This document shows, piece by piece, positions 1-64,000 of a stretch of DNA of 64,000 nt. This stretch comes from Coprinellus micaceus (taxonomy: Eukaryota; Basidiomycota; Agaricomycetes; Agaricales; Psathyrellaceae), in contig OX596344.1 in assembly GCA_951394405.1 (NCBI GenBank), positions 1,736,001 to 1,800,000 of the forward strand, in the 5' to 3' direction. How positions within the stretch are numbered: position 1 is the first letter of the stretch; each line of letters opens with the position of its first letter. Under the pieces are notes generated by a model. That model searched no databases. It saw only the letters and a program-made list of their open reading frames with translations, and was not told where the DNA came from. The position numbers were made by a program, and so were the translations under genes.

Positions 1-2
1 CA

Positions 3-3000
3 TCTGGACCCTCCCAGAAGCGTGGACAGCAGTCCAAGAAGGCCCAGGAGAAGACTCAGGAGTCGGCCGCCACGTCTGGTGTGACCGAGTTTGCTGGAAA
101 TGCAAGTGCTGTTCCGGATCTCGCAGATCCTTCCTCCCCCATCCAACCCCATGCTGACTTTCGTTGGAATGCAGACTCAGGCTGCACTTCAACAATGACG
201 CCGCACCGTCACTGGATTCGAAATTATCGTCCTCTCCGTGTTGGTGTCGAGTTAGCAGATGGCAGTATCATCTACTCTGCTGGGGTTGGGACTGTGGTCA
301 TTGACCCAGTGGTGGACGGGAAGAGGATTCGATCCGTAGAGCTTACACGTGTTCTCCATGTACCCCAACTTCGTTCCAATCTCCTATCATGCTTGTTCCT
401 CACTTGGTGCTGTGGTTTCTCCATCCTCATCGACTCGGCCTTCATGCACTTCATGCGTAGCGGTATGACGCTGTTTCGAGCTCGAATCACGTCCAACAAT
501 GCTGCCTTCATCGATGGAGCCACTCGAACGGCTGTAGAGTCTGCGAACGCCCTTACGACACGTCCCCTTGACCTCCAGCTCTGGCATGAACGTCTCTGCC
601 ACCACAACACCGCCGACATTTCAAAACTCATCTCTGGCGGTCTGGCTACTGGCATCTCCCTCTCCTCTTCTGCGAAGCGAGACCTCATCTGCGAGCCCTG
701 TCTGGCTGGCAAGATGCACTCTGGGTCGTTTCCCTCGACTGGGAACCGTGCCTCGCATCCCCTTGACCTCGTCCACTCCGATCTGTGTGGTCCCATGTCT
801 GTCTCGACCCCAGAAGGCTTTCGTTACTGGTGTGTCTTCATTGACGACCATACGCGCTATCGGGTCACAGTCATGCTCAAGCGGAAGAGTGACACGTTCG
901 CCGCCTTCAAGCTGTTCAAGGCTCTTGCTGAGACGCAGCTGGGTCGAAAGATGAAGGCTCTGCATGACGACAAGGGTGGCGAGTACATGTCCACCGAGTT
1001 CAACACATTCTGTGACAACTCTGGCATTCTCAGGCTCCATACCACTCGAAATCGTCCTCAACAGAACGGCGATGCAGAGCGAGCCAACCGGGTCATGCTA
1101 GAGGATGTGACTGCAATGCTCCACCAGGCCAAGCTGCCTCCTAGCTTCTGGGGTCGCTGCCTTGCCACCCAGGTGAAGGTCTGGAACTGCCTGCCTACCT
1201 CTGCGCTTCCGGGTAAGACACCCTATGAAGCCTGGTACAGCAAGAAGCCAGATCTGAGCCGCTTCAGGGTGTTTGGATGCACTGCCTACGTCTTTGTGCA
1301 GAAGGACAAGCGCAAGAAGCTGGAGTCCCACATGCGCAAGTGTCTCTTTGTGGGCTATCCGTCGGATTACAAGGGCTGGGACTTCTATGATCCCACCACC
1401 AAGCAATTCTTCATCTCCGAACGTGCTGAGTTCGACGAACGCTACTTTTCTGGTCTCAGGATGAACAACTCCATGGACCACAACCTCCTCCATCTTCTTG
1501 GACAACCACCCACCGCTCCCATCCCCTCTGGCGCCCCTGCTGCGTCCCCAGAGGTTCCTGATGACGTTGAGCTTCCCCAGATGCCTGTGCATCTACCTGC
1601 TCACATCGAGCCACCCCCAGCACCTCGAGGTGCTTCACCGGTTCCAGTCCCCCTTCTGAATCTGCCTGCTCCTCCTCCGCCTGCCCCTGCTCCTGCCCAG
1701 CTTCGTGGTGCGAGTCCTGCCCCTCAGCCCGTCAGACGCACAGGACGGCAGTCAAAGCAGCCAGGGGAGTGGTGGAAGGTGGCTAAACCGGTTCGACGTG
1801 GTGCTAGCCTCAGTGATTCTGACTCTGAATCTGAACACTCGCCTTCTCCTCCTCCTGCACCTGCCCTTCCTGTGCCTGCACCTCCCATCCCAGCTCCTGC
1901 ACCTGCACCTGCACCGCCTCTTGCTGCCCCCACACCTCGTCCTCTCACTGCCCCTGCCCTTGGCCGGGCCCTTGCACCGCAACTCGCCCCTGCTCCCCCA
2001 GCTCTCTGGGAAGCCAGGGAACCGAGTCCTGCCGTTGAGGATGAGAGTGATGACGACATGGGTGGATATGGTGAAGTCAACGACTTTGCAGGTGTCTCTG
2101 CCACTGGTGACCCTCGTACCTACAGGGAAGCCCTTGCTCGGCCTGACAGTCAGCACTGGGAAGCTGCCGCATGCGAGGAGATCCTCACCCTCACAGGCAA
2201 TGGGACTTGGGAGCTAGTCGAACTGCCTCCTGGAGCCAAGGCCATCCCCTCTGGCTGGGTCTTCAAGACCAAACGCACTCCTGACGGCAAGGTCGAACAC
2301 TTCAAGGGTCGTATTGTGGCCAAGGGCTGCAGCCAACGTCCTGGGATCGACTATTCTGAGACCTATGCCCCCACCTTCCGTCCTGCCGCCTTTCGTAACG
2401 CCCTTGCAGCTGCTGGGATTGAGGACATGCACCTTCGTTCCTGCGACTTCTCCTCTGCCTTCACCAACGGCGACTTGGACGAAGTCATCTACATGCGCCA
2501 GCCTGAGGGCTTCCACCAAGGTGGTCCCAACATGGTGTGCCTGCTCAAGAAGTCGCTCTACGGCCTCAAGCAAGGTGCCAGGCAGTGGAACAAGAAGCTG
2601 CATGCAACGCTTCTGGACATGGGATTCACTCGACTCCAGTCTGACCGGTCTGTCTACATCTACGCACATGGAGACGTCCACATCATCCTCCCCATCTACA
2701 TTGATGACGTGACTCTGGCCTCCAAGAGCAAGGAGGCACTGGATCGAACTGTGGAGGAGCTCTCCAAGCGGTTCAAGCTGCGTGACTTGGGTGAAACCAA
2801 GTTCATCCTTGGTGTTGAAGTCATCAGGGATCGCCCCAACCGGTCCATCTCCCTCTCCCAGCGCCAGTACATCATTGACATCCTTGCTCGTTACGGTTTC
2901 GAGTCCTGCAGCCCTGTAGGCACCCCTCTCCCTCCTGGGATCAAGCTCTCCAAGTCCATGGGTCCTATCACCCAGGAAGAGATTGAGTTCATGCGCAGCA

Positions 3001-3336
3001 TCCCCTACCTCAGCATCCTTGGTGCCATCCTCTACCTCGCCACCATGACTCGTCCTGACATCTCCTATGCCGTTGGCTTCCTTGGCCGTTTCAGTGCCAA
3101 TCCAGGACCTCGTCACTGGGCTGCTCTCAAGCACCCCCTTCGCTATCTCAAGGGCTCCATGGATTACAAGCTCACCTACAGTGGAAAAGGCGTCAACTCG
3201 GTCACATTTGAGACCTACTGTGACGCCTCCCATGGTGACTGCCTTGATTCTGGACGCTCTACTGGTGGTTATGTCACCACTGTGGCTGGAGGTGCTGTGA
3301 GCTGGTCCAGCAAGCTGCAGACTATCGTTGCTCTCT

Positions 3337-3369
<33 letters not shown>

Positions 3370-4117
3370 GAAATCAGCTTTTATATACCGGGGCACGATG
3401 GCAGTCCGGTCGCTATCAACATACAAAGAGAGCGCGAGCGTCACTAACTAAGTACTACTGCAGTTATGAAACACGAAAGATTGACGATTTGGAGACGCCC
3501 GGCGCTTGAGGTTTTACCCCCAACCAGCAGACAGACGATGAAAGGCCTTGCGGCTCTAACAGATCGGTATGTTAAGTCGGCATTCCCACCCAGTCCAGTC
3601 CAATCCCCACCAGTACCAGTCCACCACAAGGTGTTATGGGCCCCGGGGGCACGCCTTGCCTGCCCCCGAACGGTGTCCCTCACGGTAGCCGCGCTTCGGG
3701 TACCCCTCATCCGCATCAGTTGCAAGGACTGACACGTCGGGGTACCTACCCACTTCCCTTCCCATGAGAGTTGCTCTCTCTAGCACAGAGGCTGAGTACA
3801 TGATTGCAGTTGAGGCTGGAAAGGAGATCCTATGGATGCGCAACATCCTTGGCGAGTTTGGCTTCCCCCAGCATGGTCCATCCACCCTCCACATCGACAA
3901 CCAGTCCGCTATCAGTGTCAGCAAGAACCCCGAGCACTTTGGACGCATGAAGCACCTGGATCTGCGGTTCTTCTGGTTGCGAGACATTGTGGAAGCTGGT
4001 ACCATTGCCCCTGTTCACATCAAGGGCACTGAGCAGCCTGCAGACTGCCTCACCAAGGCCCTTCCTCTTCCAGCCATCCGACTTGCACGAGAACGACTTG
4101 GACTCCGTGCAGATTAA
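3..4117 (+). pseudogene. Copia-1 gag-pol polyprotein, disrupted by a LINE
   Basis: Polyprotein giving protease, integrase, RT and RNase H of a Copia element. The protease motif DSGCTSTM lies near nt 177. The integrase zinc region LWHERLCHHN ... CEPC spans about nt 578-705. The integrase DDE residues are in HSDLCGP (about nt 775), HDDKGGEY (about 963) and ERANR (about 1078). A long Pro/Ala-rich linker (about 1500-2000) precedes the RT, whose catalytic YIDDVTLAS is at about 2697. RNase H begins at about 3200 and is cut at 3341 by a LINE. It resumes in the correct frame at 3785 (ALSSTEAEYM) and ends at TAA 4115-4117. Reading into the T-tract adds an artificial poly-Phe tail. The frame is open through base 3, so the start lies outside the window. 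Confidence 0.93.
3342..3769 (-). mobile_element. 5'-truncated LINE 3' end inserted in Copia-1 RNase H
   Basis: A T-tract (A-tail on the minus strand) is followed by the conserved LINE 3' end, starting GAAATCAGCTTTTATATACC at 3370, and then about 380 bp of LINE 3' UTR. It is flanked by a perfect 15-bp TSD, GTTGCTCTCTCTAGC (3327-3341 and 3770-3784). The A-tail plus long TSD is typical of target-primed reverse transcription. It carries no coding sequence. Confidence 0.95.
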
Positions 4118-4161
4118 GGGAGTGTGTTGACTGAAGGGAGTGAGTCTCAGTCAAGGGAGTG

Positions 4162-4470
4162 TGTTGGAACTTGGTGACTTGGTGACTCCACCCTTATCCA
4201 TCCTTATCCATTCACAGATCACCCTTATCCATCATGATCTTCCCCTTCATCAGTTATCTTGATCTAATTGGACTTAGTTATCATATCTGGATCATCTAGC
4301 ATCATGTGACCTGATTCCTGTGTATCAACACTCCATGTATTGCCCTGAGGCCCCTTAGTTCAGTACTCTGACCTAGAGGCTTCAGGTGAGTAGCAGTATG
4401 CCCCAATATCAATAGTTCAGTACTCTGACCTAGAGGCTTCAGTGTCCCTGCCCCAGTTACACTTTCAACA
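4162..4470 (+). repeat. Copia-1 3' LTR (309 bp)
   Basis: Begins TGTTGGAACTTGG and ends ACTTTCAACA, with TG...CA termini. The purine-rich AAGGGAGTGTG tract just upstream may serve as the polypurine tract. It contains a 29-bp motif (AGTTCAGTACTCTGACCTAG...) twice about 56 bp apart, near 4351 and 4413. The same LTR family recurs at 13155 (minus, 309 bp), 31437 (plus, 253 bp) and 33472 (minus, 310 bp). The 253-bp copy lacks one of the two motif units. Confidence 0.92.
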
Positions 4471-5963
4471 CCTACGTCTGCCCGGAACGGTTCCGAGGTA
4501 GAGCCATTCCACACATAGGATGTGTGTCGCTCCACCAGGTATGATTCAAAGAAGGTCACCACCATAGGATGGAATCCTTGCTTGCGGAGTACCTCGAGTA
4601 AGAACTCGTGGTTGATGGACGGAAAGAACTGGGCGATGTCGAAAGCCACCACACTTGTCTTGAGCCCTGCTGCCCACCCCGTCCGCACCAGGTGCGTAAG
4701 GAATAGGCCTGCGTCTTTGGTGGAGCGCTGACGCACTCCTCCCATTTGATTTGGATCGACGAGATCGTACTTGATCATGTCGAACTGAAAGCGGTTGGAA
4801 ATCATCTTTTCAACCAATTTTCCAAGGGTGTTCAGAAGCACAATGGGTCTGAACGCCTTTGGGGCAGAGTAGGACGGCTTATTCGGTTTCGGTATGATAA
4901 TCGAGAGCGAGTCCTTGAAATGCTTTGGCCAGTGCCCGGTTTTTAGGCAGGCATTGGCCAAGTCCATCACGACCTTTTCGCATTCAGGTACAGTGAAGAT
5001 GTACTTCAGGTGCTGCCATGTAACATGGTCAGGGCCCGGAGCGGAGCGAGATGAGCACGCCTCTAGGGCTTGTCTCATTTCCAAGAGAGAGAACACTGGC
5101 CATTCCCTAACAGGTTCGTCGGGGAGTTGGTCCAGTAAACTCAGATCGACCGGTCGGTCGTTGGCCGCATTGTAGGTGCCGTGTACGGCTCCCCAAAGCT
5201 GGTCGAGGTTATGACAAGGCTGTCCGTTGTGTTGGATAGCCTCGCACGGCGGGTTCTTGCGCTCCTTGACCCGGTCCATTAGGTCCCAGGGGCGCTTGTC
5301 TGTTTCTGAGATATCCTTGATGCGTTCATCAAAGAATTCTCGCCTCGTCTTCTTTACAAGACGTCGAAATGCACCACGAGTTTCAGCAGAGTCATCCGCT
5401 TTCCACTTGTCATACGCCTTCTGACATTCGTCAGTCCACCACTTCTTAGAGCGGGGGGTAATGATGTACTCTTCTGAGTGGGTGAACCACGCATCAGAGA
5501 ACACCTTTTCAATCGCCACAGAGAGTTCCTCCACTCCTTCTGCGGTGTTGAGATTGTACAAGTCGGAGAGACCGGGCATCTCCTTTTTGACCTGCATAAA
5601 GAAAGGGGCCACCGCATCCTCCTTGAGGGTGCGGCCCTTGATACGCTCAGCATGGTTGCTGAGTTGGATGACTGAGGACAGCGGGTAATGATCCGAGGTC
5701 CCCTTGAGGTCATGATCTCTCAGCAGCCCCGCTGAGAGAACGTAGGCAGGTTGAACGAACACCATGTCTATGACAGACTTGATGTTCGTATCGGCGTGGG
5801 ACACATAGGTGGGTCCTGGATTGGCAGGTGGGGAGTACTCCACACCAAGGCGGGCTGCTGTTTCCAGCAGTAGAATAGCTGTGTCTCCATGATTTGGAAC
5901 GGCATCGTCCCACTCCCTAGAGTGACAGTTGAAGTCTCCTGCCATGTAGTCCATGGCTGGGAG

Positions 5964-5968
<5 letters not shown>
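4471..5968 (-). pseudogene. LINE-1 ORF2 fragment: EN C-terminal half and RT N-terminal part
   Basis: Read right to left, this encodes the endonuclease motif MDYMAGDFNCHS (from 5954), the rest of EN including SDHYPLSSV, and then RT including FRPIVLLNTLGKLVEKM, FDIAQFFPSINHEF and YVWNGSTSEPFRADVG. It is cut by the Copia-1 LTR just before the GQGSALSP block, so the YVDD motif is not in this segment. The frame is open throughout. The few extra residues beyond 4471 in this frame belong to the LTR and are not LINE. Confidence 0.88.
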
Positions 5969-6005
<37 letters not shown>

Positions 6006-9000
6006 AATTCAGCTTTTGTATTCCGGGGCACACAGGCAGTCCGGTCGCTAGCTACTACACAAAGTATTTCTACGATACATACAGCTAACATTTACAAACA
6101 GACGCATAAACGCAGCGATAGGGCGAAAGATAGGACTCCCCCAAAGCGAAGTCCAAGACTCGTGTGCGAAGCCTTGGTAGGCGACGCCAGAAGGATAAGT
6201 TTTATCGCGGTACCCCTCCCCAGACTTAGCCGACCGGCTACTAAGTAAACGCGTTTCGATCCAGGCTCCCGGGGGGTTCCCCACACCCCCCGGTAGGCAC
6301 CTCCGTGGAAGCACCTAACTTAGTCCAGCGTTCATCCGCAATCAGTTGTGGGGACTGACACGTCACACCGGCTACCGAGTTCTACGCGCGTAAACCGTTG
6401 GCCTTTACAGCCTGGTCCAAGAAGGGCCGCAAGCCACTCATCCAATACCCACTGGCGGTGGGTGACGATATTGGAACCCGAAACTAAAGGCGGGCGGGTT
6501 CTCCATCAAGAATCCGACGAACTCTCGCACAAAGCGAGGAATCCGGTCGAGAGTTTCAAGCACTCCGCAGTGCGTGAAGATGTGACGCCGGGTCTGCGTC
6601 GGGTGACCACACTCACATTCATGAGTGTCGTGGCCTGGAATATTAAACCGTCGATAGTACTCGCCTATCGGGGCATGATTGAGAACGGCTCTGGCAAAGC
6701 GAGCGCAGAGTATATTGTCCTCATTGACATTACGTAGCCACGTACCGCCATTGACGTACGTGGGACGAAGAGGCTTCCCCTTGGGGTCGCTGAACACCAG
6801 GAACTGGTGTCCGAGATAATCAGGGTCGCGGGCTAGAGTAGTCCACGCATCCAACGCTGAGTCGGCAACTTGCTTGCGCACGCTATCCAACGAAGTTTCC
6901 GGCCTCTCTCCCAAAACAATGGGAGGGAGGCTGCGAGCACAAAGGTGTGCCTGGTGCTGGATCCCCCATTCCAACTTGGAGGGGACCTCAACGAACATAA
7001 CCTTGCGGTCAGGGAATCCTGACAGCCAGGCGGCTAGCTTCCGACAGACGGTAAGCGAATGAGCCTGCCCAGAATGAACAGACGGATCTACCACTCGTTT
7101 TGCCATGGCAATAGAGTCGGTGAAGATGACTATCCGGTTGCAGTCCTCGAGGGACGAACCCTTAAGGACTGCATTCCGGATCGCAAAGAGCTCGGCGTCA
7201 GACGCCAGCACCTTGCCCGCTGCCCAAGCAGACGAGCCAGAGAGGTCGACCGGGCCTTCGAAGACGAAGGCCGCAGTCGCATGATGCCTGGTCGATGTCT
7301 TGGGAACAGACGCATCCGTCCCAAAACACACCGTACGCGGTTGCCCACGTGCGACGTTGAACAGGGTATTGAGTTCGGTACGCCTCCGGTTGAGGGGTTC
7401 CTCACCATAGGTATCGTACTCATTGAATTTGACCTGAGCCTCAAAGAGGTCCATAAGTCGAAGACCTGGCGAGGCCTCCTCCGCAACCGGGGAGAAGACC
7501 TCCGTGAGCGAACCCAGATTCTTGGCTGTCTGAGTAATCGCATCACGCACCTTGCCCTGCTTCTCGAGTGGAAGCCAGACAGATGAACCGTAGTGTGGAT
7601 CAGCTCCCTTCCGGAACTCCTCGGGCAAGAGGGAGCGGAGGGGGTGCGTTTCCGAGAGTGTCGCCATCCTGAAGACTGCCCGCTGGGACAGCTTACGAAG
7701 ATGAAGACGAATGGGAGGGAGGCCTGCAAGGCACTCGACTCCTCCAGTAGGGGACGTGCGGAACGCCCCCACAATCCAGCATGCGGCTTTACGCTGCATG
7801 GTGGTCAGAGCTTTGAGGGCGCCAATATTCTTGGCTCCTTCATAGTACCAGAGTCTATGTCCGTACGTTGCGACCGGAAGGACGCACGCACGGAATAAGA
7901 TCCGTTTGTTCTTGGGGGTTAACCCTCGAGTAGAATTGCCCAGCATTCTCATCGCCATTACAGTGGTGAGAGCTTTGCAGGTATAATATCGTACGTGCTC
8001 CTGGAAAGTGAGCTTCCGATCAAAATAGAAACCCAAGTATCTCCAAAACTTCTTGGGTTTGAGTGGGGTGTCCCCAGTGAAGGGGGCGAACCCAAGGTCG
8101 ATAGGGCGATCCCAGCCGGAATGCGCTCTACTGAAGTGGAACAGCTCGTTCTTGGTATGTTCCATAACCAAGCCCGCTGCTGTAAAGAGGTCGAACATAA
8201 CCGCGTATGCATGGCGAAGCATCACGCAGTTCGTTGCGATGTCTGGAGACTGAGCCGCGAAGGATCCGTCATCCACATAAGATATGAGAGTGGTGCCAAG
8301 GCCCCGCTCCCGTATGCGATATAGCTTCATGATAGGAGCTACGATGAGTGCAGACAGGACTGGGGACAGGGCAGAGCCCTGGCCCACTCCAACATCTGCA
8401 CGGAATGGTTCCGAGGTGTAGTTGTTCCACACATAGGATGTGTGTCTCTCCACCAGGTAAGATTTAAAGAAGGCCACCACCCGGGGGTGGAAGCCCATCT
8501 TGCGAAGTACCTCGAGTAGGAACTCGTGGTTGATCGAGGGGAAGAACTGAGCAATGTCGAAGGCCAACACGCTCGTATGATACCCCTTGGCCCAACCTGT
8601 GCGCACTAGGTGTGTCAGGTATAAGCCGGCGTCTTCGGTGGAGCGCTGACGCACCCCTCCCATTTGATTTGGATCAACAAGATCGTACTTGATCATATCG
8701 AACTGAAAGCGGTTGGAAACCATTTTCTCAACCAGTTTACCAAGGGTGTTCAGGAGCACGATGGGCCTGAACGCCTTTGGCGTGTCGTAGGACGGTTTAT
8801 TCGGTTTAGGGATAATGACCGATACCGAGTCCTTAAAATGCTTCGGCCAATGCCCCACCTCCATGCATGCGTTGGCCAAGTCGATAATGAGACGCTCGCA
8901 CTCGGGTGCGGCGAGAATATACTTCAGGTGAGCCCACGTTACATGGTCAGGGCCTGGAGCAGAGTGTGACGAACACGCCTGGAGTGCCTCTCGCAACTCC

Positions 9001-9674
9001 AAGGATGAGAATATGGGCCACTCTCGGACATCGAGGTCCTCCAGCGGTTCCAGTACGCTCGTATCGATCGGTCGATCGTTGACCGCATTGTAGGTGCCGT
9101 GTAGGGCACCCCAAAGCTGGCCGAGTTCGTGACAAGGTTCTCCGTTGAATTGGATGGCCTCGCTCGGAGGGTTCTTGCGCTCCTTGATCCAGGACATAAG
9201 ATCCCAAGGACGCGCATGAGTTTCTGAGATATCTTTGATGCGCTCATCAAAGAACTCGCGTTTGGTCTTTCTTACAACAGACCGGAATGCACGACGAGTC
9301 TCGGGGGAGTTATCCCCCTGATATTCGTCGTACGCCTTTTGACACTCTTCATCCCACCACTTTTTGGAATGAGGAGTGACGATGTATTCTTCAGAGTGGG
9401 CAAGCCAAGCTCTGTTGAATACGTCCACGATAGCAGAGGAGAGGGAGTCAATCCCCTCTCTGGTACCGAGGTCATGTACACCGTTAAGCGCCGGCAAATC
9501 TTGCATGACTTGCACTAAGAATTCTGTCTCTGAATCCGACTTGGGTTTCAGGGTACGGCCTTGGATCCTCTCGACCGCATGGTCAAGGTGGATGACGGAG
9601 GTGAGCGGAACATGGTCCGACTCTCCTTGAAGAGGGAGGTTTCGGAGCGGAGCACTCGCGATAACCTCAGGAGG
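5969..9674 (-). mobile_element. LINE-2: 5'-truncated LINE of a second subfamily
   Basis: T-tract 5969-6004, then a variant 3' end (GAATTCAGCTTTTGTATTCC), a divergent 3' UTR, and ORF2. Flanked by a perfect 16-bp TSD, ATGGCTGGGAGTGATT (5953-5968 and 9675-9690), it sits inside the LINE-1 EN. The 5' truncation falls inside EN. Protein differences from the other LINEs are spread along the whole ORF, so this is a distinct subfamily and not a decayed copy. Confidence 0.93.
6438..9674 (-). CDS. LINE-2 ORF2: EN remnant, RT and RNase H (5'-truncated)
   Basis: Open frame of about 1080 codons encoding the end of the endonuclease (ESDHVPLTSVIHL), the full RT, and RNase H. RT landmarks are AFRPIVLLNTLGKLVEKM, LAFDIAQFFPSINHEF, GVGQGSALSP and catalytic YVDDGSFAAQS (near 8280). 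RNase H landmarks are FGTDASVP, SDAELFAIRNAV and IFTDSIAMAKR. The C-terminus has the cysteine/histidine block HECECGHPTQTRRHIFTHC. No stop interrupts RT or RNase H. The N-terminal EN catalytic part is missing through truncation. The first dozen residues of the open frame, upstream of 9674, come from flanking LINE-1. The enzyme could be functional but cannot nick its own target. Confidence 0.88.
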   Translation of the reverse strand, partial: PPEVIASAPLRNLPLQGESDHVPLTSVIHLDHAVERIQGRTLKPKSDSETEFLVQVMQDLPALNGVHDLGTREGIDSLSSAIVDVFNRAWLAHSEEYIVTPHSKKWWDEECQKAYDEYQGDNSPETRRAFRSVVRKTKREFFDERIKDISETHARPWDLMSWIKERKNPPSEAIQFNGEPCHELGQLWGALHGTYNAVNDRPIDTSVLEPLEDLDVREWPIFSSLELREALQACSSHSAPGPDHVTWAHLKYILAAPECERLIIDLANACMEVGHWPKHFKDSVSVIIPKPNKPSYDTPKAFRPIVLLNTLGKLVEKMVSNRFQFDMIKYDLVDPNQMGGVRQRSTEDAGLYLTHLVRTGWAKGYHTSVLAFDIAQFFPSINHEFLLEVLRKMGFHPRVVAFFKSYLVERHTSYVWNNYTSEPFRADVGVGQGSALSPVLSALIVAPIMKLYRIRERGLGTTLISYVDDGSFAAQSPDIATNCVMLRHAYAVMFDLFTAAGLVMEHTKNELFHFSRAHSGWDRPIDLGFAPFTGDTPLKPKKFWRYLGFYFDRKLTFQEHVRYYTCKALTTVMAMRMLGNSTRGLTPKNKRILFRACVLPVATYGHRLWYYEGAKNIGALKALTTMQRKAACWIVGAFRTSPTGGVECLAGLPPIRLHLRKLSQRAVFRMATLSETHPLRSLLPEEFRKGADPHYGSSVWLPLEKQGKVRDAITQTAKNLGSLTEVFSPVAEEASPGLRLMDLFEAQVKFNEYDTYGEEPLNRRRTELNTLFNVARGQPRTVCFGTDASVPKTSTRHHATAAFVFEGPVDLSGSSAWAAGKVLASDAELFAIRNAVLKGSSLEDCNRIVIFTDSIAMAKRVVDPSVHSGQAHSLTVCRKLAAWLSGFPDRKVMFVEVPSKLEWGIQHQAHLCARSLPPIVLGERPETSLDSVRKQVADSALDAWTTLARDPDYLGHQFLVFSDPKGKPLRPTYVNGGTWLRNVNEDNILCARFARAVLNHAPIGEYYRRFNIPGHDTHECECGHPTQTRRHIFTHCGVLETLDRIPRFVREFVGFLMENPPAFSFGFQYRHPPPVGIG

Positions 9675-9849
9675 ATGGCTGGGAGTGATTCTGCGCGGCG
9701 GTCGAGCAACCAAATTGCTTGATGGTCGGCATCTGAGTATACATTCATGAGATGCATGGGCTCACCCTCTGCGAACAGGGAGATCACCATTACATCTTGA
9801 TCGTCGATAAGGTCTCGACGGTAGGTTGGGCGAAGGACGTCCAACTTCT

Positions 9850-10941
9850 ACTATAGGCCAGACCCTTAGGGGCCTGCCCAAACTCACGGAGAAGTTCGAG
9901 CCCTGTGCGGTCGGAAACATTCCAGGATCTAGGATAATGGACCTCTACAGGGCCCAAGTCCACTTCAACAGCTTCCAGCGGTACGGCGAAGATATCTTCG
10001 AAAGGCGCCGACAGGAGCTGAATACTCTATGGAACTCGCTGAGTACCAATATCCGCACGGTGTGCATGGGGGCGGACCTGTCCGTCCCCAAGACCACCAG
10101 GCATAATGCGACTGCGGCCTACGTATATGAAGGCCTAGGCAACCAACGGAGCAAGGGAGTTATGGTGGCAGGACGAGTCCTGTCGTCGGACGCTGAGCTC
10201 TTAGCGATTCGTATGGCAGTTGGAAGGGCTACGGCCCTAGAAGATTGTGATTGGATTGCGATATTCACTGACTCTCTGGCCATGGCTAAGAGAGCAGTAG
10301 ATCCGGGCATCCATTCGGGCCAGGCATTTTCGCTTGCAACCTGTAAGGCCCTCCGCACCTGGTTTGCCGCCAAGGCGGACAGACGGGTGGACTTCATCAA
10401 GACCCCTTCCAAGCTGAAATGGGGTCTCCAACATCGTGCTCATTTGCACGCGTGGAGCCTCCCCCCCACGCCTGCGGGGGTGAGACCCGCTACCTCCCTC
10501 GATAGCGTGCGCAAGCATGTTGCCGACTCTGCACTGGACGCGTGGGCTACTCAGGCACGCAACCCAGATTATCTAGGGCACCAGTTCATGGTGCTGCACG
10601 ACCCCAAGGGGAAGCCAACTCGTCCGACATACTCCAATGGGGGAGTGTGGCTCCGACATGTCAATGAGAGCAATGCGCTCTGTGCACGTATGTGCAGAGC
10701 CATCCTCAACCACACGCCTACCGGAGAGTATTACTCCCGGTTCCGCATACCTGGCCATGACAATCACGAATGTGAATGCGGCTGTCCGGTGCAAACTCGT
10801 CACCATATTTTCACGCAGTGCGGTGTACTGCAAACATACGATCGGGATCCCCGCTTTGTGCGAGAACTCGTTTGGTTTCTAGAGGACAATCCAAAGGCAT
10901 TTGTGTTTGGGTTCCAATACGCCCCACAGGGGGATGGTTGA
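9850..10941 (+). pseudogene. LINE-3 RNase H and C-terminal domain fragment
   Basis: Uninterrupted frame from the 5' truncation point to the stop. It covers the RT-RNase H linker (GQTLRGLPKLTEKFEP), RNase H (CMGADLSVPK, SSDAELLAIRMAV, AIFTDSLAMAKR) and the C-terminal block HECECGCPVQTRHHIFTQC. It lacks EN and RT, so it is an inert remnant despite the open frame. Confidence 0.9.
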
Positions 10942-11414
10942 GAGAAGGCGGCCTCACTTGGTGTGGGCTGGTTTTGGCTGGTTAAAGGTCTCACGTGAAG
11001 GGAATTGGGTAGGTACCCTGACGTGTCAGTCCTTGCAACTGATGTGGATGAGGGGTACCCGAAGCGCGGCTACCGAGAGGGACACCGTTCGGGGGCAGGC
11101 AAGGCGTGCCCCCGGGGCCCATAACACCTTGTGGTGGACTGGTACTGGCTGGGACTGGACTGGGCTGAGTGGGAATGCCGACTCAATATACCGATCTGTT
11201 AGCGCCGCAAGGCCTTTCATTGTCTGTCTGCTGGTTGGGGGTAAAACTTCAAGCGCCGGACGTCTCCAAATCGTCAAATCCTTAGTGTTTCATAATTGCA
11301 GTAGTACTTAGTTAGTGACGCTCGCGCTCTCTTTGTATGTTGATAGCGACCGGACTGCCATCGTGCCCCGGTATATAAAAGCTGATTACAAAAAAAAAAA
11401 AAAAAAAAAAAAAA
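9850..11414 (+). mobile_element. LINE-3: 5'-truncated plus-strand LINE
   Basis: RNase H region, 3' UTR, and a terminal A-tract from 11390 preceded by GTATATAAAAGCTGATTAC. Flanking TSD: AGGACGTCCAACTTCT (9834-9849) and AGGACATCCAACTTCT (11415-11430), one mismatch in 16. It is inserted in LINE-1 EN. The few EN-like residues ahead of it in the same frame belong to LINE-1 on the other strand. Confidence 0.92.
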
Positions 11415-11430
11415 AGGACATCCAACTTCT

Positions 11431-12849
11431 TATTTATGTAGGCCATGACACGCGGACGTGTCTCAGGCTCGGTGGGAGGGACCATGCATGTCCACTTAGG
11501 ATGGCGGGGAGAACCCCACACTTCCATACCTTCCTTATTATGCGCAGAAGGGGCGTGACGAACGAGCCTCCACGGAGGCTCTTGCAAGAGAACGATATCC
11601 AACGATTTACATTGAGTTTCGAGTAATACAACGAGAGAGTCCCAAGACTTCGCAACATTGAAAGAAACAACCCTAATCTTCCGTAATGTTGTACTAGACA
11701 TTAGGAAGGACTGGGTTAGATTGAAGCCGTCCACGATCTTGACGATCATGTACCTGCTTGTTGAGAGTGTTGATCTGGGTGCGGTTGAACCTCGCATACC
11801 AGAACGGACATTTCGACGACTGGGCATCGTGGCCTTCCTTCCTGCAGTTGAGACAACGTACACGATGGGGGGGATCGGCTTAGGGAGTTGCTTGGGCTTG
11901 CCCTTGCAACAGCTCGCATGGTGGCGATGCTCGTCCCGAGTATGAGACTCGCCGCAGATGGGACACCTGCGACGGGTCCGGCACATGAAGTCAGGATGTC
12001 CCCACTTGCAGCAATTCTTGCAGAAGGGGACGCCGGGTTGACGAGGAGTGGACCTAATAAGGCACTTCCTGCCAAGGATGTTGATGGTCTTGTTGTTCAA
12101 GGCCTTCGCGTGGGTCCCTGCTTGGGAATCCCAGATGTTGAAGTAAACGGTCACCGATGTGGAGGCCTTCGACTCGGAGTTGATCACCCGGGGACAGGCG
12201 GTCGGAATGTAGTGTTCGCTCAAGGGCGAAGCCTCGAACGCACTGTTGATGTCAGAGTAGACCGTTAGGTTACCCCCGACTTTGTATTTTGGAACACCAT
12301 GTATCGCGAGATAACTGGTGGACTGAGGAAGCCCGACCCACAAGTTGCGGGACCAGGCTGGAAGGACTTGGGTGATCCAACCTCGTGCGGCATTCAAGTC
12401 GCGCTCGTTTGGGACATCCGTCGTTCTGAGACTCCAACCCCCATAGGCCTGACTGCCTGAGAGGACTCGGAGCTCCGATCCAGCACGCTGAAGGATGTCG
12501 TTCATCCCCCTCATGACGAATGAGCCATCAATCTTGGGAATCTGCCGATCCTTCTCGTTGAAGAGGACCATGATCTGCCTGCGAGGCGGACCCTTGGTTG
12601 TAGATGCAGGGATCACCGTCTTCTTCTTCTTCTGCTTCTTCCCGCTCGAGACGGGGCCGGCAGAGATGGGAGGAGGGTGAACCTGGGGTAGGGGAGGTAC
12701 AGGGCCGCCATTGATAACCTTGGCGATCTGCATTGGAGTTAAATCAGGTTGAGCCCGCCCCCAAGTGGCAGCAGCCTCGACGTAATTCATTTTTGTCTTG
12801 CCCCCCTTGGCAACAACGTTCCACGGCCTAAGGGCCGAGGGTTTAGGAA
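11431..12849 (-). pseudogene. LINE-1 ORF1 zinc-knuckle region and start of EN
   Basis: Encodes the ORF1 core (NYVEAAATWG ... SGSQAYGGWSL ...) and cysteine motifs CKNCCKWGHPDFMC (C-x2-C-x4-H-x4-C) and CPICGESHTRDEH, then the endonuclease start (IRVVSFNVAKSWDSL, LLQEPPWR). Compared with LINE-11, about 30 bp just after PKPIPP (near 11870) is deleted, including the HCLNC motif. The deletion fuses the ORF1 and ORF2 frames. The ATG-overlapping-TAG junction normally separating the ORFs is still visible at 11694-11701. A retroelement insertion at 12849 cuts the N-terminal part of ORF1. Confidence 0.85.
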
Positions 12850-12912
12850 TGTTGCGACACAAGTGACATTCCCATCTCCGGGTGGATGCTCTAACCACTG
12901 AGCTATCCGGTC
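12850..12912 (-). other. tRNA-like sequence (truncated, D-arm well preserved)
   Basis: On the minus strand it starts GACCGGATAGCTCAGTGG, then TTAGAGC. This gives a 7-nt acceptor-like start, T8-A9, a perfect GCTC/GAGC D-stem and a box A match. An anticodon-stem-like segment follows, but no convincing T-arm or box B (GGTTCGANNCC) is seen, so it is not a functional tRNA gene. The segment ends in CAACA at the 5-bp TSD. It could be a tRNA fragment copied during reverse transcription or a SINE-like head. Confidence 0.5.
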
Positions 12913-13154
12913 TTGGTTGCATGAACTGCTAACTGAATGGGGTACCAAACAGCCAAGCTAGACGTGCCCAGGCTCGGTTAGACTGTTGCACACTGTGGTT
13001 GCTCTGGGAACCTATGTGTGGCTGACGGTAGTCTGTGAGCCTACGAGGGCAGAGGTCTATGCCATTGGATTGCAACTGAGCACAACACAACACAGCCCCT
13101 TGATCCGATGCAATCCAATCTGTCAGGGCGTGGTAGCGTCCGGGGCTCATAACT

Positions 13155-13463
13155 TGTTGAAAGTGTAACTGGGGCAGGGACACTGAAGCCTCTAGGTCAG
13201 AGTACTGAACTATTGATATTGGGGCATACTGCTACTCACCTGAAGCCTCTAGGTCAGAGTACTGAACTAAGGGGCCTCAGGGCAATACATGGAGTGTTGA
13301 TACACAGGAATCAGGTCACATGATGCTAGATGATCCAGATATGATAACTAAGTCCAATTAGATCAAGATAACTGATGAAGGGGAAGATCATGATGGATAA
13401 GGGTGATCTGTGAATGGATAAGGATGGATAAGGGTGGAGTCACCAAGTCACCAAGTTCCAACA
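13155..13463 (-). repeat. Copia LTR inside the chimeric insertion (309 bp)
   Basis: Plus-strand start TGTTGAAAGTG and end AAGTTCCAACA. It is the reverse complement of the Copia-1 LTR and has the same length and the same duplicated internal motif. On its inner side it is followed by AGTTATGAGCCCC, the presumed primer-binding site. Confidence 0.93.
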
Positions 13464-13468
13464 AGGAA

Positions 13469-14155
13469 TAGGGTTCTTAGGGCCGACTGGGAGGCCGACT
13501 CTCTGGAAGGGGATGGCGGGGGCTTTAGGCTGCGGCCTTGGGCCTCCGTCGTGCACACGCTTCTGTGTAGCCGCAGAGAACGGGAGGCTCGGGTTCGGGC
13601 CGGGTACGGCCGGTTCCTGAGCGTCCCGAGAATCTTCGGGGCGTTCCTCCACGGGGGCGGGATGTTCCGGGATAGGGTCCTGGTCCACTCGGATGGGCGA
13701 GCCAGTGGGTTTACGCTTGCCGCCCCCAGGGGGAACGACACGCGAGCACTGCTTGTTTGTCTTAGATCGGGCAAACGAAGGAGGAGGGTTCTGGGCGGGG
13801 TACTCCGGAGGTGGTGTGTCTGCAAGGCCCTCTCGGATCTTGCGGGCAGACGCCTTGGTGTACTCTCGCCAGTAGCGGAAGCCCTTGGGAGGAGCTGTAG
13901 ATAAGGGGGAAGGGGCTGCCCCAAAGGGTCGGCCTTCCCCCAGCCTTGAGGTACGAGCGCCACCTGAAGAGATGACAGCTCTTGAACCGCTGGGCTAATG
14001 AGCACATCCTCCATGGGACGTGGTGTAGTGGAGTCTCGGAAATGCTCACCGGGAGGTACAACCTCGCCGCTGAGCATTTCCTCGAGGTTGGCAGCCCAGG
14101 ACCCGATTGCGGGGTCTGAGGCGTAGATGTCGTCGCCCTCCTCCTGCACCTGCAT
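13469..14155 (-). pseudogene. LINE-1 ORF1 N-terminal region
   Basis: Start codon at 14155 (MQVQEEGDDIYASDP), the same start as in LINE-11 (MQVWEEDDDMYAEDP). It encodes a low-complexity, proline- and charge-rich N-terminus (SWAANLEEMLSGEVVPPG...). Relative to LINE-11 the frame shifts after about 70-75 residues, so the copy is broken. The segment joins the ORF1 core at 12849 once the chimeric insertion is removed. Confidence 0.72.
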
Positions 14156-14317
14156 AGGATGTAGGGGGGGGGCGTGTGCGGTGTTGCCGACAGGTCGGCT
14201 GGAGAAGGTCCTTTTTTTTTTTTTTTTTTTTTTTTTTTTGAAATCAGCTTTTATATACCGGGGCACGATGGCAGTCCGGTCGCTATCAGACATACAAAGA
14301 GAGCGCGAGCGTCACTA

Positions 14318-14730
14318 CAGTCGTTTGCATATTAAATTTCGCGAACGAGTTTGTCTGTTTTGCTTTCGAGATGACAGGTGTGACCATCATTGTCGATGTC
14401 ATGCCCCTGTTGAGCCGCCGTGGCATCTCGTCGTGCAGCTGCAATAGGAGATCTTGTTCGGCATCTCAGAGAGCAGTGCAGTATCATGGCCTGCGAAGTA
14501 CGTGCGCAAAGTAAGAGGTACGGAGAGCGGGTGACTCTCGCGCAGAACTTGACCTTAGGTGAGCATTGATCTTCCCATCACCCAAACGCTGAGCGTCTTG
14601 GGCGTTTCGATGGCTGAAGTTCAACTTTACGACCCAGAATCGGGGCTTGTATTCACGCTATAGACGCTGATGTGACCATGTCACAGAAATTTTGAAAATC
14701 TTGTCGCGAAATTTAATATGCAAACGACTG
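14318..14730. mobile_element. Tc1/mariner-type MITE (413 bp)
   Basis: Perfect 27-bp terminal inverted repeats starting CAGTCGTTTGCATATTAAAT, flanked by a TA duplication (14316-14317 and 14731-14732). It interrupts the LINE 3' UTR sequence GTCACTAACTAAG, which is uninterrupted in the other LINE copies and so gives the exact empty site. No ORF of note, hence non-autonomous. TA TSD and CAGT ends suit the mariner superfamily. Confidence 0.92.
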
Positions 14731-15101
14731 TAACTAAGTACTACAGCATTTATGAGAAGTGAAATTTGACGATTTGGAGACGCCCGGCGCTTGAGGTTTT
14801 ACCCCCAACCAGCGGACAGACGATGAAAGGCCTTGCAGCACTAACAGATCAGTATATTGATTCGGCATTCCCACCCAGCCCAGTCCGATCCCCACCAGTA
14901 CCAGTCCGCCACAAGGTGTTATGGGGCCCGGGGGCACACCTTGCCTGCCCCCGAACGGTGTTCCTCTCGGTAGCCGCGCTTCGGGTACCCCTCATCCACA
15001 TCAGTTGCAAGGACTGACACGTCAGGGTACCTACCCAACTCCCTTCACGTGAGACCTTTAACCAGCAGAGGCCAGTCCAAACCAAACGAGGCCGCGTCCT
15101 C

Positions 15102-17493
15102 TCAACCATCCCCCTGTGGGGCGTATTGGAACCCAAAAGCAAAGGCCTTTGGATTATCCTCTAAAAACCAAACGAGTTCTCGCACAAAGCGGGGATCCCG
15201 ATCGTATGTTTGCAGCACACCGCACTGCGTAAAGATATGGTGCCGAGTTTGCACCGGACAGCCGCATTCACATTCGTGATTGTCATGGCCAGGTATGAAT
15301 GGCCCTGCACATACGTGCACACAGTGCATTGCTCTCATTTACATGTCGGAGCCATACTCCCCCGTTGGAGTATGTCGGACGAGTTGGCTTCCCCTTGGGG
15401 TCGCGCAGCACCATGAACTGGTGTCCTAGATAATCTGGATTGCGTGCCTGAGTAGCCCACGCGTCCAGGGCGGAGTCGGCAACATGCTTGCACACGCTGT
15501 CGAGAGAAGTAGCGGGTCTCACTCCTGCAGGAGTGGGAGGGAGGCTCCGCGCGTGCAAATGAGCACGATGTTGAAGACCCCATTTCAGCTTGGAAGGGGT
15601 CTCAATGAAATCCACCCGTCTGTCCGCCTTGGCGGCAAACCAGGTGCGGAGGGCCTTACAGGTTGCAAGCGAAAATGCCTGGCCCGAATGGATCCCCGGA
15701 TCTACTGCTCTCTTAGCCATGGCCAGAGAGTCAGTGAATATCGCAATCCGATCACAGTCTTCTAGGGCCGTAGCCCTTCCAACTGCCATACGAATCGCTA
15801 GGAGCTCAGCGTCCGACGACAGGACACGTCCTGCCACTGTCACTCCCTTGCTCCGTTGATTGCCTAGGCCTTCGTAGACGTAGGCCGCAGTGGCATTATG
15901 CCTGGTGGTCTTGGGGACGGACGCATCCACCCCCATGCACACCGTGCGGATGTTGGTACTCAACGAGTTCCATAGAGTGTTCAGTTCCTGCCGGCGTCGT
16001 TCGAAGATATCTTCGCCATACCGCTGGAAACTGTTGAAGTGGACCTGGGCCCCATAGAGGTCCATCATCCTAGATCCTGGAGTGTTTTCGACCGCGCATG
16101 GCTCGAATTTCTCCGTCAATTTGGGCAGACCCCTGAGGGTTTGGCCTATAGCGTCCTTTACACGGCCGCAGTTCACCGGGGAGAGGTGACAGGCGGCCCC
16201 GTAATCGGGAGAGGCACTCCCTCTGTGTTCCTCAGGTAGGAGGGGACGCAGAGGGTGTGTGCCAGATAGTGTCGCCGTTCGGAACACAGCACGCTGTGAC
16301 AGTTTCCAAAGGTGAAGGCGAATGGGAGGGAGGCCTGCAAGGCATTCCACTCCCCCAGTAGGGGACGTGCGAAACGCTCCTATTATCCAACATGCTGCTT
16401 TACGCTGCATGGAGGTTAGAATTTTGAGTGCGCCTTGGATCTTGGCGCCCTCATAATACCACAATCTGTGTCCGTATGTGCAGATCGGAATCACGCACGT
16501 GCAGAATAAGATGCGTTTGTTCTTGGGCGAGAGCCCTCGAGTACAATTTCCAAGCATTCTCATTGCCATTACGGTGGTGAGAGCCTTGGCTGAATAGTAC
16601 CGGATGTGTTCCTTAAATGACAGAAGCCGGTCGAAGAAGAAGCCCAAGTAGCGCCAATACTGCTTGGGTTTCAGAGGGGTGTCCCCTGTGAAGGGGGCAT
16701 ATCCGAGATCAAGGGGCATGCGGAAGTCCGTATGGCCCTTGGAGAAGTGGAAGAGTTCTGTCTTGTCATGTTCCAAGACGAGCCCTGCCTTTGTAAACAT
16801 GTCAAAGAGGCACTGGTATGCATGGTAGAGATGCACACAGTTCTCTTCGACATCACGAGATTGGACAATGATGGTTCCATCATCCACATATGAGATTAAG
16901 GTGGCGAGTTTCCCCTCTGGCCTCAATCGGAATAGCTTCATGATTGGAGCTATGACAAGGGCAGACAGCACAGGTGAGAGGGCAGAGCCCTGTCCCACCC
17001 CTACGTCTGCCTGGAAAGGTTCCAAAGTAGAGCCATTCCACACATAAGATGTGTGGCGCTCCACCAGGTAGGATTGAAAGAAGGTCACCACCATAGGGTG
17101 GAATCCTTGCTTGCGAAGAACCTCGAGTAAGAACTCGTGGTTGATGGACGGGAAGAACTGGGCGATGTCAAAGGCCACCACACTCGTCTTAAGTCCTGCT
17201 GCCCACCCAGTCCGCACCAAGTGCGTCAGGAATAGGCCTGCGTCTTCAGTGGAGCTCTGACGCACCCCTCCCATTTGATTTGGGTCGACAAGATCATATT
17301 TGATCATGTCGAACTGAAAACGGTTGGAAATCATCTTTTCAACCAATTTACCAAGGGTGTTCAGAAGCACAATGGGTCTGAACGCCTTCGGGGCAGAGTA
17401 GGACGGCTTATTCGGTTTCGGTATGATAATCGACAGCGAGTCCTTGAAGTGTTTTGGCCAGTGCCCGGTTTTTATGCAGGCATTGGCCAAAAC
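15102..17493 (-). pseudogene. LINE-4 ORF2: RT and RNase H
   Basis: RT is complete from HWPKHFKDSLSI onward: FDIAQFFPSINHEF, GVGQGSALSP, catalytic YVDDGTIIVQS (near 16885). RNase H follows (CMGVDASVPK, SSDAELLAIRMAV, IFTDSLAMAKR). A small deletion near 15298 removes the segment normally reading ILNHAPTGEYYSRF and shifts the frame. The C-terminus (PGHDNHECECGCPVQTRHH) then continues in another frame to the stop at 15102. EN is missing by truncation. Confidence 0.87.
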
Positions 17494-18197
17494 CATGTGC
17501 CTACTGGAGAGTACTACTCCCGGTTCCGCATACCTGGCCATGACAATCATGAATGTGAATGCAGCTCTCCGGTGCAAACTTGTCACCATATTTTCATGCA
17601 GTGTGGTGTACTGCAAACATACGACCGGGATCCCCGCTTTGTGTGAGAACTCGTTTGGTTTCTAGAGGATAATCCAAAGGCATTCGCCTTTGGTTTCCAA
17701 TACGCCCCACAGGGGGATGGTTGAGAGAACGCGGCCTTGTCTGGTCTGGACTGGCCTCTGCTGGTTAAAGGTCTCGCATGAAGGGAGTTGGGTAGGTGCC
17801 CTGACGTGTCAGTCCTTGCAACTGATGTGGATGAGGGGTACCTGAAGCGTGGTTACCGTGAGGGACACCGTTCGGGGGCAGGCAAGGTGTGCCCCCGGGG
17901 CCCATAACACCTTGTGGCGGACTGGTACTGGTGGGGATTGGACTGGATTGAGTGGGAATGCCGACTTGATATACCAATCTGTTAGTGCCGCAAGGCCTTT
18001 CATTGTCTGTCTGCTGGTTGGGGGTAAAGCCTCAAGCGCCGGGCGTCTCCAAATCGTCAAATTTCACTTCTCATAAATGCTGTAGTACTTAGTTAGTGAC
18101 GCTCGCGCTCTCTTTGTATGCCTGATAGCGACCAGACTGCCATCGTGCCCCGGAATACAAAAGCTGATTTCAAAAAAAAAAAAAAAAAAAAAAAAAA
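17494..18197 (+). mobile_element. LINE-5: short plus-strand LINE 3' end
   Basis: Starts in the RNase H C-terminal region (PTGEYYSRFRIPGHDNHECEC) and runs through the 3' UTR to an A-tract ending at 18197. A nonsense TGA replaces CGA after DPRFV (near 17644). No clear TSD, and both flanks are minus-strand LINE sequence. Inert remnant. Confidence 0.85.
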
Positions 18198-19049
18198 CCG
18201 GATGTGTTCTTTGAAGGACAAGAACCGGTCGAAGAAGAATGCCAAGTAGCGCCAATACTGCTTGGGTTTCAGAGGGGTGTCTCCTGTGAAGGGGGCATAT
18301 CCGAGGTCAAGGGGCATATGGAAGTCCGTATGGCCCTTGGAGAAGTGGAAGAGTTCTGTCTTGTCGTGTTCCAAGACGAGCCCTGCCTTTGTAAACATAT
18401 CAAAGAGGCACTGGTATGCATGGTAGAGATGCACACAGTCCTCCTCAATATCGCGAGATTGGACAATGATGGTACCATCGTCCACGTATGAGATTAAGGT
18501 GGCGAGTTTCCCCTCTGGCCTCAATCGGAATAGCTTCATGATTGGAGCTATGACAAGGGCAGACAGCACAGGTGAGAGGGCAGAGCCCTGTCCCACCCCT
18601 ACATCCGCCCGGAAAGGTTCCAAAGTAGAGCCATTCCACACATAAGATGTGTGGCGCTCCACCAGGTAGGATTGAAAGAAGGTCACCACCATAGGGTGGA
18701 ATCCTTGCTTGCGAAGAACCTCGAGTAAGAACTCGTGGTTGATGGATGGAAAGAACTGGGCGATGTCAAAAGCCACCACACTCATCTTAAGTCCTGCTGC
18801 CCATCCCGTCCGCTCCAGGTGCGTCAGGAACAGGCCTGCGTCTTTGGTGGAGCGCTGACGCACTCCCCCCATTTGGTTTGGGTCAACAAGATCATACTTG
18901 ATCATGTCAAACTGGAAGCGGTTGGAAATCATCTTTTCAACCAATTTACCAAGGGTGTTCAGAAGCACAATGGGTCTGAACGCCTTTGTGGCAGAGTAGG
19001 ACGGCTTGTTCAGTTTCAGTACAATAATTGAAAGCGAGTCCTTGAAGTG
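18198..19049 (-). mobile_element. LINE-6: internal RT fragment
   Basis: Minus-strand RT only, from HFKDSLSIIVLK near 19040 to SFKEHIR at 18200. It includes FDIAQFFPSINHEF, GVGQGSALSP and YVDDGTIIVQS. It has neither a 3' UTR nor EN. The right junction TTGGCCA|GG abuts the ORF1 end of plus-strand LINE-7. It may be the remainder of a larger copy whose ends were lost when neighbouring LINEs were inserted or rearranged. Confidence 0.85.
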
Positions 19050-22000
19050 CTTTGGCCAGGGCCACGACGCCGAGTCGTCGAAATGTCCGTTCTGGTACGC
19101 GAGGTTCGACCGCGCCCAGATCGACTCTCTCAATAAGCAGGTGCGTGATCGTCAAGATCATGGACAGCTTCAATCTAACCCAGTCCTTCCGAATGTTTAG
19201 TACAACATTACAGAAGATTAGGGTTTTGTCTTTCAATATTGCTAAGTCTCCCAATGACCTTGTAGTACTTCTCGAATCTCAATGTAAATCGTTGGATATC
19301 GTCTTCTTGCAAGAGCCTCCCTGGAGGCTCATTCGCCACGCCCCCTCTGCTCATGACAAAGAAGGTATGGCAGTATGGGGTTCTCCCCGTCATCCTAAGT
19401 GGACCTGTATGGTCCCTCCCACCGAGCCTGAGACACGTCCGCGCGTCATGGCCTACGTAAATAAGAGATTGGACGTACTCCGTCCGACTTACCGTCGAGA
19501 CCTTATTGACGATCGAGACGTAATGGTCATCTCCCTGTTCACATAGGACGAGCCCATGCATCTCATGAATGTATACTCAGACGCTGACCACCGAGCAATT
19601 CGCTTGCTCGATCGTCGTGCAGAATCATTACCGGCCATGGATTACATGGCTGGAGACTTCAACTGTCACTCCAGGGAGTGGGATGATGCCGTTCCAAATC
19701 ATGGAGATACAGCCATTCTACTGCTGGAAACAGCTGCCCGTCTTGGTGTGGAATACTCCCCACCTGCCAATCCAGGACCCACCTACGTGTCCTACACCGA
19801 TGAGAACATCAAGTCCGTGATAGACATGGTGTTCGTTCAACCTGCCTACGTTCTCTCAGCAGCCCCGCTGAGAGATCATGACCTCAAGGGGACCTTGGAT
19901 CACTATCCGCTATCCTCTGTTATCAAACTCAGCAACCATGCTGAGCGCATCAAGGGCCGCACCCTCAAGGAGGATGCAGTGGCCCCATTCTTTATGCAGG
20001 TCGAAAAGGAGATGCCTGGTCTCTCTGACCTGTACGATCTCAAAACCGCAGAAGGAGTGGAGGAGCTCTCTGTGGTGATTGAAAAGGTGTTCTCAGATGC
20101 GTGGTTCACCCACTCAGAAGAGTACATCATCACCCCCCGCTCAAAAAAAGACAAGGCGAGAATTCTTTGATGAACGTATCAAAGATATCTCAGAAACAGA
20201 CAAGCGCCCCTGGGACCTAATGGACTGGGTCAAAGAGCGCAAGAACCCGCCGTGCGAGGCTATCCAACATAACGGACAGCCTTGTCACAATCTCGACCAG
20301 CTCTGGGGTGCCTGCCCTACACGGAACCTACAATGTGGCCAACGACCGACCGGTCGATCTGAGTTTACTGGACCAACTCCCCGACGAGCCCGTCAGGGAG
20401 TGGCCAGTTTTCTCTCTCTTGGAGATGAGACAAGCCCTAAAGGCGTGCTCATCTCGCTCTGCTCCGGGTCCTGACCATGTTACATGGCAGCACCTGAAGT
20501 ATATCTTCAATGTACCTGAATGTGAAAAGGTCGTGATGGACTTGGCCAATGCCTGCATAAGAACCGGGCACTGGCCAAAACACTTCAAGGACTCGCTTTC
20601 GATCATCATACCTAAACCGAATAAGCCGTCCTATTCCGCCCCAAAGGCGTTCAGACCCATTGTGCTTCTGAACACCCTTGGTAAATTGGTTGAAAAGATG
20701 ATTTCCAACCGCTTTCAGTTTGACATGATCAAGTACGATCTTGTTGACCCAAATCAAATGGGAGGGGTGCGCCAGCACTCCACCGAAGACGCAGGTCTAT
20801 TCCTGATGCACTTGGTGCGGACGGGATGGGCAGCAGGACTCAAGACAAGTGTTGTAGCCTTCGACATCGCCCAGTTCTTTCCGTCCATCAACCACGGGTT
20901 CTTACTCGAGGTACTTCGCAAACAAGGCTTCCACCCCATGGTGGTAACCTTCTCTGAATCCTACCTGGTGGAGCGACACACATCCTATGTGTGGAATGGC
21001 TCTACTTCAGAACCTTTCCGGGCGGACGTAGGGGTGGGACAGGGCTCTGCCCTATCACCATGCATACCAGTGCCTCTTCGATATGTTTACAAAGGCAGGG
21101 CTCGTCTTGGAACACAACAAGACAGAACTCTTCCACTTCTCCAAGGGCCACACGGACTTCCATATGCCCCTTGATCTCGGATATGCCCCCTTCACAGGGG
21201 ACACCCCTCTGAAACCCAAGCAGTACTGGCGCTACCTGGGTTTCTTTTTCGACCGGTTCTTGTCCTTCAAGCAACACATCCGGTACTATTCAACCAAGGC
21301 TCTCACCACCGTAATGGCAATGAGAATGCTTGGTAATTCTACTGGAGGGCTTTTGCCCAAGAACAAACACATCCTGTTCCGTGCATGTGTGATTCCCATC
21401 TGCACGTACGGACACAGGCTGTGGTATTACGAGGGCGCCAAGATCCAAGGCGCACACAAAATTCTAACCTCCATGCAGCGTAAAGCAGCATGTTGGATAA
21501 TAGCAGCGTTTCGTACGTCTCCTACTGGGGGAGTGGAGTGCCTTGCAGGCCTCCCACCCATTCGTCTTCCTTCACCTTCGGAAACTCTCACAGCGTGCTG
21601 TATTCCGAACAGCGACTTTATCTGACATGCCTCTCCCCATTATGGGGCCGCCTGGTACCTTTCCCCGGTGAACCGCAGCCGCATAAAGGACGCTATAGGC
21701 CAGACCCTCAGAGGTCTGCCTAAACTGACGGAGAAATTCGAGCCATGTGCGGTCGAAAATACTCCAGGATCTAGGATGATGGACCTCTATGGGGCCCAAG
21801 TCCACTTCAACAGTTTCCAGCGGTACGGCGAAGATATCTTCGAACGATGCCGGCAGGAGCTGAACACTCTATGGAACTCGTTGAGTACCAACATCCGCAC
21901 GGTGTGCATGGGGGTGGACGTGTCTGTCCCCAAGGCCACCAGGCATAATGCGACCGCGGCCTACGTATACAAAGGCCTAGGCAATCAACGGAGCAAGGGA

Positions 22001-23229
22001 GTCACGGTGGCAGGACGTGTCCTGTCATCCGACGCCGAGCTCTTAGCGATTCGTATGGCAGTTGGAAGGGCTACGGCCCTAGAAGACTGTGATCGGATTG
22101 CGATATTCACTGACTCTCTGGCTATGGCTAAGAGAGCAGTTGATCCGGGGATCCATTCGGGCCAGGCGTTTTCGCTTGCAACCTGTAAGGCCCTCCGCAC
22201 CTGGTTTGCCGCCAAGGCAGACAGACAGGTGGACTTCATAGAGACCCCTTCAAAGCTGAAGTGGGGTCTCCAACATCGTGCTCATCTGCACGCGCGGAGC
22301 CTCCCTCCCACTCCTGCAGGGGTGAGACCCGCTACTTCTCTCGATAGCGTGCGCAAGCACGTTGCCGACTCTGCACTGGACGTGTGGGCTACTCAGGCAC
22401 GCAACCCAGATTATCTAGGGCACCAGTTCATGGTGCTGCGCGACCCCAAGGGGAAGCCAACTCGTCCGACATACTCCAATGGGGGAGTATGGCTCCGACA
22501 TGTTAACGAGAGCAATGCGCTTTGTGCACGTAAATGCAGAGCCATCCTCAACCATGCGCCTACTGGAGAGTATTACTCCCGGTTCCGCATACCTGGCCAT
22601 GACAATCACGAATGTGAATGCAGCTGTCCGGTGCAAACTCGTCACCATATTTTCACACAGTGCGGTGTACTGCAAACATATGATCGGGATCCCCGCTTTG
22701 TGCGGGAACTCGTTTGGTTTTTGGAGGATAATCCAAAGGCGTTCGCCTTTGGATTCCAATACGCCCCACGGGGGGATGGTTGAGAGGAAGCGGCCTCGCT
22801 TGGTTTGGACTGGCCTCTGCTGGTTAAAGGTCTCGCGTGAAGGGAATTGGGTAGGTACCCTGACATGTCAGTCCTTGCAACTGATGCGGATGAGGGGTAC
22901 CTGAAGCGCGGTTACCGTGAGGGACACCGTTCGGGGGCAGGCAAGGTGTGCCCCCGGGGCCCATAACACCTTGTGGCGGACTGGTACTGGTGGGGATTGG
23001 ACTGGGCTGGGTGGAAATGCCGACTCAATATACTGATCTGTTAGTGCCGCAAGGCCTTTCATTGTCTGTCTGCTGGTTGGGGGTAAAGCCTCAAGCGCCG
23101 GGCGTCTCCAAATCGTCAAATTTCACTTCTCATAAATGCTGTAGTACTTAGTTAGTGACGCTCGCGCTCTGTTTGTATGTCTGATAGCGACCGGACTGCC
23201 ATCGTGCCCCGGAATACAAAACCTGATTT

Positions 23230-23261
<32 letters not shown>
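19050..23261 (+). mobile_element. LINE-7: nearly full ORF2 LINE, inactivated
   Basis: Begins in the last zinc motif of ORF1 (SKCPFWYARF), then ORF2, the 3' UTR and an A-tract from 23231. It is followed directly by the Copia-2 integrase region (KKLESHMRKC). No TSD is recognisable, because the left flank is LINE-6 and not Copia. The left target side has therefore been lost or rearranged. Confidence 0.9.
19193..22783 (+). pseudogene. LINE-7 ORF2 (EN-RT-RNase H) with stop, deletions and frameshifts
   Basis: ATG at 19193 overlaps the ORF1 stop (ATGTTTAG). EN (LSFNIAKSPNDL, FLQEPPWR, MDYMAGDFNCHS, LDHYPLSS) is complete but has a TAG at about 19543. A deletion of about 100 bp near 20150 removes the segment between HSEEYIITP and KTRREFF. 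A frameshift lies near 20310. About 190 bp is lost between GQGSALSP and HAYQCLFDMF near 21060, which removes the catalytic YVDD. A frameshift near 21570 precedes RNase H, which is open from 21668 to the stop (IFTDSLAMAKR; C-terminal HECECSCPVQTRHH). Dead copy. Confidence 0.9.
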
Positions 23262-23265
<4 letters not shown>

Positions 23266-23606
23266 AGCTGGAGTCCCACATGCGCAAGTGTCTCTTTGTT
23301 GGCTATCCATCGGATTACAAGGGCTGGGACTTCTACGATCCCACCACCAAGCAGTTCTTTGTCTCTGAACGTGCTGAGTTCGACGAACGCTACTTTCCTG
23401 GTCTCAGAATGAACAACTCCATTGACCACAACCTCCTCCAGCTTCTTGGACAACCACCCACTGCTCCCATCCCCTCTGGCGCCCCTGCTGCGTCCCCAGA
23501 GGTTCCTGATGACGTTGAGGTTACCCAGATGCCTGTCCATCTCCCTGCTCACATCGAGCCACCCCCAGCACCTCGAGGTGCTTCACCGGTTCCAGTCCCC
23601 CTTCTG

Positions 23607-23609
<3 letters not shown>

Positions 23610-23640
<31 letters not shown>

Positions 23641-23683
23641 AATTCAGTTTTTATATACCGGGGCACAAAGGCAGTCCGGTCGA
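23610..23683 (-). mobile_element. Minimal LINE insertion (74 bp)
   Basis: Thirty T residues plus only 44 bp of LINE 3' end (GAATTCAGTTTTTATATACC ... GCAGTCCGGTCGA), with a perfect 14-bp TSD TCCCCCTTCTGAAT (23596-23609 and 23684-23697). Reverse transcription stopped just past the small conserved 3' stem (ACCGG/CCGGT). It lies in the Copia-2 proline-rich linker, keeps the frame open, and would add a run of Phe. Confidence 0.93.
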
Positions 23684-24380
23684 TCCCCCTTCTGAATCTG
23701 CCTGCTCCTCAACCGCCTGCCCCTGCTCCTGCCCAGCTTCGTGGTGCGAGTCCTGCCCCTCAGCCTGTCAGGCGCACAGGACGGCAGTCAAAGCAGCCAG
23801 GGGAGTGGTGGAAGGTGGCCAAACCGGTTCGACGTGGTGCTAGCCTCAGTGATTCTGACTCTGACTCTGAATCTGAACGCTCGCCCTCTCCTCCTGCACC
23901 TGCCCTTCCTGTCCCAGCTCCTGCACCTGCACCTGCACCGCCTCTTGCTGCTCCCGCACCTCGTCCTCTCACTGCCCCTGCCCTTGGCCGGGCCCTTGCA
24001 CCGCAACTCGCCCCTGCTCCCCCAGCTCTCTGGGAAGCCAGGGAACCAAGTCCTGCCGTTGAGGATGAGAGTGATGATGACATGGGTGGATATGGTGAAG
24101 TCAACGACTTCGCAGGTGCCTCTGCCACTGGTGACCCTCGTACCTACAGGGAAGCCCTTGCTCGGCCTGACAGTCAGCACTGGGAAGCTGCCGCATGCAA
24201 GGAGATCCTCACCCTCACAGGCAATGGGACTTGGGAGCTAGTTGAACTGCCTCCTGGAGCCAAGGCCATCCTCTGGCTGGGTCTTCAAGACCAAACGCAC
24301 TCCTGATGGCAAGGTTGAACGCTTCAAGGGTCGTATTGTGGCCAAGGGCTGCAGCCAACGTCCTGGGATCGACTACTCTG

Positions 24381-24417
<37 letters not shown>

Positions 24418-25734
24418 AAATCAGCTTTTATATACCGGGGCACGATGGCAGTCCCGTCGCTATCAACGTACAAAGAAAGCGCGAGCGTCACTAACTAAGT
24501 ACTACTGCAATTATGAGACATGAGATGTTGGCGATTTGGAGACGCCCGGCGCTTGAGGTTTTACCCCCAACCAGCAGACAGACAATGAAAGGCCTTGTGG
24601 CACTAACAGATCGGTGTATTAAGTCGGCATTCCCACCCAGTCCAGTCCAATCCCCACCAGTACCAGTCCGCCACAAGGTGTTATGGGCCCCGGGGGCACA
24701 CCTTGCCTGCCCCCGAACGGTGTCCCTCACAGTAACCGCGCTTCGGGTACCCCTCATCCACATCAGTTGCAAGGACTGACACGTCAGGGTACCTACCCAA
24801 CTCCCTTCACGTGAGACCTTTAACCAGCAAAGACCAGTCCAAACCAGACGAAGCCGCTTCCTTTCAACCATCCCCCTGTGGGGTGTATTGGAATCCAAAG
24901 GCGAACGCCTTTGGATTATCCTCTAAAAACCAAACGAGTTCTCGCACACCTAGGTCACCCCAGCTGGCCGGCTCTAAGCCGGACCCAGCTGGCCTCAGCT
25001 CCCCAGCTTAGAGCCGGCCAGCTTGGCAGGCAGCTGGGCTGGGCTGGGCCAGCTGGGTCTGAGCTCAGCTAAAAACACGTCAGCTCAGCTGCGGGCTGGC
25101 GCATATCCAGCTGAGCTGAGCTATTCCCAGCTAAGCTGAGAGTCGCCCAGCTGATGTGAGGAGCTGAGCTGCTCGCACCATGGGGGCTCAGCTCAAGCGT
25201 GCGAAGCTCAGCTCGGGTACAAGTGCCTCCCATCGTACCAGGCTATCCAGCTGAGCTGGACCCTACAGCTGAGCTGACACCCAGCTGAGCTCAGCTTGGG
25301 TGTTACAGTCACACTGTGACAGATGTGACCACTGTGTGACATAACAAACAATGACAAACATGCCAAACAAACAAGTGATGGTGTCACACATACACAAATA
25401 GATATGATGTCATGCAGATCGTGATGTCATACATGCCAAACTGTCAATGATGTCATGCACATCTGAGATCGGAGATAACACTCATTGAGATAAGACTATG
25501 CAAAATTGCATGCCTGATATCAGAGTCAATTCTTGGCCGATAAGGATGATTTTGGTATCATTAGAAAGCCCTTGTCAATCTCTATTTGGGGGTGTTTGTT
25601 GCGATGTCAACTTTGGCTCCCATGGATGCTAAATGGCGGATTTCAAAATTACAGACTTGGCAAGTGCACTGTTTAGGTTGTTTTGGCACACAATGTGATG
25701 TGTGAACAGGAGGGCATGTACTACCACATGACTA

Positions 25735-26095
25735 CATGTAACACAGTGGGCCTCAGGAGTATTTGGATAATTAGAAGACAGATTTTGGCAGTAGGGGCAA
25801 GTGGATATATGCAATGTGATCACCCTGCCACCTGCCACCACCCATAAATCACACAAGAGCACACCCTTAAATTTCCCTGACCCCATAGGATGGTATGTGA
25901 GGACCAGTACCAGCATGCACTGATCCCTTACACACTGGGGTTCAGACGTATTTGGGTTATTAGCGAACAGGCTTTGACATTCAGGGCTGGCAAACACATG
26001 CAGTGTAATCACCCAGCTATTCTCTATCACCAATAAATCACACAAGAACCCCTCATCAAATTTGCCTGACCTCATATGGTGGTGTGGATGGCACA
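25735..26095 (+). repeat. Diverged tandem duplication, unit about 185 bp
   Basis: Two related units lie side by side in the centre of the foldback-like element. Each contains a GTATTTGG motif, a CAATGTGATCACCC-like motif, AAATCACACAAGA, and a CCCTGACC/GCCTGACC motif followed by an ATGGT/ATGGTGGT run, in the same order. They differ by many substitutions and small gaps. No coding function seen. Confidence 0.65.
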
Positions 26096-26923
26096 TGTGT
26101 GCTTGTTCTATTGCACGGGCTTTTGAACAGGTACTTTTGGATCACCCAAAGACTATTGGGACAGTGATCTCACATGGTATAATCCACAGCTCCAAGCACC
26201 AGACTAGCACCATCCATTGCCATCAGGTCTCAAGCAAGTTGTGCGAAAACCGACATATTGTGGGTTTGGGGCGCCCATAATGGTTCCCACGCTTTATGGT
26301 TTAGTTAATTTGGAGGAGGTCATCCGAAAATGCAAATCTCAAAAGACACCTAAGCAAACGGACCACCCATTACTAAGATATTGACCAAACCGCCCATTTG
26401 GTACCAGTTGTAACCCAAGTGCAAAGTTGTTCAGCACAATAGCTCCAAGTCAGTACTGTTCCTCCTATATCTTGGGCATGTGTGGTCCTTTTCCTTTCCG
26501 GCCTTTTGTATTCTGCATCGTTTTTGAATCTGGATTTTATGTGTATTGTGGTTTGTCTTCCCACGCTCTCCATCATACTGAACGCACATGCATACAGCTG
26601 TTGCTCATCATTTTTGGCACTTTGAGCTGAATTCAGCAGGACTGGTGTGGATTTAAGATGGGGGAGATGATGCAAGAGGTAGTGTAGGACACATGTAACA
26701 CTTCTCAATATGTAGTGTGTCATTCAAAGCTTTATGGGGCCATGAAATGACCTTCGCACATGCAGATCACCAGGTTTTTACAGTTTTCAGTTGTTTTACA
26801 AAGATCAGGTATAGATAAAAAGGGTATGAGGGCCATGGTGGAGGCCCTGCACCACTACCATTCCACCAATACAACAAACATGCATCAGACGGCAGGCATT
26901 GAGATGGAAACTGGGCTCGCAAG

Positions 26924-28143
26924 CTGTACTTTACACTCCCCCATATGTCCTGCAGGATGTCCAGTAGACCAGTAAAATCCAGTGGAATCCGGTGGACATT
27001 AGCAAATCCAGTGGATGTCCAGTCAATGTCCAGTGGAATCCAGTGAGATCCAGTGGTGTCCAGTTCAGCACTCAAACAGTCCAGTCAATGTCCAGTGGAT
27101 TCCAGCTTGACTACTGGACATCCAGTGGACTTTGCAAATAGAAAGTATTTGCCAATGGTCAACTCCAAGGGGCCACCTCTAATGTGTCCATTGAAATCAT
27201 GCCACCCTGCTGGGTGGAGGTTTTGATGGAATCACCTGGCAATGGCATTCATGGCTGGGTGGTTGGAGTGCTAAGTATCTCAAATTGTAGATAACACAAC
27301 CACAAAGAGTATAAAAGCAATCTTTCATTGCATCTCCTTTCCTTAATTTAGCTTTGTCCCATTTCATACTTTTCAATCTGTCTTGTTTTTCCTCCCTGCC
27401 AACTTTAGGGCCTGGGCTTGAGAACTTGGGCCACCCCCACTTTTCACACACAAGACTCAGCTCTACAATGGTATACTATCAAGCTTTCCTTGTTGATTTC
27501 TGGCAATGTGTTGCCACACTGTTGTCACACTGTTGCCACCCTCCACTGCACCATTCTTGCTCTCCAAGCGCCAAAGGTTGTCAAGCTGGACAACTTTAAG
27601 AAATATTGTTGTAGTGATTGTCTTTTGTCTTTCTGTTTTATGTAGCCTGACTTCATTACAGATGTGGAAATACTAGTACTTATAATGTAGACAGAGGATG
27701 CCAAGAAACAGGCCAGTACCATAAATGAAAAGGCCTGCACAGACTGGACACACAAATACAAGTAAACAAATACAAACAGAATATTTTCCATATTTTTCAT
27801 GAATTTTCCAGAATTAATGACACACAATGACACTACTTCAATATTTTGCACAGCCACATTGCACAGCCACATATCTGATATTGGCTGGAAATCATTGGTC
27901 TTCCACTGGATGTCCAGTGGATCTAAGGGGGTGGACATCCACTGGATATGTATCCTGGACCGTCCAGTATCCACTGGACAATCCAGTGAAATTTTGGCTG
28001 ATACAGGACATTGACTGGACGACCACTGGACAATTTGAGCAAATTTGGCAGAGAAAGGCCAGTGAATGTCCAGTAGACATCCAGAATGTCCACTGGATGT
28101 CCACTGGATTCCCAAAGGCAAAATGGGGGAGTGTAAAGTACTC
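26924..28143 (+). mobile_element. 1220-bp hAT-like non-autonomous element, copy 1
   Basis: Exactly 1220 bp. The ends are CTGTACTTTACACTCCCCC and the reverse complement of GAGTACTTTACACTCCCCC, giving a 19-bp perfect inner TIR. Perfect 8-bp TSD CTCGCAAG (26916-26923 and 28144-28151). Both ends are packed with short palindromic units such as CCAGTGGACATCCACTGG, likely transposase-binding repeats by analogy with hAT subterminal repeats. The small ORFs inside are shared by all copies but resemble no transposase. The other two copies, at 39368 and 54747, look identical in translated segments. Confidence 0.9.
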
Positions 28144-28854
28144 CTCGCAAGTACTCAAATCAGGAGAAATAGACCAAAATGCTGATTTTTGACAGTTGGA
28201 TTGATGGTATTCAAGCGAGATCACATACATTAAAAAGCCCCGAATGAGGGCTTTCGAACGATACCAAAATCACCGTTATCGGCCAAGAACTGAATGTGAT
28301 CAGGCTCATCGCAATCAGTTTGTTTCTTATCTAAATGAGTGTGACATCATCCTGTGCCTGAAAATCATGACCTCATTGATAGATCTTATCACTATGACAT
28401 CACATTTATTTTTAGCTTACATGATGTCATAATCAAATTTGGTGAGGTGTGACATGGGTGTGACAAACAAATACAAACATACACAAAGCGTGACAGGAGC
28501 GTGACAGGAGCTCAGCTTCACAGCTCAGCTAGGCAGAGCTAGCTGAGCCGTCTAAGCTCAGCTGGGGATAAAAAAAAGGAATCAGAAATAATTACAAGTG
28601 CGGAGCTGGGCTACCCCCAGCCCGAGCTGAGGGTGACCCAGCTCTCCCCAGCTGGCTCAGCTCAGCTTGCGTGACAGCTCAGCCCGCTGTCAATGAGCTG
28701 AGCTACCCCTGCGCTCAGCTCAGCTCCATGCCCAGCTCAGCTAAAATAGCTGAGCCGGACGCCAGCCAGCCCAGCCCAGCCCAGCTGCCTGCCAAGCTGG
28801 CCGGCTCTAAGCTGGGGAGCTGGGGCCAGCTGGGGTGACCTAGGTGTTCTCGCA

Positions 28855-30001
28855 CAAAGCGGGGATCCCGGTCATATGTTTGCAGCACACCGCACTGCGT
28901 AAAGATATGGTGCCTAGTTTGCACCAGACAGCCGCATTCACATTCGTGATCGTCATGGCCAGGTATGCGGAACCGGGAGTAATACTCTTCAGTAGGCGCG
29001 TGGTTGAGAATGGCTCTGCACATACGTGCACATAGCGCATTACTCTCGTTTACATGTCGGAGCCATACTCCCCCATTGGAGTATGTTGGACGAATTGGCT
29101 TCCCCTTGGGGTCGCGCAGCACCATGAACTGGTGCCCTAGATAGTCTGGGTTGCGTGCCTGAGTAGCCCATGCATCCAGTGCAGAGTCGGCAACATGCTT
29201 GCGCACGCTATTGAGGGAAGTAGCGGGTCTCACTCCTGCCAGAGTAGGAGGGAGGCTCCACGCGTGCAAATGAGCACGATGTTGGAGACCCCACTTCAGC
29301 TTTGAAGGGGTCTCTATGAAGTCCACCCGTCTGTCCGCCTTGGCGGCAAACCAGGTGCAGAGAGCCTTACAGGTTGCAAGCAAAAATGCCTGGCCCGAAT
29401 GGATCCCCGGATCAACTGCTCTCTTAGCCATGGCCAGAGAATCAGTGAATATCGCAATCCGATCGCAGTCTTCTAGGGCCGTGGCCCTTCCAACTGCCAT
29501 GCAAATCACCAAGAGCTCGGCGTCCAACGACAGGACACGTCCTGCCACCGTGACTCCCTTGCTCCGTTGGTTGCCTAGCCCTTCGTATACGTAGGCCGCA
29601 GTCGCATTATGCCTAGTGGTCTTGGGGACAGACGCATCCACCCCCATACACACTGTGCGGTTATTGGTACTCAAGGAGTTCCATAGAGTGTTCAGCTCCT
29701 GCCTGCGTCATTCGAAGATGTCTTCACCATACCGCTGGAAGCTGTTGAAGTGGACCTGGGCCCCATAGAGCTCCATCATCCTAGATCCTGGAGTGTTTTC
29801 GACCGTGCATGGCTCGAACTTCTCCGTTAGTTTAGGCAGACCCCTGAGGGTCTGGCCTATAGCGTCCTTTACATGGCCGCGGTTCAGCGGGGAGAGGTGA
29901 CAGGCGGCCCCATAGTGGGGAGAGGCACTCCCCCTGTGTTCCTCGGGTAGGAGGGAACGCAGGGGGTGTGTCAGATAAAGTCGCTGTTCGGAACACAGCA
30001 C
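28855..30001 (-). pseudogene. LINE-9 RNase H fragment
   Basis: Encodes the linker (GQTLRGLPKLTEKFEP), RNase H (CMGVDASVPK, IFTDSLAMAKR) and most of the C-terminal zinc-like block, with the rest of the C-terminus on the far side of the foldback element (24815-24946). A TGA replaces CGA between DIFE and RRQEL near 29710. The reading frame therefore has at least one nonsense change besides the interruption. No RT is present. Confidence 0.87.
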
Positions 30002-31007
30002 GCTGTGACAGCTTCCGAAGGTGAAGACGAATGGGCTACTCTGAGACCTATGCCCTCACCTTCCGTCCTGCTGCCTTTCGTAACGCCCTTGCAGCTGCTG
30101 GGATTGAGGACATGCACCTTCGTTCCTGTGACTTCTCCTCTGCCTTCACTAACGGCGACTTGGACGAAGTCATCTACATGCGCCAGCCTGAGGGCTTCCA
30201 CCAAGGTGGTCCCAACATGGTGTGCCTGCTCAAGAAGTCGCTCTACGGCCTCAAGCAAGGTGCCAGGCAGTGGAACAAGAAGCTGCATGCAACGCTTCTG
30301 GACATGGGATTCACTCGACTCCAGTCTGACCGGTCTGTCTACATCTACGCTCATGGGGACGTCCACATCATCCTCCCCGTCTACATTGACAACGTGACTC
30401 TGGCCTCCAAGAGCAAGGAGGCACTGGATCGAACTGTGGAGGAGCTCTCCAAGTGGTTCAAGCTGTGTGACTTGGGTGAAACCAAGTTCATCCTTGGTGT
30501 TGAAGTCATCAGGGATCGTCCCAACCGGTCCATCTCCCTCTCCCAGCGCCAGTACATCATTGACATCCTTGCTCATTACGGTTTCGAGTCCTGCAGCCCT
30601 GTAGGCACTCCTCTCCCTCCTGGGATCAAGCTCTCCAAGTCCATGGGTCCTATCACCCAGGAAGAGATTGAGTTCATGCGCAGCATCCCCTACCTCAGCA
30701 TCCTTGGTGCCATCCTCTACCTTGCCACCATGACTCGTCCTGACATCTCCTATGCCGTTGGCTTCCTTGGCCGTTTCAGCGCCAATCCAGGACCTTGTCA
30801 CTGGGCTGCTCTCAAGCACCCCCTTCGCTATCTCAAGGGCTCCATGGATTACAAGCTCACCTACAGTGGAAAAGGCGTCAACTCGGTCACATTTGAGACC
30901 TACTGTGACGCCTCCCATGGTGATTGCCTTGATTCTGGACGCTCTACTGGTGGTTATGTCACCACTGTGGCTGGAGGTGCTGTGAGCTGGTCCAGCAAGC
31001 TGCAGAT

Positions 31008-31099
31008 GATCGTTGCTCTCTCTAGCACAGAGGCTGAGTACATGATTGCAGTTGATCGTTGCTCTCTCTAGCACAGAGGCTGAGTACATGATTGCAGTT
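31008..31099 (+). repeat. 46-bp perfect tandem duplication in Copia-2 RNase H
   Basis: Unit starts GATCGTTGCTCTCTCTAGC, at 31008-31053 and again at 31054-31099. The unit contains the same 15-bp sequence that a LINE used as target in Copia-1 (3327-3341). The duplication shifts the reading frame. Confidence 0.9.
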
Positions 31100-31436
31100 G
31101 AGGCTGGAAAGGAGATCCTATGGATGCGCAACATCCTTGGCGAGTTTGGCTTTCCCCAGCATGGTCCATCGACAACCAGTCCGCTATCAGTGTCAGCAAG
31201 AACCCTGAGCACTTTGGCCACATGAAGCACCTGGATCTGCGGTTCTTCTGGCTGTGAGATATTGTGGAAGCTGGTACCATTGCCCCTGTTCACATCAAGG
31301 GCACTGAGCAGCCTGCAGACTGCCTCACCAAGGCCCTTCCTCTTCCAGCCATCCGACTTGCGCAAGAACGACTTGCACTCCGTGCAGATTAAGGGAGTGT
31401 GTTGACTGAAGGGAGTGAGTCTCAGTCAAGGGAGTG

Positions 31437-31689
31437 TGTTGGAACTTGGTGACTTGGTGACTCCACCCTTATCCATCCTTATCCATTCACAGATCACCCT
31501 TATCCATCATGATCTTCCCCTTCATCAGTTATCTTGATCTAATTGGACTTAGTTATCATATCTGGATCATCTAGCATCATGTGACCTGATTCCTGTGTAT
31601 CAACACTCCATGTATTGCCCTGAGGCCCCTTAGTTCAGTACTCTGACCTAGAGGCTTCAGTGTCCCTGCCCCCAGTTACACTTTCTACA
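31437..31689 (+). repeat. Copia LTR shared by Copia-2 and Copia-3 (253 bp)
   Basis: TGTTGGAACTTGG start and ACTTTCTACA end. The inward neighbour on the left is Copia-2 RNase H plus a polypurine-like AAGGGAGTGTG. On the right are a primer-binding-like sequence and gag. One LTR between two internal regions is the expected product of LTR-LTR recombination between tandem copies. It is 56 bp shorter than its relatives because one copy of the internal repeat is absent. Confidence 0.9.
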
Positions 31690-31702
31690 AGTTATGAGCC
31701 CC
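31690..31702 (+). promoter_or_regulatory. Primer-binding site resembling a half-tRNA (initiator Met) PBS
   Basis: AGTTATGAGCCCC immediately follows the LTR, and the same 13 bases follow the LTR at 13155 on the minus strand. It is complementary to a GGGCTCATAACT-like sequence, which matches the anticodon stem-loop (CAT anticodon) of initiator Met tRNA. Copia of Drosophila is known to prime with a 5' half of that tRNA. Assignment here is inferred from the match. Confidence 0.6.
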
Positions 31703-32411
31703 GCGCTCTGAAGACCTCCTTCGTCGTTGTTTCTGCATTCACCCCACTGCGTACACTCCCTCACTTGTTCCCCAACGTTTCACACGTCTACGCCCACCGG
31801 TTCTCTCGCAATTGGCCTCTCAATTCTCGACGACTTCGACCCTCGTTTTCCGGCCTCCCTTTGCTGCTGGCCCCTTGCTGTCTTGCCCAGTCGACTCGAC
31901 GCCAGTGTCTCTAGCATCCCTCTCGTTCCCTGCCACCTAGCTTGCCAGCTCATCGCAGGATCGGCCCATCTTTCCGCATCCCCAACTCATTGCCTTTGGG
32001 GTTCCCTTTGTCTTCGCTATTTCGGACCGACTACTCGGTTCCCTCGTTTCCTTGCTTCCCTCGTTTCCTTGCTTCCGCACAGGCTTACTGGTATGGTCCC
32101 CTACTCGCTCCCACGATTTGGACACGTCAGCCGCAGCCTGCCACGTCGTAAGACTTGTTCTATTCTGGGTGCTCAACTCGGTCCGACCTCCCTTCGCATT
32201 CTTTTGCTGATTGCGAGTCCGCTGTCAACCGCACACCCTTCCTTCAATGCTCACCGCATCCCTCGCAACATACTTGACACGTCACCGCAACGACTGAACC
32301 GCCAACTGCAGCCCCTTCGACGCTGCAACGCATTCTTTCCCCCCAGCCTCAACTCTCTCTCATCTCCCTTCCAGGCAGATCGATATTCGATTGTCTGTAG
32401 CAGCTCTCCCA

Positions 32412-32724
32412 ATGGCCTCATCAGGACCCAACTTTCCGAAGCTCGGTGGGACCAACTACCCTTGCTGGTCTGGCAATATGGAGGCCTGGCTCAAGGCCTG
32501 TGGCCTCTGGCGCATTGTTATGGGTCTCAGTGCACGCCCTACCTTTGCCTCTATTGCCCCTCCCACTCTGGACACCGAGTCTTTGACCCCTGGATCTACT
32601 GCGAAAGCAAAGAAGGCTGCAGCAGCTGCTGCTGAGCTCAAGGACGCTTGGGAAGCGAAGGCCATGGAGATGCTGTTGTGTTGTGCTCAGTCGCAATCCA
32701 ATGGCATTGACCTCTGCCCTCACA

Positions 32725-32729
<5 letters not shown>
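32412..32729 (+). CDS. Copia-3 gag, N-terminal fragment
   Basis: ATG at 32412 opens MASSGPNFPKLGGTNYPCW..., the usual gag N-terminus of fungal Copia (a short motif around Y..W....L..... W). It then reads AKAKKAAAAAAELKDAW and LLCCAQSQSNGIDLCPHRL. The last block matches the gag piece in the 12850 chimera (SNGIDLCPRRL). About 106 codons survive before the LINE-10 T-tract, where translation would run into poly-Phe. No zinc knuckle or protease remains. Confidence 0.8.
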
Positions 32730-32762
<33 letters not shown>

Positions 32763-33471
32763 AAATCAGCTTTTATATACTGGGGCACGATGGCAGTCCG
32801 GTCGCTATCAACATACAAAGAGAGCGCGAGCGTCACTAACTAAGTACTACTGCAATTATGAAACACAAAATATTGACGATTTGGAGACGCCTGGCACTTG
32901 AGGTTTTACCCCCAACCAGCAGACAGACAATGAAAGGCCTTGCGGCACTAACAGATCGGTATATTGAATCGGCATTCCCACCCAGCCCAGTCCACTCCCC
33001 ACCAGTACCAGTCCGCCACAAGGTGTTATGGGCCCCGGGGGCACACCTTGCCTGCCCCCAAACGGTGTCCCTCACAGTAACCGCGCTTCGGGTACCCCTC
33101 ATCCACATCAGTTGCAAGGACTGACACGTCAGGGTACCTACCCAACTCCCTCCTGGCGAGACCTTTAACCAGCAAAGACCAGTCCAAGCCAGACAAGGCC
33201 ACGTCCTCTCAACCATCCCCTGTGGGGCGTATTCAAACCCAAAGGCGAAGGTCTTTGGGTTATCTTCTAAGAACCAAACGAGCTCCCGGACGTAGCGGGA
33301 GTCTCGATCGTACGTTTCCAGCACTCCGCACTGGGTAAAGATATGATGCCTAGTTTGCATCGGACACCCACACTCACACTCATGTGAGTCTTGGTTACGA
33401 ATATTGAACTGTTGGCGGTATTCGCCAGTTGGTGCATGGTTGAGAATGGCTCTGCACATCCGTGCACACAG
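32730..33471 (-). mobile_element. LINE-10: 5'-truncated LINE 3' end
   Basis: T-tract from 32730, conserved 3' end, 3' UTR, then the RNase H C-terminus (NQDSHECECGCPMQTRHHIFTQC, ETYDRDSRYVRELVWF). It ends at 33471 against an inverted Copia LTR. No TSD counterpart of the left flank (CACAGGCTC) is found on the right. It differs from LINE-3 and LINE-4 at many residues, so it is another sublineage. Confidence 0.87.
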
Positions 33472-33781
33472 TGTAGAAAGTGTAACTGGGGGCAGGGACA
33501 CTGAAGCCCCTAGGTCAGAGTACTGAACTAATGATATTAGGGCATACTGCTACTCACCTGAAGCCTCTAGGTCAGAGTACTGAACTAAGGGCCCTCAGGG
33601 CAATACATGGAGTGTTGATACACAGGAATCAGGTCACATGATGCTAGATGATCCAGATATGATAACTAAGTCCAATTAGATCAAGATAACTGATGAAGGG
33701 GAAGATCATGATGGATAAGGGTGATCTGTGAATGGATAAGGATGGATAAGGGTGGAGTCACCAAGTCACCAAGTTCCAACA
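33472..33781 (-). repeat. Solo-type inverted Copia LTR (310 bp)
   Basis: TGTAGAAAGTG ... AAGTTCCAACA on the plus strand, the reverse complement of the Copia LTR. It shares the CTTTCTACA terminal variant with the LTR at 31437. The neighbouring 5 bp differ (CACAG left, GAACG right), so it is not a simple solo LTR. It joins two LINE pieces from different regions, suggesting recombination or deletion. Confidence 0.88.
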
Positions 33782-35538
33782 GAACGAACACCATGTCTAT
33801 TACAGACTTGATATTTGAATCGGCATGGGACACATATGTGGGTCCTGGATTGACAGGCAGGGAGTACTCCACGCCCAGACGGGCTGCTGTTTCCAGCAGC
33901 AGAATGGCTGTATCTCCATGATTTGGAACGGCATCGTCCCATTCCCTGGAGTTTTATTTTATTTTTATTTTATTTTATTTTTATTTTTATTTTTGAAATC
34001 AGCTTTTACGAAGTTTAGGGCCCCCCGCCGTAAGGCAGAGAACCCCTATAACCCACGCTCTTGCGAGGCGGGAAATCACACCATGTGGTACTCCGGAATC
34101 AACTTAGATTCACACCTGACTGATTACATCAAGTGAACTGACAGAGGATTTAGTGCCCTCGAGCCGGTATCCAGGAGACTGTCCTGATCCGCTACAGCCC
34201 ACGCTTCACTAGGGATTTCGTATAGAGCCCCAGCTACTAGGGTTCCCATTCCCAGGCAGATGGTTTGCTGATGCCAACCGGCGCGGATCCCCATCTGTCC
34301 CAGGTCTCTGCCTTGCCTGCAGCCAACCGGGTATGCAATCCCGAGGTTCTACCCTGGGCCCGGAGTTATTTTGTCTGAGTCTGAACTGCCCCCCAACCGG
34401 TTTAACCAGCGTGGGGGAATGGTTAACCACAAGAGTGCTTGGGCAGGGAGTTAGAACCCCACTTACTGGGCGCCGGTGCCGTGCCTGGGTGCCCGAGCCC
34501 ATGTCTCGGCCAGCCTTTGCCAGATCATTCCCACAACTACTACCGCCAACTAACGACTCCTACTTAGCCCGGTTTTTGCCATTGCCCAATGGACCGGGTG
34601 TCTCAGAGTGGAGGGTGGCATAGGCCCATCCGGCCGTTCTGCTTGTTATATATATATCCCTCGCTTCCCAACCCCTGTGCTTTCACTCCCATATCGGGTA
34701 CAACAGATAAGGTTTCACCCTTTTTCTGCCAGATTGGGGTAGTGTGGCTGGTCCCCTAGGCCATCCCTTCCCGGACTGAGCGGGCTTGCCCATGGCCTCG
34801 ATCGTCTGGTTGGTGCGAGTTCGAACACGACTCTAGACCATGCCGGATCAACCCAGCCACATGCCTGGGAATGGTTTACCCAACCCAGTCATCCAAGCAT
34901 GTGACAGTATCCACTGTCGGTCACACGCCTAACCTAGCTTTATGGTACCAGGGGATGAGCAGGGATCGAACCCACAACCTTCCGGTGACTTGCACAGCCA
35001 CCTCTCCTGGTCTTTAGTGGCCCACACCACTGGGCTACAGGGGCCCCTCCCATTCCCTGGAGTGACAGTTGAAGTCTCCAGCCATGTAGTCCATGGGTGG
35101 GAGTGAATCTGCACGGCGATCGAGCAATCAGATTGCTCGATGGTTGGTGTCTGAGTATACATTGGTGAGGTGCATGGGCTTGTTGCCTGCGAACAGGGAG
35201 ATAACCATCACATCTCGATCGTTGATGAGGTCTTGACGGTAAGTCGGATGGAGAACGTCCAGTCTCTTATTTATGTAGGCCATGACCCGGGGAAGGGTGC
35301 CTGGCTCAGTCGGGGGGACCATGCAGGTCCACTTAGGATGACGGGGTGAACCCCACACCGCAGTACCTTCCTTGTTGTGCGCAGAAGGAGCATGGTGAAT
35401 GAGCCTCCACGGAGGCTCTTGTAAGAATACGATATCCAACGATTTACATTGAGCTTCAAGTAATACAACGAGAGAGTCCCAACACTTCACAACATTGAAA
35501 GAAAGAACCCTAATCTTCTGTAATGTTGTACTAGACAT
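33782..35538 (-). pseudogene. LINE-11 ORF2: endonuclease, interrupted
   Basis: ATG at 35538 overlaps the ORF1 stop within ATGTCTAG (35531-35538). It encodes IRVLSFNVVKCWDSL, FLQEPPWR, NKEGTAVWGSPRHPKW and YRQDLINDRDVMVISLF. A TGA replaces CGA after HRAI (near 35133). EN resumes beyond the SINE, past 33952, and reaches the SVIDMVF block. No RT follows. Confidence 0.85.
33952..35047 (-). mobile_element. tRNA-headed SINE-like element with LINE-matching 3' tail (1096 bp)
   Basis: Flanked by a perfect 15-bp TSD TCCCATTCCCTGGAG (33937-33951 and 35048-35062). The minus-strand 5' end begins GGGGCCCCTGTAGCCCAGTGG, a pol III box A match (35027-35039). A box B GGTTCGATCCC lies at 34972-34962, spaced as in a tRNA with a long variable arm. 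A second TTCGAA box B-like site is near 34820 and a GGGGTTCTAACTCCC-like site near 34450. The 3' end, GAAATCAGCTTTTA in plus orientation (33995-34008), equals the terminal 14 bases of the resident LINEs and is followed by an (AAAAT)n-type tail. No ORF. Confidence 0.82.
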
Positions 35539-37401
35539 TAGGAAGGACTGGGTTAGATTGAAGCCGTCCACGATCTTGACGATCACGTACCTGCTTGTTG
35601 AGAGCGTCGATCTGGGCACGGTTGAACCTCGCGTACCAGAACGGACATTTCGACAACTCAGCGTCGTGGTCCTCCTTCCTGCAGTTGAGACAATGTACAC
35701 GATGGGGGCAGACTTTGATCTCCTCCGCAGTGGGGGGGATCGGCTTAGGGAGTTGCTTGGGCTTGCCCTTGCAACAGCTCGCATGGTGGCGATGCTCGTC
35801 CCGAGTATGAGACTCGCCGCAGATGGGGCACCTGTGACGGGTCCAGCACATGAAATCAGGGTGTCCCCATTTGCAGCAATTCTTGCAGAAGGGGACGCCG
35901 GGTTGACGAGGAGTGGACCTAATAAGGCACTTCCTGCGGAGGATATTGATGGTCTTGTTGTTCAAGGCCTTTGCGCGGGTCCCTGCTTGGGAGTCCCAGA
36001 TGTTGAAGTACACAGTCACCGACGTAGATGACTTGGACTCAGAGTTGATCACCCGGGGACAGGCGGTCGGGATATAGTGTTCACTCAAGGGCGAAGCCTC
36101 AAACGCACTGTCGATGTCAGAGTAGACCATTAGGTTACTCCCGACTTTGTACTTTGGAACACCATGTATCGTGAGATAACTGGTGGACTGCGGAAGCCCG
36201 ACCCACAAGTTGCAGGCCCAGGCTGGAAGGACTTGGGTGATCCAACCATGCGCGGCATTTAAGTCACGCTCATTTGGAACATCCGTGGTGCGAAGACTCC
36301 AACCCCCATAGGCCTGACTGCCTGAGAGGACTCGGAGCTCGGATCCAGCACGTTGGAAGATGTCGTTCATCCCCCTCATGACGAACGCGCTGTCAATCTT
36401 GGGAATCTGACCATCCTTCTCGTTGAAGAGGACCATGATCTGCGTGCGAGGCGGACCCTTGGTCGTAGATGCGGGGATAACTGTCTTCTTCTTCTTCTTC
36501 TTCTTCCTGCTTGAGACGGGGCCAGCAGAGATTGGAGGAGGGTTAGCCAGAGGTAGGGGAGGTACAGGGCCGCCATTGATAACCTTGGCGATCTGCATTG
36601 GAGTTAAATCAGGGCGAGCCCGCCCCCAAGTGGCAGCAGCCTCGACGTAATTCATTTTCGTCTTGCCCCCCTTGGCAACGACGTTCAACAGCCTTAGGGC
36701 CGAGGGTTCAGGAAGAGGCTTCTTAGGGCCGACTGGGAGGCCAACTCTCTGGAAGGGGACGGCGGGGGCTTTAGGCTGTGGCCTTGGGCCTCCGTCGTGC
36801 ACACGCTTCCGTGTAGCCACAGAGAACGGGAGGCTCGGGTTTGGGCCGGGTACGGCCGGTTCCTGAGCGTCCCGAGAATCTTCGGGGCGTCCCTCCACAG
36901 GGGCGGGATGTTCTGGGAGAGGGTTCTGGTCCACCCGGATGGGCGAGCCAGTGGGTCCACGCTTGCCTCCCCCAGGGGGAACGACACGCGAGCGTTGCTT
37001 GTTCGTCTTGGACGGAGCGAACGAAGGAGGAGGGTTCTGAGCGGGGTTCTCTGGGGGTGGTGTGTCCACAAGGCCCTCTCGGATCTTGCGTGCAGATGCC
37101 TCGGTGTACTCTCGCCAGTAGCGGAAGCCCTTGGGAGGAGCTGTGGATAGGGGGGAAGGGGGCCGCCCCTGGGGGTCAGCCTTCCCCCAGCCTCGAGGTA
37201 CAAGTGCCACCTGCAAGGATGGCTGCTCCTGAACCGCGGGCTGACGAGCACGTCCTCCATGGGACGTGGTGTAGTAGAGTCTTGGGGATTCCCACCGGGA
37301 GGTACAACCTCGCCGCTGAGCATCTCCTCGACGTTGGCAGCCCAGGACCCGATTGCGGGGTCTTCAGCATACATGTCGTCGTCCTCCTCCCACACCTGCA
37401 T
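35531..37401 (-). pseudogene. LINE-11 ORF1 (gag-like zinc-knuckle protein), one frameshift
   Basis: RNA-binding/assembly protein of the LINE. Start MQVWEEDDDMYAEDP at 37401. A one-base deletion near 37235 shifts frame, and the rest is open from about 37216 to TAG 35531. The order is a Pro/Arg-rich N-terminus, the core (KMNYVEAAATWGRARPDL; SGSQAYGGWSL), and three cysteine motifs: CKNCCKWGHPDFMC, CPICGESHTRDEH and HCLNCRKEDHDAELSKC. The third is followed by PFWYARF. This triple motif is typical of ORF1 in the Tad/I/R1 group. Its intact counterpart is not in the window. Confidence 0.85.
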
Positions 37402-37496
37402 AGGGTGTAGGGGGGGGGCGTGTGCGGTGTCGCCGACAGGTCGGCTACGACGAGGGTCCTCGCTCTCTCCGTGTCCAAGGGGAGGGGGATCTGGTA

Positions 37497-39367
37497 TTCT
37501 TGCAAGAGCCTCCGTGGACCCTCATTCGCCATGCTCCTTCTGCGCACAACAAGGAAGGTACTGTGGTGTGGGGTTCGCCCCGTCATCCTAAGTGCACCTG
37601 CATGGTCCCCCCCACTGAGCCAGGCACCCTCCCTCGGGTCATGGCCTACATAAATAAGAGATTGGACGTTCTCCATCCGACTTACCGTCGAGACCTCATC
37701 GACGATCGAGACGTGATGGTTATCTCCCTGTTCGCAGGCGACAAGCCCATGCACCTCACCAATGTGTACTCAGACGCCGACCACCGAGCAATTCGATTGC
37801 TCAATCGCCGCGCAGACTCACTCCCAGCCATGGACTACATGGCTGGAGACTTCAACTGTCACTCCAGGGAATGGGACAATGCCGTTCCAAACCGCGGAGA
37901 CACAGCCATCTTACTGCTGGAAACGGCAGCCCATCTAGGTGTGGAATACTCCCCACCTGTCAATCCAGGACCCACGTATGTGTCTTATGCCGATGTGAAC
38001 ATCAAGTCCGTAATAGACATGGTGTTTGTACAACCTGCCTACGTCCTCTCGGCTGCGCCGCTAAGGGACCAGGACCTCAAGGGGACCTCGGATCATTTTC
38101 CGCTGTCCTCAGTCATTAAGCTCAGCAACCATGCAGAGCGAATCAAGGGCCACACCCTCAAGGAGGATGCGGTGGCCCTGTTCTTTATGCAGGTTGAAAA
38201 GGAGATGCCCAGTCTCTCCAACCTGTACAATCTCAACACCGCAGAAGGAGTGGAGGAACTCTCTGTGGCGATTGAAAAGGTGTTCTCTGATGTGTGGCTC
38301 GCCCACTCTGAGGAGTACATCATTACCCCCCACTCAAAAAAGTGGTGGACTGACGAATGTCAGAAGGTGTACGACGAGTGGAAAGCGGATGACTCTGCTG
38401 AAACCCGTGGTGCATTTCGTCGTCTTGTAAAGAAGACGCGTCGAGACTTCTTTGATGAACATATCAAAGACATCTCAGAAACAGACAAGCGCCCCTGGGA
38501 CCTAAAGGACTGGGTCAAGGAGCGCAAGGACCCGCCATGCGAGGCTATCCAACATAATGGACAGCCCTGTCACAATCTCGACCAGCTTTGGGGCGCCTTA
38601 CATGGCACCTACAATGCGGCCAACGACCGACCGGTCGATCTGAGTCTACTGGACGAACTCCCCGACGAGCCCATTAGGGAGTGGCCAGTTTTCTCTCTCT
38701 TAGAAATGAGGCAAGCCCTGGAGGCATGCTCATCTCATTCTGCCCCGGGCCCTGACCACATTACATGGCAGCACCTGAAGTATATTTTCACCATACCTGA
38801 AGGTGAAAAGGTCATGATGGATTTGGCCAATGCCTGCATAAAAACCGGGCACTGGCCAAAACACTTCAAGGACTCGCTTTCGATTATCATACCAAAACCG
38901 AATAAGCTGTCCTACTCTGCCCCAAAGGCGTTCAGACCCATTGTGCTTCTGAACACCCTTGGTAAATTGGTTGAAAAGATGATTTCCAACCGTTTTCAGT
39001 TTGACATGATCAAGTACGATCTCGTCGATCCAAATCAGATGGGAGGGGTGCATCAGCGCTCCACCGAAGACGCAGGTCTATTCCTGACGCACTTGGTGCG
39101 GACAGGATGGGCAGCAGGACTCAAGACGAGTGTTGTAGCCTTTGACATCGCCCAGTTCTTTCCGTCCATCAACCACAAGTTCTTACTCGAGGTACTTCGC
39201 AAGCAAGACTTCCATCCTATGGTGGTGACCTTCTTTCAATCCTACCTGGTGGAGCGCCATACATCTTATGTGTGGAATGGCTCTACCTCAGAACCATTCA
39301 GCGTGGATGTAGGGGTGGGACAGGGCTCTGCCCTCTCACCCGTACTCTCTGCCCTTGTCATAGCTCC
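37497..39367 (+). mobile_element. LINE-12: EN and RT part, cut by a hAT-like element
   Basis: Plus-strand open frame from FLQEPPWTLIRHAPSA through EN (MDYMAGDFNCHS, TSDHFPLSSV), the linker, and RT (FDIAQFFPSINHKF, GVGQGSALSPVLSALVIAP). At 39368 it stops against the inverted 1220-bp element. The RT frame is intact up to that point but lacks YVDD and RNase H. The missing 3' half is not seen beside any other copy of the element in this window. The 5' end abuts LINE-11. Confidence 0.88.
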
Positions 39368-40587
39368 AAGTACTTTACACTCCCCCATTTTGCCTTTGGG
39401 AATCCAGTGGACATCCAGTGGACATTCTGGATGTCTACTGGACATTCACTGGCCTTTCTCTGCCAAATTTGCTCAAATTGTCCAGTGGTCGTCCAGTCAA
39501 TGTCCTGTATCAGCCAAAATTTCACTGGATTGTCCAGTGGATACTGGACGGTCCAGGATACATATCCAGTGGATGTCCACCCCCTTAGATCCACTGGACA
39601 TCCAGTGGAAGACCAATGATTTCCAGCCAATATCAGATATGTGGCTGTGCAATGTGGCTGTGCAAAATATTGAAGTAGTGTCATTGTGTGTCATTAATTC
39701 TGGAAAATTCATGAAAAATATGGAAAATATTCTGTTTGTATTTGTTTACTTGTATTTGTGTGTCCAGTCTGTGCAGGCCTTTTCATTTATGGTACTGGCC
39801 TGTTTCTTGGCATCCTCTGTCTACATTATAAGTACTAGTATTTCCACATCTGTAATGAAGTCAGGCTACATAAAACAGAAAGACAAAAGACAATCACTAC
39901 AACAATATTTCTTAAAGTTGTCCAGCTTGACAACCTTTGGCGCTTGGAGAGCAAGAATGGTGCAGTGGAGGGTGGCAACAGTGTGACAACAGTGTGGCAA
40001 CACATTGCCAGAAATCAACAAGGAAAGCTTGATAGTATACCATTGTAGAGCTGAGTCTTGTGTGTGAAAAGTGGGGGTGGCCCAAGTTCTCAAGCCCAGG
40101 CCCTAAAGTTGGCAGGGAGGAAAAACAAGACAGATTGAAAAGTATGAAATGGGACAAAGCTAAATTAAGGAAAGGAGATGCAATGAAAGATTGCTTTTAT
40201 ACTCTTTGTGGTTGTGTTATCTACAATTTGAGATACTTAGCACTCCAACCACCCAGCCATGAATGCCATTGCCAGGTGATTCCATCAAAACCTCCACCCA
40301 GCAGGGTGGCATGATTTCAATGGACACATTAGAGGTGGCCCCTTGGAGTTGACCATTGGCAAATACTTTCTATTTGCAAAGTCCACTGGATGTCCAGTAG
40401 TCAAGCTGGAATCCACTGGACATTGACTGGACTGTTTGAGTGCTGAACTGGACACCACTGGATCTCACTGGATTCCACTGGACATTGACTGGACATCCAC
40501 TGGATTTGCTAATGTCCACCGGATTCCACTGGATTTTACTGGTCTACTGGACATCCTGCAGGACATATGGGGGAGTGTAAAGTACAG
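39368..40587 (-). mobile_element. 1220-bp hAT-like element, copy 2 (inverted)
   Basis: Same length and sequence as copies 1 and 3, in opposite orientation. The left terminal base differs (A for G). Its own flanks do not match each other: left ATAGCTCC, right GATACCAG. The right flank is the reverse complement of the 8 bp flanking copy 3 on its right (CTGGTATC, 55967-55974), which points to recombination between copies 2 and 3. Confidence 0.92.
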
Positions 40588-41135
40588 GATACCAGCACCG
40601 AACCAAACCCTTGAAGGTCAAAATCTACACTCTGTTTTGGCAGAGTTGAGCTATTATGGGGATCTTGTCGCCATACAGCACCCTCACCATGAACTTTGTC
40701 AGCCATCTTGGTGGTGTAGGCTGTGCCTATCCTGAGCTCACCTTAAATGGTGTGGGGATGATGACAACGAGGGAGGCAAAGCAATGGTCTGTGGTGAATA
40801 GGAGGGTGTACGAAGAGCGAGGCTTTCATTTTGCAGATGGTTTTTTTGATTCGCGGGTGTACAAGATCATTTTTGGAAAGGTCCATAACTGCAGTGCCTT
40901 TCGTTGTTGTCCCGCAGGTATTGCGCAAAGGTACACCCGTTCCCGTGCTGGTTTCCTATTTGTTTCATTCAAGCTATCCCAGGACTTGGGCTCAGTGATC
41001 CCTCCATTGTACTGGGGCTTCATGCCCAAGGCTGGAGGGGTTGTATACTTGCCGAGGGGATTTACTGAATTGATTAACACTCCATTTCAATGCCTGTACC
41101 AGTATCCTAATAACTTAGGTATTGATCCTATTTAA
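40588..41135 (+). pseudogene. Host gene, C-terminal half (split by transposon and inversion)
   Basis: Reads AFRY(QHRTKPLKVKIYTLFWQS stop)AIMGILSPYSTLTMNFVSH, then CAYPELTLNGVG, EERGFHFADGFFD, HNCSAFRCCPAG and FLFVSF, ending at TAA 41133-41135. This layout matches an uncharacterised Agaricomycete protein family as I recall it: a nucleotidyltransferase-like N-terminus, then a STxxMNF(I/V)S block, a CAYPxLTL block and a C-terminal HxC...CP block. The N-terminal half of such a gene lies at 55967-57108 on the other strand. One in-frame TGA lies near 40650 (possibly CGA originally). Homology should be confirmed by search. Confidence 0.6.
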
Positions 41136-42282
41136 TGTCATATCAATAGGTCGTGTTTCATAGTTGAACTTATGCTAAAATCCATAAATGCTACCTTTAT
41201 TGACTACTCAATCTTGCTAGGTCGTGAGCACGAAGCGCATGAACATGGATCGGAATTGGCACCTTCATCGCTCTTCCATCACTCACTCAACTGGTGATGG
41301 TAGCCCCATATCTGTATCCATCTATGCCCCTCTCTCCTTCGCTTTCCAGAGTCTGTCCATCTTCATCTAGCCATTGAGTCTATCTTGTTGGCGTTGGAGG
41401 TTGGTATCTGTGGCAGTGGCGACTTCTGGGTTTTCATGCTACTTCGGTTCCCCTGCCCCTTTTTGCCTGATACATTGCGCTTTGTCTCATCTGCCTTATA
41501 CTGTGGTGAACTGTCAGGTGGAGCCCAGAGGCTCTGAATTTGTAGATGAGGCTTGTTTATCGATGTCTGATGCATTACCCTACTTTATGCAAGGTTTGAG
41601 TAGAATTTGGGTGTTTCTTAGTCTTTCATCTAGTCGTTTTTGGATGTATCCTGTGACCAGCTCTTCCTGTTTGGTCCTCTCGGACACCCTATATATTCGG
41701 GACCTTCACCCTACCGGTAGATTACTTGTGCCCCTCTCCACACTGGTTTTATTTGTCGTATCTTACTCATTTCCTCTACCTCTACCTTGCTCTACTCTAG
41801 TATCTAGCCATGCTTTCCTCTACGTTCAAACTTACTCTCGACCAAGTCATCCAGCTCCTTGGTAGGGTGGGCGTTCGAGCGGACCCTGTTCAAGCCCTCC
41901 TTCTTCTTGGCAGCATTGGCGCTCAACCAGAAGAGTCTATCCAGTTCGCTCCCCCGTCCATCGCTGTTGGAACCCCATCAGGAGTTTCCCCTCCCTAAGA
42001 TATTATATTATTTGTGTCGGTACTACCTTATACCCTCACACCAGGAGAAAAATGTGTACAAGTGTTGCAGCCCCTATGATCGCGGAAGATCATGGACGCT
42101 TCGGTTTGCGAAATACACAAAGTGTGCATTGACGCTACTTACGTTCACCGCCATCAAGATTGGGCGAGCCCTCTAAGTTACGTGCCTGACGATAATTAAA
42201 AGTGTTGCAAAAACCCTCCACAGTGCCGCACCTGAAAATGGCGCACATGGTGGTAGAGTTGATCAAGTGTGCAGTGGCTACC
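41136..42282. other. No recognisable gene
   Basis: Downstream of the split-gene stop. Open frames here (for example 41374-41865) have low-complexity, hydrophobic, non-family-like composition, and no splice pattern or repeat that I can support is seen. Confidence 0.5.
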
Positions 42283-42470
42283 CTACCATATCATTGACGG
42301 GACACTTTAAGGCTCCCGCTCAGTATAAGAGACTTGGCCAAGTTCGAGCAGGCTGGCAAGCAATTGACCGAGTCTGCCAGCTCTATCTGACAATATAATT
42401 GACGAGACACTTTGAGGATCCTGCCCAGTGTCGGTGAGCCAGCCAAGTTCAAGCAGGCTAGCAAGCCTCG
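42283..42470 (+). repeat. Diverged direct repeat, unit about 75 bp, offset about 110 bp
   Basis: ATATCATTGACGGGACACTTT ... GGCCAAGTTCGAGCAGGCTGGCAAGC and ATATAATTGACGAGACACTTT ... AGCCAAGTTCAAGCAGGCTAGCAAGC are the two units. They share order and spacing with a few substitutions. Function unknown. Confidence 0.7.
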
Positions 42471-42607
42471 CGCATTCTGAGAGGCGGCTGTCAGGGCCAC
42501 CATCCCAGTACAGAAATGTCGTCCTTGGCGCAGATGGCACCAGGTATCGCCGATTTCATTCTTTCCTCAATTCTCAAAGACAGGTAAGCGGATCTCTGTC
42601 TCAGGTC

Positions 42608-42955
42608 TCAAACCCACCCTGAATGCGCTTCTCGCCCCCACCATGTATGGGTGATCACACCGACCTGGCCAGGGTTCCCGAGGTAGTAGAACGGGCAAGG
42701 GGTGTGGTTCTTGTGGGCTGGCCAAATGTCGGGCTCAATGCTGAGGAATGAAGGTGGACGGTCACTCTGGGTAGTAATGACCATTTGCAAAGCATTCTTA
42801 CTCCGGCTGCTGATATGCGGATGCCTGGATGAGGTGAGAGGTGCTTCTCGCGATTGGTAGTCCTTGTCGTGATGATCATAGAAGAGACTGAGGGAAATCC
42901 TTATATTCTCCATTCCAACCCTGTCCCAGCTGGCTATGACGCTCAGCACACTCAA
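42608..42955 (-). CDS. Possible coding exon, unrecognised
   Basis: Open frame whose composition is protein-like (SLSLFYDHHDKDYQSREAPL ... IEPDIWPAHKNHTPCPFYYL ... GVITHTWWGREAHSGWV), ending in a stop at 42608. I recognise no family. It lies just downstream of, and on the same strand as, the DUF6698-like gene, but that gene has its own stop at 43025. It could be the last exon of a separate or decayed gene. An upstream acceptor-like CAG is present near 42975. Confidence 0.35.
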   Translation of the reverse strand: MSVLSVIASWDRVGMENIRISLSLFYDHHDKDYQSREAPLTSSRHPHISSRSKNALQMVITTQSDRPPSFLSIEPDIWPAHKNHTPCPFYYLGNPGQVGVITHTWWGREAHSGWV

Positions 42956-43024
42956 TTTGGTAGCGCGTCTGTCTAAATGACAATAGACAACAAATATTAT
43001 TAGAACCTATGAGAATATTAACGG

Positions 43025-44467
43025 CTATCTACTAGTTGATCCACCCCCGCGGCCGTTCAATGCCTGGAGAGCGGTGCGCTTTGCTTTGATCTTTGAGAGG
43101 GTGCTCTCCGCTGGGACAACTCGCGTCACGTTCAAGAAGGAAGGGAATATTTGTCGATTCCACCACGCAATCAAATCCTTCACCTCGTCCTGCTCTTCAG
43201 GATCTTCGAACAGCTCAAGTACAGACGTGTAGAATGTCTCTGAGTCTGTTTCCTTGTCCGTTCTGCAGAACACACTCGCGGAGGAAAGAGCAAAGCGAAC
43301 CTGTGAACAGGTTGGAGAACGGGTAAGAATTTGTGTTCGGATCCGATCACTGAGGAGCGTGCATGACATACCTGGGTAGCGATGTATGCTATAGACACTG
43401 GGGTGACACAAGTCATGCCATGAATACGTGCATTTCCCGATCTAGTCGCCTTGGGATTGTTGTTGATGGAGCTCGGGGATGTGAAAACGTGTTTATATGC
43501 CTGGAAAGTGCTGGCAGTGAGCGGCTCAAACCCAGGGACCCCAGGACAACTTGGACTCACCGAAATAAGGAGGCGGCTGCGGAAAAGACCCCTCCATGGT
43601 TCTTCAGGGTCGTATCTCTCGTCCCAATACACGAAGATGGGCCAGTGATTCCCAGGAATCAATAATTCCTTCTTCTTGAGCTGTCCCTTTATTCTATGCA
43701 CACAATCAGTCTTGAACTGGTGAGTAATCTTGAGAAACTCACTCAGGGTCCTTCCAGTCTATGCCCGGAGGGCACAGCAAAAATCCCGTCCTTTCATGGT
43801 TGAATCCTCGACCGAGCTTGGAGTTCCTGGCTATTGAGGGACGAAGCGGCTCCCCATCCGCTGGTGATATCCAGTCGATGACGACGCCCTTCAGACTCTT
43901 GGTGTCATCAGAGCGAGTGGAGGAAGCTCCCTTTTGGAGCTATCCAGAGCCCTTGCTATGAGCACTTGCCCAGTTAAGAATAAAGCATGAGACTCACCAG
44001 GGTTGCGATCGAAATAATGGCATCCCCATCGGTCTCCTCAGCAAATAGACGATCCTGTAAGCCTGGCACTATCTTCAGCAGTCGACGGAATACTCGCCCT
44101 TCTCGACACTCTCTTGGTAACAAACTAAGTCAGAAATGTACAGAGTTGGGGTACTAATATGGAACACGAACTGCTGCGTCTTAGGGACCTCATTGTCGTC
44201 CATGGCGAGGCCAGTGAGCAGCAGTGCCTGCATATTAGTGAACATGAAGACGGTCCTCCCAAAGTGTCGACCGTGACCTATAAGGGGGTCTGCAATAGTC
44301 CTATTATAAATCAGTGGACAAAGCCCAAAGCTCAGCATGAACACAACTCACAGCCGTTTCCTTGGACCTAATTCGAGTGGGTTCGTGATGTGCAGCAATC
44401 TCTTCTTCCCCGCATGAGTAGGTCCGGTAGGCGGTGGTGGAACGTTTTGGTCGTTGCTCGACGCCAT
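43025..44467 (-). CDS. DUF6698-like host gene, 7 exons, apparently intact
   Basis: Minus-strand exons 44467-44352, 44300-44172, 44112-43998, 43939-43743, 43693-43561, 43500-43372 and 43300-43025. All six introns are GT-AG and 48-71 nt long. The spliced length is 1095 nt, giving 364 aa with no internal stop. The protein reads MASSNDQNVPPPPTGPTHAG ..., GHGRHFGRTVFMFTNMQALL, GRVFRRLLKIVPGLQDRL, DDTKSLKGVVIDWISP, RGFNHERTGFLLCPPGIDW, NHWPIFVYWDERYDPEEPW, AYKHVFTSPSS, ATRSGNARIHGMT, VRFALSSASVFCRTD. These blocks are characteristic of the DUF6698 family, abundant in mushroom genomes and of unknown function. The exon 2 donor is the least certain junction. Confidence 0.82.
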
Positions 44468-44490
44468 GGATGGGAGATAGACTCGGTAGG

Positions 44491-44592
44491 TACGAGGAGG
44501 AAGGGCTGAGAGCTCGTATGAAGAGGAAGGGGAGGCGGTACGAGGAGGAAGGGCTGAGAGCTCGTATGAAGAGGAAGGGGAGGCGGTACGAG
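44491..44592 (+). repeat. 48-bp tandem repeat upstream of the DUF6698-like gene
   Basis: Two perfect copies of TACGAGGAGGAAGGGCTGAG... (44491-44538 and 44539-44586) plus a 6-bp start of a third. They begin 24 bp upstream of the ATG, so probably in the 5' UTR or promoter of the minus-strand gene. Confidence 0.9.
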
Positions 44593-45121
44593 TCAAGGCA
44601 CGGCAGTGTGAGGAGGAAAGGGCTTGGGGAAGCTGTGGACGTTGGAGGTCGCTGTTGCAGTGAAGACAATGGTGGCAAGTTGGTGGCAAGAGGGCAGCAT
44701 CACTGGCATAATATATGGGCGACGATCAATTATGACATATCAAAATCAATCTCAACTGCGTATCGAACTTGGAAGCCCCACCGCCCGTTCTGGCGTGAGT
44801 CGGGGAGGTCATTGTGCCAGAGCGCGTGCTTTGAGAGACCGACTGGGTCCTCTAAACTGTGAGAACGCACACTCTCTTACGCGCCTTCCCGTGGCGTCCA
44901 CCCTTCATAAACAAAAACAAAACCTAAAGTACGTTCGGGTAGCAGAAAGCGATTTCAAGTTGTGGGACTCGTCGAGGCACAAACATGTCGTTAATTTGAT
45001 GGAATACATTTTGGTGTGAATAAGAAATATAGCGATATAGAGAAACTTAAAGCTTAAAGCTTCAGCTTCAATCGTTGATGGTTATTTACGAAGCGATGTA
45101 GGCATGTGTCAATATCAATTG
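44593..45121. other. Intergenic, nothing recognised
   Basis: Presumed promoter side of the DUF6698-like gene. A/T-rich towards 45060. No ORF, repeat or RNA gene that I can support. Confidence 0.5.
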
Positions 45122-45418
45122 TTAATGGCCCGATCGCATGACAAGAACGCAAAGGATACAGATAGATAGGATGCATCTGAAGATGGAGCCAAGTCCAAAA
45201 GACAGTGCACGGTGGGGAGGGCTTGTGGTAGATGTCAGACCATCTAGTCTCTCCATGTTTCTATCAACGATCCGCACTTCCAACTGTCCAGCCCTCCCAA
45301 ACACGATCAATGCCCACTCGCCGACGTTGGAAGCCTGGAGCTGAGAGATTTGGGTGGAGGCGGCATTGAGGAAGGTTCGGAGATTCCAGCTATTTGCAAT
45401 ATTGTAGACCTTTTCCAA
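45122..45418 (-). CDS. Possible coding exon, unrecognised
   Basis: Open frame beginning (I)LEKVYNIANSWNLRTFLNA, continuing ASTQISQLQASNVGEWALIV and FGRAGQLEVRIVDRN, then a C-terminal hydrophobic tail. An acceptor-like CCCCAG sits just upstream near 45424, so it may be a terminal exon. The first 60 residues look protein-like; the end does not. Could belong to the gene at 45731-46400. Confidence 0.3.
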   Translation of the reverse strand: MEKVYNIANSWNLRTFLNAASTQISQLQASNVGEWALIVFGRAGQLEVRIVDRNMERLDGLTSTTSPPHRALSFGLGSIFRCILSICILCVLVMRSGH

Positions 45419-45730
45419 AATCCTGGGGTCCGCACCTTTTTGTTAGGTAAACCCTAGATTTGGTAGAATGACGGAACCTGACACCTGCCCACCCCACATC
45501 ACTGTTGTGCCTTTGGGCATCGCTCCTCGCTATCTTGTCGCCATGGGTCGCTCTTTCCGGCCAACAGGGACAGGGTGGTAACTCCCCATGTTATTCCAGC
45601 AAAGTCACCTACGCAGGAAATCGCAGGCGGGCGGTGGACTGGCGGGGAAGGGCCCAAATTCGGACGCGGAGCCTGTCATGGGGACTCTTGGAGAGGGTGG
45701 GGTAGGTAGGCGCGTGTCCGAACTGGGGGT

Positions 45731-46400
45731 TTATGTAAGAAATGGCGGTGTCCCCTGCATTTTCAAAAGGTCTACGATTTTGCAAACAGCTGTCAAAAGG
45801 CCACTGTTGAGAGGCACGGGCCTAACCAGATCCTGATTGGAGGGAGCTATGCCCATTGTTTGGTTGGCTGGATATTGGGGGGGTATGGAGGTAGGAACCA
45901 TGGGGGTTGGAGGCTGCTGCTGAAGATTCCCGCCTTGATTGACTCTGTAGGATAGCTGGCTCTGACCTTGGGAGACTTCATCCACACCCTGGTTGGTCGT
46001 ATCAGCCGTGCACTTGCATATCATGGGAGATGAATGGGGATTATCTACTCACTGATGAAGGCACTGCGGTGCTACGTCCAGCAGCTCCACCAAGTGCGAT
46101 TTCGAAGCTGACTTGGTTAAACTCCACCCCGCAAACAGCTGTAGATATGGATGGCATATTTGAAGATTGAGTAGAGGAATGCTGATGGGTGTGGCTCTCT
46201 TCGTGGATTGTGGTGAGACCGGTTTGGGGTGGGGAGCTGGAGGGTTTGTACCACGGCGAGAGGGCGCACACCGCGGGGTGTCTGAGACGCGGTGCTCTGC
46301 AATATTGGCAGGCTGGTGCCCTCCTTCCGGAGGGAGTGCGAGCCCTCTCTGGAGGGGCGCTTGCACTCCTCACGACGACCCTGTTGATCTTTGCACTCAT
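45731..46400 (-). CDS. Hypothetical protein, two-exon model
   Basis: Exon 46400-46053 (MSAKINRVVVRSASAPPERA ... CQYCRAPRLRHPAVC ... FEIALGGAAGRSTAVPSS), intron with GTGAGT donor and ACCAACCAG acceptor preceded by CTGAT, then exon 45988-45731 (GVDEVSQGQSQLSYRVN ... CKIVDLLKMQGTPPFLT). The phase is kept and gives 201 aa. The protein is proline/glutamine-rich with one CxxC...HxxxC cluster. No family recognised. Upstream exons cannot be excluded, and the first ATG is a choice. Confidence 0.38.
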
Positions 46401-46733
46401 GGGGGTCGAACTTTGCGATGGCGGTGGTAGGCTGATTGGAGGTACTCAGGTAATGAAGGAGGATATGAATCGTTCAATGTGGGGGAGTATTTCAAGAACC
46501 GCACAACCCGCCACAGACACCGCACACATCTTGGAGATCCAAATGAGGCCCAGCGCAGGATGACTCCATGCTTTGGATAGATGCGCTTCAAGTCCTAGGC
46601 GCTCGAGGAGCCCTGTCGGCAAGTAATAAAGCACATCACAGAAGATCCTGCACAGCCGCAGACTGTTGATCAGTTTACACCAGAGGTGCGGCTCTGTCCA
46701 ACCCCCCGTGTTCAGTCTGTCATCTGTCAGGAC
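46401..46733. other. Intergenic, nothing recognised
   Basis: Between the hypothetical gene and the TIR element. Short ORFs (for example 46397-46591) show no family-like features. The last 8 bases (GTCAGGAC, 46726-46733) form the left TSD of the element to the right. Confidence 0.5.
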
Positions 46734-47562
46734 CAGTACTTCACACTCCCCCACTTGTCTAATTGGACTCCATTGGAGTCCAGCCACCCCATTGGGTATC
46801 CAGCCTGGGGGGGCTGGGGTCCATTGGAGTCCAGTGGAAACCCAATGAACCCCAACCAAGTCTAGCCCACCCCAGCCCACTCCAATTGGACTCCAACCCA
46901 AGTCCAACCAAGTCCAACCAACTCTGTCCAGACTCCAGGGTGAAATGTTTGGTAGTGATTGGACTCCAACTAGACTCCAATTGGAGTCCAAGGAGACACT
47001 AGCCACATCTGTCTTTTATGCAACTGTAGGCTGTGTGAGAAATCATTATCTTTCCCACAGTTGTCACAAGTTATCATCACACTCATATCAGACCCCCTGA
47101 ACGCCAATATAGTAACTGAATCAAATTACCAGGCTTTAGATTTTAGATCAGCCCTGACATCATATCTCATAAACAGGTAAGATAGGATTTTTTTCAGTGT
47201 TTTTCCAGATTTTTCCAGAATTAATGTGGCGGAATAAGGTTACATGTCAAATTTGTCATAATAATTATGATGTCATATTTCCCAAACAAGAATGATGGGA
47301 ATATTTTCGGTAATTTTCCCGATTTTTCCGGAATTAATGTGACAGAATGATATCATATGTCAAAATAGCACAGCCACAGTTTCCCATACCCATGCTCCTC
47401 TGCTTGAGGCGCGCAGCAAACTAGCGCAAACAGAGTCGACCTGATGGTCGACTCCAGTGGATTGAAGCGAGCAAGAGCGGGGAGGTTATAATGGCTGAAG
47501 ATGATGTGTGAGGGGGATGGTGGAGGTGGAGAGAAAATGTAGCGAAGTGCGAGCAGGACGAG

Positions 47563-48561
47563 TTAGGCGGGGTTTGACCGTAATCGGGACAGTTGAAGCT
47601 CGGCACGTAATGCCGGATGTTCGCGCACATACAGCTTCCAAGCCTGTGAACTCCATCGACCGAGGGGCATAATGATGTCTTCAGGGAGACCGAGTTTTGC
47701 GTAGAAGGTAGCCCCACCAGCTCTAGGTGAGTGGCCACCGTAGTCATGGGTCATGAGTGCGAAGAATTTGCTGTCGAACCAGTTTCGGTTCGGCACCTTC
47801 CCGTTTTGGCAAAGGAATAATGCTGGGTGGGCCCCATGAATGTTGTCGCGTTGCGTAGTGTATCGGAGAAGGAGTGAAACGGGGTCGGCGATAGTTTGGC
47901 GTAGGAGGATGATTTCGGAACCGGTGTAGAAGGGGTCGCTTTTATGATAGGGTAGGTGATAGGCTGCTTTGTGGTCGGGAAAGGATAAAGATGCGCGTTT
48001 GATGACTTTGCGCCAATCAAACAGGCGAGGGTCGTTATTCACAATCAGCTCCCCACTACGATGGCATGCATAGAAGCAGCAGGAGAGTATAGTGGCGAAA
48101 AGGAGGTCGTCATATGAATTGGAACGGGTGGCGATGTCGACAAAGGATTGGAGATGAGTAGTGAGGAGGGGCAACTTGCGCTTTATCGGGTCTGCGCGGA
48201 CCTTCTTTACACCACGAATAGTGGTCTGGACGTCAGGGTGGGCCCGATTGGCGTCGAAGTCAGGATACTGCGATCTGAGGAAGTGACGTATACCCGTAAG
48301 ATATTTGGGTCCAGACTTGATGGTGAGCGATGTATAAGCGATATAACGGGCAAGTGTGGAAGGTGTCGGGTTGATATCGAGGGAGTAGAGCCGGCAGAAT
48401 CGGAGGTAATTTCTCAGACCGGTGGTGTACCCGAGGATCGAAGACTTTTCAAGTGCGTTAAGCTGCAAATGGCGTACACGCTCGTCAAGTGTTTGCAGCG
48501 ATAGAGGAGGATGGTCCACGTCCCGTGAACCTCCTCCTTTGCTCAAAAGGCTTCGCTCCAT
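47563..48561 (-). CDS. Tyrosine recombinase of the YR retroelement
   Basis: Full-length integrase-type recombinase of 332 aa. It would insert the circular cDNA by site-specific recombination rather than with a DDE integrase. Catalytic residues are visible: the first Arg in CHRSGELIV (about residue 160), the H-x-x-R box in GGHSPRAGGATF (about 286), and the Tyr nucleophile in WSSQAWKLYVREH (about 313). The N-terminal SAM-like domain (LQLNALEKSSILGYTTGLRN, FCRLYSLDINPTPSTLARYI) is complete. The start codon lies 19 nt inside the RT ORF. This is the diagnostic gene of the DIRS order. Confidence 0.88.
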   Translation of the reverse strand: MERSLLSKGGGSRDVDHPPLSLQTLDERVRHLQLNALEKSSILGYTTGLRNYLRFCRLYSLDINPTPSTLARYIAYTSLTIKSGPKYLTGIRHFLRSQYPDFDANRAHPDVQTTIRGVKKVRADPIKRKLPLLTTHLQSFVDIATRSNSYDDLLFATILSCCFYACHRSGELIVNNDPRLFDWRKVIKRASLSFPDHKAAYHLPYHKSDPFYTGSEIILLRQTIADPVSLLLRYTTQRDNIHGAHPALFLCQNGKVPNRNWFDSKFFALMTHDYGGHSPRAGGATFYAKLGLPEDIIMPLGRWSSQAWKLYVREHPALRAELQLSRLRSNPA

Positions 48562-50423
48562 GGCGCCGGCAATAGTTGTCGAGGTGGCTCGAATGTGCGG
48601 ACGCGGTCGAGGGGGTACTGTTTTGTGTAGTCGTCAAGTAGCATGCGAGATAGCATATCGGCACGGACATTGTCCTTCCCGGCGATGTGGCGAATACGGA
48701 AGTCTATTCTGGAGCGTACAATGATGGAAGCAATGGCGCGAACAGGACCTTGATGCAGTGGGGTATGAGCGGCCAATGTGTTGAGGACTTGAACAGAGTC
48801 CAAGCTGTCGGAGTGTAATAACAGACATTTTGGAGGATTAGTCATTGTGGCGACATGATAGACCGCTGATACGATAGCGACGAGTTCGAGGAAGAAGATG
48901 TCGACCGGTTTATGGCCGGAGTCAGACCTGATCTGGTAGACGTAGCCGTTCCTACCAAAACAGAATGCAAGGGCGTTGCGTAGGCTTGCGTCGGTCCACA
49001 TCTCCATGTCCGCGTCACTATCGTCCCAATGACCATCGTCGATGAAGCGAACACCGATGGAGTCATTCAAGAGGGACTTGAACCATTCGAGATCCTCGTG
49101 GACCTCCTTGTTAAGGTACACGGGTTTAGCTTGGTGCTCTTTCGCTGCCATCTTCCTGTACATCTCGGTCAATGCAGGCCTTCCCCAAGGAAGAACATTC
49201 AAGCCCCAGTTGAGGTAGCCTGCGAGGCGTTGCCAAGTCTTCAGTGGCGCCTTCCTTTCTGGACTGGCGAGGAATTTGGTGATAGATGAGTCGAGTTGTT
49301 TGACTGAGTCGGGCGAGAGTGAAATCGAGCCTTGGGAGATGTCAACCCAGAAGCCGATAATCTTCAGATGTTGATCCCACTCCTGCTTCGGCTCATCCCA
49401 GGGACATCCTATAGCATCCCACAATCTCAACAGATCTACCTGGCCCTTCGGTCGCAACTGCCCCTTAAACCAGATCAGGTTGCCTGCACGGTCGAAGCCG
49501 AAGAAGTCGTCCATATAAACATGGAGTGACCGTATCCCCAGCTTCCGTACCGCGATCCAGCACATCAAGGCGGAAACAGAGCACCATATACGAGGAGAAG
49601 CTCTATTACCGAAGACCAGGCGTCGAACCACATGACCCTTTCCATCGATGATGACTATTTGTCGAAGTTGGTAGATAGGGTGAGCGGGTAGGTTGAGGAA
49701 CGCTGAAGCGACGTCGGACTTGAATAGAACGAAGTCGTCCTCTGGGAAGTCACGTTTGGCTTCGTGAAGCACTTGGGCAAAGGTTTTCATATCGTCATAG
49801 CGAACCTTCGCTTCCGTTTTAGGAATGTTGTCGTTGAGCCCAGAGGCGGAGTGGTCGGTAATGATTCGAGGTTTCTCTTTCTGCCAGACAACGAATAAGG
49901 GTGATGACTGTGCGCCATGGGGTAAAGAGTCTGGAAGGTAGAAGCCTTCGGACCAGTGGCCTTTCCCAACCTCCTTGTTGCGGAATGCACGGATCGCGTC
50001 GAGGTCGTCTTCTTCCGAAGCAAAGTTGTCCCTCAACTCGGTCTTCAGTAGCTCCCATTCTCCTGTGTCGAAGGGCCAGAAACCCTCTCGTAACCCTTTC
50101 ATTACTGATTGAACGAACGGTTGGTTGGGATGGTCTTGGAGTAAGCCTTCAAAAGCTTCAACGTTGAATGGGGTCTCGACACGTATAGCATCCCCCATGC
50201 TCTCGATAGATTGTCGAATGCGAGGATCATTGACTAGATCAGCTGGCGGTGAGGGTAGTGGGGCAGCAGTCTCGGTGTTGAGAACAGATGGTGAGATAGA
50301 ATTATGAAGTTGAGATGACCATACAAATCCACGACGATACCGAGGAGCATATAGCTCCTCCCCCTTCCTCTTTTCCCCAAACGACCTAGGCTCTCTCCCC
50401 ACCGCTGCCACCCTCGCGCTCAT
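48543..50423 (-). CDS. RT-RNase H polyprotein of the YR retroelement
   Basis: About 626 aa from an ATG at 50423 that overlaps the end of gag. The longer open frame upstream of it only shadows gag. RT blocks: KPRIITDHSASGLNDNI, DFVLFKSDVASAFLNLP, RLVFGNRASPRIWCS and catalytic LHVYMDDFFGFD (near 49510). RNase H blocks: MWTDASLRNALAFCFG, FLELVAIVSAVYH, LLLHSDSLDSVQVL and RHIAGKDNVRADMLSR, giving the D-E-D-D set. No methyltransferase domain follows. It converts element RNA to DNA; the recombinase downstream integrates it. Confidence 0.88.
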   Translation of the reverse strand: MSARVAAVGREPRSFGEKRKGEELYAPRYRRGFVWSSQLHNSISPSVLNTETAAPLPSPPADLVNDPRIRQSIESMGDAIRVETPFNVEAFEGLLQDHPNQPFVQSVMKGLREGFWPFDTGEWELLKTELRDNFASEEDDLDAIRAFRNKEVGKGHWSEGFYLPDSLPHGAQSSPLFVVWQKEKPRIITDHSASGLNDNIPKTEAKVRYDDMKTFAQVLHEAKRDFPEDDFVLFKSDVASAFLNLPAHPIYQLRQIVIIDGKGHVVRRLVFGNRASPRIWCSVSALMCWIAVRKLGIRSLHVYMDDFFGFDRAGNLIWFKGQLRPKGQVDLLRLWDAIGCPWDEPKQEWDQHLKIIGFWVDISQGSISLSPDSVKQLDSSITKFLASPERKAPLKTWQRLAGYLNWGLNVLPWGRPALTEMYRKMAAKEHQAKPVYLNKEVHEDLEWFKSLLNDSIGVRFIDDGHWDDSDADMEMWTDASLRNALAFCFGRNGYVYQIRSDSGHKPVDIFFLELVAIVSAVYHVATMTNPPKCLLLHSDSLDSVQVLNTLAAHTPLHQGPVRAIASIIVRSRIDFRIRHIAGKDNVRADMLSRMLLDDYTKQYPLDRVRTFEPPRQLLPAPWSEAF

Positions 50424-51864
50424 CTCTGCCTCCTCCTTTGCCACGGCGAGCCTTGAGTGCAACAAGACACGCCTGTTTGTCTTTGGCCTGGTGTCGTTCA
50501 CCACATTCTGAGCAGAATCCGTGGACTCGACCATTCGGACAGGGGTCATCATGGCAGAGCCCATAGTTCCAATTGAAGCAAGGAACCGTCGGACGCTTTG
50601 CCCATGGAGCCAAAGACGATTGAGGATAAGGCCGCTTAGTCGCAACCCCCAGTGGAGCAGGGCGTGAAGTGCCCGCCGAGCGAACGATGCTCGCCATGCT
50701 GAACTGTATCGTCGATCCTCTGTCATCCATCCTGAACGGCCTTTTAGCGTAGTGAACTCGAACGTCGGCGTCGAAGTCGATGGCGGTGGAAGGGTTAGGT
50801 GTGACTCTGAACAGTTCCTCAACAATGTCACGATATCCTTCCAGTTCCCGCGCTCGATGCGGATACAACACGACCACGGCATCTTCCCACACCTTGAACA
50901 CACGCATCCACTCTCCTTCATCTCGAACGACCTTCCTTCCCAGCACCTGGTCACTCTTGACCAACGATAACCCTCCTCCAAACACCGTGGCTTCGTCGAT
51001 AGGATGGAACCGTGCCTGAGGATCCATCGCCGCATGGAGCTTACCGAAGTCGACGTAACCGTCTTGTACGATAAGCTTCCAAAGGCTGCGCGGCATAGGT
51101 TGAATTCGAGGCATAGCCTGCATCCTATCGATAATTGCCTCAAGGGCTCGCTCGGTAGCGTAGAGCTGGCGTAAACGCCACGTTGCGGCAATGTGCACGT
51201 CATCGTGGTGTTCAAGAGAGTAGTTGCCGAGATGGGGAGCTCCTTCCAACACGTTGGACGGAATGCCTCGACCCGAGGAAAAACCAGATGTTCCGGGTGA
51301 GCTTTTATCTGCGAGCAAACGGAGTGTGTACTCCAGGTCCTTGGATGACGATTCATGTCCATAGTTCGCAGCGTCGTGCTTGGCCCGGATTCCCTGGGCA
51401 CGGTTGACGATAAGCGCCCACGCGACTTCCTCAGCAGCTTCGGCCTCCTTCTCCTTTCGTTTACGTTCTCGCTCGGCAGCCACATTATCCCGCTTCTTCC
51501 TAAAGTCCGCCAACTCATCTCCTTCCAGACCTTCTGGCGTTCGTCTATCATCTTCGTCGCCCCCAGTACCTTCTGCACCTTTCCCTTTGGGATCGGAGAC
51601 TGGTCCGCGTTTCGACATAAGTTGATCAAGCTGGTCGAGGTACACTTCGCATTCACCCGTTGAAGCGCCGGACTCGCGGAGCTGTTTGACGAGGTCTTCT
51701 CCGGAAGACATACGCCCTTCAGCTGCAGCCTCAACAAGCTCTTGGCATCTTTGAGCGCGGAGGCGAATGGTTTCAGTGTCAATGTTCCTCGACCTATCGA
51801 TGTTATCGCCTGAGACATCGCCGACAACGGTCCCGGACGAGGCAGCATGGGACGAGCTTGACAT
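50386..51864 (-). CDS. Gag-like protein of the YR retroelement
   Basis: 492 aa from the ATG at 51864 (MSSSSHAASSGTVVGDVSG). An in-frame extension to 52023 is possible but has low-quality sequence. The middle has a highly charged coiled coil (FRKKRDNVAAERERKRKEKE). The C-terminus carries a CCCH/CCHC-like cluster, CFNWNYGLCHDDPCPNGRVH then FCSECGERHQAKDKQAC, usual in fungal DIRS gag proteins, and an RG-rich tail. Likely packages element RNA. The stop at 50386 lies 38 nt inside the RT ORF. Confidence 0.82.
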   Translation of the reverse strand: MSSSSHAASSGTVVGDVSGDNIDRSRNIDTETIRLRAQRCQELVEAAAEGRMSSGEDLVKQLRESGASTGECEVYLDQLDQLMSKRGPVSDPKGKGAEGTGGDEDDRRTPEGLEGDELADFRKKRDNVAAERERKRKEKEAEAAEEVAWALIVNRAQGIRAKHDAANYGHESSSKDLEYTLRLLADKSSPGTSGFSSGRGIPSNVLEGAPHLGNYSLEHHDDVHIAATWRLRQLYATERALEAIIDRMQAMPRIQPMPRSLWKLIVQDGYVDFGKLHAAMDPQARFHPIDEATVFGGGLSLVKSDQVLGRKVVRDEGEWMRVFKVWEDAVVVLYPHRARELEGYRDIVEELFRVTPNPSTAIDFDADVRVHYAKRPFRMDDRGSTIQFSMASIVRSAGTSRPAPLGVATKRPYPQSSLAPWAKRPTVPCFNWNYGLCHDDPCPNGRVHGFCSECGERHQAKDKQACLVALKARRGKGGGRDEREGGSGGERA

Positions 51865-52831
51865 AAGATGATATTGAAGATGGTGTAATAGATAGCGACG
51901 AAAATACGATCTGGGAGGTTCTGTGCGGTGACAAGGAAGGCCTCTCAGCGATGCTCGAGAGCTGGTGAAAACTACGACTGACCTGTGCGGCAGCAAGGAA
52001 GGCTGAGACTTTCCGTAGGCCACACAGGCGACAAATATGCGGTCACCTGTCTCATCCTCGTCAGCTTCCGCTTATATCAAGCACTGACGAAGATGGCAAC
52101 CACATACCTGCTGCGGCGCGACGTGGTAATGCCAGTCACCTGAGAAGATGGCCATGTTGACCACTGGGTGAAGATGGGGACTCGCTTGGCAGAGGTTTCC
52201 GAAACCCCTTCGCTCTCGCTTTCGCCGTTACGCCAACTTGCCCCACTTGGGTCATGGGTCCCCACTGGAACTCCATTGGAGTCCAATGACATTTTGTCTA
52301 ATGGACCCCAAATTGCAACCCCAATGGTGTCTTGTGAGTCTAGGCTGGGGAAACTGTTATTTTTGGTCCAATTAGAGTCCAATGTGTGAATTTTGGGTGG
52401 TAGATTGGGGTTGGTTGGGGTGGGCTAGGCCCAATGGCATAGAATTTGGGGGGCAGTCTACCCAACAACCCCAATTGGACTCCAATGGACCCCATTGGAT
52501 ACCCAATGGAGTCCAATTAGAGAAGTGGGGCACAGTAAAGTACTTGTCGGGACCACCGACTCCCATTCGCACTGCCGTCTCGCATGAAGTCAGGGGAGTG
52601 CACCTCAAGGGTGTAGCTCTGGCGCATCTGACAATGATGCGCCGGTGTCGCTTATCAGGGAGTCGGCTAAATGCTTGCATAAAAGGCAGAGGAGGATACA
52701 GTTGGCGATGCAAACCGTTTCCCTCAATCACTCCGCCCTTCCCCTCACCCAAGTGCCAACTGGGCCCCTACCTTGAACTATCAACGTCTTCTTCAAACCT
52801 TGTAAACACACCTCTCCATCCCTCACTCTCA

Positions 52832-54219
52832 ATGGCTTCCCCGAACCCTTTCAGACCGATACATGCCATGACCACGACTCCTGTGATTCGAGGTTCTATG
52901 TGCTACGAAGATGTGTCCCCGATTGTGGTCGCCACCTACCGGTGAGGGAACGCTAAATTCCGCCTTTGCCCTTACTCCTCCTTACATGCTTACATGACGG
53001 GGAATGAGGGAACACCCATAGGGACCCACAGACTCGGGTCCAGAGACTTGGAATCCCCAGGTTCTCCAAGTCAAGGTGAGTTCTCGCAAACTTATATGTA
53101 TTCAGTATTTGGGGGTTGTAATATTAATCGCTGGCTCTTGTTGTTCTCAAATCACAGGGAGTCTGAGTCAAGGCCAAGTGGTCGTCGCAAGGATGGTCTC
53201 TTCTCCTGCAGACACACCTGAAGTCAATATCCTCCGATCTATTCCAGGTGTTCACATTTTCTGGTTGTCCGAGTCGCAAGACGAGCCTCACACTCCGCGT
53301 AACCTGATTGTGGAGCGGCCTACGACCCCACTCTCGAATGGTGGCGAATCTGAGTCGCCGGGGCTCGGATCTTTGTCACTGATGCTGTCCAACGACCTCT
53401 TTCAAGTCGATGGGGCTGAGAATCCTGGAGGTACAGGGTCTTCAAGGCTTCTGAGGATCTGGTACCGCAACTAACGCAATGTGATAGATGGCCACACTGC
53501 TTCAGATCTCAGTGGCTCGGAACCGAAGCTCGGGACGCCCTGTGAAGCTAACTACGAAAGCCTTCAAGCTCCCAACCCCCTTGCCAAAGTTGATCACGGG
53601 GCTCTCGCCCACTATCATGCAGTTCCAGTGGAGGTTGGGCACCGTCTCCGCTCTCCATACCTTCTCAGATCGAAGAACCGGAAGGCGACCGCTTCACGGA
53701 TTGAGGTGCAAGCGCGGGCTGTCGGTGAGTCCTGTTTTGCATCAGTGAAGCGCACAAGTTTTTGGGCCGCAAGTCTCACTCATCTTTCCAATAGGCCTGC
53801 CCTTCGATGACCGCATCCTCAAGGAGGCGGGTGTGAAGAGGTACTACCCGGGCTCGGTTGCGCCGGTCACCAACCTCAGGCTGCTGTACAACCTCGGCTC
53901 AGTTCTTTGTCTCGGCATTACCATCCACCAGTATGGGAAGATTCTAAGACACTGCATGCACTGCACCAACTACATCTTCGGGCAGTGGGTGAAGAAGCAT
54001 GACTGTCGCGGGACCGCCATCGATGTCCACACAAAGGACTTTTCTTTGACCACTGAGTTGCTGAAGAATGGGTCCCCTGGGTTGACTATTGCCAATGTGA
54101 AAGGCCTTTTTGTCGTGTGTGATATGTGCCGAAGGATGTACATGGGGAGATGGGATGGGCACACGTGCCCTCTGAGCCCGGATGACGATGATGTTGAGGA
54201 GGACATTCTCATGGAGTGA
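52832..54219 (+). CDS. Host-type gene with two CxxC...C zinc-finger-like motifs, 5 exons
   Basis: Exons 52832-52941, 53032-53075, 53158-53430, 53488-53724 and 53795-54219. All introns are GT-AG (57-90 nt) and all phases agree. Spliced length is 1089 nt, 362 aa. The protein starts MASPNPFRPIHAMTTTPV, has a Ser/Pro-rich middle, then a conserved-looking C-terminal domain (LPFDDRILKEAGVKRYYPGS). The two motifs are HCMHCTNYIFGQWVKKHDC and VCDMCRRMYMGRWDGHTC, with an acidic tail (DDDDVEEDILME). I recognise no named family. It may bind nucleic acid. The strict phase agreement over four introns argues that it is an expressed gene. Confidence 0.75.
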
Positions 54220-54746
54220 ATATCGCCACACACATGAGGTGTGGCTCCCCCGAGCTCCGGGTCAGACTATACAGGTCCTTTTCAATCATCTTTAGTTTAC
54301 TATTACTCGCACATACATTATTTGCTACAACTTTAATTCAATAGCCCGTCATCATCGTCCAAAACGGAGTCCCTGGAGGTGTCGAAGATATTATTTGTTC
54401 AAGTTAGAACGTAATGATAATGATAATGGGGAACTCTGAAAAGTACATGCTCTTGAGGGGGAAGAGATAGATAATGAGTATTACATGATAGTGATACAAC
54501 AATGAAAGCTGAAGTCATTTACCATCGGGCCAGAGAGAATTCCACAAGGTATTGAATGATACCGATAAGAGAGAGGGCTCAGAGAAGAAACACTGTCCTA
54601 TAATGCGAAGTTTACGACCAAGGGAAGACACGGGGGGTTGGTACCAACGGTGGGGGTCATACATCGGGGAGAAAGAGAATTCGGAAATCCGACATTGCAT
54701 TTCGTGCTGGTATTCAAAGGGTCGGTCCTGCGGTGCCCCATGAGAC
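54220..54746. other. Intergenic, nothing recognised
   Basis: 3' flank of the zinc-finger-like gene. A/T-rich with a short TAATGATAATGATAATGG run near 54415. No ORF or repeat supported. After undoing the proposed inversion this segment would lie next to LINE-12. Confidence 0.5.
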
Positions 54747-55966
54747 CTGTACTTTACACTCCCCCATATGTCCTGCAGGATGTCCAGTAGACCAGTAAAA
54801 TCCAGTGGAATCCGGTGGACATTAGCAAATCCAGTGGATGTCCAGTCAATGTCCAGTGGAATCCAGTGAGATCCAGTGGTGTCCAGTTCAGCACTCAAAC
54901 AGTCCAGTCAATGTCCAGTGGATTCCAGCTTGACTACTGGACATCCAGTGGACTTTGCAAATAGAAAGTATTTGCCAATGGTCAACTCCAAGGGGCCACC
55001 TCTAATGTGTCCATTGAAATCATGCCACCCTGCTGGGTGGAGGTTTTGATGGAATCACCTGGCAATGGCATTCATGGCTGGGTGGTTGGAGTGCTAAGTA
55101 TCTCAAATTGTAGATAACACAACCACAAAGAGTATAAAAGCAATCTTTCATTGCATCTCCTTTCCTTAATTTAGCTTTGTCCCATTTCATACTTTTCAAT
55201 CTGTCTTGTTTTTCCTCCCTGCCAACTTTAGGGCCTGGGCTTGAGAACTTGGGCCACCCCCACTTTTCACACACAAGACTCAGCTCTACAATGGTATACT
55301 ATCAAGCTTTCCTTGTTGATTTCTGGCAATGTGTTGCCACACTGTTGTCACACTGTTGCCACCCTCCACTGCACCATTCTTGCTCTCCAAGCGCCAAAGG
55401 TTGTCAAGCTGGACAACTTTAAGAAATATTGTTGTAGTGATTGTCTTTTGTCTTTCTGTTTTATGTAGCCTGACTTCATTACAGATGTGGAAATACTAGT
55501 ACTTATAATGTAGACAGAGGATGCCAAGAAACAGGCCAGTACCATAAATGAAAAGGCCTGCACAGACTGGACACACAAATACAAGTAAACAAATACAAAC
55601 AGAATATTTTCCATATTTTTCATGAATTTTCCAGAATTAATGACACACAATGACACTACTTCAATATTTTGCACAGCCACATTGCACAGCCACATATCTG
55701 ATATTGGCTGGAAATCATTGGTCTTCCACTGGATGTCCAGTGGATCTAAGGGGGTGGACATCCACTGGATATGTATCCTGGACCGTCCAGTATCCACTGG
55801 ACAATCCAGTGAAATTTTGGCTGATACAGGACATTGACTGGACGACCACTGGACAATTTGAGCAAATTTGGCAGAGAAAGGCCAGTGAATGTCCAGTAGA
55901 CATCCAGAATGTCCACTGGATGTCCACTGGATTCCCAAAGGCAAAATGGGGGAGTGTAAAGTACTC
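54747..55966 (+). mobile_element. 1220-bp hAT-like element, copy 3
   Basis: Same 1220 bp as copy 1, same orientation. Left flank CATGAGAC, right flank CTGGTATC (55967-55974); these do not match. The right flank pairs, as reverse complement, with the right flank of copy 2 (GATACCAG, 40588-40595). That pair would be the true TSD of one ancestral insertion. Confidence 0.92.
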
Positions 55967-57108
55967 CTGGTATCGGAAAGCTTTGAGGAAGGGATGTGAA
56001 AGTTGTGTGTTGGGGTTGGAGGGGTTATCTGGCGGGAGTGTATGTATAGTTGCACATCAAGACAAGGAACGGGTTCAACCAGGGAAAACCATGGTATGCA
56101 CAGATGAAGTTGAGATTGTCTGGTTGAGGGAACACTCCGGCTTTTGACACAACGTGAAGAGCAACCAAACCCCCGATAAAGGCCCTGCACATCTTCATGA
56201 AGTACATGGTATCATCTATGTCAAGGCCAAAATGCTTGAGTTGAACGTGGACCTTGCACAGAAGGGCGAACTTCAATTTGTGGCGCTCTACACAAGAGGC
56301 GAGGGATAAGTTGCTGAGTGAAGCCAGGTCCATACAGATACACGACTCATGGCGCATCTCGTGGGGCATCTGGGACCAAATGGCAAAGCCTACAGTAACA
56401 AAGGGGGGAAAAGAAGTTATATGCGCTGTACATCACGACAGGGGGCAAAAGACAGGAAAACTCACACATCGTAGAGCTCAAAATAGGAGGCAGCGATAGT
56501 TACGGTCATAGGCTGCTCAGTTTACCAGCTAAAGAGGGCCGAGGAAGATGTCAGCACATTGTACCATGGTGAAGCAGATTGAATGAGCCCTACAGCTTTG
56601 TCCAGAAAATCATTGGCGAGCTGCTTATAGGAAATGGTTTGGGGGTACCACCTGACGATTGAATGCACATTAATATGGCCAACAGTGATCGGATTCAGGA
56701 AGTAGGAATGAATTGAATACCTTATCAATGCCGATACCAGTGCTTCTAAATTGCTCCAGTTGACAGGTTACTGGGATAACCTCGTTGCCAAGTACCTTTC
56801 TCTCACCCTAAGTCATGAATCAAAGAAGCAGAATTTCGAGGGCGTAGAAGCTCACATTATCCACCCACCAAGGTGGTCAGCAGGCTGATCACATTAAAAA
56901 AAAAAAAAAAAAAGGGATCTAGGACCAATACAGACATACTGACATCAACACCTCGACTTGAGAACCCAGAAGCCAAGAGCTTGGAATTGAAGTCAGTCAC
57001 CAAGTGTGAAGGATCATTGAACTTGCGCAGAGGGATATGAATGACCAAGAGGGAGGAGGATTGGATTGGTCCAGTCAGGCCTATCGACGCCACCAACAGC
57101 GAAGACAT
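55967..57108 (-). pseudogene. Host gene, N-terminal half (split by transposon and inversion)
   Basis: Minus-strand exon-like segments: MSSLLVASIGLTGPIQSSSL (from 57108); SIVRWYPQTISYKQLANDF (about 56670); PMTVTIAASYFELYDV before a GTGAGT (about 56480); and a longer exon with LASLSNLSLASCVERHKL, DDTMYFMKMCRAFIGGLVAL and PDNLNFICAYHGF (56369-56025). FMKMCRAFIGG...DNLNF resembles the GxS-like start of the nucleotidyltransferase-like Agaricomycete family whose C-terminal half lies at 40588-41135. The two halves do not join in one clean frame, so the gene had an intron here or was already decaying. Exon limits not resolved. Confidence 0.55.
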
Positions 57109-57949
57109 TATTTGCAGTGGTCATACAATCTCCCTCTGCGTGAACAGGGTTCAACACACAGTCTAGAACCTACCTACATCTTCTAAGCCTCCTCATTGAG
57201 CGTTGAAGGTCAAATGCGGCTCGTTGAACATGCCACAAAGGACAATGGCAGGACTCTCAAAATGACACAGACGCTGGCTACAGGTCCACCGTGCTATGTG
57301 ATGGCAGTTCAAGATACTAGACAAAAAGTCAGCAAGCAATAGAGGCAATGGGAGTGGTGGAGGGAACATATGTCACATGAAACTCAAACATGAGCGTGTA
57401 ATAGGAAGGTAGCAGGGAAGGGAGGGTTGGAATTCAAGGTGGCTGCGCTGAATGATTGTGAACAATGAGTGCCCACCTCCAGGTCAGATTATAAAGCACT
57501 GTATTTTCCTTGCGGCATCGGGGACCACAGCTACCCAGCGAGCTAGCACCGAGGCAGCCATTGAGATCTGTGGCCTGCCCATCAATGACCCGCTAAACAT
57601 TGGGCCTCTGCTATGTGGATTGCTTGAACGACGAAGGGGTCCAAAGGAAGAACTAAGACGTTGAACCGTGAGTATACGTGGATATTGAGGACAAAACGCC
57701 AGGCGTCGACGTGTCGGAGAAGAGGTATGGTATGAGAATGAGGTCCCGGAAGAGGGGAGCGATATAGTCGAGTCTGCATGACACAGATTTAAGCGCTGAC
57801 GAGGCGAGGCCCTATGCACAATTCGTGTGGAGGACAACAAGGACGTACAAGCGGGCGCAACGGTGTTTGAATCGCCCAAAACCAGGGATGCTTGACAACA
57901 CTTATGAGAGGAAAAATAGAAGCAGGGGACTCACCTATCCGTGGAGGTA
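57109..57949. other. No recognisable gene
   Basis: Upstream of the split-gene N-terminal half. Open frames at 57452-57664 (plus) and 57484-57879 (minus) overlap each other and show no family-like pattern. The last two bases (57948-57949) are the TA target of the MITE to the right. Confidence 0.45.
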
Positions 57950-58598
57950 CAGTCGCGGACAAGCAAAGTCGACAAATTTGATGGCCCACCTATAACTGGT
58001 CCGGAAACTATCTAAAACAGTAGATCTCATCCGGGACAGTTCATGGGTAACATTTGAGCAGATTCCTACGAGCGGTTAGGGAGAAAATTCGGGTTTTGTG
58101 TTTTTGGGGTCCGATTTTTTGCCAACTTTGTCAAATTTGAAGGTAAAATCACGAAAAATAGCGCAATCGACTCGTTTTCAAAAGCTGTATCCGTTCCCAA
58201 AGTTTGGTGAGATTCTCACGAGCCGTTTTGGAGAAAATAAATGCACAATATTTCACCCAATTTGGCAGGTGCCGGGTCAGGGACCGCCGATTGGGGCTTG
58301 GCAAGGTGCTGCCAACCGCACGCATATCAATCCACCCGACCATGGGTGAATTCATGTCACACACAGAGAGTTCGGCCTGCCAGACCCTCACCCTTGTCAA
58401 AATTTGGGGGGTTCGATGGCCAAAGGTAGTTGGCAAAGGGGTCGAAATTTTTGCCAAACTCAAAAACCCGTGGGAAAAACTTCGGAGGTGTGTTTTCTGA
58501 ACCCTTTTCGAAATACAACTCTGTTCACAAAAAATCTAAGGATTCTCACGAGCCGTTCTTGAGAAAATCCAATTGTTGACTTTGCTTGTCCGCAACTG
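57950..58598. mobile_element. Tc1/mariner-type MITE (649 bp)
   Basis: TIR CAGTCGCGGACAAGCAAAGT (left) against CAGTTGCGGACAAGCAAAGT (right, reverse complement), continuing as C[G/A]ACAA. Flanking TA at 57948-57949 and 58599-58600. Inside, ATTCTCACGAGCCGTT..GAGAAAAT occurs at about 58210 and 58532, with a diverged third copy near 58060. No transposase. A different family from the 14318 MITE, but with the same CAGT start. Confidence 0.88.
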
Positions 58599-58600
58599 TA

Positions 58601-59247
58601 CAGGTCCTCACGCAAGCGTGTGACCATTCCTGCTCGCTGAGGCCCATAATGGCGTCCTCACTCACGCCATAGTCAACTTGGTCGTGCGACAACCAACAAG
58701 AGGGGCACGCCGCCAGTCACGTTAGTTACAACCAAATAAAACCCAACAATGGCCATCAAAAGCGTCTCCAAAACGCTGGGTAAAGAACGATCCGTCAAAA
58801 ACGGACTCGTAACACCGGTACCCTCACCTGCCGCTGCGCAGCTCAATGACAATCACTGATGAAATCAGGTCATCAGAGAGGTGTTGCAGGGCGTTGTAAA
58901 CCGGCTGGCTCGAGTCTAGACATTGACGACAATGGGTTTCTTTTCCTCCATTCTCCTCACTGGACACCACTCCTTCCCTGGAAATTCGCTTATCATCGAG
59001 AGGTCGCTTGAACAACTGGAGCTGATCTGACTCGTGCAAATGCCTGGTCCCCTCTCTTTAAGGCGCCCAATCCCGGGGCTGCGCTTCGAGCTTCACAGCA
59101 AGGTGATTGGTGTAATAATACTATGTGTACCATTCACTCAGGTTCGTTTGCGCCGGAATCCGAGCGAAGGGACAAGTCTAATTTCCGAACGCATCTAGGT
59201 ACATGCACGAGAAACACAAATAACTCGTGCACTGATATTGAGGTGAG
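58601..59247. other. No clear gene; one 36-codon ORF
   Basis: The only item of note is a small plus-strand ORF at 58749-58859 (MAIKSVSKTLGKERSVKNGL...), lysine-rich, with no supporting context. Otherwise nothing recognised. Confidence 0.35.
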
Positions 59248-59596
59248 TCAGCCACGGCCCACTACGCGCTTGTGAAAAGGGACCTTCAGTTTTCGCACTT
59301 GTTCGGCCAGCTGTCGCACCTTCGCCTGCGCTTCCTGCAGCTGCTTTGCCGCCTCTGAATCCCCTTGCACCGCTTCCGCTTCTATTGCGATCATCTGCGT
59401 CTGCATGCCTATCATTGCTTGGAGCTGATGCTTTAGCGCTAATCCGGCATGGGTGTTGGCTAGGAACTTCCTGCGAGAGACGAGCTCCTCCTGGATCTGC
59501 AACACAAGCTCCTTCCCAGCCATCTTGTCGACCCGCTTGAGGATTGACGTGATGGTGTCAAGAGCACTTTTTGTAGAACGATGCAAGTATGACCCA
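59248..59596 (-). pseudogene. 3' exon of a coiled-coil protein gene, cut off by Copia-4
   Basis: Reads (G)SYLHRSTKSALDTITSILK, RVDKMAGKELVLQIQEELVS, IAIEAEAVQGDSEAAKQL and QEAQAKVRQLAEQVRKLKVP to a stop at 59248. Heptad-like Leu/Ile/Val spacing suggests a coiled coil. A good acceptor (CCCACTTACAG) precedes it at 59597, so it is probably the last exon of a minus-strand gene whose upstream exons lie beyond Copia-4, outside the window. No family named. Confidence 0.5.
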
Positions 59597-59597
59597 C

Positions 59598-59680
59598 TGT
59601 AAGTGGGGAGAGTTCGATGTTAGATTGAAAGTAAGTAGGGTATACAAGATACGCACCTGTAAGTGGGGAGAGTTCGATGG
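59598..59680 (+). repeat. Duplicated 20-bp motif at the Copia-4 LTR edge
   Basis: CTGTAAGTGGGGAGAGTTCG occurs at 59597-59616 and again 60 bp later at 59657-59676. The first is the intron acceptor side of the coiled-coil exon; the second appears to be inside the LTR. This makes the exact LTR end ambiguous (59618 or about 59658). Confidence 0.7.
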
Positions 59681-59954
59681 GGACTCACCCACTTACAGTG
59701 TGGACTATATACTGTGGAGAACAATAGATAACCTATATGCGGAACAATAAGAAAGAACAATAGACGTTCCATAAGTAAAGAACAATAGCAGTGAATGGAG
59801 ATAAGGTGGAGATAAGAGAACAATAAGTGCGAGTATAATGGGAATAATACAAGGTGGTTGTTGTTCTCTGTAGAACAATAGAAGATAAGTAAAACGTTCG
59901 AAATAGAGGTATTCTTTGTAGAGATAGAGTTGACATGAGCATTGTCTTCCAACA
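59618..59954 (-). repeat. Copia-4 3' LTR (about 300-337 bp)
   Basis: Minus-strand start TGTTGGAAGACAATG at 59954, 27 bp after the pol stop and a pyrimidine-rich (polypurine in sense) ACACCCCCTC tract. The proposed end CAATCTAACA at 59618 gives near-inverted termini (TGTTGG/CTAACA). The alternative end CCCCACTTACA near 59658 is possible. The 5' LTR is outside the window. Unrelated in sequence to the Copia-1/2 LTR. Confidence 0.65.
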
Positions 59955-59981
59955 CACCCCCTCAATGTAATGTCTCTGTAT

Positions 59982-62900
59982 TTACTCGAGTCCAAGAGCG
60001 AGTCGATGACGTTCAACGGCAGGTTTGGGTAAAGGTTTAGTAAATATATCGGCAATCATATCGGTAGTAGATAAAAAGTGAACAGTAATGTCGCCTCGCT
60101 TGATAGCATCCCGAATCCAATGCATCTTTATATCAATGTGCTTCATTCGGCTGTGGAGTTCTGGGTTCCGGAGAACCTTGAGTGCGGATTGGTTGTCGAC
60201 CATGAGTGGTGAGGGAGTAGAGACGTCGTGACCAAGTTCCTTCAGGAGTGTGCGCATCCAGATGATGTCCCTTCCAGCGCTCGATGCGGAGACGTACTCT
60301 GCCTCTGTTGAGGAGTCTGCCACCGTCGATTGCTTCTTTGCCGACCAACTAACGGCTCCCGATCCCATTTTAATGACAAATCCAGATGTGGATCGTCGCG
60401 TGTCAAGGCACCCAGCATGATCTGCATCGCTGTACGCTTGGAAGAGTTCCGAAGACATCTTGCTACCATTGTTACGATAGGTGAGCTTCAGATCTTTGGT
60501 TCCCTTGAGGTAACGGAATAGGTGTTTGACTGCTTTCCAATGCATAGGTCCGGGGTTGGAGTTGTATTGGGCTAGTTTGGCAACAGCGTAGGCGATGTCA
60601 GGGCGTGTCGCAATCATAAGGTATATCAGGGCGCCGATGGCATTCATGTATGGGACGTTCTTCATCATCTCGTCGTCAGCCTTGTTTGGAATGTACTTGG
60701 TGAGGGTAGCACCGCTTCCTGGATCCATTGGAGTTCCTACTGGGTAGCAGTCCTCCATCTTGAATCGCGCAAGCATGTCGAGGATGTATTGAGTCTGGGA
60801 TAGGTGCATGACTCGGTTCTCGCGGTCGTAGTCGACCTTGATTCCAAGCAGGTACGAGGTGGGTCCGAGATCCTTGATCTTGAAGACCTTGGCAAGGGAG
60901 TCCTTGAGCCATTGGATCTTCTCCTGGCTTTTCGAGGTTATGGTGATGTCGTCAACAAAGACTGGTACAACAATACGGGTCCCATCCATCTCCCAGACAT
61001 AGATAGCTGGGTCAGATTTTATTTGGGTGAATCCGATCGCTTCAAGCTCTGATGCTAGCTTTTGGTACCACAGTCGTCCGCTCTGTTTCAAGCCATATAA
61101 ACCTTTCTTTAGCCGGCACACCCATCTCCGTCCCTTTGAGTCTGGATTCTTGATCTCAAACCCTGGCGCCTGCTCCATGTAGACTTCGTATTGCTCCTCA
61201 ATTGTTCCGTTGAGGTAGGCATTGTCGACGTCAATGGTCTCGATGAAGTGTCCTTCCATGGCGGCTTGGGCGAAGATCGCGCGGATTGATGTGAGACGAG
61301 ATGCAGGTGCCCATGTCTGATCGTAGTCTACTCCAGGCATTTGGGAGTATCCCTTGGCGACAAGTCGAGCCTTGTAGCGGTCGATTGTGCCATCTGCCTT
61401 TCGTTTGATGAGGAAGACCCATCGTGATCCGACAACCTTTCGTCCCTCTGGTAGTTCGACTAGTTCCCAAGTGCCATTGGTGGTTAGGGCGTCAATCTCA
61501 ACCTGTGCTGCGGTCTGCCAGTGTTCGCCATCTGGTCCTGCGAAGGCTTCCCAGTGTGTCCGAGGTGCATCTCCTGGACGGCGTGTAGCCGCTCCTAGTG
61601 CTTTGTCCTGTGCCATGTAGAATGCCATTTCCATGCCTTGGTCGAGAGTCAGGGTCTCTTCCAGGGGGACGTGGTATAGACTGATGAGAGAATCAAGTAT
61701 ACTGGTGGCACGTAGTGCATCTTCCATGTCTACAGGTTCGTCGTCAGGGTCAAAGTCCTCAGCTGCAATTGGTTGTACAGGTTCGTCGTCGTCATCGTCG
61801 TCTTCATCCTCATCCTCATCCTCTGTTTCGGGTAGCTGATTGTTTCTTTGTGCACCCCCTCGATCTGCTACCTGTTCACCCCCTTCACGCCTGGCTACTG
61901 GAATTGTACCGCGTCTCCCTTTTCCACTCGCGAGTTGGTAGTCCTTGACGGTTGTTGCCGTTTTCCGTACGGGCCGGGAGCTTTGTGCTACTAGCGGTGG
62001 AGCTTTCGGAACTTTTGCCTTGCGAGGGATTGATTCGCGAGGGGGAGGGGGAGGTGGCCGGGTGCGTTTCTGGGCAGGTGCTGGAGGTGCGACCGGTGCT
62101 GGAGGAGGTAGTTCTGGGAACATGGGTCCATCCTCAGCTGGTGCAGGGAGCCCTGGGAACAAGGCAGGTATTGGTAGCAGCTGTTTCGTTGAGGGAGTAG
62201 ATGAGGGATCCCGTTTCGTAGGAGTAGGTGGAATTGACGGATGGACAGACGGTTGCTGTGTGGCTGGCGTCTTAGGCTCAGTTTTAGGAGGTCGCTCGGG
62301 AGTCCGAGGTGCTGCTTGGTCTCCATCGTCATCATTGTCGCTCTCGTCTGATCCATCATCTGGATGGTCATGGGGAGGCGGTGGTGGCGCGATGGGAGCA
62401 TGAGGTGGTGCAAGAGGTGGATTCTCCGGTTCGAGATCGGCGTCTGGCCAGATGTCCCTAATGCCTATAGGCGTGTATGCCTGTTCATTCCCTACGGTCG
62501 AGAGACCAGGGAAGGTGCTTTCGGCGAAGATAACATCCCGGGATATGGTGATCTTCTTCGTCACTGGATTGTAGCATTTCCAGCCTTTGTAGCCTGGTTC
62601 AAAGCCGATAAAGACACAAGGCTCCGTGTGTGACTGGAGGTTCTTGCGGTCCTTGCGCGATACATGGACGTATACGCGGCAGCCAAATACTCGGTGCATG
62701 GACAGATCAGGCTTTGCTTTATGCCAGACTTCATAGGAGGTAGTATTCGATAATGTAGAGGATGGGGTCGCATTCAGGATGTCTGTGTAATAGAGTACAG
62801 CTGCACCCCAGAACATCATGGGAAGGCGTGCTTGGTTGAGCATGGCAATGACCCCTTCAGTTAGTGTGCGATTGAGTCGTTCGCTGACACCGTTCTGTTG

Positions 62901-64000
62901 AGGTGTGGCTTTAACTGTGTGTTGCCGTGTGATACCAAGTCCCTTGCACCATTGAATGAAGTCGTTCCCCATGTATTCCCCTCCTTTATCATCACGAAGT
63001 TCCTTGACCTTTGTGCCGAGCTTTCGCTCACTCTTGGCAACAAAGTCTTTGAAGGCTTGGAATGCGTCACTCTTGTGTTTCAGGAGGGCGACCTCTTTGA
63101 ATCGTGAGTGGTCATCAATGAATGTGATCCAGTATCGATAGCCGATTGGTGTCTGTACAGCAAGGGGTCCATGGAGGTCCGAGTGAATCCGTCCAAGGAG
63201 CTCTGTTGAGCGATTCGCTGATAGCTTTGGGAATGGATCCCGATGTTGCTTCCCTGCGATGCAGTGTTCGCAGGTGTCGTTAAGTTCCGTGCCCTCCTTC
63301 ACCAGGATGCCAGTGGCCAAGTCTTGGCGCATAAGCGTCTCCAGACGATCCTTCCCAATGTGCCCTAACCTCTGATGTAATAGTTCCTTCCCGATTTTGG
63401 AGATGTAGGCTGCCTCCGTCTCCGTGTTTTCGAGCGTTGTCCCATTGAGAGAGCCAACAGTTCCGTCGATGGTAGCTGTTAGGAGTAGCTCGCCATTCTT
63501 GAAGAAGTCAAGCGAGTCTCCTTCAATTACGACACGCATTTTGCTCTTCTTAACGACAGAGAGGATCGAGAATAGGTTATTGCGAAGTGCAGGAACATAT
63601 AGTACATCGTTGAATATCACAGTTTGACCAACTTTTCCGTATATACGAGGCGTGAAACGTACTTCCCCCTTTCCTGTAGCCCAGACAATCTCGTTGTTAG
63701 CGAGAGACACAGCAATTTTCACCGCAACCATGTTACGGATCCACTTGCGATTGGGTGTCATATGTGAGGTTGCACCTGAGTCTGGGTTCCAGGAAGTATT
63801 AGTGGGGTTGTTACGAGCTCGACGGATAAGGGGACTTGCGATGTGGGCAACAGTGGCCATCATGACGTTCTCCTCAGCAGTCGCAGCTGTGGTGGGCGTC
63901 TCGGCGATCTTGGCTTTCTGGGAGTTCTGGACGCGGCAGTCCTTGTCCTCGTGCGTGTTCTGCCAACCGTGGACCTTGCACCTGTACTTCGCCTTCTTCT
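59982..64000 (-). CDS. Copia-4 gag-pol polyprotein, apparently intact, runs off the window
   Basis: Frame open from 64000 to TAA 59982 without a stop (about 1338 codons visible). The first ATG inside it (63863) is not the start, because a gag zinc-knuckle-like motif, CKVHGWQNTHEDKDC, precedes it. Protease: NPDSGATSHMT (about 63780). Integrase zinc region: LLHQRLGHIG ... CEHCIAGKQH. Integrase core: IHSDLHGP, LRDDKGGEYM, QQNGVSERLNR. A Pro-rich, acidic linker spans about 61750-62450. RT: WVFLIKRKADGTIDRYKARL and catalytic VFVDDITITS (about 60950). RNase H: ADSSTEAEYVSASSAGRD and KHIDIKMHWIRDAIKRG. Longer gag-side sequence lies right of the window. It looks like the youngest, potentially active Copia here and belongs to a different family from Copia-1. 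Confidence 0.93.
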   Translation of the reverse strand, partial: KKAKYRCKVHGWQNTHEDKDCRVQNSQKAKIAETPTTAATAEENVMMATVAHIASPLIRRARNNPTNTSWNPDSGATSHMTPNRKWIRNMVAVKIAVSLANNEIVWATGKGEVRFTPRIYGKVGQTVIFNDVLYVPALRNNLFSILSVVKKSKMRVVIEGDSLDFFKNGELLLTATIDGTVGSLNGTTLENTETEAAYISKIGKELLHQRLGHIGKDRLETLMRQDLATGILVKEGTELNDTCEHCIAGKQHRDPFPKLSANRSTELLGRIHSDLHGPLAVQTPIGYRYWITFIDDHSRFKEVALLKHKSDAFQAFKDFVAKSERKLGTKVKELRDDKGGEYMGNDFIQWCKGLGITRQHTVKATPQQNGVSERLNRTLTEGVIAMLNQARLPMMFWGAAVLYYTDILNATPSSTLSNTTSYEVWHKAKPDLSMHRVFGCRVYVHVSRKDRKNLQSHTEPCVFIGFEPGYKGWKCYNPVTKKITISRDVIFAESTFPGLSTVGNEQAYTPIGIRDIWPDADLEPENPPLAPPHAPIAPPPPPHDHPDDGSDESDNDDDGDQAAPRTPERPPKTEPKTPATQQPSVHPSIPPTPTKRDPSSTPSTKQLLPIPALFPGLPAPAEDGPMFPELPPPAPVAPPAPAQKRTRPPPPPPRESIPRKAKVPKAPPLVAQSSRPVRKTATTVKDYQLASGKGRRGTIPVARREGGEQVADRGGAQRNNQLPETEDEDEDEDDDDDDEPVQPIAAEDFDPDDEPVDMEDALRATSILDSLISLYHVPLEETLTLDQGMEMAFYMAQDKALGAATRRPGDAPRTHWEAFAGPDGEHWQTAAQVEIDALTTNGTWELVELPEGRKVVGSRWVFLIKRKADGTIDRYKARLVAKGYSQMPGVDYDQTWAPASRLTSIRAIFAQAAMEGHFIETIDVDNAYLNGTIEEQYEVYMEQAPGFEIKNPDSKGRRWVCRLKKGLYGLKQSGRLWYQKLASELEAIGFTQIKSDPAIYVWEMDGTRIVVPVFVDDITITSKSQEKIQWLKDSLAKVFKIKDLGPTSYLLGIKVDYDRENRVMHLSQTQYILDMLARFKMEDCYPVGTPMDPGSGATLTKYIPNKADDEMMKNVPYMNAIGALIYLMIATRPDIAYAVAKLAQYNSNPGPMHWKAVKHLFRYLKGTKDLKLTYRNNGSKMSSELFQAYSDADHAGCLDTRRSTSGFVIKMGSGAVSWSAKKQSTVADSSTEAEYVSASSAGRDIIWMRTLLKELGHDVSTPSPLMVDNQSALKVLRNPELHSRMKHIDIKMHWIRDAIKRGDITVHFLSTTDMIADIFTKPLPKPAVERHRLALGLE

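Follow-up and report, generated by a model that had tools for sequence, protein, structure and literature searches.

In the analysed window of 64,000 nucleotides from Coprinellus micaceus, two copies of one 1220-bp transposable element lie 14.2 kb apart, inverted relative to each other, and neither has an 8-bp target-site duplication (TSD) of its own. What event left each of them with one half of the same TSD, and with another flank that has no partner? The initial annotation read this as an inversion between the two copies. Its coordinates and letters, the inverted copies, the absent own TSDs and the reverse-complement flanks were all reproduced when the sequence was read again.

Table 1. Features of the locus, as positions in the window.
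Feature	Position	Strand	Remarks
Copy 1, 1220-bp element, control copy	26924..28143	-	TSD CTTGCGAG (element orientation) intact on both sides
LINE-12 frame cut by copy 2	37404..39367	+	RVT_1 match
ATAGCTCC, orphan flank of copy 2 A-end	39360..39367	+	Within LINE reverse-transcriptase frame
Copy 2, 1220-bp non-autonomous TIR element	39368..40587	+	A-end left, B-end right; differs from copies 1 and 3 at base 1 alone
GATACCAG, half of crossed 8-bp TSD	40588..40595	+	At copy 2 B-end
Block inverted under the reversed-ends model, contains copy 3	40588..55966	.	Crossed TSD and split gene; 40588-54746 is the part between the copies
C-terminal part of split host gene	40650..41132	+	Profile positions 188-276 of 337; E 2.7e-12, 43.2 bits
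Gene H, C-terminal half (76 aa), host gene cut by copy 3 B-end	54518..54745	-	Paralogues
CATGAGAC (= GTCTCATG in element orientation), orphan flank	54739..54746	+	Copy 3 B-end; no partner in 50 ends
Copy 3, 1220-bp element, orientation opposite to copy 2	54747..55966	-	B-end left, A-end right
CTGGTATC, other half of crossed 8-bp TSD	55967..55974	+	At copy 3 A-end
N-terminal part of same split host gene	56028..56432	-	Profile positions 20-93 of 337; E 5.8e-7, 25.6 bits

Element copies and the crossed TSD

The element has the termini GAGTAC...GTACAG, and its ends resemble GAGTACTTTACACTCCCCCAT and CTGTACTTTACACTCCCCCAT. Four near-identical copies lie within 67 kb of the chromosome. The sequence of copy 1 is that of copy 3, and copy 0, which is outside the window (C11:1725409-1726628, +), has one SNP against copy 3. 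The sole difference between copies 2 and 3 is the first base, which is A in copy 2 alone and G at the other 23 of the 24 A-ends read; as regards a signal of chimerism, the two sequences are identical save for this terminal base. Copy 2, being without the terminal G at its A-end, may have been incapable of moving alone.

From Table 1, GATACCAG beside copy 2 is the reverse complement of CTGGTATC beside copy 3. In element orientation, the flanks are ATAGCTCC / GATACCAG for copy 2 and GATACCAG / GTCTCATG for copy 3. The TSD length of 8 bp was set by the other complete copies, 10 of which have perfect TSDs and one a TSD matching at 7/8. A TSD is absent in 7 of these 18 (copy 0, C8, C3, C1:4611k, C4, C12:2176k and C13), so that 9 of the 20 complete copies have no TSD of their own; the end pair at C11:2304334-2320782 (16.4 kb, no TSD) was excluded from the 20. 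For the end table, the 50 ends with 0-1 mismatch were taken, and the 3 of 32 two-mismatch ends that do not belong to the sequence of the second family were left out. Comparing 24 A-ends with 26 B-ends gives 624 pairs, of which 11 match exactly: 10 are pairs from the same copy and the remaining one is the crossed pair of copies 2 and 3, the only exact flank match between copies. The number of exact matches expected by chance is 0.0095 by formula and 0.039 with random 8-mers of the window. The unique flanks of copies 2 and 3 each occur once in the genome, and no partner for ATAGCTCC or GTCTCATG was found at any of the 50 ends.

A host gene split between the breakpoints

When the profile of a host-gene family was compared with the 1887 ORF segments of the window, two segments matched at E<0.1, the N-terminal piece adjoining copy 3 and the C-terminal piece adjoining copy 2. 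Its members are an open homologue of 389 aa on C9, another six loci in this genome and one public protein. The latter (P0001) is the one protein-database relative of the C9 homologue, and the database search with the C-terminal half alone returned none. The C-terminal part shares 41% identity with the C9 homologue over 87 residues, and the N-terminal part reaches 25.6 bits compared with 10.2 bits for the best of 5000 shuffles. Part profiles match the N-terminal part less strongly: the profile of the three near members gives E 5.9e-4 and that of the five far members gives E 0.022, and with the latter profile the gene H piece scores slightly better (E 0.017). Judged by sequence, the pieces beside copies 2 and 3 are the C- and N-terminal parts of one gene family.

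If the block is turned back, the two pieces become colinear and 235 bp apart (~78 codons), where the corresponding spacing across 8 family members is 72-138 residues. The joining of gene pieces by un-inversion, as proposed in the initial annotation, is supported. The same annotation had offered unrelated halves as grounds for refutation; the C9 homologue, the six loci and the public protein show one family instead. The inversion between the copies is very likely real; the split host gene independently demands the join that the crossed TSD indicates.

Sequences beside the orphan ends

LINE-12 is cut at a point where two LINE copies of the window, both uninterrupted, show ATAGCTCCAATCATG, and its partner flank is on no B-end read from this element family. 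On the copy 3 side, a genome search with the C6 paralogue as the query did not detect the N-terminal (5') half of gene H. The search for the C-half gave 10 matches, including gene H itself, and the search with the C6 paralogue gave 8 N-half matches. Seven of these 8 adjoin the C-half that belongs to them and the eighth, on C4, has 30% identity; none is near gene H. Two more weak C-half matches (C2, C10) are likewise without an N-half match, and the absence of such a match alone is not rare among distant members of the gene H family.

Reversed-ends transposition as the proposed mechanism

We consider it fairly probable that reversed-ends (alternative) transposition made the inversion in one event. 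The ancestral order would have been LINE-12, copy 2, a segment S, copy 3 and gene H, with copies 2 and 3 in direct orientation. A transposase supplied in trans would have cut the facing ends, namely copy 2's B-end and copy 3's A-end, and both cut ends would have been inserted jointly into GATACCAG of the host gene that is now split, about 14 kb past copy 3. The DNA running from copy 3 up to the target would then have flipped, because each copy was still attached by its other end, and S, reaching from the 3' half of LINE-12 through the 5' half of gene H, would have been lost. Finally, GATACCAG would have been duplicated, with one copy at each breakpoint.

The termini at the crossed TSD are one B-end (copy 2) and one A-end (copy 3), as reversed-ends transposition requires, and the same TSD is found at one terminus of each element at both breakpoints. 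The non-participating ends are orphaned and the DNA between the elements appears to be missing, a state which recombination plus deletion would also give. One reversed-ends event would account together for the single crossed TSD, both orphan ends and the missing half of gene H. The second event on the LINE-12 side that the initial annotation called for is therefore probably not needed, as the loss of the inter-copy DNA is part of the same step. Its start of the inverted segment at 40588 stands, and its end at 54746 gives way to 55966 under the preferred mechanism, which includes copy 3 in a block of roughly 15 kb.

A wider reading, which we regard as doubtful, is that alternative transposition happens regularly in this element family in this fungus. 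The 9 TSD-less copies would then come largely from a transposase that joined ends belonging to separate copies, the non-autonomous elements would act as chromosome shufflers, and copies 2 and 3 would be the case with both breakpoints preserved.

Alternative explanations

The strongest alternative is ectopic homologous recombination between two copies in inverted orientation. One of them would have sat in the host gene with the TSD GATACCAG; the other, by then already located between LINE-12 and gene H, would have been deprived of its TSD by an earlier deletion. We hold this to be possible but rather unlikely. The copies are near-identical (one base apart), inverted and 14.2 kb from each other, a TSD-less partner is not improbable given the 7 of 18 found elsewhere, and a precedent is described for Galileo in Drosophila (PMC2775673, as excerpted). 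The split gene rejoins across one GATACCAG, and recombination predicts an identical empty site. However, an additional separate deletion is required, and the missing partners point to a deletion at the breakpoints where plain recombination expects none. Moreover, the second exchanged TSD pair, ATAGCTCC against GTCTCATG, is missing among the 50 ends, and simple ectopic recombination as a full account was rejected for this reason.

An assembly error, in which identical 1.2-kb repeats were mis-ordered, is quite improbable. Four near-identical copies inside 67 kb would favor such an error, but however their flanks are re-paired, copies 0, 2 and 3 together regain no more than one TSD, and a wrong order would not explain why half of gene H is missing. 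With 17 contigs covering 50.3 Mb, the assembly also suggests reads longer than 1.2 kb. Independent insertions without any inversion, with flanks alike by chance, are most improbable of all and were rejected, for even though two of the four flanks match none of the 50 ends, 0.01-0.04 exact matches are expected among the 624 end pairs and the split host gene independently calls for the same join.

Superfamily and source of the transposase

The element was initially called hAT-like. The 8-bp TSD on which this putative label is based was borne out; the superfamily label itself was not confirmed, and Zisupton also generates 8-bp TSDs according to the part of PMC12730594 consulted. The 20 complete copies and the 16.4-kb pair contain within their paired ends none of the 27 hAT-dimerisation matches and 107 KDZ matches listed (both lower bounds), and no autonomous element was found among ends with 0-1 mismatch. 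An autonomous relative may lie outside these ends. Among the distant copies of 2.1 kb, L062 and L060 are 98% identical, and three frames of L062 match no Pfam family. The middle part of a 4.9-kb copy on C2 contains a frame that matches DDE_3 below the Pfam cut-off (E 1.2e-5); this frame probably belongs to a nested unrelated transposon. On C1, a KDZ gene lies close to one end of the second, related family, but no tie between this gene and that family was established.

Significance and comparison with known systems

The locus offers a natural and well-marked candidate case of reversed-ends transposition from a fungus. The event can be read from one assembly because the target duplication, the orphaned ends and the split gene can all still be seen. 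In the matching parts of the open-licence literature, "reversed-ends transposition" paired with "fung" led to a maize paper or a maize citation, and a Brassica pangenome also matched; fungal papers, in the excerpts obtained, mention alternative transposition in general terms. If confirmed, the case would mean that fungal non-autonomous transposons actively produce inversions accompanied by deletions, and assemblies could be searched for one-sided TSDs as a route to such events.

As in Galileo inversion 2z3 of Drosophila buzzatii, inverted transposon copies lie at the breakpoints with exchanged TSDs. In the portions of PMC2775673 used here, however, 2z3 shows an exchange of both TSD pairs, chimeric copies and no deletion, whereas our case has one exchanged pair and a probable deletion; the legend of its Fig. 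S1D has two copies on one chromatid giving an inversion plus deletion. A similar mushroom event has already been published, without the name of alternative transposition in the main text (PMC9674265). In the passages of that paper on Marasmius oreades protoclone S1B, two MarorhAT-10 copies were head-to-tail, as copies 2 and 3 would have been, and about 2.5 kb apart, and one was inverted and the middle sequence deleted. Unlike the present case, it is a new culture mutation with known sister clones, and those passages give no TSD analysis for it.

A further likeness is to the inversions and duplications that reversed-ends transposition of Ac/fAc makes in maize (PMC8225341, PMC3744419; both in part). 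The criteria excerpted from PMC8225341 are TSDs at the breakpoint termini, loss of the inter-element fragment, and the placing of one element within the inverted stretch and of the other immediately beyond it. Our case differs from maize in concerning a fungus and a non-autonomous element, and in being read from one genome rather than from a progenitor-product pair. It agrees with maize in the 8-bp TSD common to the termini of two elements at both breakpoints, in the lost inter-element segment, and in having one element inside the inversion and the other just outside.

The 1220-bp element and its target site duplications

The element has termini GAGTAC...GTACAG; its A-end reads GAGTACTTTACACTCCCCCATTTTG and its B-end, as the reverse complement, CTGTACTTTACACTCCCCCATATG. 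C11 carries four near-identical copies inside 67 kb, three of them in the window (C11:1736001-1800000); they are distinguished by the first base of copy 2 and a single SNP in copy 0. Elsewhere in the genome (50.3 Mb, 17 contigs), matches that span most of the element are at most 96% identical.

All 50 ends matching the terminal 19-mer were tabulated (41 with 0 and 9 with 1 mismatch; 24 A-ends and 26 B-ends). The adjoining 8-mers agree exactly in 11 of the 624 A-B pairs, while 0.0095 (formula) or 0.039 (random window 8-mers) exact matches are expected by chance. In ten of these pairs both ends belong to a single copy, which sets the TSD at 8 bp. The remaining one joins the B-end of copy 2 to the A-end of copy 3 through GATACCAG, and so the crossed 8-bp TSD proposed in the initial annotation is upheld as the sole exact match between different copies. 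For ATAGCTCC and GTCTCATG, the flanks at the other ends of copies 2 and 3, none of the 50 ends has a counterpart.

Twenty copies are complete, with both ends facing each other 1 to 5 kb apart; the other ten ends include two of a 16.4-kb pair on C11. Eleven complete copies are flanked by a TSD of their own, which in one case matches at 7 of 8 bases, and nine are not: copies 0, 2 and 3, and those on C8, C3, C1 (C1:4611k), C4, C12 (C12:2176k) and C13. Copy 0 has a LINE match on its right and unrelated retroelement sequence on its left, presumably a copia element judging from a translated motif; it is possibly another rearrangement product.

The 8-bp TSD fits hAT, but also Zisupton, which generates 8-bp TSDs according to PMC12730594. 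KDZ genes are numerous in the genome, and none of the 134 hAT or KDZ match positions listed falls between paired ends. The many KDZ genes, a DUF6698 gene and the abundance of LINEs in the left half of the window point to a probable mushroom-forming basidiomycete.

Coordinates of the element copies and of genes in and beside the putatively inverted block
Feature	Position	Strand	Remark
Copy 0 (L051)	C11:1725409-1726628		outside window
Copy 1	26924-28143
Copy 2	39368-40587	+
Copy 3	54747-55966	-
C-part, split host gene	40650-41132	+	model 188-276 of 337, E 2.7e-12
N-part, split host gene	56028-56432	-	model 20-93 of 337, E 5.8e-7
DUF6698 gene (PF20414, E 2.4e-29)	43180-43755	-	inside inverted block

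The split host gene

The 161-aa frame beside copy 2 aligns at 41% identity with a section of a 389-aa open frame on C9. Used as a query, the C9 protein recovered, apart from its own locus, six further loci and the piece in the window, and from the public proteins a single relative, P0001. A profile of model length 337 was built from C9, the six loci and P0001 and searched against every stop-to-stop segment of the window that is 20 aa or longer, 1887 in total. Two reach E<0.1, the C-part and the N-part, scoring 43.2 and 25.6 bits against a best of 10.5 and 10.2 bits, respectively, among 5000 composition shuffles; the third-ranked segment is that of gene H (E 0.19). The N-part is weaker with the three near members only (E 5.9e-4), and with the five far members only it falls to third (E 0.022), behind gene H's segment at 0.017. 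On these scores the C-part is firm, and the N-part assignment is good but not overwhelming.

When the flanks are joined across one GATACCAG, both parts lie on the same strand in the correct order, 235 bp (about 78 codons) apart, compared with 72 to 138 residues in the eight family members. The claim that the inversion rejoins gene pieces on one strand is supported by these colinear parts of one profile with member-like spacing. The host gene looks degraded, judging from a TGA that separates the long frame from the junction.

The outer junctions of copies 2 and 3

The A-end of copy 2 falls within a LINE frame coding for reverse transcriptase (RVT_1), and the window's left half is rich in LINEs. 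Two other LINE copies in the window read uninterrupted ATAGCTCCAATCATG, against ATAGCTCCA followed by AGTAC at copy 2, which indicates that copy 2 is without its terminal G, through deletion or substitution.

The B-end of copy 3 sits in gene H, which is distinct from the split host gene. What survives of gene H is a 76-aa C-half whose frame stays open as far as the element; it shares 58-61% identity with two paralogues on C6. Searching with this C-half gave 10 places, gene H among them. An N-half query from a C6 paralogue found eight; seven adjoin their own C-half, and the eighth, on C4, shows 30% identity. With this query the missing N-half of gene H was not detected in the genome, none of the eight matches being near gene H or resembling that half; two weak C-half matches on C2 and C10 are likewise without an N-half match. 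Gene H and a neighbouring Cys-rich gene form a convergent pair (53749-54745), an arrangement that recurs at each of the five paralogous loci that were read, of which two are on C6 and the others on C12, C4 and C11 (C11:1252k).

A second TIR family

A related TIR family ends in CAGTACTTCACACTCCCCCAC / GAGTACTTTACTGTGCCCCAC. At 46734-52546 a putative retroelement is nested within an approximately 1-kb copy of it; in the alignment, the 1-kb sibling of this copy on C2 (L089) covers 46734-47392 and 52246-52544, and the flanking 8-mers GTCAGGAC / GTCGGGAC share 7 of 8 bases. The nested element was labelled 'YR retroelement' in the initial annotation; three of its frames gave no Pfam family above cut-off and so did not confirm the label. 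At C1:3070020-3076113 (L076, L092) another second-family copy is broken about 409 bp from one end, and that end is inverted about 5 kb off, with crossed 8-mers TAAGGGTC / GACCCTTA. The break there is inside the element and not at its end. A repeat at 9988-bp spacing in this region is 100% identical across the 2325 bp compared.

Mechanism of the rearrangement

Recombination between inverted copies is expected to swap both TSD pairs and delete nothing (PMC2775673). In reversed-ends transposition, one TSD is common to the two termini used, the inter-element DNA is lost, and the flank is inverted up to the target with one element inside the inversion (PMC8225341; PMC2775673, Fig. S1D). The locus of copies 2 and 3 shows the latter pattern and not that of simple recombination. 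The ancestral order would have been LINE-12, copy 2, S (the DNA lost between the copies), copy 3, gene H, ..., host gene, with copies 2 and 3 in one orientation.

What weighs most against reversed-ends transposition is the frequency of complete copies without a TSD, 7 among the 18 others, so that recombination with a copy already without a TSD would give a similar locus. A rough likelihood ratio of 1 : 0.39 favours reversed-ends transposition, though not decisively, and parsimony carries the rest of the preference, since recombination needs two events rather than one. In the mushroom Marasmius oreades, PMC9674265 describes a newly arisen inversion in which, of two head-to-tail hAT copies, one was inverted and the middle deleted; a comparable outcome thus does happen in such fungi.
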